From Chitinophagaceae bacterium (GTDB taxonomy: Bacteria > Bacteroidota > Bacteroidia > Chitinophagales > Chitinophagaceae): a stretch of DNA of 64,000 bases. Location of the stretch: positions 1 through 64,000 of the forward strand of contig JAHEZD010000009.1 of the NCBI GenBank assembly GCA_023251255.1, given 5' to 3'. Made by a program: the position numbers and the translations under genes. Below the pieces are notes generated by a model, which was given only the letters and a program-made list of their open reading frames with translations, was not told the origin of the DNA and did no database searches. Within the stretch, counting starts at the first letter, position 1, and every line of letters starts with the position of its first letter. Of this stretch, positions 1-64,000 are shown piece after piece.

Positions 1-2
1 TC

Positions 3-923
3 TCGGACCTGGTTGTTCAACCACTCGACCTCTTCTTGGTACTTTTTATTTCCTTCATTGCTTTTGATAGGCTCAATTTTCCATCCGATTTGGATTTCAA
101 AATTTATAAGGTTACGGTAAAGGATATTATTGAATGCATTGTCAATGGCACGCTGGTGGTTGCATTTATTTGGCTATGCCTCCGTATAATGGACTTCATT
201 GCCATGATCATGGAAGAAAAGGCCAATCAGTCCAGTGATTTAAGTGACAACCAGCTCATTGTTTTCTTTAAGGACTTCTTTAAAGTAATCCTGGTGATTA
301 TCGGAATTTTGCTGGTACTCCGTTTTTCCTTCCACAAAAACATTGGTAATTTATTGACGGGGTTAAGTATTGTTGGTGCTGCTATTGCATTGGCCACCAG
401 GGAGAGCCTGGAAAACCTGATTGCATCGTTCATCATCTTCTTTGATAAGCCATTTATCATGGGTGATGTGGTGAAAGTGCAAAACTTTACAGGTACCATC
501 GAAAAAATTGGATTGAGGAGTACAAGGATCAGAACGGAGAGCAAGACCTATATTACGGTACCCAACAAGCAAATGGTGGACAGCATCCTGGACAATGTGA
601 CCCTTCGTACGCAGCGTAAAGTGGAACTGCGTTTGGAACTTGCTTTATCTGCCACGGCTGCACAATTAAAAGCATTAACACCTGCTATTAAAACTATTTT
701 GCAGCATTATGAAGCTATTGAAAATTACAGTGCCTATTTAATGGACACGGGTAAGAATGCCCACATTTTTGCGGTGGATTATTATACTGTAATGCCGCAG
801 GAAATGAGTGAGTTCAATGTACTCCGCGAAGAGGTAAACTTGGCCATCATCCAACTACTTGAAACATCCAAGATAGAGCTGGCTGCTTCCAATACTGAAA
901 TTAAAGTGCACAATGTAAGCTGA
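3..923 (+). CDS. MscS-family mechanosensitive ion channel, 5' end cut off by the window
   Basis: Small-conductance mechanosensitive channel of the inner membrane, expected to release solutes on hypo-osmotic shock. The frame is open from the first complete codon, so the true start probably lies upstream; an in-frame TTG at 36 is only a possible start. Three or four hydrophobic segments come first. The pore-lining helix region (LLTGLSIVGAAIALA) follows, then the MscS beta domain (GDVVKV, then FTGTIEKIGLRSTRI, then VPNKQM) and a C-terminal alpha/beta domain. This order is typical of MscS/YnaI-type channels. The stop overlaps the next start by one base (TGATG), so the two genes are probably co-translated. 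The family call is firm; the substrate and gating trigger are not visible. Confidence 0.88.
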   Translation, partial: SDLVVQPLDLFLVLFISFIAFDRLNFPSDLDFKIYKVTVKDIIECIVNGTLVVAFIWLCLRIMDFIAMIMEEKANQSSDLSDNQLIVFFKDFFKVILVIIGILLVLRFSFHKNIGNLLTGLSIVGAAIALATRESLENLIASFIIFFDKPFIMGDVVKVQNFTGTIEKIGLRSTRIRTESKTYITVPNKQMVDSILDNVTLRTQRKVELRLELALSATAAQLKALTPAIKTILQHYEAIENYSAYLMDTGKNAHIFAVDYYTVMPQEMSEFNVLREEVNLAIIQLLETSKIELAASNTEIKVHNVS

Positions 924-2950
924 TGGAGTTAACCCAATCTTCACCTTGGTCAGCTAAAAACATCTTGCTCCTTGCAATGTTGGTGCTTATTGCCAATTGG
1001 TTCTTCAGTTTTCAACTGGTTTGCTTAAAGGACGATAATTCTTTTTACTACATGCCCGTTCGCATGTATTTAAGCGATGCCTTGCATACGGAGGGCATTC
1101 CCTATTGGAACCCTTATTTAATGAGTGGTGTGCCGCAACATGCAGATATTCAAGGAGCAGTCTGGAACCCGATTGCTTTTATTTTAGCTTATGTTTTTCA
1201 TTACAACCATACTTGCTTTCTCTTTGAATACCTGCTGTATATTTTCATTGCGGCTGCTGGTATGTGGAGGTTGGTATCATTGGTTACAAAAGATAAGCAG
1301 GGATTACTGGCAGCAGTAGTTATTTATACTTGTTGCGGTTTTGTTTCAGGTATTTCCAATTTCATCAACTGGACAGCTTCATTGGCATTCATACCTTGGA
1401 TGTTTTATTGCCTTTACACCTTATTGCAGGAGCCATCATTAAGAAAAGCTGGTTGGCTTGGATTTGTTTGTTGGCTGATGATTGTGTGCGGCTATCCTGC
1501 ATTTTTTATTTATGCAGCTTATTGCATGCTGGCCATTTTTATTTGGCAGTCATGGCATCAAATAAAAACTGGTAATGCCAAATCCGTTGTTAAATTGATT
1601 AAGTATTTATTTCTTGCAGGAGCTATTTGTTTTGTATTGACATTGCCTGCATTCTTTTCTTATATTGAATTTTTCCCCTTTTATAGCCGTGGGCATGATT
1701 TGGCAACCGATGTGCCTTATAGGGACTGTTTCTATCCCCAATTTCTAACGTCATTGTTTATACCAACAAGCGTTTATAACAAAACATTTGATGTGCTTTG
1801 CCATTCGGCCAACAGGGATATCTACTTTGGCATCATCCCATTATTGATGTTGGTTCTATGGGTTTCCAATTTTAGAGCAAACAGCAAAGGCTTAGCAAAA
1901 CTATTTGTTGGTATTGCCATTTTTACCTTCGTATTTCTCTTTGGCTTCCTTACTCCATTGGGAAACCTAGTTTACAAAATGCTGCCTTTAATGGGCTCGT
2001 TTAAATGGAGTGCAGCGGCAAGGATTTTTTTAATCATGCTTTTTATTCTGGCAGTTGCCCTTCAAGTAAAGCAGATTAATTCCGATGGGTTGACGAAAAA
2101 GAAAATCAAGCTATTACAAATAGGCCTTGCTGTTTCGTTTATTGGGGTGCTTGCTGTTTTCCTGTTTGTCCATCAATGCTATTTGTTTGAAACACCTATC
2201 CATAAAAGGATATTTGAACTGAATGCCATTGTGCAGGCAACATTGCTTTTATTGATTTTTATTTTCCTCAAGAAAATATTCAGTAACAAGAAATGGATGC
2301 TTGTATTTGTTGTCATTGACTTGCTTGTCAATTACAGTATTGGTATGGCCATGACAGGAGTGGGGAATGTGAAGCCTACCGTGTTCAATCAGTATGCTAA
2401 AGAATTTTATAAGGAGAAGCCGGATACCTATTTGAACAGGCCGTTAGCAGAGAACCGAAAGTATTATATGTTTGACCCATGGCATAACCATAACGCCAGC
2501 AAGATATTAAATGGTGCCACTTTCTTGGAATCCAACACGGTTTTCTCGACTTATGAAAAACGTTTTATTGTGGATACCGCCAGCGAGAAACTACTGAGGG
2601 ACCATGCTTTTGCTTTTTCAAACGATGTACGTTCCTTACAGATAGAGGCTATCCTCCTCACCTATACAACTATTGATGTGAAGGTGAGGTGCAGCAATGC
2701 TGGCAGCATCATCCTTCAGCAGAACAATTATTTCCGGTGGAAAGAAAAAAGCAACCTGCCCATTCATACGTATGAAAACTGTTTCATGATGTTACCTGTA
2801 CAGGAAGGGGTAAATGAGCTACACCTTTACTATGATAAGGGTAATTATCCCTTATTGACCATAATAAGCGTTACTGCATTAATCATACTTTTGGTATTTC
2901 TATTTTTTGGTAACACCAAAAAAATACTGTCCACCCAAAGGCAGCCATGA
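923..2950 (+). CDS. YfhO-family polytopic membrane protein (putative GT-C type glycosyltransferase)
   Basis: Large integral membrane protein of 675 residues with about a dozen hydrophobic segments and a periplasmic C-terminal domain (roughly residues 480-640) before a last membrane helix. The early loop with YWNPYLMSGVPQHAD resembles the N-terminal motif of YfhO/GT-C proteins, where acidic and proline-rich loop residues bind a lipid-linked sugar. Bacillus subtilis YfhO decorates teichoic acid; the acceptor in Bacteroidota is unknown. It starts inside the stop codon of the MscS gene. Its 3' end runs about 50 bases into the 3' end of the convergent methyltransferase gene. The family call is fairly safe; the glycosyltransferase role is inference. 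Confidence 0.72.
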   Translation: MELTQSSPWSAKNILLLAMLVLIANWFFSFQLVCLKDDNSFYYMPVRMYLSDALHTEGIPYWNPYLMSGVPQHADIQGAVWNPIAFILAYVFHYNHTCFLFEYLLYIFIAAAGMWRLVSLVTKDKQGLLAAVVIYTCCGFVSGISNFINWTASLAFIPWMFYCLYTLLQEPSLRKAGWLGFVCWLMIVCGYPAFFIYAAYCMLAIFIWQSWHQIKTGNAKSVVKLIKYLFLAGAICFVLTLPAFFSYIEFFPFYSRGHDLATDVPYRDCFYPQFLTSLFIPTSVYNKTFDVLCHSANRDIYFGIIPLLMLVLWVSNFRANSKGLAKLFVGIAIFTFVFLFGFLTPLGNLVYKMLPLMGSFKWSAAARIFLIMLFILAVALQVKQINSDGLTKKKIKLLQIGLAVSFIGVLAVFLFVHQCYLFETPIHKRIFELNAIVQATLLLLIFIFLKKIFSNKKWMLVFVVIDLLVNYSIGMAMTGVGNVKPTVFNQYAKEFYKEKPDTYLNRPLAENRKYYMFDPWHNHNASKILNGATFLESNTVFSTYEKRFIVDTASEKLLRDHAFAFSNDVRSLQIEAILLTYTTIDVKVRCSNAGSIILQQNNYFRWKEKSNLPIHTYENCFMMLPVQEGVNELHLYYDKGNYPLLTIISVTALIILLVFLFFGNTKKILSTQRQP

Positions 2951-3586
2951 GAGGTATTTTTCCAGAGGATGGAGTATTTTCAACCATTTCCAACCCGGTA
3001 AGAAGACAACGTAATTGATGAAGCTGATAGTAAAACCCTGTTTCTTGAAGATCTTTTTGAAATGTGATGCAGTAAGCAAATGTGCATTGCCATCAAAGGT
3101 GCAGGTCTTCACCAAATATTGGGTACCGGGATTGAAAGGATTATGCTCAAAGAGGTACAGACGCCCACCTTTCTTCAATACCCGTTTGGCCTCGTTCATC
3201 AGTGCTTCATGCTGGTTCAACGGTACATGGTGAAAGATGCAGGCAATAAAAATGGCATCGAAACTTTCATCTTCAAACGGCACTTGCCTGCCATCAAACC
3301 ATTGGAAGTTGGTATTGGGTGCATGTTTCAATTTGGCCACATCGATACTTTCCTGAGAAACTTCTATTGCTTCGATTTTCCAGAGGGGGAAATAACGGAA
3401 CATGTATTCTGCTGTATAGCCATCACCACAGCCCAAGTCCAATAAGCGCAGAGGTTTGTTGGGTTCATATTTGGCCAGCCATTGCATTTTTACATCTACA
3501 AAATGCAGGCTGTCAAAGCCGGTGAATTTTAAGTTCTCATTATGTAGTTGCCTGTAATCTTTTGCGTATTGGTCAAATTCAGCCAT
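2900..3586 (-). CDS. class I SAM-dependent methyltransferase
   Basis: Rossmann-fold methyltransferase of the Methyltransf_11/25 type. Motif I is LDLGCGDG (near residue 50 of the shorter form), motif II contains IEAIEVSQ, the FDAIF strand corresponds to motif IV, and a post-motif has VLKKGGRLYLFEHNP. The start at MAEFDQYAKDY is preferred over one twelve codons upstream because the extra residues are not conserved-looking. The substrate cannot be read from sequence; the family includes quinone, lipid and small-molecule methyltransferases. It lies 40 bases downstream of the thioredoxin-like lipoprotein in the same direction, and its 3' end overlaps the convergent YfhO gene, so neither gene has its own spacer terminator. 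Confidence 0.82.
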   Translation of the reverse strand: MAEFDQYAKDYRQLHNENLKFTGFDSLHFVDVKMQWLAKYEPNKPLRLLDLGCGDGYTAEYMFRYFPLWKIEAIEVSQESIDVAKLKHAPNTNFQWFDGRQVPFEDESFDAIFIACIFHHVPLNQHEALMNEAKRVLKKGGRLYLFEHNPFNPGTQYLVKTCTFDGNAHLLTASHFKKIFKKQGFTISFINYVVFLPGWKWLKILHPLEKYLSWLPLGGQYFFGVTKK

Positions 3587-3626
3587 GTATGCAAATGTGC
3601 ATGATGTAAAACAAATGAGCAATTGT

Positions 3627-4175
3627 TTATTGGATCCTGCTCACAATTTCGCCTAATTCCTTATCGGGAGTTCCAGTTTTGCCATATTCAATTACCCTTC
3701 CCAATTCATTGCCTGCGTTATCAACCGCAATGAAGGTGGGCACGTTCGTAATCCTGTATTTTGTGTGGAGCTTGAAACTTGTTGTTTTTGCCCTATCAAC
3801 ACCAATCAAGAAAACCTTGTTAGCAGGGAAGCCGCTTTTGTCAATTAACTTATAAAATGTTGGCAATAGGTTCTGCGTGTCGTGGCACCATGTGCCCCCG
3901 AAAACAACCAAACTGAATTTGCCCTTGTTCTTTACAAAAGCTTCTATGGCATTGGCATCCGGTTGGGCATTCTTGAAGTTGTCATTGAACCATTTGAACG
4001 CAGTGTCGCTTTCAAGCAATTGACGGTTGATGATACCCTTTAAAATTTTTGCATTTCCTTCGTGGCCAGTATCCCTGCTTGTTTCATAGCTCACTTTGCT
4101 TAACTGTTTGAAAGGGCCTTTACTGCAGGAAGAAAGAAAAAATATGGTTGACAATAGAACCAAAATTCGTTTCAT
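3627..4175 (-). CDS. thioredoxin-fold lipoprotein
   Basis: Predicted lipoprotein: a short basic N-terminus, a hydrophobic stretch and lipobox LSSC with the lipidated cysteine at residue 17. The mature part has a thioredoxin fold: a FSLVVFGGTWCHDT strand-turn region and a later NVPTFIAVD strand with the cis-proline typical of thioredoxins. The active site reads WCHD, so only one of the two usual cysteines is present. A normal dithiol cycle is therefore doubtful; it may act as a peroxidase-like or structural thioredoxin in the envelope. It lies 13 bases downstream of the MerR gene on the same strand and is probably co-transcribed with it. Confidence 0.72.
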   Translation of the reverse strand: MKRILVLLSTIFFLSSCSKGPFKQLSKVSYETSRDTGHEGNAKILKGIINRQLLESDTAFKWFNDNFKNAQPDANAIEAFVKNKGKFSLVVFGGTWCHDTQNLLPTFYKLIDKSGFPANKVFLIGVDRAKTTSFKLHTKYRITNVPTFIAVDNAGNELGRVIEYGKTGTPDKELGEIVSRIQ

Positions 4176-4188
4176 ACAATCTAGTTAA

Positions 4189-4983
4189 TTAGTGGACAGC
4201 TAAGTTAGCCTTCAATTCCAACAAGAAGGAACGGAATTTTTGAAGTGATTGCGTAAGCTTGTAATTGGTATCGGCACCTTTCTTATTAGTTTTCAAATAT
4301 TGCTTGGCACCATCAATGGAGAACTTCCTGTTGCGGAGCAGGTAATAAATCATTTGCAGGTTCTTGATATCTTCCACGCGGAAATACCGGTCACCTTTCC
4401 TGTTCTTTCTTGGTTGGAGTATATCGAATTCAATTTCCCAGGCCCTGATCAGCGAACTGTTCACATTGAAAAACTTGGCTACTTCCCCAATTGAATAGTA
4501 CAATTTCTTGTTCAGGGTTTCATCATCAGGCACTCGTATTAAACCTACTTCGGCATCCATGTCCTTGAAGCTCTTGCGGCCCCTTTTTTTCAATGGGTTT
4601 GTTGGGTCGGCTGCTTTCTGCACTACCCTAACCTTCTCAATAAATACTTCTTTCCCCTCAATTGTTGGTGCGGTAGTAATACCGACAGGTAAAATGGGTT
4701 CTTTTACTGGTGTTGTTATAGTAACAGGTTTTGCCTTTATCCTTACATTGATCTTGCCGTCATTGAAAACTACATTGCTTGGTGCTGGTACAATTGATTC
4801 CTGAATGCTGGATGGTTCATATTCAATTGCAGGCATTGCAGCAACTGCCTGCTTCTCCTCAATCGCAGCAATCTCCATCTTTTCATCAGTAACCACTATT
4901 GCTGGTTCCTGCTCAGCAATTTTTTCTGGTTCAGCAAACATGCTGAAGAGGTCCAATTGCTGCAATGATTTTTTTTTAGCCAT
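4189..4983 (-). CDS. MerR-family transcriptional regulator with long N-terminal extension
   Basis: DNA-binding regulator. The MerR winged helix-turn-helix occupies residues 161-230 (YYSIGEVAKFFNV, SLIRAWE, then the wing with GDRYFRVEDIKNL). It is followed by a short helical tail. The first 160 residues are Pro/Ala/Glu/Lys-rich and look disordered. Bacteroidota have many such MerR proteins that lack a known effector domain; the target is unknown. The start is the ATG followed by a lysine-rich run. The upstream spacer to the divergent dehydrogenase gene is about 170 bases and may hold both promoters, but I could not identify convincing boxes there. Confidence 0.82.
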   Translation of the reverse strand: MAKKKSLQQLDLFSMFAEPEKIAEQEPAIVVTDEKMEIAAIEEKQAVAAMPAIEYEPSSIQESIVPAPSNVVFNDGKINVRIKAKPVTITTPVKEPILPVGITTAPTIEGKEVFIEKVRVVQKAADPTNPLKKRGRKSFKDMDAEVGLIRVPDDETLNKKLYYSIGEVAKFFNVNSSLIRAWEIEFDILQPRKNRKGDRYFRVEDIKNLQMIYYLLRNRKFSIDGAKQYLKTNKKGADTNYKLTQSLQKFRSFLLELKANLAVH

Positions 4984-5154
4984 AATGTAAAAGTAGCAAA
5001 CAGTAAAGGCTTATACCGTTAGATGAACAATGGGTGGAAAAGTTTTAGCTTTTTGTTGATGATAAGATGGCAGCAGCAGGTCAACAACAATTTTTTGCTA
5101 CCTTATTCATTTGCGCCTGCTAATTGAATTGCTTCGGGCCTGTATCTTGCGTGT

Positions 5155-6003
5155 ATGAACAACATACATACTATCTGCGTTTGCGGTGCAGGCACTATGG
5201 GAAGTGGTATTGCACAAGTGTCAGCACAGGCTGGCTTCAATACCATACAGTTTGATGTGAATGGGGCCATGTTGGAGAAAAGTAAGGCTGGCATTGAAAA
5301 AAGCTTGCAATTTTTGACCGACAAACAAAAAATAAGTACCGAAGAAAAGGATGCCATCCTTAAAAGGATATTGTTCACTTCAAACATCCAACAATGTGTT
5401 GCAGATGTCTGTATTGAAGCCATCATAGAAAAGAAGGATGCCAAGGTTTCCCTGTTCAACGACCTGATAAAAGTAAACGGTGCACAAACTATTCTTGCTA
5501 CCAACACCTCTTCGATTTCTGTTAATGATATTGCTGCAGGAGTAAGTACCCCTTCGAATATAGTTGGTATGCATTTCTTCAACCCTGCAACCATCATGAA
5601 ATTGGTGGAAGTCATCAAGGGAAATCAAACAAGTGATGCTACCGTTGAAACAATTATGACCCTTTGCAAGCGCATGAACAAGGTACCTGTGGTTTGTAAG
5701 GATGCCCCGGGCTTTATTGTGAACAGGGTGGCAAGGCACTATTATCTAGAAGCTATGAAGCTTATTGAGCTTAACTTGGCAACGGTTGAAACGGTTGATG
5801 CTATCATGGAAGCAACTGGGTTCAAGATGGGACCGTTCAAGCTCATGGACTTAATTGGTATGGACATTAACTTTGGCGTAAGCCATATTGTTTGGGAGGC
5901 ACTGGGCAAACCTGAGAGGCTTACACCTTCCATTGTCCAGCAACAGAAAGTAGAAGCCGGTGACCTGGGAAGGAAAACAGGCAATGGTTTTTACAAATAT
6001 TGA
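5155..6003 (+). CDS. hbd: 3-hydroxyacyl-CoA / 3-hydroxybutyryl-CoA dehydrogenase
   Basis: NAD(P)-dependent dehydrogenase that interconverts 3-hydroxyacyl-CoA and 3-oxoacyl-CoA, in beta-oxidation or butyrate/PHB-type metabolism in the cytoplasm. The N-terminal Rossmann fold has the GAGTMGSGIA nucleotide loop at residues 9-18. The catalytic region shows NTSSISV and the HFFNPA motif with the active-site histidine. The C-terminal helical dimerisation domain contains GFIVNRV and ends in GRKTGNGFYKY, as in the 282-residue stand-alone enzymes. Length matches the family closely. It is monocistronic-looking; the next gene is 69 bases on and unrelated. Whether the physiological substrate is C4 or longer cannot be told from sequence. 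Confidence 0.9.
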   Translation: MNNIHTICVCGAGTMGSGIAQVSAQAGFNTIQFDVNGAMLEKSKAGIEKSLQFLTDKQKISTEEKDAILKRILFTSNIQQCVADVCIEAIIEKKDAKVSLFNDLIKVNGAQTILATNTSSISVNDIAAGVSTPSNIVGMHFFNPATIMKLVEVIKGNQTSDATVETIMTLCKRMNKVPVVCKDAPGFIVNRVARHYYLEAMKLIELNLATVETVDAIMEATGFKMGPFKLMDLIGMDINFGVSHIVWEALGKPERLTPSIVQQQKVEAGDLGRKTGNGFYKY

Positions 6004-6072
6004 CCATTCATCCATTCCTTTTCAAATAATCCTTCTTCATTTATTTAATTTTCATTCCTCAACCGAAACTAC

Positions 6073-7845
6073 ATGAAAAAGATGCTTCTCCTTTTTACTG
6101 CTATTGTTATTATTACTAGCTGCAAACTTTCCAGTACCAACCAGCACGAAGAAGACAATAAGGAGCTTTCTGCCCTTTTCGATAAGTATTACAAGGAAAG
6201 ACTGGAGCTCTTCCCTTTGGAATCAACACAGAATGGGGACAGCATCCTCAACGATAAAATGTATGTGGACTTTACAGACGGCTATCGGAGCAAGTTGAAA
6301 GACTTTTACAGCAGGTACTTAGCATTTGTAAAATCATTTGATAGGGAAAACTTGAATGCCAACGATAGGATCAGTTATGACATCTTCAAACGTGAAATGG
6401 AAATGAGTATTGAGGGCCTTTCCTTTCACGACAATTATATCCCTTTCCAACAGTTTTGGGGGCTGCCATTGACCATGGGCCAATTGGGCAGTGGTGATGG
6501 CAACCAATCCTTTAAAACCAAAAAGGACTATAGTGACTGGTTGGCAAGGGCAACGGTATTTGGTGCTTGGGCAGATAGTGCCATCACCTATTTCAGGAAA
6601 GGGATAGCAGCCAATTATGTACTACCTGCAATATTGGTTACCAAAATGATTCCTCAAATGGAAGCTATGGTTGTGGCAGACCCTACAAAGAGTTTGTTTT
6701 ATGCACCCCTTCATAAAATGCCGGCTGCCGTAGCTGCGGATTCAATTGCTTTGGCAAAACAATACGAACAGCTTATTGCAGCAACCATCGTCCCTTCCTA
6801 TAAAAAACTGGCAGATTTTTTAAAGAACGAATACTTGCCAAAGGCAAGGGCAACTACAGGCATCAATGCACTGTCAGAAGGCGGTGCTTACTACAAATAC
6901 CTTGTCCGTTTCTGGACAACGACAAACAAGACCACGGATGAAATTTACAATACTGGATTGAGTGAAGTAAAACGCATACGCGATGAAATGGAGCGTGTTA
7001 AAACCGAAGTGAAGTTCAATGGCGACCTGAAGGCCTTCTTTGAGTTCATGAAAACCGATAAGCAGTTCATGCCCTATAAAACACCTGCCGAAGTATTGGG
7101 TGCATTTGCTGCCATCCAGAAAAAAATTGACCCCAAATTGAAGGACATGTTTGGTCGCGTACCAAAAACACCTTTTGAAATCCGCCAAACGGAGGCCTTC
7201 CGTGCAGCCAGTGCCAGTGCAGAGTACAATCAGGGCAGCGCTGATGGAAAACGTCCGGGTATCTTTTATGTACCTATTTTGGATGCTACCAAATTCAATA
7301 CGACCAGTGGTATGGAAAGCCTGTTTTTGCACGAAGCGATTCCCGGTCACCATTACCAAATTTCCCTTCAGCAGGAAAATGATAAACTTCCCGGCTTTAG
7401 GAGGTTCAGTTGGTATGGTGCCTACGGTGAAGGTTGGGCTTTATATTGCGAAAGCTTGGGCAAGGAACTTGGCTGCTATACAGATCCTTACCAGTACATG
7501 GGAGCCTTGGGCGACGAAATCCATAGGGGGATCCGTTTGGTAGTGGATGTGGCCATGCATACAGGCAAAATGACCCGTGAAGAGGCCATTAAATACATGA
7601 TGGACAATGAAGCCATTAGCGAAGAAGGGGCCACTGCCGAAATAGAGCGCTACATGGCCATACCTGCACAGGCATTGAGTTACAAGACAGGTGCTTTGAA
7701 AATCAAGGAGCTCCGTGAAAAATACAAGCAACAATTGGGTGACAAGTTCAAACTTGCTGCTTTCCATGATGAGCTGCTGAAAGATGGCTGCATGCCTTTG
7801 GAAGTAATTGAACGGAAGATGGATGATTGGGCAAAGGGGCAGTAA
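6073..7845 (+). CDS. DUF885-family lipoprotein (putative metallopeptidase)
   Basis: Predicted envelope lipoprotein of 590 residues with lipobox IITSC and the modified cysteine at residue 17. The rest is the all-helical DUF885 fold. The key site is HEAIPGHH near residues 420-427, a HExxxGHH-type metal-binding motif. A downstream EGWALYCE contributes the third ligand region, as in gluzincin-like carboxypeptidase folds. DUF885 proteins are annotated as putative dipeptidases or oligopeptidases, but few have been tested. A strong hairpin terminator lies 75 bases beyond the stop. Family is certain from the motif pair; peptidase activity is likely but unproven. Confidence 0.85.
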   Translation: MKKMLLLFTAIVIITSCKLSSTNQHEEDNKELSALFDKYYKERLELFPLESTQNGDSILNDKMYVDFTDGYRSKLKDFYSRYLAFVKSFDRENLNANDRISYDIFKREMEMSIEGLSFHDNYIPFQQFWGLPLTMGQLGSGDGNQSFKTKKDYSDWLARATVFGAWADSAITYFRKGIAANYVLPAILVTKMIPQMEAMVVADPTKSLFYAPLHKMPAAVAADSIALAKQYEQLIAATIVPSYKKLADFLKNEYLPKARATTGINALSEGGAYYKYLVRFWTTTNKTTDEIYNTGLSEVKRIRDEMERVKTEVKFNGDLKAFFEFMKTDKQFMPYKTPAEVLGAFAAIQKKIDPKLKDMFGRVPKTPFEIRQTEAFRAASASAEYNQGSADGKRPGIFYVPILDATKFNTTSGMESLFLHEAIPGHHYQISLQQENDKLPGFRRFSWYGAYGEGWALYCESLGKELGCYTDPYQYMGALGDEIHRGIRLVVDVAMHTGKMTREEAIKYMMDNEAISEEGATAEIERYMAIPAQALSYKTGALKIKELREKYKQQLGDKFKLAAFHDELLKDGCMPLEVIERKMDDWAKGQ

Positions 7846-7920
7846 ACAACTTTATATGGCAGATTGCGATGATTAGACTGCGACTAAGCCACACTATTGC
7901 ACTAGAGATTTTGAATTTTA

Positions 7921-7958
7921 AAGGTGAAGAAGCGAAATCCCATTTCTTCACCTTTTTT
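7921..7958 (+). terminator. intrinsic terminator after the DUF885 gene
   Basis: Perfect 11-bp stem (AAGGTGAAGAA at 7921-7931 with TTCTTCACCTT at 7944-7954) around a 12-base loop, running directly into a run of six T. It is placed to end transcription of the plus-strand peptidase gene. Confidence 0.85.
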
Positions 7959-8258
7959 CGTATTATGAGTTTCAAAATAACATGTTTATGCAAATCATCA
8001 GAAGCATACAAAACAGGATTTATGAATTAAGGGGGGAAGGGTCATATTGGATAGGGATGCAGGAAATAAAGGAAAAACCCGGTCAGCATGATGGACAGCT
8101 CAATGAAATTTATGATACCATGGAAACCTCTTGAATGAAAAAGCTACACAGAGACAATGGGACAATTGGGAAAGAATTGGCTTTAAAAGGTAACCATCGG
8201 TGCCTTGATCAACTTCTACAGAAGTAGTCTTTAAATAAAACAAGAACATCAAATCAAA
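7959..8258. other. 300-bp spacer without a supported gene
   Basis: Only two tiny open frames of about 25-30 codons occur (near 8058 and 8134). Neither has a recognisable product or a convincing ribosome binding site. No repeat or RNA structure was identified beyond the terminator at its left edge. Confidence 0.5.
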
Positions 8259-8525
8259 TTAGCTTTCTTTTTCACCATTCACCGGTAAAGCTTTTTCCGG
8301 GAGAAAATCGCGTGGGGACATACTGAAATAATCGGCAAGGGCATTGATGTGCCTGATATTGTATTTTGAACCACTGTTGATGCTTTCGACATCCCTGACA
8401 AAGGACCTGGAAATCCCGATAATATTCCCAATACCTTCCTGCGTAAGTCCTTTCTTCATTCTCAAACTTCTTACAAAGTCTATTACATACTGGTCTATGG
8501 GTGCAATATTTTCTTGATTCTTCAT
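8259..8525 (-). CDS. small XRE-family helix-turn-helix regulator
   Basis: An 88-residue Cro/CI-type DNA-binding protein. The HTH spans about residues 12-70 (LRMKKGLTQEGIGNIIGIS, then FVRDVES for the recognition helix), followed by ALADYFSMSPRDFLP, which is the usual end of a single XRE domain. I start it at the ATG of MKNQENIAP rather than 18 codons upstream, because the extra residues are hydrophobic and unlike the family. It stands alone with no partner toxin or phage gene nearby. Its target is unknown. The spacers on both sides contain no other convincing coding sequence. Confidence 0.78.
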   Translation of the reverse strand: MKNQENIAPIDQYVIDFVRSLRMKKGLTQEGIGNIIGISRSFVRDVESINSGSKYNIRHINALADYFSMSPRDFLPEKALPVNGEKES

Positions 8526-9043
8526 CTGCCCATGAAATACGTCAAGAAAAAAAAATATCATGGCACCCATACACGCCATTTAAAACATTTCATTATATTC
8601 GTTTTATTATTATTTTCTGTTTTTGACGGTACTGGGCCTGAGAAATCCGAGTCATGGAACAGGAAAGAAAAGCAAACACATTCGCTATACGCAAACCTCT
8701 AAGGGGCGGGTGCCTATTTTGTTATGGGGATATTTTCTCAGGTCTCAGTAATGAAACAATGGGCCCCGCTCTTTTACCCGTTTACACCCTCTCCCGGGGT
8801 GCCTTGCATAGGGTATTGCTTGGGTTACTTAGGAACCGCCTATCCTATTACAGGACATCGAAGCATGGTCATGGGCCACTGAACCACACACTTTGTACAG
8901 TTTGCAGGTGCGAGAACCTTGGCGGCGCTGGGCTGGTATTGGTGAAATCCAGTTCCATCAGCATTTCCGATGCGGCAGTTGCATGAAGCCCGTCACGTTT
9001 TTATGGCCAACGGAAAGAGTCTGGGCTCAAGCGATAAGGGGCA
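8526..9043. other. half-kilobase stretch with no recognisable gene
   Basis: Open frames here (for example on the plus strand at 8654-8986) give Ser/Arg/Gly-rich translations that match no family I know and lack a ribosome binding site. GC is slightly higher than in flanking spacers. The stretch may be decayed coding sequence, but I cannot name a parent. Confidence 0.4.
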
Positions 9044-9075
9044 TAAAAAAGCCACAACTTGAAAAAGCCGTGGCT
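9044..9075 (-). terminator. intrinsic terminator of the sigma/barrel/lipoprotein unit
   Basis: Read on the minus strand, AGCCAC (9070-9075) pairs with GTGGCT (9050-9055) and is followed at once by a run of six T (9044-9049). It lies about 48 bases past the stop of the small lipoprotein gene, so it would end the three-gene minus-strand unit that begins with the sigma factor. Confidence 0.6.
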
Positions 9076-9122
9076 ACACTAACTATTTGTCGTGTTACTG
9101 CTTGAGATAAAAGCCTCCTTAA

Positions 9123-9458
9123 TTATTTACGTTGGTAACAGCTCAATGTGGCATTTTGATAAGCAACACCTTTACAAGGCGTGGTACCAGGAAGGGAATC
9201 ATAAGTGATGTAGAAATAAGCGGTGTTGACAATGGTGTCAATAGCTGCGATGCCTGTGCCTACGGCAATCCATTTGTTCTTGCTATGCACATAAAAAAGG
9301 TTGTAGCCGGGGCAGGACAAGGAATCCGCCAGGAGATAGGCACTATCTGTACAGGTGGTAGCGGTTTTGAACGTTTCGTTTGTATCCTTCTCGCAGGAAA
9401 CAAAAATAATTGTTGTTACCAGTGCCAGGACCAGTGTTGCGGTAATGATTTTTTTCAT
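9123..9458 (-). CDS. small cysteine-containing lipoprotein, hypothetical
   Basis: A 111-residue predicted lipoprotein: MKKIITAT start, hydrophobic helix, and lipobox FVSC with the modified cysteine at residue 22. The mature chain has four more cysteines, which could form two disulfides in the envelope, and no domain I recognise. An upstream in-frame ATG would add 21 residues and spoil the signal peptide, so I use the inner start. It follows the barrel protein by 74 bases in the same direction and is followed by a terminator. It is likely the last gene of the sigma-factor unit and may be exposed at the surface together with the barrel protein. Confidence 0.62.
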   Translation of the reverse strand: MKKIITATLVLALVTTIIFVSCEKDTNETFKTATTCTDSAYLLADSLSCPGYNLFYVHSKNKWIAVGTGIAAIDTIVNTAYFYITYDSLPGTTPCKGVAYQNATLSCYQRK

Positions 9459-9532
9459 GATTGTTGTTTTAGTTGAGCGATATCCAATAAGACCGTTCAA
9501 CATTGGGGGATGGTTGGGCATGTTCCAAAAGA

Positions 9533-11080
9533 TTATAGCCTTAGGCCCAGAAAAAATGCAAAAGCTGCCCTTTTTTTCTTTTCATCGATTACTGCCTCCA
9601 CTTTGTTGTAGCTCAACTGTTGCGCATAGCTAATGCCTACATGCCATTTTTTATTGATGCTGTAACGCAGGCCAAGGTCCAGTGCCAGGAACCTGCTACC
9701 ATTAAAGGAGGAGGGGTTATAAGGTTGATTGACTAGCAGGCCCGATGGAGGAACCGTGTAGGTGAGGGAATCAATCTTTTCCGAACTGGTCCGGCTGTCA
9801 CTATTGAGTACCAAACCTGCTTTGGCACCTGCGTCCCAATGGAGTTTACCTGTATTCATCCCAATGGAAAGGCCAGGTAGCAGGATGGCTCCATTGCCAG
9901 GAACATAGTTTACCTGCTTGGTAAGGACCTGCACGAAAGTGGTGCCGGGGAATCTTCTTATTTGTGTGATGCCAGTATAAGTTTGCTGCTTGGTGGTATG
10001 GAAACTGGCCAATGAGAAAGAAGGGTTAATGGAGAACTGCTTGATAGGGAAACTATAGGTCAGCCGTATTATAGGCCCATTGGTTTGTACAGGTATATTG
10101 CCAGTATAGTAGCCAGCAGCCAATAGCCATTGAGCTGTGTATTTCTTGTTGTGCTGCTGTTTTTTTGTAATGGATGAGTCTTTGGGATTGGTTACTGATG
10201 ATACATTATCCATTACTTTTTCCTTGTCTGAAGTTTGGATATTGAGACCGATGCTGATAATTTGTCCCTGCCCAAGTAGTTTGTCCTGCTCCTGGGCCAT
10301 ACCAGCTTTTGTTCCTTGGTTTCTTGCTATGGCATCCATCATCAGCATATCCGTATTTGCTTTGCTGGTTTTGAAAGATGTTTCAGCAATCTGGGTACTG
10401 TCGGTATAAGATGGATGCGCAAGCTGCTTTTTAGCCCTTCTGCTCCATTGTGTGTTGCTCTTGGCGGTAAAAGACCCTGATTGTTTTCTTTTGGATAGAA
10501 CGGACATGCTGTCTGTCGCTGGTTCCGTAACTGGATGTGTTTTTGTGATATTAGTAGTGGTGAGTTTCCTGTACTGTTTTTCTTTTTTCGTAGAAGAGGC
10601 TCTGCCCATTTCATTAGGGGTTTCTTTGTTCAATTGCCCATTGCTAGCGGTAATAGGGGTTTTATATTGCCTTCCTTTTTCCTGCAGCATAAAGGCTTGG
10701 CCTATTGTATCGTATTCCCTCTTGTTTGCCTGTTTGTTTTCTTCGGTAGTAGCCTGTGTTAAACTGTCTAGCGGTTTGTTTACTTGTTGTTTGTGCCCAG
10801 TTATTGTTGACTGCGCTTCTGGCAAATGGACATTGTTTTTTTCCTGTGTTGATTGCAATCTGCTATTTCGATGACCCTTATTATGGCTGGTTACCCAAAT
10901 GCATAAAATGCCTATGCCAAGCAGCAATCCCAACCACCACCAAAAAGCTATAAAACGCCTTTTCCGCTCTGGTTGCAGTAAATGCTTCATATGCTGCCAA
11001 TCAGCTTCCCTGAACGGGGCATTGCCCATTTCAGCAGATTGCTGCAGCCATTGGTCCATATTGTTTTTTCCACTGTTCAT
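9533..11080 (-). CDS. inner-membrane-anchored protein with C-terminal outer-membrane beta-barrel-like domain
   Basis: Hypothetical protein of 515 residues with an unusual layout. A short cytoplasmic N-terminus (about 44 residues) is followed by one membrane helix (about 45-63: FWWWLGLLLGIGILCIWV). Next comes a long Gln/Lys/Thr-rich, probably disordered linker to about residue 325. The C-terminal 190 residues carry alternating-pattern strands and end in FFLGLRL, as outer-membrane barrels do. The start overlaps the stop of the sigma factor gene by four bases (ATGA), so the two are translationally coupled. The N-terminus sits where an anti-sigma factor would be expected, but no ASD or zinc-binding motif is evident. 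The regulatory role is inference from position. Confidence 0.66.
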   Translation of the reverse strand: MNSGKNNMDQWLQQSAEMGNAPFREADWQHMKHLLQPERKRRFIAFWWWLGLLLGIGILCIWVTSHNKGHRNSRLQSTQEKNNVHLPEAQSTITGHKQQVNKPLDSLTQATTEENKQANKREYDTIGQAFMLQEKGRQYKTPITASNGQLNKETPNEMGRASSTKKEKQYRKLTTTNITKTHPVTEPATDSMSVLSKRKQSGSFTAKSNTQWSRRAKKQLAHPSYTDSTQIAETSFKTSKANTDMLMMDAIARNQGTKAGMAQEQDKLLGQGQIISIGLNIQTSDKEKVMDNVSSVTNPKDSSITKKQQHNKKYTAQWLLAAGYYTGNIPVQTNGPIIRLTYSFPIKQFSINPSFSLASFHTTKQQTYTGITQIRRFPGTTFVQVLTKQVNYVPGNGAILLPGLSIGMNTGKLHWDAGAKAGLVLNSDSRTSSEKIDSLTYTVPPSGLLVNQPYNPSSFNGSRFLALDLGLRYSINKKWHVGISYAQQLSYNKVEAVIDEKKKRAAFAFFLGLRL

Positions 11081-11649
11081 TTCTTCACGAAACTTAATTG
11101 TTGGTGCAAAATCTTCCTCCCTTCGGCCACATGCCATTTGCTGGTGTTTTCACTGATACGCATCATGCCAGCAATTTCCTTATGGGTATAACCATCTATC
11201 ATATAGAGGTTCACCACGGTCCTAGTGGCAGGAGGCAAATTGTTGAGCAGTTTCAATAGAAGCTGGTAGTCATGGGCCAAAGGTTGGGGCATGGTGGCAG
11301 CCTTATCAGGTACTACCTCGTGCAGTACCTCTTTGGGTGGATGTTTGTAACGGAAATAATCGGATACAGCGTGGATCACAATTTTCCTTAACCACCCCTC
11401 CAATGAACCTTGGTTGCGGAAGCTTTGGATCTTTTTGAAAGCTTTTAGGAAGCCATTGTTGAGTATGCTACAGGCTTCGTCCTTATCCTGTGTGTAGCGA
11501 AGCACCATTGCCATCATTCTTGGGTAAAAATGTTTGTAGAATTGGCCCTGACTGGCAATGTCATTACGCACACAGCCCTGCAGGCAAGCCTGCTCATTCC
11601 ATGCAGCAGTTGTTTGCAGGACATCAGCAATAACAGGGGAAAAATCCAT
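11077..11649 (-). CDS. ECF-type RNA polymerase sigma factor
   Basis: Sigma-70 family factor of 190 residues. Region 2 (about 33-100) includes YPRMMAMVLRYTQDKDEACSI and FLKAFKKIQSF, and region 4 (about 130-185) includes LPPATRTVVNLYMIDGYTH and KEIAGMMRISENT, the -35-binding HTH. I start it at MDFSPVIADV; the frame stays open for another 70 codons upstream, but that part is Pro/Ser/Leu-rich and coincides with a low-complexity DNA stretch. ECF factors recruit RNA polymerase to stress or surface-function promoters. The downstream membrane protein overlaps its stop codon and is the likely controller. Confidence 0.86.
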   Translation of the reverse strand: MDFSPVIADVLQTTAAWNEQACLQGCVRNDIASQGQFYKHFYPRMMAMVLRYTQDKDEACSILNNGFLKAFKKIQSFRNQGSLEGWLRKIVIHAVSDYFRYKHPPKEVLHEVVPDKAATMPQPLAHDYQLLLKLLNNLPPATRTVVNLYMIDGYTHKEIAGMMRISENTSKWHVAEGRKILHQQLSFVKK

Positions 11650-11734
11650 TGGCTCCGTTCTGTGGTAAGTTCCTTTGCTTAGTGTAGGTCGTTTTTTATG
11701 CAAGACCGTTGCCCACAATGAAAGGGTTGGGTGG

Positions 11735-11880
11735 GGAAGAAAGCTTTTAGTGGGAAAGTCAGGGGAGAGGTCAGGAACCGGGAGGTCGAAAAGCAGGAAG
11801 TCCGAAAGATGGGCAGAAGGCTTTGCCCCTTTAATCTGCTGTCCTACCGACTTCCTCACTTTGCCAACTTTTCTGACTTA
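11735..11880. repeat. degenerate purine-rich short-period repeat
   Basis: The spacer between the sigma factor and pectate lyase genes contains a run of imperfect purine-rich units resembling GTCAGG, GGTCGAA, GGAAGTCCGAAAG, with a roughly 7-8 base rhythm. It gives a spurious LSDF/DLP-rich upstream extension to the sigma-factor frame. Degenerate short repeats of this kind are frequent in Bacteroidota spacers. No function can be assigned. Confidence 0.4.
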
Positions 11881-11923
11881 ACAATCTTCTATCTTTAACC
11901 CATTGCTTCACCAATCTGGAAAA

Positions 11924-13084
11924 ATGAAAAATCTAGGCTGCTCATTAACCATTGCCACTATGCTTTTCTGTTGCGTTGTTGCTGCGCAAAAAAGTGATAA
12001 GGAATTCCAAGTGATTGACACCGCTATTTTTGAAGACAATTCCCATCACTGGTACGATATTGTTGAGAAGGAAGCGGTAATCCATCCAAGGCAAAACAGG
12101 CCAAGGTTCTGGGCTACGGAACTGGTTGCCATTGCAGACAATATCCTGCTCTACCAGAAAAGCAATGGAGGCTGGCCCAAGAATTATGATGTGCAGGCCA
12201 TATTGACTGCTGAACAGAAGGATACGCTCCGTTCAGTGAACAATACCACCAATACCACGTTTGACAATAGGACCACCTATTCGCATATTGCCTGTTTGAG
12301 CAAGGTTTATTTTGTGGTGAAGGATGAACGTTACAAAGCCGCTGCCTTGAAGGGGCTGGACTTCATTCTTGCATCGCAATACGCCAATGGTGGCTGGCCG
12401 CAGTATTATCCCCTGCAGGACAATTACAGCCGATATATCACTTTCAACGATGATGCCATGGCCGGTGTGATGAAGCTGCTGAAGGAAATTATTGATGGAA
12501 AGGAGCAGTACAGTTTTATTGATGCTGGAAGGAAGCAAAAATTGAAAGCTGCCTTTGACAAGGGTATTGCCTGCATACTCAAAATGCAGATCAATGATGC
12601 TGGCAGACCAACCGCTTGGTGCCAGCAGCACAATGAAGTTACCCTGGCCCCAGAATGGGCAAGGAAGTTTGAGCCACCGAGCATTTGTAATGGAGAAAGT
12701 GTGGACATTGTTTTATTGCTGATGAGCATCAAGAACCCATCGAAAGAAATTATCAGTGCGGTGGAGAATGCCGTAGCGTGGTTCAATGAAAGCAAGATAC
12801 TTTATACAAAGGAAAAAACCATTAAAGTAAAGGATACGGTATTCAAATACCATAGTTCCAATAGGGATAAAATTATCGTGACGGATTCTGCCGCACCCCC
12901 CATCTGGACACGTTACTACGAACTCAAAACGCACCGTCCTGTTTTCTGCAACCGTGACAGCAAAGTGGTTTACTCATTGGCGGAAGTGGACATGGAAAGA
13001 AGGACCGGCTATGGCTGGTATACTTACGGGCCACAAAGAGTACTGAACAGGTACGAAGGGTGGAAGGCGAAGCTGGTAAAGTAA
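11924..13084 (+). CDS. secreted pectate lyase, polysaccharide lyase family 10
   Basis: Predicted secreted enzyme (signal peptide about residues 1-22) that would cleave polygalacturonate by beta-elimination. The sequence has the PL10 (Pec_lyase) hallmarks: YQKSNGGWPKNYD, then NTTFDNRTTYSHIACL, the second SQYANGGWPQYYP and ITFNDDAM. Later come RPTAWCQQH and the C-terminal RRTGYGWYTYGP. Length (386 residues) is a single catalytic domain without a carbohydrate-binding module. The start seven codons into the longest frame is preferred, as it gives a normal signal peptide. It is a single-gene unit rather than part of a SusC/SusD utilisation locus, at least within this window. Confidence 0.87.
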   Translation: MKNLGCSLTIATMLFCCVVAAQKSDKEFQVIDTAIFEDNSHHWYDIVEKEAVIHPRQNRPRFWATELVAIADNILLYQKSNGGWPKNYDVQAILTAEQKDTLRSVNNTTNTTFDNRTTYSHIACLSKVYFVVKDERYKAAALKGLDFILASQYANGGWPQYYPLQDNYSRYITFNDDAMAGVMKLLKEIIDGKEQYSFIDAGRKQKLKAAFDKGIACILKMQINDAGRPTAWCQQHNEVTLAPEWARKFEPPSICNGESVDIVLLLMSIKNPSKEIISAVENAVAWFNESKILYTKEKTIKVKDTVFKYHSSNRDKIIVTDSAAPPIWTRYYELKTHRPVFCNRDSKVVYSLAEVDMERRTGYGWYTYGPQRVLNRYEGWKAKLVK

Positions 13085-13223
13085 CCAAGCTGCCCTGCCC
13101 CTGTTTACGAATGACGAACAATATTCGGTGTGGTTGTTTGTTATTTGCCATCCCTTGAAGCGCGGCATTAATTTTACTGTTCAAATTACCATTTCCAAAC
13201 AGCTTCACAGTAAAACTTTCATC

Positions 13224-14288
13224 ATGGCATTATTGTTTACCCCGTACACTATTAGGAGCATTACGTTCAAGAACCGCATTGTGGTTTCGCCCATGTGCCA
13301 ATACTCATCGGAAGATGGTTTTGCCAATGATTGGCACTTGGTTCATTTGGGCAGCCGTGCTATTGGCGGTGCTGCCCTGATCATTCAGGAAGCAACAGCC
13401 ATTTCCCCAGAAGGCAGGATCAGCTATGGCGATATGGGCATCTGGAAAGACGAGCATATTGAAAAATTAAGGACCATCACTTCGTTTATACACGCACATG
13501 GTGCTGTGGCCGGTATCCAATTGGCACATGCGGGACGCAAGGCAAGCTTCGATAAACCATGGGTCAGCGATAAACAGGTGCTGGAAGGGGAGAACAGTTG
13601 GGAAGCGGTTGCCCCATCTGCCATCCCGTTCTATGAAGGTGGCAAGGCCCCTACTGAACTTACTGTTGAAGGGATAGAAAAAGTGGTCACCGATTTTAAG
13701 GCTGCTGCCCAGCGGGCATTGGCTGCTGGCTTCAAAGTTATTGAAATACATGCTGCCCATGGCTACCTGATCAATGAATTTTTATCGCCGTTCTCCAATA
13801 AAAGAGTGGATGATTACGGTGGAAGTTTTGAAAACAGGATACGTATATTGTTGGAAATAATAACCGCCATCCAATCTGAATGGCCCAGTGAACTTCCGTT
13901 GTTTGTGCGTATTTCGGCCACGGAATGGACAGAGGGCGCATGGACCATTGAAGATTCGGTTAAACTTTCCATGATATTAAAGGAGAAGGGTGTTGACTTG
14001 GTCGACTGTTCCACAGGAGGTAATATCCCACATGTAAAAATCCCCTTGGTTGCAGGTTACCAGGTTCCATTTGCGGAGAAGATAAAACGGGAAACAGGTA
14101 TTGCAACCGGAGCTGTTGGGTTGATTACCTCTGCGGAACAGGCAGAGGGGATTTTGCAGAACCAGCAAGCAGATTTGATTTTTATGGCAAGGGGATCATT
14201 GAGGGACCCTTACTTCCCGCTACATGCAGCAAAAGCCTTGGGTGATGATATTGACTGGCCGTTGCAGTATGCAAGAGCGAAGAAATAA
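13224..14288 (+). CDS. old yellow enzyme family NADH:flavin oxidoreductase, YqjM/NamA class
   Basis: FMN-dependent ene-reductase of 354 residues that would reduce activated C=C bonds with NADPH in the cytoplasm. The TIM barrel shows the YqjM-class signature: cysteine 25 and tyrosine 27 in SPMCQYSSEDG, the substrate-binding HAAHGYLINEFLSP region with its His pair, and FSNKRVDDYGGS and the late FMARGSLRDP phosphate-binding part. I start it at MALLFTPYTI; the longer frame adds 32 residues unlike the family. No neighbour suggests a specific substrate. The physiological role of such enzymes (quinone or electrophile detoxification) is generally unsettled. Confidence 0.9.
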   Translation: MALLFTPYTIRSITFKNRIVVSPMCQYSSEDGFANDWHLVHLGSRAIGGAALIIQEATAISPEGRISYGDMGIWKDEHIEKLRTITSFIHAHGAVAGIQLAHAGRKASFDKPWVSDKQVLEGENSWEAVAPSAIPFYEGGKAPTELTVEGIEKVVTDFKAAAQRALAAGFKVIEIHAAHGYLINEFLSPFSNKRVDDYGGSFENRIRILLEIITAIQSEWPSELPLFVRISATEWTEGAWTIEDSVKLSMILKEKGVDLVDCSTGGNIPHVKIPLVAGYQVPFAEKIKRETGIATGAVGLITSAEQAEGILQNQQADLIFMARGSLRDPYFPLHAAKALGDDIDWPLQYARAKK

Positions 14289-14366
14289 GCATATCCTTCC
14301 TTTTTTTGAAAACGCTGTATTATTGTACCCGTTTCCTCCATTTGGCTAACCACTTAAATACAATCT

Positions 14367-16154
14367 ATGAGAAAGTTCTACCTTATTGCTTTACTTGTGC
14401 TGTGTACAGCCCTTACCTCATTGGCCAATAATTTCAGTTCGCCGGGAACAGGCGTCAAATGGACACTGACCGACCTTGTGTCCAATGCTGGTGGCGATGT
14501 TACTTTCAGTGGCGGGGAATACTTTGTAAACGATACGGTTTTCATTGCCCTGAACGACACCCTGTCCATCACGGCCAATGCGGTGGTCAGATTCATTGCT
14601 GGTTCCTATTTGGACATCAATGGCACACTGATTATCAACCCACCTACTGGTGTTACGTTTACTGCCCAGAACGCAAGTACGGGTTTTCTTGGTATGAGGG
14701 TGGATTCCAGCAATACCACTGTTTTAAGGAAGCTGACTTTTGAATATGCCAATTCACTACGTCTTTTTGATTGCACCATCAAAATAGACAGTTGCATTTT
14801 CCGCTATAATTCACCTACTACCAGTTGGGGCAATGGGGCCGTTTCACTTAATAGAGCCAACCCTGTCATCACCAATTGCCAGTTCCTGGACAACCAGCGG
14901 GCTGCTGTCCAAAGCGGTTCCAATATCAACAATGCCCCCAAGATCATGAACTGCCTTTTCATGGGCAATAATACCCTGAACACGAATGTGCCCCAGATAA
15001 ACTTAGGGGCCACCAGTAACGGCAGCGATACGGTGAAGATCATCAATAACCAGATTTTAAGGGCATCCACCAATTCCGGTGGCATTGGCTTTCTGCCCAT
15101 TGGTAGTGCCTATGCCATCATCAATGGCAATACCATCCGTAACAACCGTTATGGCATTACTTTTAGTGGGGGCTCCAGTATCAATGCTGTTGTAAGCTAT
15201 AATATTATTGACAGTAACAATACACAGAATGACCCCAATCTAGGTGGCAGCGGTATCAGTTTCTCTGGTGGCAGTGCTACCAGCCACCAGAATGCCATTG
15301 TTACGGGCAATACTTTCAGGGCCAATCTTTGGGGCATTACTATACTGAACTTTGCAAAGCCCAACCTGGGCGACCTTACCAATACTGACACCACGGACGA
15401 TGGCAAGAACATCTTTATCAACAATACCAACGCCACCACACCGGGTATTGACCTGTACAACAACTCCCCCGACCCCATCATGGCACAGAACAATTACTGG
15501 AACACGGCTACTTTAGCAACAGTAGAAACAAAGATTTTCCACCAGGTGGATAACAGCGCCCTGGGGCTAGTGAATTACGAGCCTATCATTGTGGCATTGC
15601 CCATTGGGCTCAAACAGTTTTCCGCAGTGGGCAATGGGAATAATGTATTGCTTAACTGGCAAACAGCGAATGAACAGAACAGCAGTTTCTTCAGTGTGGA
15701 AAGAAGCAGGGATGGGCAACTGTTCAATGAAATTGGTAAAGTGGGGGCCAATGGTTCTGCTGCTGTTTACCATTACAATGACATCAATGGGCTGCTGAAT
15801 GAAACCAATATTTTCTACCGCTTGAGATTGGTGGACAGGGATGGGAGGTTTTCCTATTCGCCCATACTGTCGCTGAACAGGAACAGTGATATTAAAGCAA
15901 ATGTGAAACTATACCCAAGCATTGCTTCTCCATCACAATTATTTACAGTGACCATCACAAGTGACCAGCAACAGCATTTTATGGTGCAGTTCATCAATAC
16001 TGCTGGCCAGGTGCTGGATAGGGTTATTGGTCAGGTGGAGAAAGGGAAGAACATCCTTTCCATAAAATCAGCCAAACCTTTGCCAACTGGCCAAGTGTAC
16101 CTGCTTTTCAACGGTGAGAACTTTGTACAGACCGTTCCTGTGGTGGTAAATTAA
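14367..16154 (+). CDS. secreted right-handed beta-helix protein with T9SS-like C-terminal domain
   Basis: A 595-residue secreted protein: signal peptide (residues 1-20), then from about 30 to 400 a right-handed parallel beta-helix with repeated short coils rich in Asn, Ile and Gly (NCQFLDNQ, IINGNTIRNN, IVTGNTFRANLWGI). A fibronectin-like stretch (VLLNWQTANEQNSSFFSVERS, about 425-500) follows. The last 80 residues resemble a type A sorting domain of the type IX secretion system (LYPSIASPSQLF, ending in VVVN). Coils of this kind occur in pectin-active and adhesin-like proteins. It lies downstream of a pectate lyase and an OYE gene, but no catalytic residues stand out. T9SS export to the surface is inferred from the C-terminus. 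Confidence 0.75.
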   Translation: MRKFYLIALLVLCTALTSLANNFSSPGTGVKWTLTDLVSNAGGDVTFSGGEYFVNDTVFIALNDTLSITANAVVRFIAGSYLDINGTLIINPPTGVTFTAQNASTGFLGMRVDSSNTTVLRKLTFEYANSLRLFDCTIKIDSCIFRYNSPTTSWGNGAVSLNRANPVITNCQFLDNQRAAVQSGSNINNAPKIMNCLFMGNNTLNTNVPQINLGATSNGSDTVKIINNQILRASTNSGGIGFLPIGSAYAIINGNTIRNNRYGITFSGGSSINAVVSYNIIDSNNTQNDPNLGGSGISFSGGSATSHQNAIVTGNTFRANLWGITILNFAKPNLGDLTNTDTTDDGKNIFINNTNATTPGIDLYNNSPDPIMAQNNYWNTATLATVETKIFHQVDNSALGLVNYEPIIVALPIGLKQFSAVGNGNNVLLNWQTANEQNSSFFSVERSRDGQLFNEIGKVGANGSAAVYHYNDINGLLNETNIFYRLRLVDRDGRFSYSPILSLNRNSDIKANVKLYPSIASPSQLFTVTITSDQQQHFMVQFINTAGQVLDRVIGQVEKGKNILSIKSAKPLPTGQVYLLFNGENFVQTVPVVVN

Positions 16155-16208
16155 TAGGGTTGGCGCAATGGTCCTTTATAAGGGCATAGCGTTTGCCCAT
16201 GTAGGGGC

Positions 16209-17816
16209 ATGAACAAAATATTCTTGCCCTTAATGCTTGTCCTTGGTTTATTGGCCTCCTGCAAAAACCATAAGGATAGGCCCAGTACCAATAGCATTGA
16301 TACGTCCATTACAGTTGCCAATGCTTATAACCCTTTCTTTTTGGACAGCGGTTCAGTGGAAGCCTATATTTCCACGGAAAAATTGGAACCTGCTATTGCG
16401 GACAAAATGAGGAATTTTTACTACAGCCGCAACTTTGAGTTTGCATGGCTTACAGGAAGTGGGCTTACCGAACAGGCACGGGGTTTCTGGAACCTACACA
16501 GTTATTATACCAATTACAACAAGGGCGACAGTTCCTTGAATGATGACAAAGTGCTCAATAAGGTAATGGGCCGATTGAATGAAACTGCCGAAGCTTCCCT
16601 AAAAGCTTCTGAAAGGTCCACCATCCAAACGGAGCTTGGATTGACCGAGCATTTCATTATCTACTTAGGAAAGAACTATGAGGCGGCGGTACTCAAGAAC
16701 AGGAGCCTTGAAAGCTTTGTACCCAAGAAAAAACTGCCCACCATGGAAGTGGCAAAGACCATTCTGGAAACAAAGGAAGATGACTTTGAGAAGGAGAACC
16801 AGGCATACAAACAGGTGAAGGCACAACTGAAACGTTATTATGCTATTGCTGTTGGGGGTGGATGGCAGCCCATTGCTTTTATAGGTAAAAAAGTGAAGAA
16901 GGGCGAAACTGTTGCACAGGTGCCAGCCATTAAAAGGCGTTTGCAGTTAACCGGGGAGCTTACGGGAAATGATACCACCTCCCTATACGATGATGCTTTT
17001 GAGCAGGGGGTCAAGAATTTCCAGGCATCTTATGGTTATACAGCAGATGGGAAGCTGATAGATAGCTTGGTCAAGTTGATGAACATTCCTGTTGCACAGA
17101 AAATACAGCAGTTAATCGTGAACCTGAACAGGGTACGTTGGCTTCCTGCTGAAACAGATGAGCGGCTGATCGTGACCAATATCCCTGAATACAAACTGCA
17201 TGTATACGAAAACGGCAAGGAAACCTTCAACATGAACGTAGTGGTTGGTAAGGAGGGCCACAATACCGTTATCTTCTCCGGTAAATTGAGTGAAGTGGTG
17301 TTCAGCCCTTATTGGAACCTGCCCACCAGCATTGTGGAGAAGGAAATACTTCCGGCCATCAAGAACAATCCCCATTACCTCGAAGAGCACAATATGGAGA
17401 AAACAGGTGAAAGTGGTGGTGTACCTGAAATAAGGCAGAAGCCGGGTGGCAATAATTCATTGGGCAAGGTAAAGTTCCTTTTCCCGAATGCGTTCAATAT
17501 CTACTTCCATGATACACCAGTAAAGAGCTTATTTGAGAAGGATGTAAGGGCCTATAGTCATGGCTGCATCAGGTTAAGCGACCCTTTGAAAATGGCCGAA
17601 TATATCCTGCACGGACAGGATAACTGGAATACGCAAACCATTACCGAAGCCATGAATGCAGGCAAGGAAAGTTCCGTAGGCGTGAAGCGGCCCATTCCAG
17701 TAATCATTACCTATTATACAGCTTGGGTAGGCAGCAACAACCAGCTCAACTTCCGCAGCGATATTTATGATCATGATGCTGAACAGGCCAAGCTTTTATT
17801 TACAGATGCTTTATAG
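16209..17816 (+). CDS. L,D-transpeptidase (YcbB-like) lipoprotein
   Basis: Peptidoglycan cross-linking enzyme of 535 residues, predicted to be lipidated at lipobox LLASC (Cys18). A long helical scaffold domain and a peptidoglycan-binding-like segment (about 235-285, with YDDAFEQGVKNFQ) precede the YkuD catalytic domain. The catalytic site is AYSHGCIRLSDP near residues 448-459, with the nucleophilic cysteine and the HG pair. This is the layout of the E. coli YcbB/LdtD class that makes 3-3 cross-links. Its 3' end faces a second L,D-transpeptidase-like gene across a perfect hairpin. Activity is well supported by the intact motif; the preferred acceptor is unknown. Confidence 0.88.
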   Translation: MNKIFLPLMLVLGLLASCKNHKDRPSTNSIDTSITVANAYNPFFLDSGSVEAYISTEKLEPAIADKMRNFYYSRNFEFAWLTGSGLTEQARGFWNLHSYYTNYNKGDSSLNDDKVLNKVMGRLNETAEASLKASERSTIQTELGLTEHFIIYLGKNYEAAVLKNRSLESFVPKKKLPTMEVAKTILETKEDDFEKENQAYKQVKAQLKRYYAIAVGGGWQPIAFIGKKVKKGETVAQVPAIKRRLQLTGELTGNDTTSLYDDAFEQGVKNFQASYGYTADGKLIDSLVKLMNIPVAQKIQQLIVNLNRVRWLPAETDERLIVTNIPEYKLHVYENGKETFNMNVVVGKEGHNTVIFSGKLSEVVFSPYWNLPTSIVEKEILPAIKNNPHYLEEHNMEKTGESGGVPEIRQKPGGNNSLGKVKFLFPNAFNIYFHDTPVKSLFEKDVRAYSHGCIRLSDPLKMAEYILHGQDNWNTQTITEAMNAGKESSVGVKRPIPVIITYYTAWVGSNNQLNFRSDIYDHDAEQAKLLFTDAL

Positions 17817-17828
17817 CTAAAAGGATAA

Positions 17829-17868
17829 ACAGAAGAAGAGCGAAGGGACTCCTTCGCTCTTCTTCTGT
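17829..17868. terminator. bidirectional terminator hairpin between two transpeptidase genes
   Basis: Perfect 18-bp inverted repeat (17829-17846 with 17851-17868) around a 4-base loop (GACT). It lies just past the stop of the plus-strand transpeptidase and before the end of the convergent minus-strand one. T-rich bases follow on the minus side; the plus side has only a weak TTATAAATT tail. It probably stops transcription from both directions. Confidence 0.85.
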
Positions 17869-17905
17869 TATAAATTCCAAGTAAATTCTTGTTGTATTTA
17901 GCCAG

Positions 17906-18634
17906 TTAGGATTTTGCAGTATGTAGAAACGCAGAATGCTGAAGGTAATTATTGTCGTTGGCATACATGAACAAGCAGGACCCATTGGCTATAGCGGCAA
18001 TAATGGCCGTATGCAATTCTGGGGGCACTGCTGGGCATCCCAAACTTCTACCCAAACGTCCCTGTGCCTTGGCTACGCTTTCGCATACATAATCTGCTGC
18101 ATGCATCACAATGCCGCGGCTCATGGCCTTGTCGTTGAAACCTTTTTCAAGCCCTTCCAATTGCAGGGAATATCCATGTTTCCCGGAGTAGGTGGATGCT
18201 GTGCTATAGAATCCCAAACTGCTCTTGAAGCTTTCCGGCTCATTGGAAAAAGAAGAAGCTGTTTGCAGCCCACTGTTGCGGCCATGTGATACATAAGTGT
18301 TGAAGAGCAGTTTATAGTTCTCCAAATCTACCACAAACAATCTTTTTGCTGTGGAAGGCAGGCTGAAATCAACAATGGACAATAGGTTGCCTTTCTTGAG
18401 CTTGCCAGCTTCCAGTAACTCGTTATGTCCCAGCAGGGCATAATCAAAGACCTGCCTGTTCAGCCCTAAAGTTTCCAGGTGCAGGCTATCATATACATCA
18501 CTGATTGCAGCGGAAATTTTAGTGGCCGCTTGACCGAGAACCGTTTTTGTGCTATTGTTCTTTGTTGAAATGGTAAAGGAGGAGATGGCTATCAAACCCA
18601 ATAATGCCAATGTGAGGATGGTGTTTCTTTTCAT
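17906..18634 (-). CDS. murein L,D-transpeptidase-like catalytic domain protein (YkuD_2 type)
   Basis: A 242-residue exported protein (signal peptide about residues 1-22) of the YkuD_2 family. The conserved catalytic region reads GRSLGCPAVP with the cysteine at residue 200, preceded by SRGIVMHAADYV, which carries the conserved histidine. Earlier motifs VVDLENYKLLFNTYVSHGRNSG and FSNEPES also match the family. It would act on peptidoglycan in the periplasm, but this subfamily is little studied and may trim or anchor rather than cross-link. It converges on a canonical L,D-transpeptidase gene, so two wall-active genes of different subfamilies sit tail to tail. Confidence 0.83.
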   Translation of the reverse strand: MKRNTILTLALLGLIAISSFTISTKNNSTKTVLGQAATKISAAISDVYDSLHLETLGLNRQVFDYALLGHNELLEAGKLKKGNLLSIVDFSLPSTAKRLFVVDLENYKLLFNTYVSHGRNSGLQTASSFSNEPESFKSSLGFYSTASTYSGKHGYSLQLEGLEKGFNDKAMSRGIVMHAADYVCESVAKAQGRLGRSLGCPAVPPELHTAIIAAIANGSCLFMYANDNNYLQHSAFLHTAKS

Positions 18635-18937
18635 AGGTACATATTGATTTGGGCAAACTTAATTTAACTGCCCCTTTTGAGGAAACCTTGCGGAAAATAT
18701 TAACGGTTTACAACTGGCAACTGTGTTGAATTTTAACACCTTAACGCTTAAAAGCACTGGGTAAATCCCATTCTTGGCAGTTATTGCGGAAGAGGCCCCT
18801 TCTTTTGTTTTGTCTATATTCCTGGCCCTACTTGGCTTTCTTGGTAATCCCAACCACTGTTTACGGAGCTATTTGTAAACGCAGTGCCCGTTATGGTACG
18901 TTAGTTGCCTTACTCTCTTCAACTAATAACAGCAACT

Positions 18938-19486
18938 ATGAAAAAGTTCAGTGTAACATTGGGTGTAGCAGTCATGGTACTGCTTTCTGTGTCGTGTACC
19001 AAAACATTGCTCAGCCTTTTTCCAGGTTTTGATGTAAAAGTGCCCGATATGCAGGTTACCATACCTGCCATTCCGATAGTGCCTGCCGACGAAGTGGAAC
19101 TGGGTTCCTTTTCCATGCACTTCAATTTGGACAGTACCATTAAGTCCAATACCAGCAATGTATTCAGTATCAGCAGCGTAAGTTCCATGAAGATTTCCCA
19201 GGTACAGGTTACGCTTTCCAATGGTAATGTGCTGAATAACCTGTCCAATTTCGAATCCGTGCGTATACTGATTTCATCTAGTTACAATGCTACAGAAACC
19301 GAACTGGTGAATTTGAGCTTCCCTACCACAGAAAGCTATACCTATACATCAAGCCCAACCAATGCCCCTGATATATTGGGCTACTACTATGGCACGGAAA
19401 TAAGGTACAGGCTGTTTGGTAAATTGAGGAAACCCACTACCACTTCGTTGAACCTTACGATGGGTGTAACATTGAGGGTAAATTAA
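18938..19486 (+). CDS. lipoprotein of unknown function, beta-rich
   Basis: A 182-residue predicted lipoprotein with lipobox SVSC (Cys20). The mature part is Ser/Thr/Asn-rich with alternating hydrophobic strands (for example MKISQVQVTL, VRILISSSY), suggesting a beta-sandwich. No family is recognised. The start at MKKFSVTLG is preferred over an ATG eleven codons upstream, because it yields a clean lipoprotein signal. It appears to be a single gene; the convergent small gene on its right shares a short spacer in which I see no clear terminator hairpin. Confidence 0.62.
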   Translation: MKKFSVTLGVAVMVLLSVSCTKTLLSLFPGFDVKVPDMQVTIPAIPIVPADEVELGSFSMHFNLDSTIKSNTSNVFSISSVSSMKISQVQVTLSNGNVLNNLSNFESVRILISSSYNATETELVNLSFPTTESYTYTSSPTNAPDILGYYYGTEIRYRLFGKLRKPTTTSLNLTMGVTLRVN

Positions 19487-19578
19487 GAAACAGTTTGAGT
19501 TAATCGCCTACTCCTACTATTCTTTTTAGCATCCTTTATGGATAACACTGCGTTTGATTTTTGGCACTAGGCTGCTGG

Positions 19579-19917
19579 TTATTTTGCTTCTCCATTTACC
19601 AGTATGATTTCCCCAATATCGACGGTATCGCTATCACGTACTTTTATGCCTGTACGAACTACGGATTTGTATGGCTGCCTTGTAAGGAATTCCAATTGGT
19701 AGGTGCCTGCTTTTATGTTCTTCAGCACGAATATGCCCGTTGGGGGAACATCCGCAATAAAGCTGTCCAAGTTGGAGCGCCCATTGATTTTGAGGCAGCC
19801 ATCTGCGGGCATTATTTTCCCCGTGATGGTGCCTCCTGTTTTCTGGTAGCCCGCTACTGCCAAAGCAAGCAATAATAGACTTGCTATTACGAGGATGGAT
19901 AGTTTGGCCTTTTTCAT
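19579..19917 (-). CDS. small exported protein with carboxypeptidase-regulatory-like fold
   Basis: A 112-residue exported protein: hydrophobic signal segment at residues 7-23 without a lipobox cysteine, then one small beta domain. The pattern GTITGKI, then PTGIFVLKNIKAGTYQLEFL and IILVNG matches the carboxypeptidase-regulatory-like/CnaB-type sandwich (PEGA-like GTYxLEF). In Bacteroidota this domain often stands at the start of TonB-dependent receptors; here it is alone. Function unknown. Immediately upstream of it begins the first copy of the dispersed 0.2-kb repeat. Confidence 0.58.
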   Translation of the reverse strand: MKKAKLSILVIASLLLLALAVAGYQKTGGTITGKIMPADGCLKINGRSNLDSFIADVPPTGIFVLKNIKAGTYQLEFLTRQPYKSVVRTGIKVRDSDTVDIGEIILVNGEAK

Positions 19918-20001
19918 CTTGCTTTTTTAAAAACTGGCCACAAAATATATGCCGCTGGGTGGGTATGCATAACCGGTTTGTTTGGGCGGGACTTTAACGG
20001 C

Positions 20002-20222
20002 AGGTATTGGCTTTAGCCCAAGCTTTATGTTTTGGACCAAAGCCCAAGTTGTGATCGTTCTTTTCATAACCACGACCTAAAGCCCGCCTGAACGTCCGCC
20101 CGTGCCGGTTCGGACGGGAACGGGGAACGGGCAGGGATCGGGGCAATGAATCTATTGTACCTATTGACACATTATTCTATTTTGAACTTCAAAGGCGAAG
20201 AGAAATTAACTCTGCCAACGAA
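20002..20222. repeat. dispersed structured repeat, copy A
   Basis: About 220 bases that recur near 24.5 kb in the same direction, about 80 percent identical by eye with one roughly 10-15 base gap. Shared landmarks are CCAAGCTTT, CATAACC, CCCGCCTGAACG, TGAATCTATTGTACCTATTG and AGGCGAAG. The middle forms a hairpin (CGTCCG at 20093-20098 with CGGACG at 20111-20116). In the other copy the same stem is kept by a paired T-A to C-G change. It is non-coding, and no transposase is nearby. It may be a MITE- or REP-like element, or a structured RNA. Confidence 0.8.
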
Positions 20223-20378
20223 TTGAATAATTTTTATCATAGAAACGTTCCCCAGCTTCTTGATTGTTTAAAAGCACGGTATTTTGATGCAGTTGCAACA
20301 AAATGGTATTTTAGTGGCCGTTGCCAGAAAATGGCTCCACTTGCTTGGAACCGGTAAGGCACATTTAAAAAATAGACG

Positions 20379-21389
20379 TTGATAAAATTCTCATTGATAG
20401 GTTGCGGTAAAATTGGTAGGCGCCACGCCGAGCAGATGCAACCATTTGGCCAGTTGGTGGCTGTTTGCGATATAGATAAGGACAAGGCGGATGCCCTGGC
20501 CATGCAATATGGGGCCATGGCTTATGGAAGCCTTGACCAATTACTGGCAGGCCATGAAGGCAGTACGGTGGCAGCCATCTGCACGCCCAACGGGCTACAT
20601 GCCGTACAGAGCATTGCCTGTTTGCGAACTGGGCTGCATGTGATCTGCGAGAAGCCGATGGCACTTACCACTTCTGATTGCGAAGCGATGATTGCTGCTG
20701 CTACTGCCAGTGAACGGAAACTTTTCTGCGTTAAGCAGAACCGTTTCAACCCTCCTGTAACTGCCGTGAAAAAAGCTATTGACGAGGGCAGGCTGGGCAG
20801 GATATACAGCATCCAATTAAGCTGTTTCTGGAACAGGGACGAAAAGTATTACGAAAGCCCCTGGAGGGGTACGAAGGAACTGGATGGGGGCACCCTGTTT
20901 ACACAGTTCAGCCATTTTATAGACCTGCTGTACTGGATGGTGGGGGATATTAAACAGGCCAAGGCCTTCGTGCAGAACTTTGCCCATAAAAACATGATTG
21001 AATTTGAGGATTCGGGGGTGGTGATCATTGAATTTGAGAACGGGGCCATTGGAACAATCAATTATACGGTGAACAGTTTTGCCCGGAACATGGAGGGGTC
21101 ATTAACGGTGCTGGGCGAGAAGGGCACGGTGAAAATTGGTGGGCAGTACCTGAACGAACTGAGCTACCAATCAATTGACCATTATAGTATTGGCCCCCTA
21201 CCTGCAGGAAATGCGCCCAATGATTATGGTGGCTACCAGGGGTCCATGAGCAACCACGATAAGATCTATGAGAACGTGTTCCATGTACTGAACGGAAAGG
21301 AGGGTATTTCCATTGGTGCGGTTGACGGGCTTAAAACAGTGAAGATCATCCAACAAATTTATTCATCTGTAAATACGGTAAATGGATAA
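20379..21389 (+). CDS. Gfo/Idh/MocA-family dehydrogenase, WlbA/WbpB-like
   Basis: NAD(P)-dependent sugar dehydrogenase of 336 residues with a TTG start. The Rossmann fold begins SLIGCGKIGRRHAEQM. The conserved lysine motif is CEKPMAL (about residues 92-98), and the catalytic-domain signature includes GGTLFTQFSHFIDLL with the histidine. This pattern and the partner gene point to the WlbA/WbpB type, which oxidises the 3-hydroxyl of UDP-GlcNAc-uronic acid on the way to 2,3-diacetamido uronic acids of surface glycans. The stop overlaps the acetyltransferase start by eight bases. The aminotransferase that normally acts between them is absent from this window. The exact substrate is inference. Confidence 0.78.
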   Translation: MIKFSLIGCGKIGRRHAEQMQPFGQLVAVCDIDKDKADALAMQYGAMAYGSLDQLLAGHEGSTVAAICTPNGLHAVQSIACLRTGLHVICEKPMALTTSDCEAMIAAATASERKLFCVKQNRFNPPVTAVKKAIDEGRLGRIYSIQLSCFWNRDEKYYESPWRGTKELDGGTLFTQFSHFIDLLYWMVGDIKQAKAFVQNFAHKNMIEFEDSGVVIIEFENGAIGTINYTVNSFARNMEGSLTVLGEKGTVKIGGQYLNELSYQSIDHYSIGPLPAGNAPNDYGGYQGSMSNHDKIYENVFHVLNGKEGISIGAVDGLKTVKIIQQIYSSVNTVNG

Positions 21390-21861
21390 CAGACCATCTT
21401 TTGTAATGGTTGGCATCCGGGAGGATGTTGTTTTTGGTGCTGATGTCCGGCTGGTGCAACCTGTGAACCTATATGGCTGCATGATTGGCGATGGCTGTTT
21501 CATTGGGCCTTTTGTGGAGGTACAGGCCCAGGTGGTGATTGGCAACCGCTGTAAAGTGCAGTCGCACAGCTTTATTTGTGAGCTGGTGCGTATCGGGGAC
21601 GACTGTTTTATTGGCCATGGGGTGATGTTTGTGAACGACCTGTTTGCTAATGGCGGTCCGGCCAATGGCAACAGGGCTTTGTGGAAGGGGGCGGTGATTG
21701 GCAACCATGTGTCCATTGGCAGCAATGCTACTATTTTGCCCGTGCATATATGCGACCATGTGGTAGTTGGGGCCGGGGCGGTGGTTACCAAGGATATTGT
21801 GGAGGCGGGTGTATATGTGGGGAACCCAGCGAGGAGAAAGGAAGGGATTTCTGATTTCTGA
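21382..21861 (+). CDS. left-handed beta-helix N-acetyltransferase, WlbB/WbpD-like
   Basis: A 159-residue hexapeptide-repeat acetyltransferase. Consecutive coils (IGDGCFIGPF, VVIGNRCKVQSHSFICE, IGDDCFIGHGVMFVND) and the late AVIGNHVSIGSNATILP and VVGAGAVVTKDI match enzymes that acetylate the 3-amino group of UDP-2-acetamido-3-amino-glucuronate using acetyl-CoA. The GHGVMFVNDLF stretch with its histidine is characteristic of this group. It overlaps the upstream dehydrogenase gene, so the two are co-expressed. With that gene it makes up two of the three steps after uronate formation; the PLP aminotransferase must be elsewhere. Confidence 0.78.
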   Translation: MDNRPSFVMVGIREDVVFGADVRLVQPVNLYGCMIGDGCFIGPFVEVQAQVVIGNRCKVQSHSFICELVRIGDDCFIGHGVMFVNDLFANGGPANGNRALWKGAVIGNHVSIGSNATILPVHICDHVVVGAGAVVTKDIVEAGVYVGNPARRKEGISDF

Positions 21862-21944
21862 TGTAGGATTTCTGATTGTATGCCCAGTTTTAGTTGCGAG
21901 GTTTGATGGAGTTATTAGCTGGTTGAGAAGGAGGCCTGCAACCG

Positions 21945-21970
21945 CTGACGGGGCTTGAAGCCGCCGTCAG
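21945..21970. terminator. imperfect palindrome, possible terminator or REP-like element
   Basis: CTGACGG at 21945-21951 pairs with CCGTCAG at 21964-21970, with an inner GGCTT/AAGCC stem after one mismatch. It is 84 bases past the acetyltransferase stop and lacks a good T-run, so it may be a weak terminator or a REP-type palindrome. Confidence 0.45.
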
Positions 21971-22120
21971 GGTTATTGCAATTAACAGGTAACTTTATTG
22001 AAGTCCGATGGTTAGACTTTATGTCCTTTTTCTTGGCCTGATACCGTCATCCCTATCTTGTCTGGGAGCATGGGTGGCAGCTTGGTTCTTGTTCTTCTTG
22101 CCATTCTTGAGGCTTGATAC

Positions 22121-23302
22121 TTATACCTTGATGTATATTTTCTTTTTGTCCAGCAGGTACACAATGCTCCAATAGAAGGCAATCATGCAAAGGGCATAGA
22201 ACAGTGATCCGATGCGGGGGTCGTTGGTAATGATGAAACTGCGGATATGCAAATTGGATACCGGTGCGCAGATATGCTCATAAAACCAACCAAAGGGGCT
22301 GAGGTAAACGGGCCTGCCATTGCTACCTATATGGTCATTGATCCTGATCAGGGCCAAGACCCTCGGAAGGAAACCACTGAGAACAAAGATGAACAGGGGG
22401 TTTTTGCCGAACACATCAAAAAAGCGGCTCCATGCTCCTTTTACCTGCTTGAACTCCACTAGGAAGATGAGCATGGAAAGCGTTAGGATGGCCAGCCCCG
22501 TGGTATAGAGGGTATAGCTGCTGGTCCATATTTTTTTATTGATGGGAAAGGCCATGTCCCAGCAGAAACCAACGGCAATGAGTACCGTGCCTGCCACAAA
22601 TAGGTGGGAGAGCATTTCAAAGCTTTTGCCCTTTTGCTGTATGTACTGGCCCACCAAGAAGCCGAATACCACTTGCACAATGGCAGCAAAAAGGCTCATA
22701 AGCCCCTCCGGGTCAAAGGGAACGCCTTCACCCTTGTACATATGGGTGAGGCCAATGATGGCAATATCCTTCTTGGTGCCGAACCAACCGGACAGGCTGT
22801 AGGGGTCAGCAGGGCTGCCCAGGCACCAGCAAAGTAGCCAATAGACCAATAACAATAGGCAGGCTGCTATAAAGGCTTTTTTTGCTTTGAGAAAATAGAC
22901 CATTAAGGAGGCAAAAAAATAGCAGAGGGCTATACGCTGGAGCACACCAAAGATGCGCAGGTTTTCCCATGCTTTGCCCACTAGGTGGTTGTCCTGCCAT
23001 TTAATAAAGGGGCTCCAGTTGAGGAAGAGGCCAATGATAAAGATCAATAGGGTCCTTTTGATTACTTTTTGCAGGAAGAAAGCCGTACCCTTTTGCTCGA
23101 AGCGGGGCATGACAAAAGCCATGGCATTGCCCACGGCGAAGAGGAAGAAGGGGAATACCAGGTCGGTAGGCGTGCAGCCATGCCATTGTGCATGGTCCAA
23201 TGGGGGGAAAATATGGTCCCATGAACCGGGATTGTTCACCAGTATCATCAAAGCAACTGTGGCACCCCTGAACACATCCAGTGAATAGTAGCGTTGGTTC
23301 AT
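22121..23302 (-). CDS. NagX/HGSNAT-like polytopic acetyltransferase
   Basis: Integral membrane protein of 393 residues with about ten hydrophobic segments, related to heparan-alpha-glucosaminide N-acetyltransferase and bacterial NagX (DUF5009-type). The N-terminal signature is intact: LDVFRGATVALMILVNNPG, then HAQWHGCTPTDLVFPFFLF with the conserved histidine and aspartate that act in transmembrane acetyl transfer. Later FGVLQRIALCYFFASL also fits. It would move acetyl groups from cytoplasmic acetyl-CoA to a sugar amine on the other side of the membrane. The start at MNQRYYSLDVF is preferred; the longer frame adds 21 polar residues. No glycosaminoglycan genes are adjacent, so the acceptor is unknown. 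Confidence 0.82.
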   Translation of the reverse strand: MNQRYYSLDVFRGATVALMILVNNPGSWDHIFPPLDHAQWHGCTPTDLVFPFFLFAVGNAMAFVMPRFEQKGTAFFLQKVIKRTLLIFIIGLFLNWSPFIKWQDNHLVGKAWENLRIFGVLQRIALCYFFASLMVYFLKAKKAFIAACLLLLVYWLLCWCLGSPADPYSLSGWFGTKKDIAIIGLTHMYKGEGVPFDPEGLMSLFAAIVQVVFGFLVGQYIQQKGKSFEMLSHLFVAGTVLIAVGFCWDMAFPINKKIWTSSYTLYTTGLAILTLSMLIFLVEFKQVKGAWSRFFDVFGKNPLFIFVLSGFLPRVLALIRINDHIGSNGRPVYLSPFGWFYEHICAPVSNLHIRSFIITNDPRIGSLFYALCMIAFYWSIVYLLDKKKIYIKV

Positions 23303-23702
23303 ATAGCGTATTGTGGAATTGAAGTTAGGGAGTTTCCCTGATGTTATATCCGATCGTGCGGACACCTATATAAAGTGAGTTGCTAATCAGGCCTAGGCAC
23401 TGTTTCCCCACAACTGGCAAATGCACTTGATCTTTTCAGGAGTAGATTTGAGGAACCCCCGAAAAATGTTAAGAAAAAAATGTTAACTTTTTTTAGCAAA
23501 AAACGCACTGATTTTTAGCAGGGTGCCAATTCAATCCATACCAAGTACAAAAGCTGATTTCTTTGCTGGGGTGAAGTTGAGTGCTGTTCATTGCAGTTGG
23601 CGTAAGCAAGCAATCTGCTATGGCAACAAAGCAGGGCCCAAAATTTGGAGCCGTTGATAAAAGAGAAAGAGTTGGCTGCATATGCCTTGGCAATATGGAA
23701 TT
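23303..23702. other. 400-bp spacer without a supported gene
   Basis: AT-rich, with a lysine-like run of A and T near 23460-23500. Open frames are short and overlap on both strands, and none shows a start site or family signature. It should contain the promoter of the minus-strand membrane acetyltransferase, but no clear boxes could be assigned. Confidence 0.4.
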
Positions 23703-24257
23703 TCAACCAATATTATTGGAATCAAGCTCAGCCAGTTTTTTCTTGGCAGCAGCTATCTCGAAGTCAAGTGCTTCTATTTTCAGTTGCAGGTTGGCCTGCA
23801 CGGCCTTGCTATACTTCTGCATCCTGTACCGTGCATCCGCCTCGAAGTTTTCCAGCCACTTTTGATCCTCATCGGGCAGTCCGGAAACCGGGGGCAGGCT
23901 TTCCAGTAGCAGCCCCGCTGTCCGCATGGCATTTGCTTCCCTTGCATAGTTCCCGCAGCATTTTTTGAGTTTGGCCTGCAAAAGGTACAGTTTGGCCTCG
24001 TTCACTTTGATACTTTTTTCCAGCATTTGTTGCACTTCGGCAGTTTCCTGCGCTGCATGGCCTTCCCAGGAAGCGGGCTTCCGGTCACTGGAGAATGCCT
24101 GCATTAACAGGCCAGTCTTGAAGGCTCCCGCATGTGGCAGGTTCCGGTGCCCCATTTCGAACATGGTAATGGAACTGCGGGCAATGCCCAAAAACCTGGA
24201 CAGGAATTGCTGCGTGATGCCCAATTGGGCGGCCAGGGTTGTTTTGCTCCTCCTCAT
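23703..24257 (-). CDS. helix-turn-helix protein with coiled-coil C-terminus, hypothetical regulator
   Basis: A 184-residue protein. The N-terminal 55 residues look like an XRE-type HTH (LGITQQFLSRFLGIARSSITMFEMGHRNLP), where GIARSSITMFE would be the recognition helix. The rest is helical and charged, with two coiled-coil-like stretches (VNEAKLYLLQAKLKKC and LKIEALDFEIAAAKKKLAEL), suitable for dimer or tetramer formation. No effector pocket is recognised. A 50-bp palindrome made of four copies of a ten-base site lies 39 bases before its start, which suggests autoregulation by an oligomer. It sits between the two dispersed repeats, next to accessory genes. Confidence 0.68.
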   Translation of the reverse strand: MRRSKTTLAAQLGITQQFLSRFLGIARSSITMFEMGHRNLPHAGAFKTGLLMQAFSSDRKPASWEGHAAQETAEVQQMLEKSIKVNEAKLYLLQAKLKKCCGNYAREANAMRTAGLLLESLPPVSGLPDEDQKWLENFEADARYRMQKYSKAVQANLQLKIEALDFEIAAAKKKLAELDSNNIG

Positions 24258-24295
24258 TTTATGATATTTGACAGTAAATTAGTTTTTTTCCGGGT

Positions 24296-24345
24296 TGTGA
24301 CCAACCGTTTGTGACGAACTAGTTGGTCACAAACAGTTGGTCACA
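24296..24345. promoter_or_regulatory. four-site palindromic operator candidate
   Basis: Four copies of a ten-base site in the order forward, forward, reverse, reverse: TGTGACCAAC (24296), TGTGACGAAC (24310), GTTGGTCACA (24322) and GTTGGTCACA (24336). The outer and the inner pair share exactly the same centre, so the 50 bases form a single palindrome with 23 of 25 positions paired. Repeats start 14 bases apart within each arm. It lies immediately upstream of the HTH gene and is the obvious candidate for its binding site. A cruciform is an alternative, but the centre has no loop, which favours a protein site. Confidence 0.72.
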
Positions 24346-24471
24346 GTTGCAATTATTATTGCGGAGAAGTAAACTAACCTGTTGGCGGAGTTAATTCTTC
24401 CAAAATCAGGTTAAGTGGGTAGTACATCATTGCCCTTCAGCTCCGGCCAGGGGACAATGATATTGGGTGGG

Positions 24472-24677
24472 CGGTACTGGCCCTAGTCCAAGCTTTCCGT
24501 TTTGGGCCAGGCCCAAGTAGTGATAACGCTTTCCATAACCCCGACCTAGGCCCGCCTGAACGCCCGCCCGTGCGAGTTCGGGCGGGGACGGGGTGGGGCA
24601 TTGAATCTATTGTACCTATTGACGCATTGTTCCACTTTGAACTTAAAAGGCGAAGGGAAATTAACTCCCCCAACTAG
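24472..24677. repeat. dispersed structured repeat, copy B
   Basis: Second copy of the element at 20.0-20.2 kb, in the same direction and slightly shorter because of a gap after the hairpin. Here the stem is CGCCCG (24561-24566) with CGGGCG (24579-24584) around a 12-base loop of the same length as in copy A. The right end (ACTTAAAAGGCGAAGGGAAATT) matches closely. No coding frame is conserved between the copies, which speaks for DNA or RNA structure. Confidence 0.8.
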
Positions 24678-25435
24678 TTATATATATGTCTACCAATAGG
24701 ATACGGTTGGGGGAGGCCTGCAAAAAAAGGTGCTGCCACCTAAAATTTTTTTTTGCAATCTGGCACCGGACCCAAGGCCACCTTTTTTTGGGCACTTAAA
24801 AATTGGCACATACATTTTGGCACTTTTTATTTTGTGCTTAAAAAAAGGGGGTTAAAAAAGGAGGCCATCAAAAAGTATCACTTGCTGCTGGAGCAGAGGG
24901 CTTAAGCGTTATTTCTTGACCTGCAAACAGACCCGTTATTGTTTGCTTCAAAAAAGGAAATGGTATTCCAGAAAGAACTACAAGCAGCTTCACTAACAAA
25001 GACAAATTCCAATTGTATTTGTGTTCACACGATAGGATGTTATATCGGGAAGTTAAGGCCTTAATTGGTGAAGAAGGTGGAAGGTGTGGAGCGTAAGGCT
25101 TAAGGTGGGGACTTAGGGCTAGTGTTGGTTGCTGGTAGGTACGGAGAAAGGAGTTAAAAGGTTATGGGTTACTGGTTGATTAAGGAATAGGGGAGAGGTA
25201 TGGAAATTAGCGGCATTGCTGGACTGCGGGGCCGGATGTGTATGAAAATGGCCAAGGGTTTGGCTGCTTAGTGCAGTTTGTGGCCTTATTGTTGGCCATT
25301 CCATCCATCTATTGTGAACTGGGGCACATTTAATCCTTTTTAGTTTTACAGCGGGTTGTTTGCCTTATGCTTTTTTGAATGACAAACTATTAATTATCAA
25401 CCTGTTGCAAGATGAAAGGGTAATGATTTTACCCC
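24678..25435. other. non-coding stretch before the polysaccharide locus
   Basis: No gene is supported over about 750 bases. The left part is rich in A and T runs and repeats the word TGGCAC several times (24758-24822). A short in-frame scrap near 24850-24905 reads KKYHLLLEQRA and may be a decayed fragment. The right part (25020-25330) is purine-rich spacer. It may mark an old insertion or recombination edge of the surface-glycan locus. Confidence 0.5.
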
Positions 25436-25468
25436 TTGGTTTTTGGCTGTACAAAATCCCTATATTTG
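25436..25468 (+). promoter_or_regulatory. promoter candidate of the polysaccharide locus
   Basis: TATATTTG at 25461-25468 is an exact match to the Bacteroidota -7 box TAnnTTTG. Upstream, TTGG at 25436 (21-base spacing) or TTTG at 25442 (15-base spacing) could serve as the -33 box; neither spacing is ideal. It would give a leader of about 235 bases before the first gene. It is the only good box in the preceding kilobase that I noticed. Confidence 0.45.
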
Positions 25469-25571
25469 CGGGCATCCGTCCAAATTGGCATGGACAGTAG
25501 TGAAGGCCGTTTATGTGCAGACCATTCATGAATATGACAGAGCAAACACCTTTTTTATTATAATTATACTT

Positions 25572-25622
25572 GCATAGAAGCAGGATGCGCCGTTTATCTT
25601 GCTGCTATGCTTTTTTATTTTT
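25572..25622 (+). terminator. intrinsic terminator/attenuator in the leader of the polysaccharide locus
   Basis: A 15-position stem (25572-25586 with 25596-25610; 13 Watson-Crick pairs, one G-T, one mismatch) around a 9-base loop, followed at once by TTTTTTATTTTT. It lies between the promoter candidate and the first export gene, with no gene in between for it to terminate. It should stop most transcripts after about 150 nucleotides unless overridden, which suggests attenuation or processive antitermination of the long operon. Confidence 0.75.
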
Positions 25623-25709
25623 ACCATCCCCGTTACATGTCCTTGATGGGACTGATATGGCGAAGCTGTTTATAGTTGCCAGTTTTTTACTTATTATTAC
25701 TTAATTATT

Positions 25710-26483
25710 ATGAAAAAATTGATTGCAGGGTTACTGGTGGTCGGCTTGCTTACTGGCTGCTACAGTACCAAGAAAGTTGCACGTTCGTACCAGTTGTTCC
25801 AAACGGGGCTGGATAGCTTGGGGACTTTTGAGTACAAGGAACTGAAATTGAAAGAGGGTGACAATTTGACCATTCAGGTATATACCCTCGCCAGCCTCAG
25901 TCAGGAGCAAGTGACTGTTTTCAACTTACAAGGGAATGGAGGTAAAGTTGGACTTTATACCATCAACAATTTGGGCGAACTGGACCTGCCCAAGATTGGC
26001 AGGACAAAAGTGGTGGGGCTTACCTGCAGTCAATTGAGGGAGAAGCTTAAAACAGACTGGAGCAGGTTTATCAAGGACCCCGTTGTTGATGTACAGATGC
26101 AAGGCTTTAGTGTGAATGTGCTGGGGGAGGTAAAAAGTCCTGGTGTAAAACTGTTCAAATCGGAGCGCGCCAATCTTATTGATGTAATCGCTTCTGCTGG
26201 CGGACTGTCTGATGAGGGCAAGCGGGACGATGTACTACTTGTTAGGGAGGATAGCGGCAGGCGTACATCTTATAGGATAGACCTCCGGGATGCCAAACTG
26301 TACCAATCGCCTGTTTTCCAGTTACAACAGAACGATATGATTTATGTGGGGGCGAGTGACCGCAAATTTGTAGCCCTCCGCAATTCCGGCCTGACGCAGG
26401 ATTTAGCACCCGTTACAGCTATCACTTCCCTGCTATCCTTTGGATTGAATGTTTTTGCCCTTATTATTGCCTTATCCCGCTAA
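25710..26483 (+). CDS. Wza-like polysaccharide export lipoprotein
   Basis: Outer-membrane polysaccharide export (OPX) protein, 257 residues, lipidated at Cys17 (LLTGC). The Poly_export domain (about 46-125) includes LKEGDNLTIQVY, and YTINNLGELDLPKIG followed by VVGLTCSQLREKL. One SLBB domain (about 132-220) contains FSVNVLGEVKSPGV and IDVIASAGGLSDEGKR. The C-terminus ends in a hydrophobic helix (about 235-255), as in short Bacteroidota members. It should form the outer-membrane exit or periplasmic ring for the glycan. It is the first gene of the locus, 26 bases before the Wzc-like gene, and follows a terminator-bearing leader. Confidence 0.9.
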   Translation: MKKLIAGLLVVGLLTGCYSTKKVARSYQLFQTGLDSLGTFEYKELKLKEGDNLTIQVYTLASLSQEQVTVFNLQGNGGKVGLYTINNLGELDLPKIGRTKVVGLTCSQLREKLKTDWSRFIKDPVVDVQMQGFSVNVLGEVKSPGVKLFKSERANLIDVIASAGGLSDEGKRDDVLLVREDSGRRTSYRIDLRDAKLYQSPVFQLQQNDMIYVGASDRKFVALRNSGLTQDLAPVTAITSLLSFGLNVFALIIALSR

Positions 26484-26509
26484 GCATATAACAGCTTAAT
26501 TACCCTATT

Positions 26510-28981
26510 ATGTCAGAACCACAAGATTTCAGGAACCTTAATCTGGACCTGAATACCAAGGCCAAATTTTCCCTAAGGGAAATTATCCTCAAATACCTGA
26601 GCTACCTGCCATTGTTCGTGTTTACCCTTGTGGTATTCCTAGGTGCAGCATTCCTGTACATACGCTATAAAGTGCCCATTTATTCAGCGAGTACCAAGAT
26701 TATGGTTATTGGAAATATTGCAGCGCAGAACAATTCGCAGCAGGACATCATTTTACAAGGTATTTCAGGGGTACGGCCCATTAACCTGGAAAATGAAATG
26801 CAATTGATCCGTTCCGTAAAATTGCTGCAGAAAGTGGTTCTCAAAGGTGGCTTCAATATTGAGTACAGCAAGGAGGGCAATATCAAGGTATTTGATGCTT
26901 ATAAGGGTACGCCCTTTATTTTCTCCGCCGTTTCGGTGAGGGATTCCTCACGTGCATATACCATTAAAATAAAGAAGCTAACAGCCAAGGGTGGGGAACT
27001 GGAGGATGCGAACAAAAAAAACCTTGCTTTCAAATGGAGGGATACGATGGAAATGGGGGGTATCCGTTTCTGCTTGTTCCCCACTGGCAGTTACACAAAT
27101 GAAAGCAATGACCCCTATACCATTAGGTGGTTGCCCATTGCCGCTGCTGCCAGCAATTTCCAGAACAAATTAAGTGTGGGTTCGCTCAGCAGCAAAACAA
27201 GTATATTAACATTGGGCGTAGTGGTAGAAAACAAGACTAGGGGCAAGGATTTCCTGGACCTACTGGTAAAAGAAATTATCAACAGTGACGTTGAACTGAA
27301 GAAAGAGGCTTCCCGCAATACCATTGCCTTTATCGATGACCGATTGGCGCTGGTGGCCAAGGACCTCGGCAAAGTGGAAATAGATTTCAAGGATTTCCGC
27401 AAGAACAGCCGTTTCCAGGATGTGCCGAACGAATTTGCCTATTACCAGAGCAGGCTTACCGAGGGAGAGCGTTTGGTGGAAGGCTGGAAAATAGAGATCA
27501 AGGTGGTTGAACTGATTGAGGAATACCTGAAGAAGGACAATAAATACAAACCTATTGCTTCGAACCTAGGAGTAGAGGACCTTGCTTTTACAAGCATGAT
27601 TAGCAAGTACAACGACCTTGTTACCCGCAAAGAGTCGATGGACTACTCCACGCTTGCAGCCAATGACCTGAGCAAGCAAATAGAAAGCGACCTGAAGGAA
27701 GTAAAGCAGAACATACTGGAAGCCAGTGTGAACGTGAAACAGGCCAAATTACTGAAAATCAATAATTACCTGAACCGCAACAAAGACGATCTGCAGCAAT
27801 TGGCCCTGCTACCAGATAAGGAACTGACCCTGCAGGATATCAATAGGCAGCGGCAGATCAAGGAAAAACTCTATCTCTACTTACTGCAAAGAAGGGAGGA
27901 AACGGCTATTAGCTCCGTATCCACTTCATCCAATTACCAGCCCATGGATGAAGCTGTATCTTCCAATACGCCCATTGAACCGAAGGTTTCCCAGATTAAA
28001 TCCTTTGCGATTGGTTTGGGTATCATTCTACCGATTTTGCTAATTTACCTATTGGACATGCTGAATGATAAGGTGACCACTAGGCAGGATGTGACCGCCA
28101 AAAGTTCGTTGCCCATTGTGGGTGAGGTATCGCATGTGGACAATAATGAGGAGATTGTGGTGCAGAACAGCCGGAACGTGGTGGCGGAACAGTTCCGGAT
28201 ATTAAGGAGCAACCTGCAGTTCATTATGCCCACCAATATGGTTGGCAAGGGTGCCACTACCTTTTTGGTCACTTCTTCTGTGAGCGGGGAGGGCAAATCC
28301 TTTGTGAGCCTGAACCTGGCAGCCGTTCTTTCCCTGACCGGCAAGAAAGTGGCCCTGTTGGAATTTGATTTGCGGAAACTGAAAAGCATCAAGCTATCTG
28401 AACTGAGCAATAGTAATTTAGGTATCACAAATTTCCTGATTGGACAGATTGATAACCCTGCGGATGTTTATGTGCCAATTATACAGTTCCCCAATTTGCA
28501 TGTTTTCAATACGGGACCGATACCTCCCAATCCATCGGAACTGATTATCAGCGCCAAGATGGAAGTATTGTTTACCTACTTAAAGGCCAATTACGATTAT
28601 ATCGTGATAGATTCTGCCCCTGTAGGATTGGTAAGTGATTCCTTTGCATTGGGCAAGTTTGCAGATGCCGTTCTGTACATTGTACGCCAGCGCTATACTT
28701 TCAAGAAGCAATTGGAGTTTATCAATGACCTGAAAAGGGATGGTAAATTGAACAATATAGCTTTGGTAATCAATGATATCAACTTAGCTGGCCGTTATGG
28801 TTATTATGGTTATGGGTATGGGTACGGCTATGGTTATATGTACCGTTATGGCCTTGGTTATGGGTACAATAAATACATTTATGGAGGAAGGAAGCAGGAC
28901 CCTTATTTTGAGCAGAACAAGAAGGGCTATTTTGATGACTTCGGAAAAAGGAGCTGGTGGCAGAAACTTTTTGGCAAATAA
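26510..28981 (+). CDS. Wzc-like polysaccharide co-polymerase with BY-kinase domain
   Basis: Inner-membrane chain-length regulator and tyrosine autokinase, 823 residues. The first membrane helix is at about 32-51. A long periplasmic coiled-coil domain follows to about 495, then a second helix (about 498-520) and the cytoplasmic kinase. Walker A is SGEGKS (about 592-597), Walker A' is VALLEFDLRK (about 612-621, with Glu replacing the usual first Asp), and Walker B is IVIDSAPVG (about 698-706). The tail from about residue 762 is an extreme Tyr/Gly stretch, with sixteen tyrosines in the last sixty residues, which would be the autophosphorylation cluster. It pairs with the Wza-like gene just upstream. 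Here it also precedes an ABC exporter, which is unusual. Confidence 0.92.
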   Translation: MSEPQDFRNLNLDLNTKAKFSLREIILKYLSYLPLFVFTLVVFLGAAFLYIRYKVPIYSASTKIMVIGNIAAQNNSQQDIILQGISGVRPINLENEMQLIRSVKLLQKVVLKGGFNIEYSKEGNIKVFDAYKGTPFIFSAVSVRDSSRAYTIKIKKLTAKGGELEDANKKNLAFKWRDTMEMGGIRFCLFPTGSYTNESNDPYTIRWLPIAAAASNFQNKLSVGSLSSKTSILTLGVVVENKTRGKDFLDLLVKEIINSDVELKKEASRNTIAFIDDRLALVAKDLGKVEIDFKDFRKNSRFQDVPNEFAYYQSRLTEGERLVEGWKIEIKVVELIEEYLKKDNKYKPIASNLGVEDLAFTSMISKYNDLVTRKESMDYSTLAANDLSKQIESDLKEVKQNILEASVNVKQAKLLKINNYLNRNKDDLQQLALLPDKELTLQDINRQRQIKEKLYLYLLQRREETAISSVSTSSNYQPMDEAVSSNTPIEPKVSQIKSFAIGLGIILPILLIYLLDMLNDKVTTRQDVTAKSSLPIVGEVSHVDNNEEIVVQNSRNVVAEQFRILRSNLQFIMPTNMVGKGATTFLVTSSVSGEGKSFVSLNLAAVLSLTGKKVALLEFDLRKLKSIKLSELSNSNLGITNFLIGQIDNPADVYVPIIQFPNLHVFNTGPIPPNPSELIISAKMEVLFTYLKANYDYIVIDSAPVGLVSDSFALGKFADAVLYIVRQRYTFKKQLEFINDLKRDGKLNNIALVINDINLAGRYGYYGYGYGYGYGYMYRYGLGYGYNKYIYGGRKQDPYFEQNKKGYFDDFGKRSWWQKLFGK

Positions 28982-29025
28982 TAACGCCGTTTATAACTGG
29001 CCGGTACATAAACCATTGATTTAAC

Positions 29026-29895
29026 ATGGAAGCAACTATGGTAAAAGAAGAGTGGACGGAAGAGATACTACCTAGGAGGTCGTTACTGGACCTGCGGTTG
29101 CGGGAAGTATGGCGATATCGCGACCTATTGGTGATGTTTGTGAAGCGGGACTTTGTGGCCACTTACAAGCAAACCATTTTGGGACCGTTGTGGAACTTTG
29201 TGCAGCCCATATTGACCACCATTATGTTTTTGGTGGTATTCAGTAAAATTGCGGGCATTGGCACAGAGGGTGTCAACAAGATTGCTTTTTACCTGAGCAG
29301 CATTACCATTTGGAACTATTTTTCCAGTTGCCTAACAGGCACTTCCAATACGTTTGTGGCCAATGCGGGCATCTTTGGCAAAGTGTATTTCCCCCGTTTA
29401 ATATTACCGTTATCTGTTTGCCTATCCAATGTTATTAAATTTGGGGTGCAGTTTGGCCTGCTATTGCTGATAATGCTGGTACTTACTATCAAGGGCGAAC
29501 ATTTCCATTTTGGTACCAGTTGGTTATTGATTCCATTATTAATATTGATCATGGCCGGTTTGGGACTAGGTTGCGGCATCATCATTTCTTCGCTTACCAC
29601 CAAGTACCGGGATTTTGCTGTACTGGTTACATTTGGTGTGCAGTTGCTGATGTATGCTACGCCCGTGGCCTATCCGTTGAGCTTTATCATGCAGAAAAGC
29701 AGCCATGCCTGGTTGTTCAATGCCAATCCATTGAGCCCTGTAGTGGAGGCTTTCCGCTATGCCCTTTTCCAATCGCCACAACAGCATTTCCATTTCAATA
29801 CCCTTTGGTACAGTGTGGGTTTTATGCTGGTAACATTGATTATTGGAAGTATGCTGTTTAATAAGGTGGAAAGGAGTTTTATGGATACGGTGTAG
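29026..29895 (+). CDS. wzm: ABC-2 type polysaccharide export permease (Wzm-like)
   Basis: Permease subunit of a polysaccharide ABC exporter, 289 residues with six membrane helices. The N-terminal cytoplasmic stretch LREVWRYRDLLVMFVKRDFV and YKQTILGPLWNFVQP is the usual amphipathic gate helix and start of the ABC2_membrane domain. The periplasmic end of the fold has YATPVAYPLSFI and a NPLSPVVEAFRYALF motif typical of Wzm/KpsM. It starts 44 bases after the Wzc-like gene and is separated from its ATPase by a heptamer repeat. It would move lipid-linked glycan across the inner membrane. Confidence 0.92.
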   Translation: MEATMVKEEWTEEILPRRSLLDLRLREVWRYRDLLVMFVKRDFVATYKQTILGPLWNFVQPILTTIMFLVVFSKIAGIGTEGVNKIAFYLSSITIWNYFSSCLTGTSNTFVANAGIFGKVYFPRLILPLSVCLSNVIKFGVQFGLLLLIMLVLTIKGEHFHFGTSWLLIPLLILIMAGLGLGCGIIISSLTTKYRDFAVLVTFGVQLLMYATPVAYPLSFIMQKSSHAWLFNANPLSPVVEAFRYALFQSPQQHFHFNTLWYSVGFMLVTLIIGSMLFNKVERSFMDTV

Positions 29896-30003
29896 GGATG
29901 TTGGATGTTGGATGTTGGATGTTGGATGTTGGATGTTGGATGTTGGATGTTGGATGTTGGATGTTGGATGTTGGATGTTGGATGTTGGATGTTGGATGTT
30001 GGA
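29896..30003. repeat. perfect heptanucleotide tandem repeat between exporter genes
   Basis: About fifteen head-to-tail copies of GGATGTT with no sequence error, starting at the base after the permease stop codon and ending 64 bases before the ATPase start. A unit of seven is not a multiple of three. It makes spurious minus-strand frames rich in NIQHPTS but shifts no real reading frame. Copy number is likely to vary by slippage. The effect would be on spacing or mRNA between the two exporter subunits. Confidence 0.95.
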
Positions 30004-30067
30004 AAAATAAGTATGGAAGGTACGATAAATGTTTTGTTGACAGCGCAATTAGTAATAGGGTAAGCAC

Positions 30068-31348
30068 ATGAGCACAGTAATAAAAGTAGAAAACCTTTCC
30101 AAACAATACCGCTTGGGTGAAGTGGGCACGGGCAGTTTGGTACATGACCTGAATACCTGGTGGCATAGCATCAGGGGCAAGGAAAACCCCTACCTTAAAA
30201 TTGGGGAAACCAATGACCGGACCGTAAAGGGCAATAGCGACTATGTATGGGCCTTGGAGGATATTGGCTTTGAAGTAAAACAGGGAGAGGTACTGGGTAT
30301 CATTGGCCGCAACGGTGCAGGCAAGAGCACTTTACTGAAGATATTGAGCAAGACCACGGCACCTACCACAGGCTCCATTAAGGTAAAGGGCCGGATTGCC
30401 AGTTTACTGGAAGTGGGCACGGGCTTCCATCCCGATTTGAGTGGCAGGGACAATATTTTTTTAAATGGGGCCATTTTGGGCATGACGAAGCAGGAAATCA
30501 AGAGCAAGTTTGATGAGATTGTGGACTTTAGTGGGGTGGAACGCTATATAGATACCCCTGTAAAAAGGTACAGCAGTGGTATGTATGTGCGGTTGGCCTT
30601 TGCAGTGGCTGCCCATTTGGAGCCAGAAATACTGATTGTGGATGAAGTATTGGCCGTGGGTGACGCAGAGTTCCAAAAGAAATGCTTGGGCAAAATGAAA
30701 GATGTGAGTGTGAACGATGGGAGGACTGTGTTGTTTGTAAGCCATAATATGCAAGCCATTAGCTCATTATGCAATAGTGGGCTTTTGTTAGGGAATGGTA
30801 AACTTGTTTTCAATGGAAACGTTGATTCTGCTATATCAAAATATATTGATTTCGGCAAAGGCGAAAATAAAAAGGAATGGGAAGGAAATATTGGAGATGA
30901 ACTACTTTCTTTTAAATCAATGAAAGTATATCAGGAAGAAGTTAATGGAGAAGATTTTTATAATCATAAATCTACATTTGTAGAAGTAAGTTATACTATA
31001 CATGAAAAGAAGGAAGGATTGATTATATTGTTTCTTATTTACTCTCAAATGGACAATCTTCTTTCAATGAGTCAAATTGACGATTATTTTGAGGATGATT
31101 ATTCATATGCAGATGTTGGTAATCATATAGTAAAGATTCAGGTGCCACCTAATACTCTAACACAGGGCTCCTTTAATTTTGTTATTCAAACTGGAGTATA
31201 TAATTCAAAAATAATTTCAGAAACAAAAATTTCGGTCTCTTACTTAAATGTAAGTGGGCTAGGGAAAAAATATATTTTATCAAAAGGAGCGGAAAATATT
31301 TTCAGACCCCATTGGAAATGGGAAAAAAAAGAAAGCTATGCGAAATAA
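30068..31348 (+). CDS. wzt: polysaccharide ABC exporter ATPase with C-terminal glycan-binding domain (Wzt-like)
   Basis: ATPase subunit of the exporter, 426 residues. The nucleotide-binding domain has Walker A GRNGAGKST (80-88), signature YSSGM (168-172), Walker B ILIVDEVLAVGD (188-199) and H-loop SHN (225-227). From about residue 240 the protein changes to a beta-rich domain of the Wzt C-terminal type, which in E. coli O9a recognises the modified non-reducing end of the chain. Base composition falls from about 50 to below 30 percent GC at the same point, so the tail seems to come from another source. It overlaps the FkbM methyltransferase gene by eleven bases. Confidence 0.92.
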   Translation: MSTVIKVENLSKQYRLGEVGTGSLVHDLNTWWHSIRGKENPYLKIGETNDRTVKGNSDYVWALEDIGFEVKQGEVLGIIGRNGAGKSTLLKILSKTTAPTTGSIKVKGRIASLLEVGTGFHPDLSGRDNIFLNGAILGMTKQEIKSKFDEIVDFSGVERYIDTPVKRYSSGMYVRLAFAVAAHLEPEILIVDEVLAVGDAEFQKKCLGKMKDVSVNDGRTVLFVSHNMQAISSLCNSGLLLGNGKLVFNGNVDSAISKYIDFGKGENKKEWEGNIGDELLSFKSMKVYQEEVNGEDFYNHKSTFVEVSYTIHEKKEGLIILFLIYSQMDNLLSMSQIDDYFEDDYSYADVGNHIVKIQVPPNTLTQGSFNFVIQTGVYNSKIISETKISVSYLNVSGLGKKYILSKGAENIFRPHWKWEKKESYAK

Positions 31349-32495
31349 TAACAGTTACGATTTGCTGATTGAAATACTCAAACATGAGCACGAGTCGAGA
31401 ATTGACAAATTAGCCAATGGTATTATTGAGAATCCATTTATCAATCCTTATAAGATTAAATATGAATATTCAGGTACTACTTTTGGGAATAGGTATCTCA
31501 GAAAAATGTCTGGGATAATTAATAAAATAGACAAAAGTATTTCTTCTAAGACAATCGAAAAGGAAGAAGATTCTGATGAATTTTGGTATGTAGATGGTGA
31601 AATTATGAGTTTAAATTTTCTCATTTATATACTTCAGCATAAGCCGGATATACCCTTAGAAATTTATGATTCCAAAGATTCTCAAACGTTGATAAATTAT
31701 GTAAGGAGTAAACTCTATATCGGAGCTGTTAGAGTATTTCCAAAGTCAAGAATTCTTGATTCTATGGAGTTCAATAAACTGAATAGTGAATATCAATCAA
31801 ATATTAATATTTCCAAAGAAGGGTATTGGGAATCTTATGGATTTAAAAGTGTTGTTTTATTGGATTTATTGAATGGGTTGTCATCCCTAGTTTCAGATTA
31901 TTATTTGGATGAATTCCATAATCATATTGAAAAGCAGGGATATATTTTTGATATAGGTTCATTTATAGGAGATTCTGCATACATATTTCGAAAGTACTTG
32001 CCGAATCCTATACTTTGCTTTGAACCAGATTCAATTAACAGAAAAGTCCTGCAGCAAAACATAATATTAAATAATATTAATAATATTTCAGTCACGGAGG
32101 AAGGCGTAAGTAATAAATCGGGAGAAATTTCAGTCATGATGTCTGGAGCAGCCACAAAAGTGTTGGATGACATAGAAACTGATAATAAGATTAAAATAAC
32201 AACGATTGATGAAATTTCAAAACAGAAGGATATACCTAAGATTTCTTTAATTAAAATGGATATAGAAGGTGAGGAGTATAATGCACTTCTTGGCGGGGAA
32301 GAGATGATTAGGAAAGATAAACCGATGTTGATTATTTCCTTATATCACGGAGGAAAGGATTTTTTTGAGATACCTAAATTGATACGAAGTTTCAGTGCAG
32401 AATATAAATTTCGTTTTCTTCAATTAGATAAACGTCTACCTGCAAGTGAATTTGTTTTACTTGCATATATTGAAAATAGAAAAGGTGCTAATTAG
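31338..32495 (+). CDS. FkbM-family methyltransferase
   Basis: SAM-dependent O-methyltransferase of 385 residues. The C-terminal half is the FkbM domain: YIFDIGSFIGDSAYIFRKYL (motif I near 202-221), PILCFEPDSINRKVL (motif II), and ISLIKMDIEGEEYNALLGG, which is the FkbM hallmark. The N-terminal 190 residues are not recognised and may be glycan- or partner-binding. The gene is markedly AT-rich (lines of sequence at 27-28 percent GC) like the tail of the preceding ATPase, in contrast to neighbours at 40-50 percent. Sugar methylation is the common role of FkbM proteins in surface-glycan loci. Capping of the chain end is a plausible job here but remains inference. Confidence 0.85.
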   Translation: MRNNNSYDLLIEILKHEHESRIDKLANGIIENPFINPYKIKYEYSGTTFGNRYLRKMSGIINKIDKSISSKTIEKEEDSDEFWYVDGEIMSLNFLIYILQHKPDIPLEIYDSKDSQTLINYVRSKLYIGAVRVFPKSRILDSMEFNKLNSEYQSNINISKEGYWESYGFKSVVLLDLLNGLSSLVSDYYLDEFHNHIEKQGYIFDIGSFIGDSAYIFRKYLPNPILCFEPDSINRKVLQQNIILNNINNISVTEEGVSNKSGEISVMMSGAATKVLDDIETDNKIKITTIDEISKQKDIPKISLIKMDIEGEEYNALLGGEEMIRKDKPMLIISLYHGGKDFFEIPKLIRSFSAEYKFRFLQLDKRLPASEFVLLAYIENRKGAN

Positions 32496-32499
32496 TTTT

Positions 32500-33360
32500 G
32501 TGAAAATAGTTTATTACGTCATCCATAATACACACTCAATTGCTCATATTGAGCAATCGATGCGTTCGTTCCAGCAGCAGGATGCTACGTTAATATGGGA
32601 CAAATTGGTTATCAAGAATTCGATTGAGGAACAGATACCCAATGAAGTGGTTAAGGGTATCATAGCGCATTACCAGTTGGATGCTGTTTTTTCTTCCATT
32701 GAATTTGTGCTGGCAGGCCCAATTAATACAACTTATAGTGACCTGAAGGATGCGGTAAGCTTTGCCACTGCTCATAATGCGTCTTATTTGCTGTTTACCA
32801 AGGCTGAATACTGCTATTCGATTGGGTCTTTTGGTTTCTTCAACCAGCTATTCGCCAGCAGCAAAAAAGACTGGGTATTTACCCCGCCTATTGTAAATGC
32901 TACAGAACTAGCTTCTGTGCAATTGGTTGGCGAGTATATGAAGAAAAAACAATTCATTAAAACAGATGCGGTTACAGGTTATGATGGGGATGATGCACAC
33001 CGCTTGCTGAAACATACCAATAGCTTCTTCAATAAAGTATTATATAAACTACGGTTGAAAGAAAGGCCCGTTACAAGCGACATTGCCAATAGGGATATAG
33101 ACGAGGAGAAGATTTATCAACTTATTGCCCATAATGTGGTACTTGACATCAATGTACACTTATTTGATAAGGAATCGCTTGCAAAAATGGATTTCAGCAA
33201 TGATGAACTGAACATGCAATGGGGGAGGATCAGGGCCCTGGACAGGTTGCTGGAAAAGGGCACTTCGTTCATTAAAACAGGAGCCTGCTTTGCACTGCAC
33301 CTATTCCATGAGATACCGGGGGCCAGACTAGGTCGTAATATCAAAGGGGTGAGGTATTAA
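32500..33360 (+). CDS. hypothetical protein of the glycan locus, possible glycosyltransferase
   Basis: A 286-residue soluble protein that I do not recognise. A GTG start five bases after the methyltransferase stop is preferred (VKIVYYVIHNT); an earlier in-frame ATG lies within the upstream gene. The start VKIVYYVIHNTHSIAHIEQS and the later YLLFTKAEYCYSI suggest a Rossmann-like or GT-A-like alternation of strands and helices, as in transferases that begin with a KIxYYV strand. No DXD motif is evident; the nearest acidic clusters are GYDGDDAHR and RDIDEEK. GC returns to the normal level of the locus within this gene. Position between a methyltransferase and a WavE-like gene supports a role in glycan assembly only. 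Confidence 0.5.
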   Translation: MKIVYYVIHNTHSIAHIEQSMRSFQQQDATLIWDKLVIKNSIEEQIPNEVVKGIIAHYQLDAVFSSIEFVLAGPINTTYSDLKDAVSFATAHNASYLLFTKAEYCYSIGSFGFFNQLFASSKKDWVFTPPIVNATELASVQLVGEYMKKKQFIKTDAVTGYDGDDAHRLLKHTNSFFNKVLYKLRLKERPVTSDIANRDIDEEKIYQLIAHNVVLDINVHLFDKESLAKMDFSNDELNMQWGRIRALDRLLEKGTSFIKTGACFALHLFHEIPGARLGRNIKGVRY

Positions 33361-33409
33361 TGCTATTTACTGCTTCAAACATAATCATTAATAATATTCA
33401 GCAATAGTA

Positions 33410-34438
33410 TTGGGAGCAAGGTCAAGATACGTCGAAAGGATTATCAACAATGTACCCTACACTGTTCTCAAAAAAATATTTGTCATAGTAATCCGGGCCC
33501 TTAATAAAAAGGGGGACCATTTTGTGACCTATCAAGAAAGGCCCAAATTTTCGGCAGCCATACAGTTCAATCCATTGGGTTTAAGGTATGATGATGTGGC
33601 CATTGTGATACAGGGGCCAGTGGTAGCGGAGGAAGGATTTACTTTAGAAACGGTAAAGCTTTACCTCAAGAATTTTTCAGGTGTCACTGTCATTGTTTCG
33701 ACTTGGGACGATACTGCTGCACATTTACTGCAAGAACTGAGAGATGCTGGAGCCCTTATTGAGGCGAATGAGAAACCTTTGCATGGCGGTTTTATCAATA
33801 TCAACTTCCAAATAGTCAGCTCCAATAAGGGGCTTAAAAGGGCAAAACAGCTTGGGAAAAAATATGCTGTTAAGAGCAGGAGCGACCAACGACTGTACAA
33901 CCCTTTTTTCTTGAGCGCTTTTCAATTGTTGGCTTCAAGTAATACCAATGCTACATTGGCGGCCACAGGACTAAAGGGTAGGTTGATTGTTGGTTCCATG
34001 AGTACTTTGAAGTACAGACCTTATGGCATAACGGATATGCTGATGCTTGGCTATACCGATGACCTATTGCTGTACTGGCCCTCTAATTTGGATGATAGGC
34101 AGGTGGAAATGAAAGCTGGTTTGAACGTATTGGACTATGCTAAACTAGAAGTGACAGAAACCTACCTGCTGACGAGCTTTTTAAGAAGGGTAGGCACAGC
34201 ACCGGATTTCACACTTGCACAAACTTGGGAAATATATAAGGACCTTTTCATGGTACTGGACAAGGCGAGCTTTAATGTTTTTTGGTACAAGTATTCAATT
34301 GAAAAGGAGAATAGACTGGATTATTTTGATGACCATGTATACAAAGAGCTCAGTTTTTTTGAATGGGCCTCACTTTCCAATCATCCGGTTGTTCCAGAGG
34401 AATACCTGAACCGGGAAATTCCACCCTACACACCGTAA
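33410..34438 (+). CDS. WavE-like glycan biosynthesis protein, copy 1
   Basis: Member of the WavE family, named after the Vibrio cholerae LPS core gene and presumed to be glycosyltransferases. The 342-residue protein starts with TTG. Family motifs seen are VAIVIQGPVV, then TVIVSTWDD, GFININFQIVSS and YAVKSRSDQRLY. The last carries the acidic and basic residues that probably bind nucleotide sugar and metal. Two further WavE-like genes lie 3 and 6 kb downstream, and their motifs line up (QGP/QGG, STWD/E, RSDQR/RTDQR). The gene overlaps neither neighbour. The family is assigned with good confidence; the sugar and linkage are unknown. Confidence 0.75.
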   Translation: MGARSRYVERIINNVPYTVLKKIFVIVIRALNKKGDHFVTYQERPKFSAAIQFNPLGLRYDDVAIVIQGPVVAEEGFTLETVKLYLKNFSGVTVIVSTWDDTAAHLLQELRDAGALIEANEKPLHGGFININFQIVSSNKGLKRAKQLGKKYAVKSRSDQRLYNPFFLSAFQLLASSNTNATLAATGLKGRLIVGSMSTLKYRPYGITDMLMLGYTDDLLLYWPSNLDDRQVEMKAGLNVLDYAKLEVTETYLLTSFLRRVGTAPDFTLAQTWEIYKDLFMVLDKASFNVFWYKYSIEKENRLDYFDDHVYKELSFFEWASLSNHPVVPEEYLNREIPPYTP

Positions 34439-34458
34439 CCTATCCAAAGTATTACAAA

Positions 34459-35616
34459 GTGATCAGACCCATTGCTATATACCTTCCACAGTTCCACCCA
34501 GTTTCCGAAAACGATGAATGGTGGGGGAAAGGTTTTACAGAATGGACGAATGTGGCCAAGGCCAGGCCCCTATTTGAGGGGCATTACCAGCCGCATTTAC
34601 CAGCAGACCTTGGCTTCTACGACCTGCGCTTAAAAGAAGCGAGGGCGGCACAGGCCGAAATGGCGAAGGCCTATGGTATTTATGGTTTCTGCTATTATCA
34701 TTACTGGTTCAATGGCAGGCGGATACTGGAACGCCCTTTTCAGGAGGTCTTTGAAAGTGGACAACCGGATTTTCCCTTTATGCTTTGCTGGGCGAACGAA
34801 AACTGGACAAGGGTATGGGATGGTGGGGACAAACATGTGCTACTGGAGCAGAACTACTCTGAGGAGGATGACCGGGCGCACATACAATCGCTTTTGCCCT
34901 ATTTCAAGGATGACAGGTATATCAAAGTAAATGGGAAGCCGATTTTTTCGATCTACCGCAGTAAACTGTTCCCCAACTTAAAAAGAACCACCAATATATG
35001 GCGTGAGGAAGCTGGTAAACAGGGCATGGAGCTTTATCTCTGCTGCTTTGCTACCAACCATATTGAAGAAGGGTACCTGGAATCGGTTGGTCTGGATGCC
35101 GCAGTTGATTTCAAGCCTTTTGGAGATTCTTTGACCCATTACCGTCAGCTTCAACAGGAGGCATACAAAAAGGGGTATATGGGCAGGGCAAAAAACAAGC
35201 TTGCAAAGGCCTTCTATAGGCTGGCCAAGCCAGAGAAACTGGAAACTGTGGAGGATTACCTCTGGAATATCATTGATTATACTGAATATGCAGCGTTCTG
35301 TGCCAAGGAAGCTACGGCATCCTATAAATGCTATCCTGGCATTACACCCATGTGGGACAATACAGCTAGAAGGAAGAAGAACTTCTTGGCATTGAAAAAT
35401 GCCACACCAACTGCCTACAGAAAATGGTTGTCGAGCATACTGCAACATTTTAAGGGATTTGGGAAGGATGAGGATTTCCTTTTCATCAATGCCTGGAACG
35501 AATGGGCAGAAGGCAACCATCTGGAGCCATGCCAAAAATGGGGGAGGCAATACCTGGAAGCAACAAAGGAAGCCTTGCAAGAAGCTGAGCAAGGGTATAA
35601 AGGGCCTGTTGCATAA
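34459..35616 (+). CDS. WbsX-like glycan processing protein (GH99-like fold)
   Basis: A 385-residue protein of the WbsX/Glyco_tran_WbsX family found in O-antigen and capsule loci. Recognised motifs are IRPIAIYLPQFHP, then NDEWWGKGFTEWTNVAKA, the FCYYHYWFNGRRIL stretch, LCWANENWTRVWDG, and near the end FLFINAWNEWAEGNHLEP. The fold is related to glycoside hydrolase family 99 (endo-mannanase), so it may trim or transglycosylate rather than act as a Leloir transferase. I choose a GTG start at VIRPIAIYL, 20 bases after the previous stop; the ATG 32 codons upstream would overlap the WavE gene by 76 bases and adds unlikely residues. Confidence 0.83.
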   Translation: MIRPIAIYLPQFHPVSENDEWWGKGFTEWTNVAKARPLFEGHYQPHLPADLGFYDLRLKEARAAQAEMAKAYGIYGFCYYHYWFNGRRILERPFQEVFESGQPDFPFMLCWANENWTRVWDGGDKHVLLEQNYSEEDDRAHIQSLLPYFKDDRYIKVNGKPIFSIYRSKLFPNLKRTTNIWREEAGKQGMELYLCCFATNHIEEGYLESVGLDAAVDFKPFGDSLTHYRQLQQEAYKKGYMGRAKNKLAKAFYRLAKPEKLETVEDYLWNIIDYTEYAAFCAKEATASYKCYPGITPMWDNTARRKKNFLALKNATPTAYRKWLSSILQHFKGFGKDEDFLFINAWNEWAEGNHLEPCQKWGRQYLEATKEALQEAEQGYKGPVA

Positions 35617-35631
35617 TGAAAAGAACAATAC

Positions 35632-36738
35632 ATGAACCGCAGTTATAAATACCTCATTGCCATACTTCAATACAGGAACGTGGAGTATGCCATGACCACT
35701 TTCCTGCACTTGCATGCGGCCATCAAGGACTTGGCCATCAAGACGGAGTGCAAGATTATTATTGCTACGGACCTGGAGAACTCCTATAAACTTAAACGTT
35801 TCCATAAGGCTTTCAAAAAACAGTACCATTTTGATATACATGTGAGCAATGGCTTCTATCCGGATAAGCTGGCTTCTATTTTCAAGAAATACCCGAAGGA
35901 GCGGTTTGAGACATTTATCAAATGCGATGAGGAGATCTTCCTTTCGCCAACCACTTGGCGGCAGTTTCTTTTATTGGCCAATAAGGAGCTATCAAAGCCC
36001 AGCAATTTGCTTGCTACTGTAAACTTGTCTACGGGCATTCCAAGTTGGTCCTTTTTTGCGGAGGCTTTCTTTACGGATGCAGAGAATGCAACCATGCAAA
36101 CCGAACTGTTGGAAGCAAGGCTTCCTGCTGTTATTTGGAACAATGATTACAGTAGCCTGAACCATACTATTCAATCGTTTGGTACCTGGAACGAGGCTGG
36201 TTATTGGAATGCGGTGAACCAATTGCCCTATCATTTTAAAGGGATACACCCTATACGGTTGAACATATTTTATTCGAAGTTCATTAATGAAACGATACTA
36301 TCGAGGATCAACCAGTTTTATGACTGGCCAGTAAAAGAGAATTTCAACTATGTGGACAACCGGTATTTCTGCAATAGTTTTTTTGCTATCGATTATGCTA
36401 AATACCAAGCCATTATTGCAGATAAGGACCTTTATGTGGATGCTTTTGATGAAGTGCCACTGAATAGATACAGGGCCGCACATTTCCTGAATATTGCTTT
36501 TTTGCAGGAGTCGCTGGCTGTTCATATCACCTATAATTCAGTGTACGAACAGACCGTGGAGCTGGCTGGTATGCAGTTGAACGGGAAGCAATTGGAAGAT
36601 TATTTCATGAATGGTTACCAGCAGGAAATAAGGAAATTGATTGGCGGTACCAACAACTATATGGAAGTGGCCCCGCTACCCTTGAGCTACTTTATTAAAA
36701 GAACCGCCCAAAAAATACGCAGCAAATGCAAATTATAA
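35632..36738 (+). CDS. hypothetical glycan-locus protein, possible GT-A glycosyltransferase
   Basis: A 368-residue protein without a family I can name. It opens with strands and helices resembling a nucleotide-diphospho-sugar transferase (YKYLIAILQYRNVEYAMTTF, KIIIATDLENSYKL). At about residue 103 it has FIKCDEEIFLSPTTW, which looks like the DXD-containing strand of GT-A enzymes (here CDEE). Conserved-looking aromatic stretches follow (TGIPSWSFFAEAFF, FGTWNEAGYWN). The stop overlaps the next gene by 13 bases. Role in sugar transfer is inferred from this motif and the neighbourhood. A capsule-specific phosphotransferase is an alternative that cannot be excluded from sequence. Confidence 0.52.
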   Translation: MNRSYKYLIAILQYRNVEYAMTTFLHLHAAIKDLAIKTECKIIIATDLENSYKLKRFHKAFKKQYHFDIHVSNGFYPDKLASIFKKYPKERFETFIKCDEEIFLSPTTWRQFLLLANKELSKPSNLLATVNLSTGIPSWSFFAEAFFTDAENATMQTELLEARLPAVIWNNDYSSLNHTIQSFGTWNEAGYWNAVNQLPYHFKGIHPIRLNIFYSKFINETILSRINQFYDWPVKENFNYVDNRYFCNSFFAIDYAKYQAIIADKDLYVDAFDEVPLNRYRAAHFLNIAFLQESLAVHITYNSVYEQTVELAGMQLNGKQLEDYFMNGYQQEIRKLIGGTNNYMEVAPLPLSYFIKRTAQKIRSKCKL

Positions 36739-37355
36739 GCCATAGGGGCTACTGGAAGACAGCAGCCGAGAAAAATGGAATAGTTGCTTTCAACCGCAGT
36801 TTCAGTTTGGGGTTTGGCACAGAAACCGATTTGAGGGACTATGCTGGGGAGATTGTTATTTCGCATGATATGGCAGATGCAAACTCAATTAACTGTGATG
36901 AGCTATTTACTATTTTTTGCCAATACAACCCGCACTTGCCATTGGCGCTGAACGTGAAGGCGGACGGACTACAAAGTAAATTGAAGGGGCTAGTGAACAA
37001 ATATGGCATAGACAACTATTTTGTATTCGATATGTCCATTCCGGATACCATTGGCTACCTGAAACAGGGGCTGCGTTTTTTCAGTAGACAAAGTGAATAC
37101 GAACCAGTGCCAGCGTTTTATACAGATTGTGCAGGTGTGTGGCTGGATGCTTTTGAAGGTACTTGGTACGATGCTGATTTGATACATGCGCATATAAACA
37201 AGGGAAAGGAAGTGGCCATTGTGTCCCCGGACCTGCACAAGCGGGAGGTGACGGGCCTATGGAACCTGCTGAAGGAAACTGGTACCCATCAATTGGAGGG
37301 GCTGATACTGTGCACAGATATACCCGAAGATGCGGTGACTTTTTTTAATGCGTAA
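36726..37355 (+). CDS. GDPD-like phosphodiesterase in glycan locus
   Basis: A short (209 residues) glycerophosphodiester phosphodiesterase-like TIM barrel. The catalytic set is visible: HRG at residues 6-8, the acidic pair in TETDLRDY (E33, D35), the second histidine in ISHD (H47) and a lysine in LALNVKAD (K78). There is no signal peptide, so it should act in the cytoplasm, unlike nutrient-scavenging GDPDs. It lies between a putative transferase and a second WavE-like gene, upstream of a HAD phosphatase and two nucleotidyltransferases. This suggests it processes a phosphodiester-containing precursor or glycan modification such as a glycerol-phosphate group. The fold is well supported; the substrate is speculation. 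Confidence 0.7.
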   Translation: MQIISHRGYWKTAAEKNGIVAFNRSFSLGFGTETDLRDYAGEIVISHDMADANSINCDELFTIFCQYNPHLPLALNVKADGLQSKLKGLVNKYGIDNYFVFDMSIPDTIGYLKQGLRFFSRQSEYEPVPAFYTDCAGVWLDAFEGTWYDADLIHAHINKGKEVAIVSPDLHKREVTGLWNLLKETGTHQLEGLILCTDIPEDAVTFFNA

Positions 37356-37367
37356 TAATGGCGAATA

Positions 37368-38135
37368 TTGAGCATTGCTACTGAACATATAGGAACCGTG
37401 ATACAGGGCCCCACCATTTTTTACAAGGAAATAGTGGCCCATTATAAGGATGTGCCGAATGTGGTATGGAGTACCTGGGAAGATGAGCCAGCCGAACATA
37501 TCGCTTATATAAGGGCGGCAGGAATGCCTTTGGTTCTGCAAGACAAGAAAGGGCTGGAGCCGGGACACCACAATACCAACCTTCAATGCCTCTCCACTTA
37601 TGGCGGTATTGAGTTCCTTTCTGGCAACCCTGCCATTACACATATCCTTAAAATAAGGGCAGATTTTTTACCTAATCCTTTCCCTGTTTTTTTGGAACAA
37701 TGTGCCAAAAGCTTGGAGCATAAGGAAATGGCCTATATGGGCTATGTATGGTACTATCCCCAAAAAATGCAGCAACGCTATTACCTAGTTGATTTTTTGA
37801 ATGCCGGTACACTTGCTGCTATGAAAAGGTTCTGGCGGCCTGATTTCAATGCAAACAATGGCTTTCCCAATCCTGAAAAATGGCTGGAGAACAGGTATTA
37901 CCATTCAGAAAATTATTTGGAGAAAAATTACAAAAAGCTGGTGAAACAAGGTGCGTTCATAGTGTTTAAAGGATTTGCCATTAAATCCTTAAAGCTGCAT
38001 ATAGATTTTGGCAGGCGGATCTTTAAGGATGGGATTTACCGTGACCAGCCCACACTTAAGGAACGGTGGCAGCATGTACAGAAACTGACCGAAATAGTTT
38101 TTAAAAGAATAATTACCCTAAATAAAGGAGCATGA
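37368..38135 (+). CDS. WavE-like glycan biosynthesis protein, copy 2 (short)
   Basis: A 255-residue member of the WavE family with TTG start 12 bases after the previous stop. It keeps GTVIQGPTI, NVVWSTWEDE, HNTNLQCLS and HILKIRADFLPNPF, which correspond to the QGP, STWDD, NINFQ and RSDQR motifs of the other two copies. It lacks about 90 residues compared with them, mostly in the N- and C-terminal extensions. It ends with a basic helix (VFKRIITLNKG). The stop overlaps the HAD gene start by four bases (ATGA), so it is coupled to the activation module downstream. Substrate unknown. Confidence 0.68.
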   Translation: MSIATEHIGTVIQGPTIFYKEIVAHYKDVPNVVWSTWEDEPAEHIAYIRAAGMPLVLQDKKGLEPGHHNTNLQCLSTYGGIEFLSGNPAITHILKIRADFLPNPFPVFLEQCAKSLEHKEMAYMGYVWYYPQKMQQRYYLVDFLNAGTLAAMKRFWRPDFNANNGFPNPEKWLENRYYHSENYLEKNYKKLVKQGAFIVFKGFAIKSLKLHIDFGRRIFKDGIYRDQPTLKERWQHVQKLTEIVFKRIITLNKGA

Positions 38136-38758
38136 AAATTAAGGCCGTGATATTTGATATGGACGGTGTGCTGATTGATGCCAAGGACTGGCATTATGAG
38201 TCACTCAACAAGGCATTGGGCCTGTTTGGTGCCGAAATTAGCCGGTACGACCATTTGGTAACATTTGATGGACTACCCACCAAGAAGAAACTGGAGATGC
38301 TGAGTTTGGAGGGGGGCTTCCCTAAGGGGCTGCATGGTTTTGTGAACGACCTTAAACAACAGTACACCATGGATATCATCCATGCCAAGTGCAAGCCTGT
38401 GTTCCAGCACCAGTATGCGCTGTCCAAATTGAAAAATGCAGGTTACCATATGGCTGTTTGTTCCAACTCCATCCGTAAGAGCATTGAAGTGATGATGGAG
38501 AAAGCGGGGCTTTCCCCCTATTTGGATTTCATCATTTCCAACCAGGATGTAAAGCATGGCAAACCCGATCCCGAAATGTACAATACGGCCATTCAGCGTT
38601 TGGGTCTTGACCCCAAGGAATGCCTGATTGTGGAAGACAATGAAAATGGCATCAAGGCAGCATTGGCATCGGGTGGGCACTTATTGAAAGTGGAGAACCC
38701 GGATGATGTGCATTATTACAATATTGTTCACCGAATAGCTGAAATAGACAATGCTTAA
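38132..38758 (+). CDS. HAD-superfamily hydrolase, beta-phosphoglucomutase-like
   Basis: A 208-residue HAD enzyme of the subfamily with a helical cap. Motif I is IFDMDGVLID (D9, D11), motif II SNS (about 109-111), and motif III/IV HGKPDPEMY and CLIVEDNENGI with the metal-binding Asp. It would dephosphorylate or mutate a small phosphorylated metabolite in the cytoplasm. It is joined by an eight-base overlap to a nucleotidyltransferase gene and by an ATGA overlap to a WavE-like gene. A role in making or salvaging the precursor of a nucleotide-activated group is therefore likely. The exact substrate cannot be read from sequence. Confidence 0.85.
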   Translation: MKIKAVIFDMDGVLIDAKDWHYESLNKALGLFGAEISRYDHLVTFDGLPTKKKLEMLSLEGGFPKGLHGFVNDLKQQYTMDIIHAKCKPVFQHQYALSKLKNAGYHMAVCSNSIRKSIEVMMEKAGLSPYLDFIISNQDVKHGKPDPEMYNTAIQRLGLDPKECLIVEDNENGIKAALASGGHLLKVENPDDVHYYNIVHRIAEIDNA

Positions 38759-39476
38759 AATTATTATTCCATTGGCTGGACCGTCGGAACTGTTCAGCAA
38801 TGCGGGCTATTACTACCCGAAGCCCCTGATTGAAATCAATGGCCGTATCATGATTGAGCATGTGCTGCAAAATCCATCTGCTATTGAAGAGGAGCACCAG
38901 TTCATTTTCATTATTAGGGAGGAGGATTCCAATAAGTTCCATATTGATAATGTGTTGAAGCTGCTTGCCCCGAATAGCGAAATCATCAAACTGAAGAAGG
39001 CAACCAAGGGAGGGCTTTGCAGTGCCTTAATGGCCGTTGATAAAATAGCAGCAACGGATAGTGTACTGATATTGAATGGTGACCAGATACTGGATATTGA
39101 CTTTAATGAAGTGGGGCGTTACTGGAAGGAAAAGCAAGTGGATGCCGGTTTGATTACATTCAAATCTGTGCATCCCAGATGGTCGTACGCGAGGATAGAG
39201 CATGAGGAAGTGGTTCAAACGGCGGAGAAGAACCCTATTAGCAACCATGCAATTTCAGGGTACTACTATTTTGAGAAGGCGGCAGATTTTTTTGCAGCGG
39301 CTTATGAGTCCATTAAAAATGATGTACAATTGGACGGGATATTTTTCATTTCGCCCGTTATCAACCAATATGTACTCCTGAACAAAAAGGTAAAAGCTTT
39401 TACTATTGAAGCGGGGCTTTACCATTCGTTCTATTCGCCACAGATGGTGATTGAGTACGAGCGGAAGAGCCAGTGA
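38751..39476 (+). CDS. nucleotidyltransferase-like protein with altered signature, copy 1
   Basis: A 241-residue protein of the NTP_transferase (sugar-phosphate nucleotidyltransferase) fold. Preserved parts are the first strand (LKIIIPLAG), the YYYPKPLIEINGRIMIEHV stretch with the conserved lysine, and VLILNGDQILDID with the metal-binding Asp. The glycine-rich loop, which reads GEGSRF in the second copy downstream, is AGPSELF here. The arginine that usually contacts the triphosphate is thus missing. It may therefore have changed activity or serve as a regulatory partner of the second copy. It overlaps the HAD gene by eight bases. Confidence 0.72.
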   Translation: MLKIIIPLAGPSELFSNAGYYYPKPLIEINGRIMIEHVLQNPSAIEEEHQFIFIIREEDSNKFHIDNVLKLLAPNSEIIKLKKATKGGLCSALMAVDKIAATDSVLILNGDQILDIDFNEVGRYWKEKQVDAGLITFKSVHPRWSYARIEHEEVVQTAEKNPISNHAISGYYYFEKAADFFAAAYESIKNDVQLDGIFFISPVINQYVLLNKKVKAFTIEAGLYHSFYSPQMVIEYERKSQ

Positions 39477-39645
39477 GGGAAGATGAAGGGGGGAATTGGG
39501 TATTAGGAATTAGGGGAGTAGATAGGTTTGCCAAACTGTAATCAATGAAATCCTGATTGAAAGGCAGATCCGACAAGTGGTTGATTACTATCGGCTCAAA
39601 TGAATATTATTGGTGAACAGCATTTAATAATTACTTAAAAAACTA

Positions 39646-39972
39646 ATGATGATAGAAAAATATGCATTGGCTGATATGGTGAAGGGTTGGTTTATTGGCA
39701 ATTTTGAGCCGACACTTTATCAAACGAATGAGGTGGAAGTGGCCATCAAGGAATACAAGGCAGGGGATTATGAGGCATCGCACCACCATAAAATAGCCAC
39801 TGAATTTACGGTAGTGCTGAACGGGGAGGTGGAGATGGGTGGTGTTAGGTATGGCCATGGGTCAATTGTAAAAATAAACCCCGGTGTTTCAACAGACTTC
39901 AAGGCAGTAATGGATACAACTACTGTGGTGGTGAAGATACCAGGTGCCAGTAATGACAAGTATATAGATTAA
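39646..39972 (+). CDS. small cupin-domain protein
   Basis: A 108-residue single cupin. Motif 1 fits G(X)5HXH(X)3-4E(X)6G: GDYEASHHHKIATEFTVVLNG, with three histidines at 46-48, E53 and G60, so a metal site is likely. Motif 2 is weaker (YGHGSIVKINPG). It lies between two nucleotidyltransferase genes, the first 169 bases upstream across a low-complexity spacer and the second 19 bases downstream. Cupins in glycan loci act as sugar epimerases or isomerases or as small-molecule sensors; which applies here is open. Two adjacent ATG codons exist at the start; the first is used. Confidence 0.72.
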   Translation: MMIEKYALADMVKGWFIGNFEPTLYQTNEVEVAIKEYKAGDYEASHHHKIATEFTVVLNGEVEMGGVRYGHGSIVKINPGVSTDFKAVMDTTTVVVKIPGASNDKYID

Positions 39973-39991
39973 GCATAAAAACAAAAAAAAG

Positions 39992-40711
39992 ATGATCAAC
40001 ATCGTAATCCCCATGGCTGGAGAGGGCAGCCGTTTTGCAAAAGCAGGCTATGAGAAGCCGAAACCCTTTATTGATGTGGCTGGCAAGCCGATGATTGAAA
40101 GGGTGATGGACAATTTGCAATGTGAAGATGCCCGTTATATTTTGATAGGCCGTAAATCGCATCTTGAAAAGGAGCATGAACTGGTAAAGGAAATAACCGA
40201 AAAATATAATGCCGTATTTATAGGTATCGATAAACTTACAGAGGGTACAGCTTGTACCGTGCTTTATGCTAGGCAGTACATCAATACAGATGAACCCTTG
40301 TTGATTGCTAATTCGGACCAGTTGGTAGATATTTCTGTGCAGGACTTTGTAAATGATTGCGCTTCGAAACAATTGGACGGTTCCATCTTAACGTTTACTG
40401 ACCATGAGCTGAACCCTAAATGGTCCTTTGCAAAAATTGATAGCGATGGTCTGGTAACTGAGGTGCAGGAAAAAAAGGCTATTTCGGAATTTGCTACCGT
40501 GGGTATTTACCTTTTTTCGAAAGGGAAGGACTTTGTGAATGGGGCCATAGACATGATTATCAATAATGATAGGGTGAACAATGAATTCTATACCTGCCCT
40601 GTTTATAATTATGTTGTTGCGGAAAAGGGGAGGATTGGTATTTATAATATGCAGTTTGAAGAGATGCATGGGTTAGGAACACCAGAAGATTTAGTAAAGT
40701 ACTTGGGCTAG
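39992..40711 (+). CDS. sugar- or small-alcohol-phosphate nucleotidyltransferase, copy 2
   Basis: A 239-residue nucleotidyltransferase with a canonical signature: IPMAGEGSRFAKAGYEKPKPF at the start (glycine-rich loop and conserved lysine), the acidic LLIANSDQLVDI strand, and a late NEFYTCPVYNYVV. It should form an NDP-activated compound from NTP and a phosphorylated precursor. Its size is close to stand-alone cytidylyltransferases of capsule loci such as those making CDP-activated modifications, rather than to the 290-residue RmlA class. It is paired with a divergent copy upstream, a cupin and a HAD enzyme. Product identity is unknown. Confidence 0.82.
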   Translation: MINIVIPMAGEGSRFAKAGYEKPKPFIDVAGKPMIERVMDNLQCEDARYILIGRKSHLEKEHELVKEITEKYNAVFIGIDKLTEGTACTVLYARQYINTDEPLLIANSDQLVDISVQDFVNDCASKQLDGSILTFTDHELNPKWSFAKIDSDGLVTEVQEKKAISEFATVGIYLFSKGKDFVNGAIDMIINNDRVNNEFYTCPVYNYVVAEKGRIGIYNMQFEEMHGLGTPEDLVKYLG

Positions 40712-40726
40712 TTGTCCCTATTGCCA

Positions 40727-41824
40727 ATGCAGCCATTTACCATGCGTTTACAGGATGTTATACCAAGGGGGTTCCAGAAGCTAAAAAAGCTACTGCTGAC
40801 TTTTTTTGTTGGATTGGTGAGAACAGAAAAGTACAGTAGCCTGTTACTCGAGCTGGCCATCCAGAAAAGGGAACTGCTGGGCCATGTGGGCATAACCACC
40901 CATGAGAGACTGCTAGACGCTAGTAACATCAATACATTCTCAGATGCATTGAAGGAGTGTGCTAGTGTTGGTATCGTGATTCAAGGTGGGTTGAAGAAGG
41001 AGCATGATTTTACGCTACAAACCATCAAAATATACCGTCAGCATTTTCCTGATGCACATATCATATTGAGTACTTGGGAGAATGAGGATGCCGGATACTT
41101 GAACAGGATAAGAGCAGAAGGCATCGATATCGTATTATCTCCCCTTCCGGTTATATCCGGGTTCAACAATATCAATTACCAGATTGTGTCTTCCGTTGCA
41201 GGTATTAAGATGGCTGCCAGCAAAAATTGTGTTTATGTCTACAAAACAAGGACTGACCAACGCATGTATGCACCCAATATCAATGAATATTTGGTGAAAC
41301 TACTGGAGCAGTTCCCTATAACCCACGGATTCCTCCAAAAGCAAAGGCTGGTGGCCGTTAGCCTTAACACATTTAAATACAGGCTTTATGGAATTTCGGA
41401 TATGTTCATGTTTGGCAATACTATCGATATGCTTTCTTATTGGGACTGCCCTTTGGATGAAAGGACGATTCCTATAAATGATTTTTATGGCATGTCTACC
41501 TTGGATTTTGCTAAACATAAGACCTGTGAAGTATACCTCTTTACTAATTATTTGGATAAGCTGGGTATCCCTTACCATTGGACGCTTAAAGAAAGCTATG
41601 AACGGATGGCCGAGCATTTTGTGGTTATTGATAAAGAATCCATTGATTTATATTGGCCAAAGTATACGAGGCAGGAATATAGGTGGCTTAGTTATGCGAA
41701 TATTACCATGCACCAGGAAATCAATTTTAGGGAATGGCTGATTCTATATGCTGCGCTGCCCAATAAAATAATTAATGAGAACGAATTGGACAAGCGTTTT
41801 TTTGACGTGGTAACCAATCAATAA
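40727..41824 (+). CDS. WavE-like glycan biosynthesis protein, copy 3
   Basis: Third and longest WavE-family member, 365 residues from the ATG of MQPFTMRL; a TTG right after the preceding stop would add five residues. Motifs are VGIVIQGGLK, HIILSTWENED, GFNNINYQIVSS and VYKTRTDQRMYAP. These align with copy 1 (QGP, STWDD, NINFQIVSS, RSDQR) through most of the length, including the shared YRLYGISDMFMFG, which parallels YRPYGITDMLMLG of copy 1. The two are probably paralogues arising by duplication within this locus lineage. It directly follows the second nucleotidyltransferase gene, whose product it may use. Confidence 0.75.
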   Translation: MQPFTMRLQDVIPRGFQKLKKLLLTFFVGLVRTEKYSSLLLELAIQKRELLGHVGITTHERLLDASNINTFSDALKECASVGIVIQGGLKKEHDFTLQTIKIYRQHFPDAHIILSTWENEDAGYLNRIRAEGIDIVLSPLPVISGFNNINYQIVSSVAGIKMAASKNCVYVYKTRTDQRMYAPNINEYLVKLLEQFPITHGFLQKQRLVAVSLNTFKYRLYGISDMFMFGNTIDMLSYWDCPLDERTIPINDFYGMSTLDFAKHKTCEVYLFTNYLDKLGIPYHWTLKESYERMAEHFVVIDKESIDLYWPKYTRQEYRWLSYANITMHQEINFREWLILYAALPNKIINENELDKRFFDVVTNQ

Positions 41825-41848
41825 TTAAATGGTGTAACAGCTCTATAC

Positions 41849-42739
41849 GTGATAACTTATCCTAAAATTTCCATTGTTACCCCATCCTATAACCAGGTTG
41901 ATTTTTTGGAGCAAACCATCCGATCCATTCTCTCACAGGGCTATCCCAATTTGGAGTATATTATTATTGACGGCGGGAGTTCAGATGGGTCTGTTGAGAT
42001 TATTAAAAAGTATGACAGCTCACTGGCTTATTGGGAAACAGCAAAGGACGAAGGCATGTACCATGCATTGAATAAGGGATTTAGTAAATCGACAGGTGAA
42101 ATTATGGGCTGGACAAATTCCGACGATGTACTAGCTGAAGGGGCTTTGTTTACCATGGCCGATTTATTTTCCAGGAACAAAAAGGTGGAGTGGATTCAGG
42201 GTTATCCAACAGTAATAAATGTAGAAGGAAAGATTGTTTTCCAGCGGCCGCAGGTATACTCCAAGTATTTTTTTTTCCTTCACCAATACAGGAACTATCA
42301 GTTTATACAGCAGGAATCCACTTTCTGGAAAAGGGGTTTATGGCTGAAATCGGGTGGGGAACTGGATACCCAGTTTTCGGTAGCTGCAGATTTTGATTTG
42401 TGGATGAGGTTCTTTCTACATGCAAAACTCTACTGCACAGATAAGCAGTTGGGTGCTTTTAGGTCCAGGCAGGGCCAGTTGTCACAAAACAAGGAGCGTT
42501 ATTTGAAAGAAGCCAGCGTGTCTGTTAAGAAAAACTACCAACAGTTGGGCATTCTAGACCAATGGCTGGTTAGGGGCCTACTTTTTTTTGATAGGGGGGG
42601 GCTTGGAAGGGCAAGCCTGTTTGGCAGGATCAAAAATAAATTGGTAAGCCTGTTGCTATACAGAAAGCATTCATTGGCCTTATTGCTGTTTGCTTTTCTT
42701 TTTAGTGTACAGGGCTACAAATCATCATGCAGCCAATAA
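41849..42739 (+). CDS. glycosyltransferase family 2
   Basis: GT-A fold transferase of 296 residues with GTG start. The N-terminal domain shows ISIVTPSYNQVDFLEQTIRS, the LEYIIIDGGSSDGS strand and the GWTNSDDVLAEG loop with the metal-binding DXD (NSDD). The KDEGMYHALNKGF stretch is typical of the WcaE/WfgS-like subgroup. Basic helices and a hydrophobic end (HSLALLLFAFLFSVQ) suggest membrane association. It would add one sugar to the lipid-linked repeat on the cytoplasmic side. Its last 13 bases overlap the following GT2 gene. Donor and linkage are unknown. Confidence 0.88.
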   Translation: MITYPKISIVTPSYNQVDFLEQTIRSILSQGYPNLEYIIIDGGSSDGSVEIIKKYDSSLAYWETAKDEGMYHALNKGFSKSTGEIMGWTNSDDVLAEGALFTMADLFSRNKKVEWIQGYPTVINVEGKIVFQRPQVYSKYFFFLHQYRNYQFIQQESTFWKRGLWLKSGGELDTQFSVAADFDLWMRFFLHAKLYCTDKQLGAFRSRQGQLSQNKERYLKEASVSVKKNYQQLGILDQWLVRGLLFFDRGGLGRASLFGRIKNKLVSLLLYRKHSLALLLFAFLFSVQGYKSSCSQ

Positions 42740-43548
42740 CATTTTCTATTATCATTCCTGCATTTAATTGTGGTGGTTTTATTAAAACGGCTATCAGCAG
42801 CGTTCTTGAACAGACCTATGGCCATTTTGAAATACTGGTTATTGATGGACTGTCTACCGACGAAACCCTACCAAATGTGGATTCCTTCCAAGATAGCAGG
42901 ATAAAAGTGTTTTCGGAGAAAGACAATGGTATTTACGATGCTATGAACAAGGGCATTAGTTTGGCAAATGGTGAATGGCTTTATTTTTTGGGAAGTGATG
43001 ACAGGCTGTATGATAAGCATGTACTGGAAAATATGGCTGCTACTATTCAGCAGCAGGCACCAGATGCCTTGTATGGCAATGTGTTCAGCGAAGGACTAGG
43101 GAGCAAATATGATGGGGCCTTTGATGCAGAAAAAATATTGCACAAGAATATTTCGCACCAGGCCCTTTTCTTAAAAAGGTCACTGGTACATGCCCTTGGT
43201 TTTTTTGATACGAGTTATAAAGCCTGTGCAGACTGGGAGTACAATTTCAGGTGGTTTTTTAAAACAGGGATAAAAAAAATATATACTGATATAATTGTAG
43301 CCCATTTTGGGTATGAGGGGGTTAGTTCCACTTTTAGGGACGATTATTTTTTGGATAGGAAAACCGTCCTGTACCTATTATATGGAAGGGCCCAAGTAAA
43401 AATAAGGCGCAGGATGTGGTTACTGGGCAGTGAAATAAAAAGGCATTTATTGGCAAAACGTTTTTCATTGACTGCAAGGATTTTTTTCAAGATTCCTGAA
43501 CTGCTTATTGTGCATGGCTGGAAGGACCGTTCAACCAAAACCATTTAA
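42727..43548 (+). CDS. glycosyltransferase family 2
   Basis: A 273-residue GT2 with ATG start inside the previous gene. Motifs: FSIIIPAFNCGGFIKTAIS, FEILVIDGLSTDET, KDNGIYDAMNKGI and YFLGSDDRLYD (DXD). A C-terminal basic amphipathic segment (LLYGRAQVKIRRRMWLLG) probably sits on the membrane. It is related to the preceding gene in layout but not a close duplicate. It is followed after three bases by a DUF5672 gene. Sugar specificity unknown. Confidence 0.88.
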   Translation: MQPITFSIIIPAFNCGGFIKTAISSVLEQTYGHFEILVIDGLSTDETLPNVDSFQDSRIKVFSEKDNGIYDAMNKGISLANGEWLYFLGSDDRLYDKHVLENMAATIQQQAPDALYGNVFSEGLGSKYDGAFDAEKILHKNISHQALFLKRSLVHALGFFDTSYKACADWEYNFRWFFKTGIKKIYTDIIVAHFGYEGVSSTFRDDYFLDRKTVLYLLYGRAQVKIRRRMWLLGSEIKRHLLAKRFSLTARIFFKIPELLIVHGWKDRSTKTI

Positions 43549-43551
43549 CTG

Positions 43552-44394
43552 TTGAAGATTTGCATTGTTATACCAGTGTATAAAAGCTTTGCTGACCTGA
43601 CCCAAAATGAAGTGGCCAGTATCAAGCAATGTTATACGGTACTCAGCAAGTACACAGTTTTTTTAGCTGCCCCCGAAGGATTTGATTTGGCAGGCTACCA
43701 CCAATTGGCAGTTGGGGAAACAAGGGTTCAGGAAAGCCGTTTCGAAAAAAAATATTTTCAAAGCATAGAGGGCTATAGTAAACTATTGCTGAACCCCAGT
43801 TTCTATAAGACCTATTTGGCTTTTGACTATATGCTTATTTACCAGCTAGATGCGTGGGTTTTTAAAGATGAACTGGAATACTGGTGCAATAAGGGATACA
43901 GTTATATGGGCGCCCCTTGGTTTGATGATTGGGGCATGGAAACCATTGACGGAAAGCATACCATCATAGGCGTGGGCAATGGGGGCTTTTCCTTGCGGAA
44001 GGTATCCACTCACCTTAGGGTGCTGAACAGTTTTTCCTATGTGGACAGGCCAAAGGATATTTGGCGGAAATTTACGCGTAACAAGGAAGGCATTAGAAAG
44101 AAGGCCCTACTGCTTTTGAGCTTGCTGCTGAACCTTAGTTTCAAGAACAATACTTTTTTTTTATTGAACCATCATCAAGGGAATGAGGATGGTTTCTGGG
44201 GCTTTTTTGCAAGCAGGAATTTTGAATGGTTTACCGTGGCTGAGTACAGTGATGCGTTAAGGTTCTGCATTGAGCTGCATCCATCTTATTGTTACGGGCT
44301 TATAGGTAAACAATTGCCTTTTGGTTGCCATGCTTGGGAAAAATATGAACCTACATTCTGGCAGGCATTTATCCAAACACAAGGAGTATGCTGA
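43552..44394 (+). CDS. DUF5672-family putative glycosyltransferase
   Basis: A 280-residue protein with TTG start. The stretch [35 protein letters not shown] is the DUF5672 core (cited here by position, about residues 98-132), followed by [12 protein letters not shown], and late GNEDGFWG and FGCHAWEKY. The LDAW and GNEDGFW parts resemble the donor- and acceptor-binding loops of GT-A enzymes. The family is common in capsule loci and presumed to transfer sugars, but untested. The stop overlaps the next acyltransferase gene by seven bases. Confidence 0.78.
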
Positions 44395-44933
44395 AACGGA
44401 TATTGTATAAATGGCTAAGGGTGCGTATAAGGAGAAGTGGGGCCAAGATCGATGGTGATTTTTACTGTGAGTCTTTTTTCATTAAGGGAACTGCCAAAAA
44501 TTTCAGGTCTGCCAATCATTTATATATAGAGAAGGATGCAATCATGAGCATCAAGGAGAATGGCAAGCTAACCATTGGTGCCTACTTCTATATGAACCAT
44601 TATTCCATTATAGATTGCTATTACCAGATAACCATTGGCAACCGTGTACAGATTGGGCCACATTGTTATATTGCTGATTTTGATCATGATCTTGTTGTGG
44701 ACCTAAATAGGCCCTTTCACCGAGGGGATAAAAAACTGGCCCCTGTAATAATTGAGGATAATGTATGGATTGGAGCGGGTGTTACCATACTGAAGGGGGT
44801 GACGATAGGAAAGAATGCAATAGTGGCTGCAGGTGCTGTTGTGAATAAGGACGTGCCAGCAAATACGCTTGTAGCGGGGGTTCCAGCCACTGTAAAAAAA
44901 GTAATTGATTACCCTGTAAATGCCAATACCTAA
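44388..44933 (+). CDS. hexapeptide-repeat acyltransferase
   Basis: A 181-residue left-handed beta-helix acyltransferase of the maltose/serine acetyltransferase type. Coils include [38 protein letters not shown] with the catalytic histidine region, and [21 protein letters not shown] with [14 protein letters not shown] basic N-terminus ([15 protein letters not shown]) may contact membrane lipids or the lipid-linked glycan. It would O- or N-acetylate a sugar of the repeat using acetyl-CoA. The gene sits between a DUF5672 transferase and a membrane Acyl-3 protein, so two acylation routes are next to each other. Confidence 0.85.
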
Positions 44934-44945
44934 CCAATAAACAGT

Positions 44946-46004
44946 ATGTCAACAAGGTTACCAAGCTTGGATGGGTTGAGGGCCATTTCAATTATTGGTG
45001 TGCTCTACTCACATTTAAGTATTACGCCGCACTTCAGGTTTACGGATAATCCAATTGTTTTATTCTTATTGAGCCTTATTGCAGGGGATAACGGGGTAAA
45101 TGTGTTTTTTGTTATCAGTGGATTCCTAATTACCAGTTTGTTGATCAATGAGGAAGGAAGGAACGGGAAACTGAACTTAAAGGCCTTTTATATACGCAGG
45201 ATTTTCAGGATACTGCCTGTTTATTTGGTTTTTCTTCTGGTTACTTTTGTTTGCAGCAGGTTCGGCTGGGTAAGGGATATGGACGTGCAGTCATTTTTGC
45301 CACCACTTACTTTTACAACAGGGGCCTTGCCAATTGCCACTGGTTGGACATTGGCACATACTTGGTCTCTTTCGGTAGAAGAGCAGTTTTACTTGCTATG
45401 GCCCCTTACATTGGTGATGACGCATTCAATGAGAACGAGAAATATCCTGATTATTGGTGCCATTCTGCTGATTCCCATTTTAAGGGCAATCTATTATTAC
45501 AAAACCCATAATAGCCTTTATTATAGTTTCCCTGTAAGGGGGGATGCTATCTTGATGGGCTGCCTGCTTGCAGTGAATAGGTCCTACTTTGAAGCTGCCT
45601 TTGCATCAAGATTAAGAACCCGGTTGGGCTTACTGGCCTTGGCTGCACTTTGTTACGGGGTACACTTTCTGGCAGAGCGGCAGTTATTGGGTATGGTTAC
45701 CGTACCTATGGGTATTTGGGTACATGCTGCTTTTGCCAGTTTACTGATTATTGCTTATACCATTGTGCCCAACACCAAGAGTGTTTTCTATGGGCTGTTG
45801 AACAGTAGGGTGATGGGCTTTATTGGTGTGTTATCTTATAGTTTGTATATCTGGCAACAGTTTTTTTTGCAAAAGGCAGTGACTGTTGTACATGGATGGA
45901 AGTACTTTCCCATCAATATGGTATGCGTTTTCTGCGTGGCCATCTGTTCCTATTATTTTCTTGAAAGACCTTTTTTGGCAATCAGGAAAAAGTTTTTTGC
46001 TTAA
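44946..46004 (+). CDS. Acyltransferase-3 family membrane protein (OafA/YrhL type)
   Basis: Polytopic acyltransferase of 352 residues with about ten membrane helices. It shows the family start LDGLRAISIIGVLYSHLSI (conserved Arg and His), the VNVFFVISGFLITSLLINEE motif, FYIRRIFRILPVYLV and the TWSLSVEEQFYLLWPL signature. It probably acetylates sugars on the periplasmic side of the membrane. It starts 12 bases after a soluble hexapeptide acyltransferase and ends 15 bases before the fucosyltransferase. It lacks the C-terminal SGNH domain of the longer OafA proteins. Confidence 0.9.
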   Translation: MSTRLPSLDGLRAISIIGVLYSHLSITPHFRFTDNPIVLFLLSLIAGDNGVNVFFVISGFLITSLLINEEGRNGKLNLKAFYIRRIFRILPVYLVFLLVTFVCSRFGWVRDMDVQSFLPPLTFTTGALPIATGWTLAHTWSLSVEEQFYLLWPLTLVMTHSMRTRNILIIGAILLIPILRAIYYYKTHNSLYYSFPVRGDAILMGCLLAVNRSYFEAAFASRLRTRLGLLALAALCYGVHFLAERQLLGMVTVPMGIWVHAAFASLLIIAYTIVPNTKSVFYGLLNSRVMGFIGVLSYSLYIWQQFFLQKAVTVVHGWKYFPINMVCVFCVAICSYYFLERPFLAIRKKFFA

Positions 46005-46019
46005 AATATACCCCCTTTC

Positions 46020-46886
46020 ATGTTCATATTCCAATTAATGGGCGGTATTGGTAACCAAATGTTCCAATATGCAGCGGCGAAGGCTTTATCGATTAAAAGG
46101 GGGATACCGTTCAAGGTACATTTTGAGGACCCGTATAAAGACGTGGTGCGTGCTTACAACTTAGCTGTGTTTAATTTGGAAGTAGATCAAGCAACCAAGG
46201 AAGACCTGAAATTGATTAGGCCCAAACAAGGACTTCGTAAGAAACTGTCGAAATTGTTCAAGGTGAAGGAGAAAGCGATTTTATTTCGGGAGAAACAATA
46301 TTTTGTTTATGACGAACAGTTTTTCAATTGTTCCGATGGTGCCTATATCTATGGGTTCTGGCAAGCCGAACAATATTTTTCGACCATCAGCGATGTAATA
46401 CGGGAGGATTTCCGGTTTAAAATTGCTCCTTCTGTTGAGAATGCCCTTTTTGTGGAGCAGATAAACCGGACCGAAGCTGTGGCTGTTCATGTGCGTAGAG
46501 GGGATTATGTATCGGTAGAAAAGACGAGTACCGTTCATGGTACCTGCTCCATGGATTATTATAGGGAAGCCATTGCATTGATGAAGACCCAAGTTAACAA
46601 TCCTGTATTCTATTTTTTTTCTGATGATATGAATTGGGTGAAACAGCATTTGTTGATTGATGCGCCATCCGTGTATGTGGATGTTAATGATGATGCCCAT
46701 AATTATGAGGACCTGCGATTGATGACTTTATGCAAGCACCAGATTATTGCCAATAGCTCCTTTAGTTGGTGGGGGGCTTGGTTGAATACCAATCCTGCTA
46801 AAATTGTGGTGGCTCCCGAGAAATGGGCGAATGTGGAAGGCTTGGATACTACTGATCTAATTCCTAAAAGTTGGATAAGACTGTGA
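46020..46886 (+). CDS. alpha-1,2-fucosyltransferase-like protein, GT11
   Basis: GT-B fold transferase of 288 residues, family GT11, which uses GDP-fucose. Diagnostic motifs are GGIGNQMFQYAAAKALS at the start, VAVHVRRGDYVS (about residues 154-165, donor-binding), FYFFSDDMNWVKQH and the C-terminal HQIIANSSFSWWGAWLN. All family landmarks are intact. It implies that the glycan carries fucose or a related deoxyhexose, although no GDP-fucose synthesis genes are in this window. The stop overlaps the next GT2 start by four bases (GTGA). Confidence 0.9.
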   Translation: MFIFQLMGGIGNQMFQYAAAKALSIKRGIPFKVHFEDPYKDVVRAYNLAVFNLEVDQATKEDLKLIRPKQGLRKKLSKLFKVKEKAILFREKQYFVYDEQFFNCSDGAYIYGFWQAEQYFSTISDVIREDFRFKIAPSVENALFVEQINRTEAVAVHVRRGDYVSVEKTSTVHGTCSMDYYREAIALMKTQVNNPVFYFFSDDMNWVKQHLLIDAPSVYVDVNDDAHNYEDLRLMTLCKHQIIANSSFSWWGAWLNTNPAKIVVAPEKWANVEGLDTTDLIPKSWIRL

Positions 46887-47806
46887 ACTGCATTCCTATA
46901 GGTGCAGTTATAGCTACGGTAAACCGTTCACAAGTACTGCATACAACTTTAGATAGCCTATTTGGTCAGTCATCCTTTCCGGAACAGGTTATCGTTGTAG
47001 ATGCTTCTGACAATGATGATACACGTATATTGATTGAAAAGCATTACCCTTCTATACAATGGATAAGGGCAAATATGAAGGGGGCGGCTGCACAAAGAAA
47101 CCAAGGTGCTGTATTGGTGCGTAGCCAGTTTGTTTTTTTTATGGACGATGATATTGTGTTTAATGAGAACTGTTTGCAAAGGTTGTGGGAGGGGATTGCG
47201 AACTCCACGGATATCGGCGGTGTGAATGCTATGATTACGAATCAGCAATACTATCCTCCTGGGAGGATTACCCAGTTTATGTACAAGCTGATGCATGGGC
47301 AAAATTTAAGTTCATATGCTGGTATGTGTATAGGCCCGGCTTGGAACCTGCTTCCAGCAGATAATGACCAATTACCTACCATGCAACGTGTTGAGTGGCT
47401 AAATACAACCTGTACAATTTACCGGAAAAAGGCTTTGCCCGAGCCTGCATTTGCATCGCATTTTAGCGGCTATTCTTTAATGGAGGATTTGAGCCTTTCT
47501 TTGGAAGTGGGAAAGCAGTGGAAGTTGTACAATGCCCGTACTGCTAGAATTTACCATGATAGCCAACCAGGCAACCACAAAAACAACCGTGTTGTACTGT
47601 CTAAAATGGAACTAGTTAACAGGTATTACGTAATGGTGAATATTTTAGCACGTAAAGGGCCTATAAATTATATAAAACTGATTGTGTTTGAATTGTTTGG
47701 GATTGCATCCAGTTTAAGCGCTGCTAATGGGTGGAAACAACTGCCTGCTACGGTTTATGGGAAGTTGTCTGCATTAAAGGAGATTGTTTTCAAGTGGAAA
47801 AGATGA
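46883..47806 (+). CDS. glycosyltransferase family 2
   Basis: A 307-residue GT2. The GTG start forming a GTGA overlap with the fucosyltransferase stop is preferred over a TTG four codons earlier. Motifs: VIATVNRSQVLHTTLDSLF, QVIVVDASDNDDTR, MKGAAAQRNQGAVL and FVFFMDDDIVFNEN with a strong DDD metal site. The late EDLSLSLEVGKQW is the acceptor-side ED motif. A C-terminal hydrophobic stretch (LIVFELFGIASSLSAANG) suggests membrane contact. Its stop overlaps the following GT2 gene (ATGA). It resembles rhamnosyltransferase-like GT2 proteins, but the sugar is not certain. Confidence 0.88.
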   Translation: MNCIPIGAVIATVNRSQVLHTTLDSLFGQSSFPEQVIVVDASDNDDTRILIEKHYPSIQWIRANMKGAAAQRNQGAVLVRSQFVFFMDDDIVFNENCLQRLWEGIANSTDIGGVNAMITNQQYYPPGRITQFMYKLMHGQNLSSYAGMCIGPAWNLLPADNDQLPTMQRVEWLNTTCTIYRKKALPEPAFASHFSGYSLMEDLSLSLEVGKQWKLYNARTARIYHDSQPGNHKNNRVVLSKMELVNRYYVMVNILARKGPINYIKLIVFELFGIASSLSAANGWKQLPATVYGKLSALKEIVFKWKR

Positions 47807-48660
47807 AAATAATCATTGGTATTACATCAAAAAATAGGGTATCAGTGCTTCCTAAAGCCATTGAGTCTGCCACGGCACAAACATATGCCGATAAGGTAAT
47901 TGTTGTTTTTGATGATGCTTCCACAGATGGTACGCCCCTGCTCCAAAAGGAATACCCTGCTGTACATTGGATCGTTTCGGCGATTCCGAGGGGATTAATG
48001 TATGCAAGAAACCTATTCTTGGATTTTGAGAAGGCTGAACTGTTCTGCAGTTTGGATGATGATGCTTGGTTCTTATCCAATCAGTCGTTGGAAGTGGCAA
48101 TTGCTTACTTGGCACAAAATCCTTCTGTTGGGGCAATTGCATTTGACATTTTGAGTCCGGATGATCATCCCGATAAGAAAAGGGATGCCACTGTATCGTA
48201 CCATGAAACAAATTTGTATATAGGTTGTGGGCATATATTGCGGATTGATTGTGCCAAGCAAGCTGGGGGTTATTTGAAAAGCCCCGGATTTTATGGAAGT
48301 GAGGAAAAAGATCTTTGTATTAGACTCATAGACCAAGGCTATAGCATTGTAAAAGCACAAGGACTATATGTATGGCATGATAAAACAACCGTATCCCGTG
48401 ATATTGGCAAGCAGCATCGATCTGGCGTATGCAATGACCTGGTGTTTACCTATAGGCGGGCCCCATGGATGTTTTTATTGCCTGTATTGGCTTATAAATT
48501 CCTTAGTCATTTTAGGTTTTCTCTATTCTATAAAAAGGCAAAATTGATTAGACCATGTCTGCAAGGTTTCTTTGATTTTATCAAATTCCTTTTTTCCAGC
48601 AATAAGCAAAGACAACCAGTATCTGCGGCTGCCTACAAAAAATTCATGCAGTTCAATTAA
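47803..48660 (+). CDS. glycosyltransferase family 2
   Basis: A 285-residue GT2 whose ATG overlaps the previous stop (ATGA); the longer frame starting 24 codons upstream lies inside the upstream gene. It shows IIIGITSKNRVSVLPKAIES, KVIVVFDDASTDGT, GLMYARNLFL and FCSLDDDAWFLSN (DXD). A late GSEEKDLCIRLIDQGY provides the ED motif. It ends with a basic C-terminus. It lies directly before a hexapeptide acyltransferase. Like its neighbour it is a cytoplasmic repeat-unit transferase of unknown specificity. Confidence 0.87.
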   Translation: MKIIIGITSKNRVSVLPKAIESATAQTYADKVIVVFDDASTDGTPLLQKEYPAVHWIVSAIPRGLMYARNLFLDFEKAELFCSLDDDAWFLSNQSLEVAIAYLAQNPSVGAIAFDILSPDDHPDKKRDATVSYHETNLYIGCGHILRIDCAKQAGGYLKSPGFYGSEEKDLCIRLIDQGYSIVKAQGLYVWHDKTTVSRDIGKQHRSGVCNDLVFTYRRAPWMFLLPVLAYKFLSHFRFSLFYKKAKLIRPCLQGFFDFIKFLFSSNKQRQPVSAAAYKKFMQFN

Positions 48661-48671
48661 AGTATCCTGTC

Positions 48672-49229
48672 ATGGCAATTATAGAAAGAATACTCTTTAA
48701 GGTTCCAGTAGGATTTGTATCGAGGCTTAAGGTCCTATTATACAAATTCCTCGGAATAAGCATAGGTAAAAGGAACAGGTTTGAAAGTGGCAGGTGCAGG
48801 CGCTTGAGCCAGATTGAAATTGGTAATTATAATGCTTTTAGCCATGGATACCAGTTATGGCCAGAAGACAGTTTTTTTGAGGGGAAGAGGATTAAAGTTG
48901 GTGACAAGAATTATTTCAATAGAAACCTGATGGTAGATGCTTGTGGTTATATAGAAATAGGAAGTTACAATATGTTTGGCCCAGATGTATATATCACCGA
49001 TTCCAATCACAAATTTGGTGCGGGCATATCGCCTTCAAATGAGCCCATGCAGAAAGGCAAGGTCCGCATTGGCGATTATTGCTGGATAGGTGCCAAGGCT
49101 ATCATATTGAAGGATGTGGAACTGGGTAACCATTGCGTTGTGGCTGCCGGTGCTGTGGTTACCAAAAGCTTTGGTCCAGGCAGTGTAGTGGCTGGGGTGC
49201 CTGCAAAATTGATAAAAACCACTGAGTGA
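48672..49229 (+). CDS. hexapeptide-repeat acyltransferase
   Basis: A 185-residue left-handed beta-helix acyltransferase. Coils include IEIGNYNAFSHGYQLWP, IEIGSYNMFGPDVYITDSNHKFG with the catalytic-histidine region, and VRIGDYCWIGAKAIILKDVELG with VAAGAVVTKSFGPGSVVAGVPAKL. This is the WcaF/WbbJ-like group that acetylates sugars in colanic-acid and O-antigen loci. The N-terminus is basic and may lie on the membrane. It starts eleven bases after a GT2 gene and is followed by a GT4 gene after a short gap. It is the second soluble acyltransferase of this locus. Confidence 0.86.
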   Translation: MAIIERILFKVPVGFVSRLKVLLYKFLGISIGKRNRFESGRCRRLSQIEIGNYNAFSHGYQLWPEDSFFEGKRIKVGDKNYFNRNLMVDACGYIEIGSYNMFGPDVYITDSNHKFGAGISPSNEPMQKGKVRIGDYCWIGAKAIILKDVELGNHCVVAAGAVVTKSFGPGSVVAGVPAKLIKTTE

Positions 49230-49265
49230 TTAGAATGCTGTTTACCAGAATTAAAGCATAAGCAA

Positions 49266-50471
49266 GTGAAAGTACTAGTTGCCCATCCTGGCACACAATA
49301 TTCTTACCAATTGGTTAAGCAGTTGGAAAAGCAAGGTTTGCTGTACAAGTTCTATACTGGAATTGCTATTGCTGAAGATAGTTTCCTGTACTGGTTGTCC
49401 TTGCTGTTGCCTATGCATCTCCAAAAAAAGATCAGTAATCGAATTATTGAATCGGTACCTGCAAAAAAGATCAGTAATATCCCAACTCCTGAAATAAAGG
49501 CATTGCGGTTACTTTCAAAAAAATACAATAGCGAAGCTGTTTTCTATGAACGGAACAAGAATTTCCAATTGTCAATACCTGATAGGGCATTAAAGGAGGC
49601 AGATGTTGTAATAGGGTTTGATACTTCCAGTTGGATATTGATTGAGCGTTGCAAGAAATTGGGTATAAAATTTATCTTGGATGTGAGCATTGCACATCCG
49701 GTCTCCAAACAAGAGGTTTACCGTTCCATTGCATTATCTTTTCCTTCATGGGGCAATACCTTGAAGAATAAACCACAGCATTTAATTGACCTTGAGCAAC
49801 AGGAGCTGGAAAATGCCGATGCAATAGTGGTTGCCAGTTCCTTTAGCAAGCATACTTTGGTGGATAACGGGATAGCTGTTGACAATATTTTTGTGAATCC
49901 TTATGGGGTGGAGGCGGATGCTTTTTTCCCAGCTATCAAGAAGTATCAGCCGTCCATCAATTTTGTATTTGTGGGGCTGGTGGATGCGAGAAAGGGGGTG
50001 CCTTTATTATTGGAGGTTTGGGAAAAACTGCATCCGTTAGATGCAACACTTACTTTAATAGGGCCCATTGATGAGGTGGTGAAGGAACTTGTTCAAACAT
50101 CGTTTCCAACCATTATTATTAAGGGGAAAGTGCCTTTTATTGAATTGAAGCAATTGTTGCCTAAGTATGATGTGCTTGTTTTCCCTAGCTATTTTGAGGG
50201 ATTTGGCTTGGTGGTACTAGAAGCCATGGCTGCAGGTTTGCCTGTTATTACTACAAATGCCACTTGTGGTGCAGATTTGATAGAGCATGGGGTGGATGGA
50301 GTAACCTTTAATACAGGCGATAGGGAACAACTGCATAAATCCATCCAATCATTTATTGATTTCAGGTACAATTTGGTGGAAATGGGCAAAAATTCCAGAG
50401 AAAAAGCCTTGCAATATACTTGGGATGCTTATGGTAGAAGGTGGAAGGATTTACTGGAGAGAAGTCAATGA
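49266..50471 (+). CDS. glycosyltransferase family 4
   Basis: GT-B transferase of 401 residues with GTG start. The C-terminal domain has the GT4 signature: INFVFVGLVDARKGVPLLLEVW and LTLIGPIDEV, the VLVFPSYFEGFGLVVLEAMAAG stretch with the E-x7-E glutamates, and VITTNATCGADLIEHG. The N-terminal acceptor domain starts VLVAHPGTQYSYQLV, a histidine-containing loop unlike the usual GGxxR start. Last gene before a 0.3-kb spacer, so it may close a sub-operon. Sugar and linkage unknown. Confidence 0.88.
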   Translation: MKVLVAHPGTQYSYQLVKQLEKQGLLYKFYTGIAIAEDSFLYWLSLLLPMHLQKKISNRIIESVPAKKISNIPTPEIKALRLLSKKYNSEAVFYERNKNFQLSIPDRALKEADVVIGFDTSSWILIERCKKLGIKFILDVSIAHPVSKQEVYRSIALSFPSWGNTLKNKPQHLIDLEQQELENADAIVVASSFSKHTLVDNGIAVDNIFVNPYGVEADAFFPAIKKYQPSINFVFVGLVDARKGVPLLLEVWEKLHPLDATLTLIGPIDEVVKELVQTSFPTIIIKGKVPFIELKQLLPKYDVLVFPSYFEGFGLVVLEAMAAGLPVITTNATCGADLIEHGVDGVTFNTGDREQLHKSIQSFIDFRYNLVEMGKNSREKALQYTWDAYGRRWKDLLERSQ

Positions 50472-50785
50472 TTCCCGCCTTTCTAATTTTATGGAACTGG
50501 CTATCTGTGTGTAGAAAAATGGCGATGATTTTTTGTTGTCATGTTGAGTAATGATTAGTTGAGTTTATGGAAGCATGACAAACGTTATGTATAATCTGAA
50601 CACGGGTTAGACAGTAGCTATCGGCTTATTGTGGCATTGCTCCTTCTTGGAGATGGTCATATTGATGGATTCAACAGCTTTTTGTTTAGGGCCTTAAAAG
50701 ACCTTAAAAAGTAACAACTTATTGGGTCGGCATGCCAATTTCAAATTGGTATTATTTCTCAAGCTGCTAAGAACAATATTTTGGT
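50472..50785. other. 0.3-kb spacer inside the glycan locus
   Basis: The largest break in the otherwise tight gene order. No open frame, repeat or strong hairpin was found, and no TAnnTTTG box is present. It may hold an internal promoter or be a scar of gene loss or insertion. Confidence 0.45.
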
Positions 50786-51844
50786 GTGGCGGCAGCAAAC
50801 AAAACAATGGAAAAAATAGTGGAGACCCAGCCTAAGAAAGCATTATCTGGCCAAAGGTTCAAAAGTGTAGATGCTTTAAGGGGTATTGCTGCATTTGTGG
50901 TAGTATTATGCCATCAGGTTCATGCGTTTAATAATGAATATGGATACAAGCCGGCACCTTATTTTACGTTTTGGTTCGGCTATTTTGGGGTGGAACTGTT
51001 TTTTATGATCAGTGGTTTTGTTATTTACTATACCTTACAGCAGTCCAACTCCTTAAAAGAGTTTTGGATTAAACGGTTTATCAGGCTATTTCCTACTTAC
51101 TGGTTGTGCTTGGTAATAACTTTTCTGGCAGTTAGTCTGTTTCCTTTATCACCATTAAGAAATTCAAGTATAAAGGAAGCCCTATATGGACTGCTTATGT
51201 TTAATGGGTTGTTTGGAGTAAAATCTGTTGACCCCTCTTATTGGTCCTTATTGATAGAGCTCCTGTTTTATTTGATGATGTCGGTTGTGCTTTATTTTAA
51301 ACTGTTTCAGCATATCTATACAATTTTATGGTCCTGGCTCGTGCTGGTATTGGTATATAATTTTATATATAAACTTCCCGGGCTAGGCGCTTTTTTAAAT
51401 TTACGGTATGGGCCTTTATTTATTATTGGCATTTGTTTCTACAAAATGCGTATGGAGGGCGACAGGCAATGGTATGTTTGGTTATTGATAGCAAGCTGTT
51501 TTGTTACCTGCATATTTGTTTTGGAAGATATGCATGGTATTGCTTGGGCAATGGTGGTAATCATGTTCTTGTTTGTAATGGCTGTTTTTGTTACGCCCAA
51601 TTTATTTGAAAACAAACTGCTTTTGTTTCTTGGAAAGATATCCTATCCTTTATACCTCATTCACCAGAATGTTGGATTTGTTATGCTTTCGCAATTACAG
51701 AAACGGGGATTTACCCATCCAGTAGTAGTGCTGATACCAATTTCGGTTTGCGTGCTGATTGCCTGGCTTATCACAACTTTTTATGAGACCAGGGTAAGCA
51801 GTTTTTTTAGGAACTGGTTGTTAAAACCTAGGGCTAACAAGTAG
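50786..51844 (+). CDS. Acyltransferase-3 family membrane protein
   Basis: Second polytopic Acyl-3 protein, 352 residues, about ten helices. Motifs: VDALRGIAAFVVVLCHQVHAF (conserved Arg and His), VELFFMISGFVIYYTL, FWIKRFIRLFPTYWLCL and SYWSLLIELLFYLMMS. It begins with a GTG codon; an ATG seven codons later (MEKIVETQP) is an equally good start. It differs strongly from the first Acyl-3 protein of the locus, so two different membrane acylations are probable. It follows a 0.3-kb spacer and precedes a spacer that holds a dispersed short motif. Confidence 0.87.
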   Translation: MAAANKTMEKIVETQPKKALSGQRFKSVDALRGIAAFVVVLCHQVHAFNNEYGYKPAPYFTFWFGYFGVELFFMISGFVIYYTLQQSNSLKEFWIKRFIRLFPTYWLCLVITFLAVSLFPLSPLRNSSIKEALYGLLMFNGLFGVKSVDPSYWSLLIELLFYLMMSVVLYFKLFQHIYTILWSWLVLVLVYNFIYKLPGLGAFLNLRYGPLFIIGICFYKMRMEGDRQWYVWLLIASCFVTCIFVLEDMHGIAWAMVVIMFLFVMAVFVTPNLFENKLLLFLGKISYPLYLIHQNVGFVMLSQLQKRGFTHPVVVLIPISVCVLIAWLITTFYETRVSSFFRNWLLKPRANK

Positions 51845-51955
51845 GCTGCTGTTATAAATTAAGGGAGCGTATCAATTTGAATTTTTGTGTCGGGTAGAAC
51901 CTGCCTTTATCGGTAGGCAAGGCCAGTTGAAACCGATACTTTCTCATATAAAACA

Positions 51956-51972
51956 CCTTCGACAGGCTCAGG
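51956..51972. repeat. dispersed intergenic word containing TTCGACAGGCTCAGG
   Basis: A 17-base word of a type that, as I recall, recurs in spacers of many Bacteroidota and sphingomonad genomes. Only one copy was noticed here, so this rests on memory of the pattern rather than on internal repetition. It lies in the spacer before a GT2-like gene. Confidence 0.3.
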
Positions 51973-52030
51973 TTGATATTCATGCCAAAGAAGGTATCCA
52001 AAATGGTGCGCTACACAAATCAACTGTAAA

Positions 52031-52888
52031 ATGGCCAATAAATTAAAGATACACGCTATTGTAAAGGCATTGAACGAGGAGAACTTTATTGTTAACCAGC
52101 TTGATACCATTTACCCATTCTGCTCGAGGATATCCATCATTTCCCAATATGATAGGGACTGGTACGGCAAGCGGGTTGAGCCCGACAGCACGGCTTCCTT
52201 GGTACTTAATTATCCGGATCCGGAAGGAAAAATACATTTTTGTGTAAGGAGGGTAAGGGATGAAACTGCTGCTGTAAATATGGAAATGCTCAGTTTCAAC
52301 AAAAAATCCTACCGTGGTATCATTCCCCATGGTTCCCCTTTTGCGGAGATTGCTGCATTTCATGAACCACCCGATTATTTCTGGTACGTGGATGCTGATG
52401 AACTGTATGATACTGAAACACTTCCCCAGGTATTGGCTTATTTGGCGGCAAAGAAACCAAGGGGCATGCGGGTTTGCGGCTACAATTACCTAAGGACATG
52501 GAACCATCGGGTTCCGATGGAAGTGGTCGACTTTACTCATTTTGGTTTCATTAAAGCAGGAATTTTATTGGAACAGCACAGGAACATTACTTGGAACGAA
52601 TCGAGATTGGCCAAGCTGCTGAAAATGCTTAAACTGCCCAATTTCTCCTCCAGGCTTTTTGGCTTTATTGTTTGCCCTATAGAAGTGGGTGTTTTCCACC
52701 ATGGTTGCTGGCTGGGGAACAATGAAAGGATCAAAAGCAAATTCAATAAGTCGAGCCATATCGAATCCCAAAAATGGGAACCCAATTCAGTTGATGCTAT
52801 CCATTCTGTATTTGTTCCAACAGAAGAACTACCCATAAACATTAGAAACGGTCAATGGCCCGCATATTTCTTTGATGCTAAGCAATAA
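52031..52888 (+). CDS. glycosyltransferase family 2-like protein
   Basis: A 285-residue protein that starts with LKIHAIVKALNEENFIVNQ, a GT2-like first strand where VKxxNEE replaces the usual PxYN. It carries PPDYFWYVDADELYDTET with a clear DXDXE metal site. Other parts (RISIISQYDRDWYG; PIEVGVFHHGCWLGNNERI) are less typical. It may be a distant GT2 or GT92-like transferase acting in the cytoplasm. Its last 14 bases overlap the next GT4 gene. Assignment to sugar transfer is good, to an exact family only moderate. Confidence 0.72.
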   Translation: MANKLKIHAIVKALNEENFIVNQLDTIYPFCSRISIISQYDRDWYGKRVEPDSTASLVLNYPDPEGKIHFCVRRVRDETAAVNMEMLSFNKKSYRGIIPHGSPFAEIAAFHEPPDYFWYVDADELYDTETLPQVLAYLAAKKPRGMRVCGYNYLRTWNHRVPMEVVDFTHFGFIKAGILLEQHRNITWNESRLAKLLKMLKLPNFSSRLFGFIVCPIEVGVFHHGCWLGNNERIKSKFNKSSHIESQKWEPNSVDAIHSVFVPTEELPINIRNGQWPAYFFDAKQ

Positions 52889-54041
52889 CAAAATAAAGGT
52901 GCTGGTAGCCATACCTAGTGGGTTCTGTTTTGGGCTGCAGCATGTAAGCATTGACCTGTTTGAAGCAAGCAAGGAGGCAATTGAACCCCATTTCTTGGTA
53001 ACCAAGTGGAGCAATGGTGATTTTGAAAAGATGCTCAAGACAAAGGGCTTCAATTATAGTTATAGCTGGTTTGGCATGTTCAGCCGGAAGCTGGATTGGG
53101 TTAATTTGAAAATGAGTGTAGAAGCTTTTATCCGCCTACCATCACTTTACTATACATTTTTGAAGCTGATTAAAAAGCAGCGGCCAGATGTGCTGTTTTT
53201 TGCCAACCATCATGAGCTTATACTTTTATTGCCCGTATTATGGCTTACCAAAAGAAAAGTGGTTTGCCATATGCACGATCCAGCACCAGCTATCCCCTTT
53301 CAGCAAAAGACTTTTGCCTGGTATGGCAAAAGGGTGGACCATTTTATTGCCATTTCGGATAATGTAAAACAAAGGCTGATGCTATTGGGCTGCGCCGATG
53401 AAAAAATAACCGTTGTTCATAATGGTATAGAATTACCTAAGATAATGGGCGGCCGTGAAAGAAGCGATTATTTTACCAAGCAATTTGGATGGGACGAGCA
53501 TGTTTTTATTGTTGGCATCACAGGACAAATGACAGCCACCAAGGGGCATGAGGACCTGTTGGAAGCCTTTAAAATAGCCATTACTGCCAACCCAGCATTG
53601 AGACTGGTTATTGGTGGCAAACAGATGGAACCATTGTACAGCCAGTTGCTTGCATTGATCCAAGAAAATAATTTACAGGAACAAGTGAGGTTTGGTGGCT
53701 GGCAGGAAGAAAAAGGCAATTTCTATAATGCTATTGATGTTTTTGTGCTTGCTTCCAGGCATGATGAGGGATATGGTTTGGTGGTAGCAGAAGCTATGGG
53801 GCATGGAAAGCCAGCTATCATTACACGTAGTGGCGGGGCCATAGAAATTGTATCAGACCAAATAGATGGCTTTATTGTGGACAAAGCGGACATTGAGGCC
53901 TTGGCCGATAGGTTAGTTAGGATTTCAGCTAATACAGCAATGTACCGATTCATGTGCGGGAAAGCCATTGAGAAAATAGAAAAGCAGTTTTCCATGCAGA
54001 TAGCTAGCTATCAATTTATCCAAACCCTGAACGGTAAGTAA
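52875..54041 (+). CDS. glycosyltransferase family 4
   Basis: GT-B transferase of 388 residues from the ATG; a TTG one codon earlier is possible. The C-terminal donor domain has FIVGITGQMTATKGHEDLLEAF, LRLVIGGKQMEP, VRFGGWQEEKG and the VFVLASRHDEGYGLVVAEAMGHG stretch with the two catalytic-site glutamates. The N-terminal domain includes VVCHMHDPAPAIPF, an acceptor-side loop. The gene is three bases before the polymerase-like gene, so it is co-translated with it. Sugar specificity unknown. Confidence 0.9.
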   Translation: MLSNNKIKVLVAIPSGFCFGLQHVSIDLFEASKEAIEPHFLVTKWSNGDFEKMLKTKGFNYSYSWFGMFSRKLDWVNLKMSVEAFIRLPSLYYTFLKLIKKQRPDVLFFANHHELILLLPVLWLTKRKVVCHMHDPAPAIPFQQKTFAWYGKRVDHFIAISDNVKQRLMLLGCADEKITVVHNGIELPKIMGGRERSDYFTKQFGWDEHVFIVGITGQMTATKGHEDLLEAFKIAITANPALRLVIGGKQMEPLYSQLLALIQENNLQEQVRFGGWQEEKGNFYNAIDVFVLASRHDEGYGLVVAEAMGHGKPAIITRSGGAIEIVSDQIDGFIVDKADIEALADRLVRISANTAMYRFMCGKAIEKIEKQFSMQIASYQFIQTLNGK

Positions 54042-54043
54042 CC

Positions 54044-55462
54044 ATGCGATACGGACAAAAGAAAATACCTCCTGCTTTTTATTTATTGGTGTTTGCTTAT
54101 TTGAGCTACTGCCTTTTGTTTACCCCCAATTTTTTTGTATCCATCCCTATTGCTCTCTTCCCCATGATTATTTTTAGGCTGCTTTGGGTGGATGGCACAC
54201 CGAATATTGTTTTTTGGGGAATGATGATGCAGTGGTTGCCAATAACCGTGCATTTGTTTTACTGCAATATTGTGCAGATTACCTTGATGGAATATTTCTC
54301 CAATACAGTGCTGCCGACGGAATTTATTAATTTGGCAGTATTACTATCGGCCATCGGGCTCCTATTCTTTTCGTTGGGTATTTTTTATGCACTAAGGAAG
54401 TACAAGCCAAAGGAACCCATTGCCCAATCGGCCGATGCGTATTCAACCATTAAAATTATCAGGTTATATGCCATTGTCTCATTCATCGTGCTGTCTTCAT
54501 CGGCCTTGATATGGAGCTTGGGAAGCTTTACACAATATGTGTTTTATTTTTTTTATATCAAGTGGGGGTTCTTCTTGATTGCTTTTTATTTTGCCCATAA
54601 AATGGGTAAGGAGTCTGCCAAGTTCCTTTACTTGATCATAGCAGTTGAATTTATTCTTGGTCTTGTTTCCTATTTTGCCAGTGCATTCCTGTTCGTCGTA
54701 TTTTTCTCGGCCTTGGGATTGATAGCACTACGGCCCAAGCTGACTGTTAAATCCTATTTCTTTCTATTGTTGGCAGGTGCATGTGTTTTTCATCTAAGCG
54801 TTTTATGGACCTCTATTAAGGGGGATTATAGGGGCTTTATTAGCCAAGGAGTTGTTGGTGCCCAAGCTGCGACCACTGGTGTAGGGGAATCGCTAAGTAA
54901 AATGCAAGATTTATTAAGTACCGTTGATAATGCAAAGTACAATGAGGCCATTTACACTACCATTGATAGGGCTGGCTGCATCCAGCTTTTTTCTGCCACA
55001 CTTAGTTATGTACCTGCTGTAATACCACACGAAAATGGTAAAATTTATATGGAGGCAGTACAGCACTATTTGGTTCCCCGGTTCCTGAATCCCAATAAAG
55101 CCGTTTTGGATGATAGCAAACATACCAATCAATACACTGGTTTGAGCTTTACCACCGCAGAAGGTGGTGCATCTTTTAGCTTGGGTTATATAGCGGATGC
55201 CTATATTGATTTTGGGCCCGTTTATATGTTCCCCTTGCTTTTTGTATTTGGCTATTTATTTGGAATCACCTACAAATACTTGTATGATAAATCGCCTAAT
55301 GAAGTGTGGTCGTGGATATTGACTGGCCCTTACTTCCTATTATTGAACATTAATGGAGCCGATACCAAAAAAGCATTGGGTCCGTTATTGATTTATTTTT
55401 TAACCGTAGCAATTTTGAGGAAACAAATGATCAAACGCGTAGACCCGCTTATGCGGAAATAG
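54044..55462 (+). CDS. Wzy-like polysaccharide polymerase or ligase
   Basis: Integral membrane protein of 472 residues with about eleven helices and one large outer loop (about residues 255-385). This loop carries charged and aromatic residues (KGDYRGFISQG, YVPAVIPHENGK, YLVPRFLNPNK, TEG/AEGGASFSLGY). The layout matches polymerases of the Wzy/EpsG/O-antigen type, in which two loops grip the lipid-linked units. The family has little sequence conservation, so the call rests on topology and position between two GT4 genes. Its presence is notable because the same locus encodes an ABC exporter, which normally goes with polymerisation in the cytoplasm. Confidence 0.7.
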   Translation: MRYGQKKIPPAFYLLVFAYLSYCLLFTPNFFVSIPIALFPMIIFRLLWVDGTPNIVFWGMMMQWLPITVHLFYCNIVQITLMEYFSNTVLPTEFINLAVLLSAIGLLFFSLGIFYALRKYKPKEPIAQSADAYSTIKIIRLYAIVSFIVLSSSALIWSLGSFTQYVFYFFYIKWGFFLIAFYFAHKMGKESAKFLYLIIAVEFILGLVSYFASAFLFVVFFSALGLIALRPKLTVKSYFFLLLAGACVFHLSVLWTSIKGDYRGFISQGVVGAQAATTGVGESLSKMQDLLSTVDNAKYNEAIYTTIDRAGCIQLFSATLSYVPAVIPHENGKIYMEAVQHYLVPRFLNPNKAVLDDSKHTNQYTGLSFTTAEGGASFSLGYIADAYIDFGPVYMFPLLFVFGYLFGITYKYLYDKSPNEVWSWILTGPYFLLLNINGADTKKALGPLLIYFLTVAILRKQMIKRVDPLMRK

Positions 55463-55472
55463 TAGCCAATAT

Positions 55473-56648
55473 ATGCAACGTATCATTTTCTTCAATTCGC
55501 ATCCCATACAGTATTTTGTGCCCCTGTACCAGGAACTTGCAAAAGAACCGGGTATAGCTTTGGAGGTTATGTACTGCTCCGACGAAACCCTAAAAGGGGC
55601 AACTGATAAACAGTTTGGTGTAAAAGTGCAGTGGGACATACCTTTATTGGAAGGATACAACTATATTTTTCTACGGAACCATTCCTTTCGCCCCTCCATT
55701 TTCAAGGGTTTTTGGGGACTTATGAATTGGGGGATAATTGATTATTTAAGAAAAGCCCCCAAAAGTGTGCTAGTTGTTCATGGTTGGGCATCCTTTTCAC
55801 ACATAATGACTATTTTTTGCGGAAAACTCTTTGGCCATACTGTTTGCTTGAGGGCCGAGACGCCCCTAAACCAGGAACTGTTGAAAAGACCTGCTGTGCA
55901 AACGATTAAAAATGTGTGGTTGCGTTTCCTGTTTTTGTTTGTAGATAAATATTTATACATCGGAAAGCAGAATAAACTTTTTTATGAAAGCCTAGGGGTA
56001 AAGGAACCTGTTCTTTTTTTTACGCCTTATTGTGTGGACAATAAACGTTTCCAACAGGTGCAGGAAAACACGAGCAAGACCCATGCAAGGAACCAGCTCA
56101 ACCTGCCTACAGAAAAAAGGATATTCCTTTTTTCTGGAAAGTATATAGATAAGAAGCGGCCAATGGATTTGTTGGAGGCTTTTAGTAAAACGGACCTGCA
56201 GCAATGTTTCCTGGTGATGGTTGGTGACGGCGAACTTAGGGAGGTGATGGAAGCGTTCATCATAGAAAAGGGCCTTTCAGGAAATGTGTTGTTGACGGGG
56301 TTTATCAATCAATCGGTCATTCCTTTTTATTATGCGGCGGCTGATCTTTTTGTAATGTGTTCCGGCCTAGGCGAAACTTGGGGCCTTTCTGTTAATGAGG
56401 CCATGAACTTTAAGCTGCCCATCATTGTATCGGATACCTGTGGTTGTTCCTATGACTTGGTAGATGCGAATATTAATGGGGCTATTTTTGAAACAGGCAA
56501 CCTACAACAGCTTCAGGAGCAACTGGCGCACATGTCAACCATTTCTGAAGAGCGATTACAGGCAATGGGCCAAGCATCATTGGCCAAAGTGAACAGGTAC
56601 AGTTATAATGCTGTTATCCAGACGTTGAAACAGGTTGCCCAAGAATAG
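55473..56648 (+). CDS. glycosyltransferase family 4
   Basis: GT-B transferase of 391 residues. It starts QRIIFFNSHPIQYFVPLYQELA, an HPIQY acceptor loop seen in several capsule GT4 enzymes. The donor domain shows KRIFLFSGKYIDKKRPMDLL, FLVMVGDGELREV, VLLTGFINQSVIP and FVMCSGLGETWGLSVNEAMNF with the glutamates, then DTCGCSYDL. It is ten bases after the polymerase-like gene and is followed by a 117-base spacer before the amidotransferase gene. Sugar and linkage unknown. Confidence 0.89.
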   Translation: MQRIIFFNSHPIQYFVPLYQELAKEPGIALEVMYCSDETLKGATDKQFGVKVQWDIPLLEGYNYIFLRNHSFRPSIFKGFWGLMNWGIIDYLRKAPKSVLVVHGWASFSHIMTIFCGKLFGHTVCLRAETPLNQELLKRPAVQTIKNVWLRFLFLFVDKYLYIGKQNKLFYESLGVKEPVLFFTPYCVDNKRFQQVQENTSKTHARNQLNLPTEKRIFLFSGKYIDKKRPMDLLEAFSKTDLQQCFLVMVGDGELREVMEAFIIEKGLSGNVLLTGFINQSVIPFYYAAADLFVMCSGLGETWGLSVNEAMNFKLPIIVSDTCGCSYDLVDANINGAIFETGNLQQLQEQLAHMSTISEERLQAMGQASLAKVNRYSYNAVIQTLKQVAQE

Positions 56649-56726
56649 CCGTTTCATGGAGGATGATAAGCGGAGCTTATTGTAAGCTGGTGTTTTCGGC
56701 AATTACTTAATTGTATTTTAATTTAA

Positions 56727-56752
56727 CCCAATTTGATTGGGCGTTATTTTTG
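56727..56752 (+). promoter_or_regulatory. hairpin plus TAnnTTTG box before the amidotransferase gene
   Basis: CCCAAT and ATTGGG form a 6-bp hairpin (56727-56741) followed by a T-rich tail, and TATTTTTG at 56745-56752 matches the -7 consensus. It could be a weak terminator or an internal promoter with a very short leader to the start at 56766. Neither reading is strong. Confidence 0.3.
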
Positions 56753-56765
56753 TTGAACGTACCTT

Positions 56766-58571
56766 ATGTGTAGAATTGCTGGAATTATCAATTTTGCATC
56801 GCCCCCGAATGAACAACTGATTATCAACATGAGAGATGCCATGCAACATGGCGGACCTGATGATTGCGGTATTTATTTGGACGATGAATTCCCCTTGGCT
56901 TTTGGTCATAGGCGGTTATCGTTGCTTGATTTGTCGCCCCTTGGCCACCAGCCCATGATGGATGCCAGCAAGAAGATTGTACTTGTGTTCAATGGTGAAA
57001 TCTATAATTTCCAGGAGATAAAAAAAGAACTTGAAGGCAAGGATTACCATTTCAGGTCATCTTCTGATACGGAGGTGATTATTTACGCCTATATTGAATG
57101 GGGCAAGGAGTGTTTCAAGAAATTCAATGGAATGTTTGCCCTTGCATTGCTGGACAAGCGGAACAATAAACTGATACTGGCAAGGGACCATGCCGGTATC
57201 AAACCTCTATATTATTCCATTCAGGACCGACAATTGTATTTTGCTAGTGAAGTAAGGGCTTTTACCCAAATAAAGCCTGAATGGCCAGAAAACAGTGATT
57301 GGCGGAAATACTTTCTTTTGTTTGGCCATTTACCCGAACCGGTTACTACTTTACAACGCGTGGTTCCGTTGCCCAAAGGAACATTGTTGGAAATTGATTT
57401 GCCTTCCCTGAAGGCTGCACCCCAACAGTTTTTTAGCCTTTATTATAATTATACCATTGGCAACAAGGAAGAAGCTATCCATAAAATACACGGTACGCTT
57501 ACCAAAGCGGTGGAAAGGCATTTGGTATCTGATGCACCTATTGGCCTTTTTCTAAGTGGTGGATTGGATTCGAGCTTGTTAACAGTGCTGGCCAAACCAT
57601 TTATTCCGGATAACCTGCACACACTTTCCATCATTTTTGAAAATGAGAAGTATTCCGAAAAGTATTATCAAGACCTTATTATCAACCAAACGAAAGCTAA
57701 GCATAGGTCATACCTTGTTACGGAAGATGACTTTAAGCATTCGATGGAGGATATTGTGGCAGCTATGGACCAGCCTAGTAACGATGGCATCAATTCCTAT
57801 TTCATTTGCAAATATGCAAAGGAATATGGGCTGAAAGCAGTTTTGAGTGGTTTGGGTGCCGATGAACTGTTCGGGGGCTATGAATCGTTCAACAGAACAA
57901 AAGCCATTGCATCATTAAGAATACTGCCTGATTTCATGTTTAAGGTGGCAGGTATTTTCCCTGATGACAAGAGAAAGAAAATAAGCTTCCTTGGGGTTAA
58001 AAATGGACTTGGGGAATACCTCTTCAATAGGGGCTTCTTTATTCCTTCACAGGTGGCGGCATTACTGGACTGTACAGAAGGGGAAGTAAACGCAATGTTG
58101 GAGCAAATGCAGGGCCATATTCCAGCCTTTATTGAAAGATTGGTGCCGCAGGAAAAAATAAGCTATTTAGAAACCAATCTTTATATGCAGAACCAGTTAC
58201 TAAAAGATACGGATTACATGAGCATGTGGCATAGCATAGAAGTGCGTGTGCCATTTCTGGATAAGGATTTAATGGAACTGGTTTACTCCATCAATCCAGA
58301 CGTCAGGTACAGTAAGGTGCGGAACAAATATTTGCTGATAGAAGCTTTTGGTAAGGAACTGCCGGCGGAAATATGGAAACGCCCTAAGCAAGGCTTTGTT
58401 TTTCCATTTGAACAATGGATGAAGCAGGTTATGCCAGCAGGCGGTGCTTCTGCAAAATCAGCAGCCTTACAAAAGGGCTTAACTAATGGCAATATCCATT
58501 GGAGCCGTTATTGGTCATTTGTCCTATCCCAGCAGCAAAGAGCAAAAAAGGAATCTTTGACTATTTCATGA
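56766..58571 (+). CDS. asnB: asparagine synthase-type glutamine amidotransferase
   Basis: Class II glutamine-dependent amidotransferase, 601 residues. The start MCRIAGIINF places the nucleophile at Cys2. The glutaminase domain has HGGPDDCG, GHRRLSLLD and FNGEIYNF. The synthetase domain has the PP-loop SGGLDSS (about 264-270) and later LSGLGADELFGGY and RVPFLDKDLMELV. All catalytic landmarks are present. Copies embedded in glycan loci are thought to amidate the carboxyl of uronic acids or other acidic groups rather than to make free asparagine; the location here favours that. Its stop overlaps the next GT4 start (ATGA). Confidence 0.88.
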   Translation: MCRIAGIINFASPPNEQLIINMRDAMQHGGPDDCGIYLDDEFPLAFGHRRLSLLDLSPLGHQPMMDASKKIVLVFNGEIYNFQEIKKELEGKDYHFRSSSDTEVIIYAYIEWGKECFKKFNGMFALALLDKRNNKLILARDHAGIKPLYYSIQDRQLYFASEVRAFTQIKPEWPENSDWRKYFLLFGHLPEPVTTLQRVVPLPKGTLLEIDLPSLKAAPQQFFSLYYNYTIGNKEEAIHKIHGTLTKAVERHLVSDAPIGLFLSGGLDSSLLTVLAKPFIPDNLHTLSIIFENEKYSEKYYQDLIINQTKAKHRSYLVTEDDFKHSMEDIVAAMDQPSNDGINSYFICKYAKEYGLKAVLSGLGADELFGGYESFNRTKAIASLRILPDFMFKVAGIFPDDKRKKISFLGVKNGLGEYLFNRGFFIPSQVAALLDCTEGEVNAMLEQMQGHIPAFIERLVPQEKISYLETNLYMQNQLLKDTDYMSMWHSIEVRVPFLDKDLMELVYSINPDVRYSKVRNKYLLIEAFGKELPAEIWKRPKQGFVFPFEQWMKQVMPAGGASAKSAALQKGLTNGNIHWSRYWSFVLSQQQRAKKESLTIS

Positions 58572-59671
58572 GGGTACTATTTCTTTACTTAACAGGGTTT
58601 TCCATTACTGGCGGAATAGAAAAATTCAACCGCAGTTTCCTAAAAGCTTTGCATGAACTGAGCGTGGATGGCTTTATTGATGCTGAGGCTTGTTCGTCCC
58701 ACGATGTCATAGCAGATGAAAAATATTTTCCACGCAAAAGGTTTAAGGGGTTTGCTGGCAACAGGATAAGGTTTGTATTTTCATCGATCATCAAATCTTT
58801 CAAATTTGATACAGTCATTATTGGGCATATCAATTTAGCGATTATAGGATGCCTCATTAAGAGGATAAGGCCCTCGGTGAAACTGATTCTTATTGTACAT
58901 GGAATTGAAGTTTGGAAAACGCATGTGCGGCATAAAAAAGAATTGCTTGAATTGGCAGATATTATTTTATCGGTAAGCCAGTTCACCAAAGAAAAAATCA
59001 TTGCATTCAACCCTACCGTTCATGCCGATAGAATAAAAATATTCCCCAATACTATTGACCCTTATTTTTTGGCCCCGACTTCTTTTAACAAGCCCGATTA
59101 CCTTTTTAAAAGATACAATCTGAACAGTGATGCACAAATACTGCTGACCGTAACAAGACTTTCATTTACAGAGAAGTATAAAGGGTATGACAATACCATT
59201 GCTCTAATGAATGAAATCACTGAGAGCAATAATAATGTTAGATATGTGCTATGCGGTAAAGCCGACAGCTTTGAAAAGGAAAGGATTGTTTCCCTGATAA
59301 AAGCAAATGGAGTGTCTAATAAGGTGGAGCTTACGGGTTTTATAAAGGACGAAGAGTTGATAGACCACTACCTACTTGCAGATGTTTTTGTGATGCCAAG
59401 CAAAAAAGAAGGTTTTGGAATAGTATTCATAGAAGCATTGGCTTGCGGCAGAAAGGTAATTGCGGGATCGAAAGATGGTAGTGTGGATGCATTAATGAAT
59501 GGTGAACTTGGAACATTAATAGACCCAGATAATATTGATGAACTAAAACAGGCCATCTTTACATCACTGGAGAACAAAGAACATAATCCATACGCTATGC
59601 AGCAGAAGGTGTACGCTGCTTTTGGTTTTCATAGGTATAAAGAAAGGTTAAGGAACTACTTGAATGGATAA
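58568..59671 (+). CDS. glycosyltransferase family 4
   Basis: GT-B transferase of 367 residues; the ATG overlapping the amidotransferase stop is used instead of one 23 codons upstream. It begins RVLFLYLTGFSITGGIEKFN, the GGxE-type acceptor loop. The donor domain includes ILLTVTRLSFTEKYKGYDN, VRYVLCGKADSFE, VELTGFIKDEELIDHY and VFVMPSKKEGFGIVFIEALACG with both glutamates. The overlap with the next gene is eight bases. It resembles mannosyl- or glucosyltransferases of EPS loci, but specificity cannot be fixed. Confidence 0.9.
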   Translation: MRVLFLYLTGFSITGGIEKFNRSFLKALHELSVDGFIDAEACSSHDVIADEKYFPRKRFKGFAGNRIRFVFSSIIKSFKFDTVIIGHINLAIIGCLIKRIRPSVKLILIVHGIEVWKTHVRHKKELLELADIILSVSQFTKEKIIAFNPTVHADRIKIFPNTIDPYFLAPTSFNKPDYLFKRYNLNSDAQILLTVTRLSFTEKYKGYDNTIALMNEITESNNNVRYVLCGKADSFEKERIVSLIKANGVSNKVELTGFIKDEELIDHYLLADVFVMPSKKEGFGIVFIEALACGRKVIAGSKDGSVDALMNGELGTLIDPDNIDELKQAIFTSLENKEHNPYAMQQKVYAAFGFHRYKERLRNYLNG

Positions 59672-60845
59672 AAAGGTTATTGTTATTTTATATGAATTTT
59701 TCTATCCTGGATATAAGGCTGGCGGTCCTATACAGTCGCTTGTAAATATGGTACAGTTGCTTGAACCATATTTTGTGTGTAAAGTAATCACTACTGCCTA
59801 CGACTTGAATACACCTACGATGTATACAAGTATGCAACCAGATAGCTGGAACACTGTTCAATTGCCTGCGACTGGGTCCTTACCTATTGATATTTGGTAC
59901 GATTCCGAACAGAAACCATCCCTTCGTAAGCTCCATAGAGCAATTGTTTCCTCTGAAGCGGATGTACTTTTTATTAATGGGTTCTATACCCATCATTTTC
60001 TTTTCCCTTTGATTTTAAGAAAGCTCAACCTTGTGAACATTGATTGTATGGTGGTTTCTCCTAGGGGCATGCTACAAAAAGGTGCTTTGGCTATAAAGCC
60101 CATACAAAAGAAAATTTACCTTTCAGTTCTAAGGATATTTGGACTATGTAAGAAAGTTGTTTTTCATGCTACTACCGAGGATGAAGCAACTGATATAAGG
60201 CATGTATTTGGCAAGGGGGCAATGACAATAGTTGCTGGGAATGTTCCTAAATTGCCATGGAGCAGTATCAGCACTGTGAAGAAAGTGCCAGGGGTCCTAA
60301 ACTTAGTTTACCTGTCAATTATAACACCCAAAAAGAACCTGTTACTACTTTTAAAAGAACTTAAAGGGTGCAAGGGGAGTGTCAATTTGTATATTTACGG
60401 CCCAGTAAAAGAAGATTGGTACTGGAAAAAGTGCATGGAGGAAATGCAAGTAATGCCTCCCAATGTACTATTTGAATATATGGGACATATACCAGCCCAT
60501 GAGGTACAGGATACCTTGAGCAAGTATGATGCAATGATTTTGCTTACAGAAGGAGAAAACTTTGGGCATGCTTTATACGAGAGTTTAAGTGTAGGTACGC
60601 CCATCATCACCAGTTTGTATACCCCTTGGACGAGACTTACTGAACAATCTGCAGGTTGGAATGTAGAAATTGGGCAAGAAAAAAACCATACTTTCCGCCA
60701 ATTGATTGACCACTTGGTTTTGAAAGAAAATATTGAGTGGTTGCAATGGCGAGAAGGAGCATTGAAAATGGCATCTGGTTACTATTATGGGCAATCTTTT
60801 AAAAATGAGTATATGGAACTTTTTGATGGAAAATCACATAGTTAA
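59664..60845 (+). CDS. glycosyltransferase family 4
   Basis: A 393-residue GT-B protein. The start KVIVILYEFFYPGYKAGGPIQSLVNM has the AGGPxxS acceptor loop typical of WcaI/WbuB-like transferases. The donor domain has LVYLSIITPKKNLLLLL, NLYIYGPVKEDWYWKK, FEYMGHIPAHEVQ and DAMILLTEGENFGHALYESLSVG. The E-x7-E pair here reads EGENFGHALYE, a variant common in this subgroup. It abuts the following acyltransferase gene without a spacer. Donor unknown. Confidence 0.88.
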   Translation: MDKKVIVILYEFFYPGYKAGGPIQSLVNMVQLLEPYFVCKVITTAYDLNTPTMYTSMQPDSWNTVQLPATGSLPIDIWYDSEQKPSLRKLHRAIVSSEADVLFINGFYTHHFLFPLILRKLNLVNIDCMVVSPRGMLQKGALAIKPIQKKIYLSVLRIFGLCKKVVFHATTEDEATDIRHVFGKGAMTIVAGNVPKLPWSSISTVKKVPGVLNLVYLSIITPKKNLLLLLKELKGCKGSVNLYIYGPVKEDWYWKKCMEEMQVMPPNVLFEYMGHIPAHEVQDTLSKYDAMILLTEGENFGHALYESLSVGTPIITSLYTPWTRLTEQSAGWNVEIGQEKNHTFRQLIDHLVLKENIEWLQWREGALKMASGYYYGQSFKNEYMELFDGKSHS

Positions 60846-61397
60846 ATGAAGAAGGAGGTAAATAATGCTTCTTTTCAGGAAACACTGGTTATCGGGGTAC
60901 CGAAAGTAAAGTACCTGTTGTGGTATTTTATCAATGTGTTTGTATTCAAAACTTCCATTTTCCCAATTAATTCACTAAAAGTGTTTTTTTTGAAATTATT
61001 TGGGGCTAGTGTTGGAACTGGGGTTGTCATAAAACCTTCTGTCAATATTAAGTTTCCGTGGAAGCTGGTTATAGGAGATTATGCATGGATAGGGGAACAT
61101 GTTTGGATAGACAATTTGACAAATGTGTATATCGGGAAAAGTGCTTGTATTTCTCAAGGGGCTTACCTGCTAACAGGAAACCATAATTTTTCTGTCACAA
61201 CATTTGATTTAGTGCTTAAAGAAATTACTATAGAAAACGGGGTATGGATAGGTGCCAAAGCAATTGTTTGTCCAGGCGTAATATGCAAATCGCATAGTGT
61301 TTTAACTGTGGCATCGGTAGCCACCAAAGATTTGGAGCCTTATGGTATTTATCAAGGCTGCCCTGCTACTAAAATAAAAGAAAGAGTTTTTCATTAA
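60846..61397 (+). CDS. WcaF-like hexapeptide acyltransferase
   Basis: A 183-residue left-handed beta-helix acetyltransferase close to WcaF of colanic-acid synthesis. It shows VVIKPSVNIKFPWKLVIGD, then DYAWIGEHVWIDNLTNVYIG, the CISQGAYLLTGNHNFSVTTFD stretch with the catalytic His, and VWIGAKAIVCPGVICKSHSVL. An N-terminal hydrophobic segment (VKYLLWYFINVFVFKTSIFP) is also a WcaF trait and anchors it to the membrane surface. It begins on the base after the GT4 stop. It is the third soluble acyltransferase of the locus. Confidence 0.9.
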   Translation: MKKEVNNASFQETLVIGVPKVKYLLWYFINVFVFKTSIFPINSLKVFFLKLFGASVGTGVVIKPSVNIKFPWKLVIGDYAWIGEHVWIDNLTNVYIGKSACISQGAYLLTGNHNFSVTTFDLVLKEITIENGVWIGAKAIVCPGVICKSHSVLTVASVATKDLEPYGIYQGCPATKIKERVFH

Positions 61398-61424
61398 ACA
61401 TTATTTATACCTTTTGCCTAATAA

Positions 61425-62177
61425 ATGAAAGTATCAATTATCACAGCTACTTATAATAGTGCTGCCACAGTTGCCGATACCTTGGCTTCAGTGCAAAGGC
61501 AGACCTATAGCAATGTGGAGCATATTGTGGTAGATGGCAAGTCGACAGATGAAACATTGATGATTGTGGCAAAGGCTGGTCATACAGGTCCAATCATTTG
61601 TGAGGAGGACAATGGCATTTATGATGCCATGAACAAAGGCATACAGCTTACACAGGGCAATATTATTGGTATTTTAAATTCGGATGATTTCTATGCGCAT
61701 GAAAATGTGATAGCAGAAGTGGTGAAAATCTTTGAGAAAACTGGGTGTGATGCTGTATATGGAGATTTGATTTTTGTTCATCCGGAGAACCCCCGGAAAA
61801 TACTGAGGAAATGGATTGCAGGCGGGTATGATAATACTCTTTTTTTAAAAGGTTGGATGCCACCCCATCCCACTTTTTTCGTAAAAAAGGAGATGTATGC
61901 AAAATATGGCCATTTCAATATTTCCTTAAAGAGTTCTGCTGATTATGAATTGCTGCTCCGAATGATGTACATGCATAAGATTAAGGTAGCTTACCTGCCA
62001 GATGTTCTGGTACATATGCGCAGCGGGGGGCAAAGTACAAAATCACTAAGCAACAGGATTAAAGCCCATAAAGAAGATTATGCAGCTTGGAGCATTAATA
62101 ACCTCAAACCCAGATGGTACACCCTATTGTTGAAACCAATAAGAAAAATAAAACAGTTCCTGTACCCGAGAATTTAG
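61425..62177 (+). CDS. WcaE-like glycosyltransferase family 2
   Basis: GT2 of 250 residues. Motifs: VSIITATYNSAATVADTLAS, VEHIVVDGKSTDET, EDNGIYDAMNKGIQ, IIGILNSDDFYA (DXD) and the late MPPHPTFFVKKEMY and SADYELLLRM. The H-P-T-F-F pattern is typical of WcaE and related repeat-unit transferases. The basic C-terminus (LLLKPIRKIKQFLYPRI) probably binds the membrane. It is the last transferase before the second export protein in this window. Specificity unknown. Confidence 0.9.
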   Translation: MKVSIITATYNSAATVADTLASVQRQTYSNVEHIVVDGKSTDETLMIVAKAGHTGPIICEEDNGIYDAMNKGIQLTQGNIIGILNSDDFYAHENVIAEVVKIFEKTGCDAVYGDLIFVHPENPRKILRKWIAGGYDNTLFLKGWMPPHPTFFVKKEMYAKYGHFNISLKSSADYELLLRMMYMHKIKVAYLPDVLVHMRSGGQSTKSLSNRIKAHKEDYAAWSINNLKPRWYTLLLKPIRKIKQFLYPRI

Positions 62178-62256
62178 TTTGACCGATAAAAATTGCTATT
62201 TATAAACCAGTTGGTAACTTCCATTTTTTAATATAGAAATAAAACTGCTGCCGATA

Positions 62257-64000
62257 ATGATACGAAGTGTATTGTTGACCCTCTGCTTGTTCTTTTCAGT
62301 TATTGCTTCTGCCCAGTATTCCATACAGGATTTGATTAACAGTAAGGACCTTTCCAATTTCAAGGTGGATAATTTGAGTGATGATGAAATTACCAAATAC
62401 AAAACCTATCTGCAAAACTCGGGTATGAGTGAAACACAGTTGGAGCAAATGGCCATTCAAAGGGGGCTCCCCTCTTCTGAGGTACTGAAGCTTAAAGCAA
62501 GATTGGCCGGAACAATCAATTCATCAAAAAATCAAGGGACAAAAAAAGCAATGCAGGGAAGAAGTGTTGATAGTGCTGCCCTGTCCAGGCCAGATAATGT
62601 TCCTTCGAAGAATAAGAGCGAAATATTTGGCACCGATTTGTTTAACAACCCCAATATCAGTTTTAGCGGAAACATAAACAGCATAGCAACCCCCAAAGGC
62701 TATATTATTGGCCCAGAAGATGAAATAGCTATTGATGTGTATGGTTTCCAGGAGGCAAATTTGCGATTGACCGTTTCGCCAGAAGGGGCCATCAATATTC
62801 CTAATGTAGGGGTTGTTTTTGTAAATGGGCTAACTGTGGAACAGGCTACAAAACGTATCAAGACAAAAATGGCAGCTAATGGCTACTCCCGCATTAATTC
62901 AGGTCAAACAAAGGTTGATGTAACTATTGGAACCAAAATAAGGACCATAAAAGTTACCGTTATTGGTGAGGCAAAAAACCCTGGTACTTTCAGCGTATCA
63001 TCATTGTCCAATTTGTTCAATGTGCTTTATCAATCTGGTGGCCCCAATGATAAAGGTTCATTAAGAGCCATAGAACTGATCAGGAACAATAGGGTTATCT
63101 CGAAACTTGATGCTTATGATTTCTTGTTGAAAGGCATGCAAACAAACAATGTGCGCTTGGAAGATCAGGATGTGGTGAGGATACCCGTAGCTGCGATATT
63201 AGTTAAAATCAAAGGGGAAGTAAAAAGGCAGGCCATTTATGAAATGCTTCCAGATGAGAGCTTGATGAAGCTTATTGACTTCGCCGGTGGGTTTTCTAAC
63301 AAAGCTTATACTGCTTCAGTGAAAGTTCAGCAATATACCGAGATAGAGAAAAAGATAAAGGATATCAGAAAAGAAGATTTTAAAAATTATATCCCTAACA
63401 ATGGTGATGAGGTTTCGATTGGTAAAATATTGGACAGGTTCAATAACAGGGTGGTTATTGATGGAGCTGTTTATAGACCTGGTGAATATGAATTAATTCA
63501 AGGATTAACTTTATCACAGTTAATTAAAAAATCTGACGGCATCAAGGATGATGCATTCAAGGGGCGTGGCCTGTTGTTCAGGACAAATGAGGATTTGTCA
63601 AAACAGGTGCGGTCATTCAACGTTGCGAATATTATTTTAGGTAAAGAACCAGATATCCAACTTCAAAAGGATGATTCCATTAACATCGCATCTGCAAAAG
63701 ATTTTAAGGAATTGTATACATTAACAGTTGATGGGGAAGTAAAGAAGCCTGGTGTCTATGATTATTTTGATGGCATCACTTTACAGGACATTATCTTTCA
63801 AACTGGAGGTTTTACGGATGCTGCTTCTTTGCAGCATATTGAAATTGCGAGAAGGATTGATGCTGATAATCCCAATTCGAAGCAGATAGCTGAAATCTTG
63901 GACCTAGCGACTGAAAAGGACTTAGCTGCTAGGGGAAGCGATATAAAACTGAAACCTTGGGATGTAATTAGTGTAAGGACCAAACCGGGTTATAAATCCC
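62257..64000 (+). CDS. large multi-SLBB polysaccharide export protein, 3' end cut off by the window
   Basis: Open frame from an ATG to the window end (581 codons, no stop). It begins with a cleavable signal peptide (RSVLLTLCLFFSVIASAQ) without a lipobox, then a helical SHOCT-like or coiled region (about 20-110). The Poly_export domain (about 148-230) contains YIIGPEDEIAIDVYG and VSPEGAINIPNVG. Several SLBB domains follow (GEAKNPGTFSVSSL, GEVKRQAIYEM, GAVYRPGEYELIQGL and GEVKKPGVYDYF). This is the long OPX class of Bacteroidota, separate from the short Wza-like protein at the start of the locus. Two OPX proteins in one locus suggest two exit complexes or an envelope-spanning partner. Confidence 0.88.
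   Translation, partial: MIRSVLLTLCLFFSVIASAQYSIQDLINSKDLSNFKVDNLSDDEITKYKTYLQNSGMSETQLEQMAIQRGLPSSEVLKLKARLAGTINSSKNQGTKKAMQGRSVDSAALSRPDNVPSKNKSEIFGTDLFNNPNISFSGNINSIATPKGYIIGPEDEIAIDVYGFQEANLRLTVSPEGAINIPNVGVVFVNGLTVEQATKRIKTKMAANGYSRINSGQTKVDVTIGTKIRTIKVTVIGEAKNPGTFSVSSLSNLFNVLYQSGGPNDKGSLRAIELIRNNRVISKLDAYDFLLKGMQTNNVRLEDQDVVRIPVAAILVKIKGEVKRQAIYEMLPDESLMKLIDFAGGFSNKAYTASVKVQQYTEIEKKIKDIRKEDFKNYIPNNGDEVSIGKILDRFNNRVVIDGAVYRPGEYELIQGLTLSQLIKKSDGIKDDAFKGRGLLFRTNEDLSKQVRSFNVANIILGKEPDIQLQKDDSINIASAKDFKELYTLTVDGEVKKPGVYDYFDGITLQDIIFQTGGFTDAASLQHIEIARRIDADNPNSKQIAEILDLATEKDLAARGSDIKLKPWDVISVRTKPGYKS

Follow-up and report, generated by a model that had tools for sequence, protein, structure and literature searches.

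What do the genes at positions 36726–41824 of this Chitinophagaceae genome make, and do they act as a unit? The block sits within a large surface-polysaccharide locus in which transferases of many families are abundant. A first-pass annotation of the window (the whole 64,000-nucleotide stretch that was analysed) had read seven consecutive genes as one unit, several of them coupled by overlaps, that would make a nucleotide-activated small group (of polyol or glycerol type, for example) and transfer it to, or trim it from, a glycan. The ORF calls recover the run at the same positions on the + strand, with genes partly overlapping. The features discussed here are as follows.

33410–34438, + strand: WavE transferase copy 1, PF07507 match; satellite, upstream of the block
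36726–37355, + strand: GDPD-like gene, cytosolic phosphodiesterase of predicted TIM-barrel fold; core
37368–38135, + strand: WavE-like transferase copy 2, between GDPD and HAD; non-core
38132–38758, + strand: HAD-IA hydrolase (HAD), HAD_2 match; core
38751–39476, + strand: divergent nucleotidyltransferase (NTA), NTP_transferase match; core
39646–39972, + strand: single-domain cupin, present in 30 of 42 loci; core
39992–40711, + strand: canonical nucleotidyltransferase (NTB), NTP_transferase match; core
40712–41824, + strand: WavE transferase copy 3, PF07507 match; satellite

Coupling by overlaps is borne out, with GDPD overlapping the preceding gene by 13 bp, WavE copy 2 and HAD by 4 bp, and HAD and NTA by 8 bp. 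The single real gap of the block (169 bp) lies upstream of the cupin, and the other gaps are short. WavE copy 3 starts with TTG, with an in-frame ATG further on at 40727.

Conservation and boundaries of the core

The comparison is based upon 42 loci; L013 and L014, plasmid loci of a variant form, are not counted among them. Gene order was read from profile hits because a simple gene caller mis-called some loci. Many of the cassette loci are currently annotated as ‘glycosyltransferase family 2’ or ‘hypothetical’.

The true conserved core is a set of five genes: GDPD, HAD, NTA, cupin and NTB. The 32 loci found with HAD as bait come from nine phylum-level groups; GDPD is adjacent to HAD in 31 of them, and the set contains full-score NTB in 30, NTA in 28 and cupin in 25. 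All 10 plasmid loci found with GDPD or NTB as bait have HAD next to GDPD, and overall the two genes adjoin in 41/42 loci. By comparison, 47 control loci built around generic HAD genes gave no match to GDPD, NTA or cupin, and one weak antisense match to NTB (L076). On plasmids, the NTA query matches every one of the 27 records found with GDPD, and the seven records with a cupin match all fall within those 27. Separate searches of 395 Bacteroidota genomes place strong GDPD, cupin and strong NTB matches in the identical three genomes, and in the two carriers other than the source genome HAD lies directly behind GDPD. The distance matrices of the five core proteins correlate (r = 0.35–0.66, with none of 2000 permutations as high), with shared ancestry remaining in this signal. 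Co-occurrence in other genomes had been named beforehand as the test of the unit; in the plasmids, the 395 Bacteroidota genomes and the 42 loci the genes are found together, not independently.

A search of 398 Pseudomonadota genomes with GDPD as bait gave two strong matches, the source genome and G779. The coordinates of G779 are identical to those of L011, so it is probably the same record and adds no independent evidence; the source genome is not independent either. A DNA-level search of E. coli genomes with the Citrobacter copy of the cassette gave no match. The genes are not always contiguous: in Acetobacter pasteurianus the cupin is ∼90 kb away from GDPD, and Helicobacter bilis has its NTB match on a different contig. 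NTA or cupin is missing from some loci, and thus neither is essential everywhere. L027 and L034 each have GDPD split in two, L045 gives a weak GDPD match (96 bits) and L031 gives none. NTB is split in two in L012, and L028 and L039 gave no NTB match.

The seven-gene unit of the first-pass annotation stands as a co-inherited block of enzymes, but its boundary does not. WavE genes are present in 16/42 cassette loci (compared with 0/47 generic-HAD loci), and copy 2 separates GDPD from HAD here alone, none of the other 41 GDPD–HAD pairs being interrupted (gap ≤148 bp); WavE genes were therefore rejected as core. Copies 1 and 3 score 59.2 and 71.1 bits against PF07507 (cut-off 27), and both PF07507 matches of the source genome fall in this locus. 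Copy 2 has no PF07507 match at E ≤ 0.01, and has the motifs QG, STW, G..N.N and K.R.D in common with WavE proteins. Copy 3 is a probable user of the cassette product.

Clustering the neighbours in the 42 loci and positions 25001–50000 of the window gave 13 clusters present in at least four loci. One is SDR-like, found in five loci and absent from the window, and none is kinase-like; such clustering is insensitive to kinases or reductases that are diverse or encoded in trans.

The GDPD-like enzyme

Residue counts given here and below are for the window protein plus the loci left after removal of similar or near-duplicate rows: 35 of 38 full-score loci for GDPD, 35 of 42 for HAD, 32 of 36 for NTA, 31 of 39 for NTB and 25 of 30 for the cupin.

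A Pfam search at E ≤ 0.01 gave no hit for the window GDPD, cupin or WavE copy 2, and the window GDPD does not match PF03009 even at E ≤ 1. Within the GDPD family 4/36 members match PF03009, the best at 0.00015. The assignment comes from the fold. The AF2 model (pLDDT 97.4) is that of a GDPD TIM barrel; 12 of the top 13 Foldseek PDB matches carry GDPD titles (TMq 0.67–0.76), with the first rank taken by 7ww4, deposited as a multidomain glucanase. Hydrolysis of glycerophosphodiesters is a putative activity. The catalytic HR..ExD..H set is complete in the window protein (H6, R7, E33, D35 and H47), and in the family E33, D35 and H47 are present in 36/36, H6 in 35/36 and R7 in 34/36. The protein begins at the first predicted barrel strand (residues 2–6), leaving no room for a signal peptide. 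The enzyme is read as cytosolic, and the earlier description of intact catalytic residues with no signal peptide holds.

Canonical GDPDs have a glutamate within an ExK motif. We take the invariant N76 of the cassette enzyme to stand at the position of this glutamate. Together with the family-specific W139/D141 and SPELH motifs, N76 sets the cytosolic cassette enzyme apart from canonical GDPDs and gives it an active-site signature that is unusual for a GDPD.

The HAD hydrolase and the cupin

HAD matches HAD_2 (PF13419) with 121.7 bits (cut-off 23.8), and is 48–88% identical to 32 orthologues. D9, D11, H21, K144, E168 and D169, comprising the DxD, K and ED motifs, are present in 36/36. The best solved relatives include phosphatases acting on mannitol-1-phosphate and other carbohydrates. 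An assignment as β-phosphoglucomutase was rejected on the model score (TIGR02009, 120.5 bits against a cut-off of 153.35).

The window cupin falls below the cut-off for Cupin_2 (PF07883; 15.0 bits, E = 0.02, cut-off 27.2), and 21/26 members of its family match at E ≤ 1 (best 1.1e-6). H46, H48 and E53 are present in 26/26. HAD and cupin are the most conserved of the core proteins, with mean column identities of 65% and 64%.

The nucleotidyltransferases

NTB matches NTP_transferase (PF00483) with 54.5 bits (cut-off 21.2), and scores 22.5 bits against the IspD-type PF01128, below its cut-off of 27. G10, G12, R14, K24, D109, E160 and K161 are all present in 32/32. Its best solved match is 4evw from Vibrio cholerae (9.3e-34). 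NTB may be related to the Pasteurella bcbE gene (CDD cd04183).

NTA also matches NTP_transferase (31.1 bits against 21.2), and the closest solved structure to its AF2 fold is again 4evw. Its NTP-binding loop is not intact, with the loop arginine found in 1/33 and G12 in 2/33; Lys24 is replaced in 9/33 and Asp111 in 8/33. The E159/K160 pair is present in 33/33, and T85, G87, C90, E159 and K160 are invariant and common to NTA and NTB. Judged by these residues NTA is probably a pseudo-pyrophosphorylase partner. The ‘two nucleotidyltransferases’ of the first-pass annotation are correct as to family, but probably represent one active enzyme and a degenerate partner.

Fused forms

NTA and NTB are fused as one protein in 7/42 loci. 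HAD and NTB form a single protein in Pelagibacter, in two cyanophages and in one same-genus genome, and a short gene resembling GDPD lies close by; such fusions suggest consecutive steps. The short phage genes score weakly against the GDPD profile (17.4 and 13.4 bits), and a phage search with the window GDPD as query gave no match.

Proposed pathway and alternatives

The conserved unit, the fusions, the residues and the folds are established; the reactions, substrates and product that follow are predicted. We consider it fairly probable that GDPD–HAD–NTA–cupin–NTB is a horizontally transferred cassette that starts from a common sugar phosphate of the cytosol and makes from it one nucleotide-activated building block of a surface polysaccharide. 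In this scheme HAD would rearrange or remove phosphate on the sugar phosphate, and NTB would then join the sugar phosphate to an NTP, as its intact catalytic residues and the HAD–NTB fusions suggest. NTA, which retains a sugar-phosphate-site motif and has lost the NTP loop, would probably form a complex with NTB in a regulatory or scaffolding role, as GMPPA does for GMPPB. The GDPD-like enzyme may cleave or cyclise a phosphodiester inside the pathway, and the cupin, absent from some lineages, could be an isomerase or epimerase, or a ligand sensor. The likely consumers of the product are the nearby WavE-type transferases. The earlier view that these parts suit the making of a nucleotide-activated group for a surface glycan is supported by the co-inherited enzyme set.

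A CDP-polyol or CDP-glycerol pathway is unlikely. NTB would make the CDP-polyol, with GDPD supplying or trimming glycerol phosphate; the GDPD fold, the resemblance of HAD to carbohydrate phosphatases and the known occurrence of polyol phosphates in capsules (PMC10918830, in the text accessible) are consistent with this. However, the CDP-hexitol pathways described there combine a nucleotidyltransferase of the IspD type (PF01128) with a reductase (PF01370), whereas NTB fits PF00483 and falls short of PF01128, and the core has no reductase. The SDR-like cluster is the sole candidate, and diverse reductases could escape the clustering. The polyol or glycerol product envisaged at first pass therefore has little in its favour.

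There is a similarly small chance that GDPD and HAD, both hydrolase folds of which neither yields an activated product, are metabolite-repair enzymes and not pathway steps, and that they remove the faulty or dead-end phosphodiesters and phosphates that an imprecise NTB would leave. This is opposed by the fusion of HAD to NTB in the compact version, by the near-invariable adjacency of GDPD and HAD, and by the conservation of HAD, the highest in the core alongside that of the cupin. It is very unlikely that NTA and NTB are both active pyrophosphorylases for two different sugars; retention of Lys24 (24/33) and Asp111 (25/33) in NTA and the five residues common to both would allow it, but the degenerate loop of NTA and the replacements at those same two positions speak against it. 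That polysaccharide genes with no relation to one another merely happen to lie in a row, conceivable in a locus full of transferases from many families, has a negligible probability, chance grouping of the five core genes being ruled out by the co-occurrence counts from several baits.

Returning to the proposed cassette, it is improbable that GDPD is itself biosynthetic and either joins two units or carries out an intramolecular phosphodiester transfer that frees the nucleotide of an NDP-intermediate. The release of nucleotide would be comparable to IspF acting after IspD, and GDPD-like enzymes producing cyclic phosphates are described in the accessible literature. The cassette would then make monomers of a new class, bearing phosphate and widespread on bacterial surfaces, and cyanophages and Pelagibacter would have acquired a compact form of the monomer cassette.

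The occurrence of a five-enzyme unit in nine phylum-level groups, with fused marine bacterial and phage versions, points to an uncharacterised surface-glycan component. The cassette is rare in each group (3/395 Bacteroidota) yet widely recurrent, so that the annotation of many loci would be revised by a single biochemical study.

Comparison with known systems

The five-gene set looks undescribed; searches of the open-access literature found no description of it, consistent with the earlier remark that no described pathway has this set. The bacterial and archaeal GDPDs 1zcc, 7e0v and 2otd have the TIM-barrel fold and HR/ExD/H catalytic set in common with the window enzyme, and the GDPD-titled structures in the top 13 are 12–15% identical to it.

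GMPPA/GMPPB is a GDP-mannose pyrophosphorylase with a pseudo-subunit. By analogy, NTA/NTB may likewise pair an active enzyme with a degenerate homologue that has its fold, and the weaker profile matches to NTB include chains 7d72_K and 7d72_A. NTA/NTB is a candidate bacterial pyrophosphorylase/pseudo-enzyme pair.

NTB belongs to the same fold family (PF00483) as the hexose- and heptose-1-phosphate nucleotidyltransferases RmlA, HddC and GlmU and has the same catalytic residues. It differs from these and from 4evw in lying regularly beside GDPD, HAD, NTA and cupin, and it is far below every NCBIfam cut-off among the matches listed. For 4evw the open-access literature, as far as accessible, yielded a crystallisation-method paper and no functional study.

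In the CDP-glucitol and CDP-mannitol pathways (HS5.17/HS5.18; Mnp1/Mnp2) a capsule-locus nucleotidyltransferase charges a sugar phosphate from central metabolism, as proposed here; these use an IspD-type enzyme and a reductase, and the accessible text mentions no GDPD, NTA or cupin (PMC10918830). CpgD, a COG1213-type enzyme of CDP-glycerate synthesis for a sphingolipid, is unlike the cassette in that no GDPD, HAD, NTA or cupin partners are reported in the part of the source available. It provides a recent parallel for a nucleotidyltransferase serving envelope chemistry by charging a phosphorylated small metabolite (PMC12275187).

Organization of the block and its proteins

The block is located on the + strand at 36726-41824. 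Judged by their sequences, the genes around it make up a large cluster for a surface polysaccharide: besides many transferases, of which WbsX and WavE are identified by Pfam, they encode an export protein, a chain-length regulator and a pair of ABC transporter proteins. All seven genes named in the first-pass annotation are present in the order below.

36726-37355, + strand: GDPD-like protein
37368-38135, + strand: WavE copy 2
38132-38758, + strand: HAD hydrolase
38751-39476, + strand: NTA, divergent nucleotidyltransferase
39646-39972, + strand: cupin
39992-40711, + strand: NTB, canonical nucleotidyltransferase
40712-41824, + strand: WavE copy 3

Three junctions overlap, by 13, 4 and 8 bp, and one start codon immediately follows a stop. 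The widest gap is 169 bp, 5′ of the cupin. Elsewhere in the window, at 29896-30003, GGATGTT is repeated perfectly in tandem 15.4 times; the array overlaps the end of the ABC permease gene or follows it, and is 5′ of the ATPase gene.

The HAD hydrolase, NTA, NTB and WavE copies 1 and 3 are assigned by Pfam and NCBIfam; at E ≤ 0.01 Pfam gives nothing for the GDPD-like protein, the cupin or WavE copy 2. The GDPD-like protein was modelled by AlphaFold2 from a 26-row alignment (pLDDT 97.4). Among the 13 top PDB matches of the model (TMq 0.67-0.76), the first, 7ww4, is deposited as a multidomain glucanase and the other 12 are titled GDPD. Its catalytic residues H6, R7, E33, D35 and H47 are nearly invariant in the family. 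The predicted structure of NTA has a nucleotidyltransferase fold, with 4evw the nearest (TM 0.86). WavE copy 2 carries the QG, STW, G..N.N and K.R.D motifs invariant in a six-row WavE alignment. The cupin keeps two histidines and one glutamate in all 26 sequences, with phenylalanine in 25 of the 26 near what we take to be the place of the second cupin motif's histidine.

Co-occurrence and limits of the unit

A genome collection was scanned with an HAD-profile pattern, and the best 80 of 524 confirmed relatives were kept. Among these are at least 32 orthologues with 48-88% identity, beyond which identity falls to 36% and below. Within this sample GDPD adjoins HAD at 31 of the 32 loci, with full-score NTB at 30, NTA at 28 and the cupin at 25. 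Ten further loci were taken from annotated plasmids, three fetched by NTB and seven by GDPD matches, and GDPD adjoins HAD in all ten; in 41 of the 42 loci the two genes are -8 to 148 bp apart. No GDPD, NTA or cupin match was found at 47 control loci with unrelated HAD genes, where the single NTB match (L076) is weak and antisense. A compact Pelagibacter variant was left out of both sets.

The first-pass annotation saw a real unit but drew it too wide, at seven genes. Only in the window does a gene lie between GDPD and HAD; WavE copy 2 has therefore been inserted locally, which leaves a core of five genes. WavE genes occur in 16 of the 42 cassette loci (11/32 and 5/10) against 0/47 controls, counted with a six-row model of which three rows come from cassette loci that were counted; PF07507 is found in none of 14 control genomes. 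Gene order is not fixed: NTB may precede GDPD, and at L043 NTB and the cupin are on the opposite strand. In Candidatus Enterovibrio luxaltus (L027, 7365-7999) and a spirochaete bin (L034, 283-923) the GDPD gene is broken across two frames, as is NTB on an Acetobacter persici plasmid (L012, 6253-7010); these copies are decaying or mis-sequenced. Six loci (L009, L011, L032, L033, L037 and L042) hold a protein of ~590 aa (L009 9391-11166; L032 9684-11456), with no Pfam family above cut-off in the two copies scanned. In several of them its neighbours include an ABC transporter and WavE, and the whole may be a compact polysaccharide locus.

Other baits give the same association. GDPD matches 27 of 72,556 plasmid records, many of them near-identical Rhizobium plasmids and three holding a second gene set or remote relative; all 27 are among the 37 records matching the NTA query, which also picks up NTB-type proteins. 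The seven records with cupin matches are all among the 27, the cupin of Acetobacter pasteurianus being ~90 kb from GDPD. Strong GDPD matches (>290 bits) occur in three of 395 Bacteroidota genomes, the same three that have cupin matches and NTB matches >300 bits. One is the window's own genome, which was selected to be there, leaving two independent cases (G115 and G328). In both, the HAD match starts 2-8 bp past the end of the GDPD match, and the G115 cassette is broken off by a contig end. Two further genomes score lower for GDPD (86-88 bits) and have a double nucleotidyltransferase ORF close by. In G425 and G274 GDPD has no match, and the NTB relatives are partial or interrupted by stops.

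The second set lies on two plasmids.

6022-13224: Escherichia coli IncR plasmid p5-S1-CAM-01-A (L013)
5157-12541: Azospirillum brasilense p5 (L014)

It comprises a double nucleotidyltransferase, GtrA, GT2, a variant GDPD sharing the family motifs of the cassette's enzyme, a PRK/uridine-kinase-like protein, a different HAD and a class II aldolase. The variant GDPD occurs in 2/395 Bacteroidota and 5/398 Pseudomonadota genomes sampled. In five of these seven the double nucleotidyltransferase ORF shares its strand and is no more than 3 kb away; in G508 it is ~4.5 kb away on the opposite strand, and in G490 on a different contig. A HAD of the cassette type was found in none of the seven: their best match scores 116.8 bits, where cassette genomes exceed 340.

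Probable spread between lineages

Going by the titles of their records, orthologues among the best 80 of 524 HAD relatives fall in nine groups: Bacteroidota, Pseudomonadota, Campylobacterota, Cyanobacteriota, Bacillota, Spirochaetota, Verrucomicrobiota, Planctomycetota and Melainabacteria. Phyla are intermingled in the HAD tree; one group (98/69), for example, brings together Butyrivibrio with a cyanobacterium, a Ruegeria plasmid and a verrucomicrobial bin. It is likely that the cassette has moved by horizontal transfer, which its presence on plasmids supports; the tree alone is no proof, since good support is limited to 8 of its 33 inner branches. Between any two of the five core proteins the distance matrices correlate with r of 0.35-0.66, a level reached in none of 2000 permutations; such a correlation could stem from co-inheritance or from shared ancestry alike.

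Fusions and possible mechanism

In four compact versions HAD and NTB form a single protein.

7014-9383: Pelagibacter ubique HTCC9565 (L049), short GDPD-like gene and fusion, beside a gene read as RfbC-like
964-2889: genome of the window's own genus (G001, L098), short GDPD-like gene and fusion
5995-9155: cyanophage S-CAM9 (L107), fusion, second HAD and short GDPD-like gene, among transferases
1797-4977: cyanophage DSL-LC03 (L108), the same genes, among transferases

In L049 and L098 the short GDPD-like gene is immediately 5′ of the fusion; in the phages it lies 1-1.7 kb past it. These genes match the GDPD profile weakly (24.3, 21.1, 17.4 and 13.4 bits); HR, ExD and HD are seen by eye in those of L049, L098 and L108. 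NTA and NTB are fused in 7 of the 42 loci, all alphaproteobacterial to judge from their titles. A third nucleotidyltransferase-like gene follows this fusion in L005 (9741-10421), L006 (9747-10469), L007 (9755-10459) and L016 (9915-10622), and also in L035, L040 and L041; the cupin was not found in these seven loci. In L016 (Rhizobium sp. L51/94) the cassette is downstream of a polyol-type catabolic operon (633-7642) with FGGY kinase, glycerol-3-phosphate dehydrogenase, triose-phosphate isomerase and RpiB-type isomerase genes.

The HAD-NTB fusion suggests that these two enzymes would act one after the other, and the NTA-NTB fusion that this pair may function jointly. NTB has all checked loop residues and the Glu-Lys pair in 32/32 sequences. 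NTA has the pair in 33/33, the loop arginine in 1/33, G12 in 2/33, Lys24 in 24/33 and Asp111 in 25/33; by analogy with RmlA-type enzymes, these positions presumably bind NTP and sugar phosphate. Among solved structures HAD is closest to phosphatases of carbohydrates and to β-phosphoglucomutases, putative or proven, so it could be either a phosphatase or a mutase. Thirteen neighbour clusters occur in at least four loci; judged from sequence starts, one is SDR-like (five loci) and none kinase-like, which points to a common sugar phosphate as the probable starting material. The data do not favour the polyol product towards which the first-pass annotation leaned. The role of GDPD is the least certain step.

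Comparison with known pathways

In agreement with the first-pass annotation, the cassette is apparently an undescribed unit, no account of it being found in the open-access PMC literature. The portions consulted of the accounts of the CDP-hexitol (PMC10918830), CpgD (PMC12275187) and CDP-fucofuranose (PMC12369002) pathways make no mention of the five-gene set. As described there, CDP-fucofuranose synthesis requires a dehydration step, a reductase and a mutase (PMC12369002), and CpgD, a COG1213-type enzyme, makes CDP-glycerate (PMC12275187). The CDP-glucitol and CDP-mannitol pathways use an IspD-type enzyme with a reductase (PMC10918830); NTB is of the PF00483 type and falls below the IspD cut-off.
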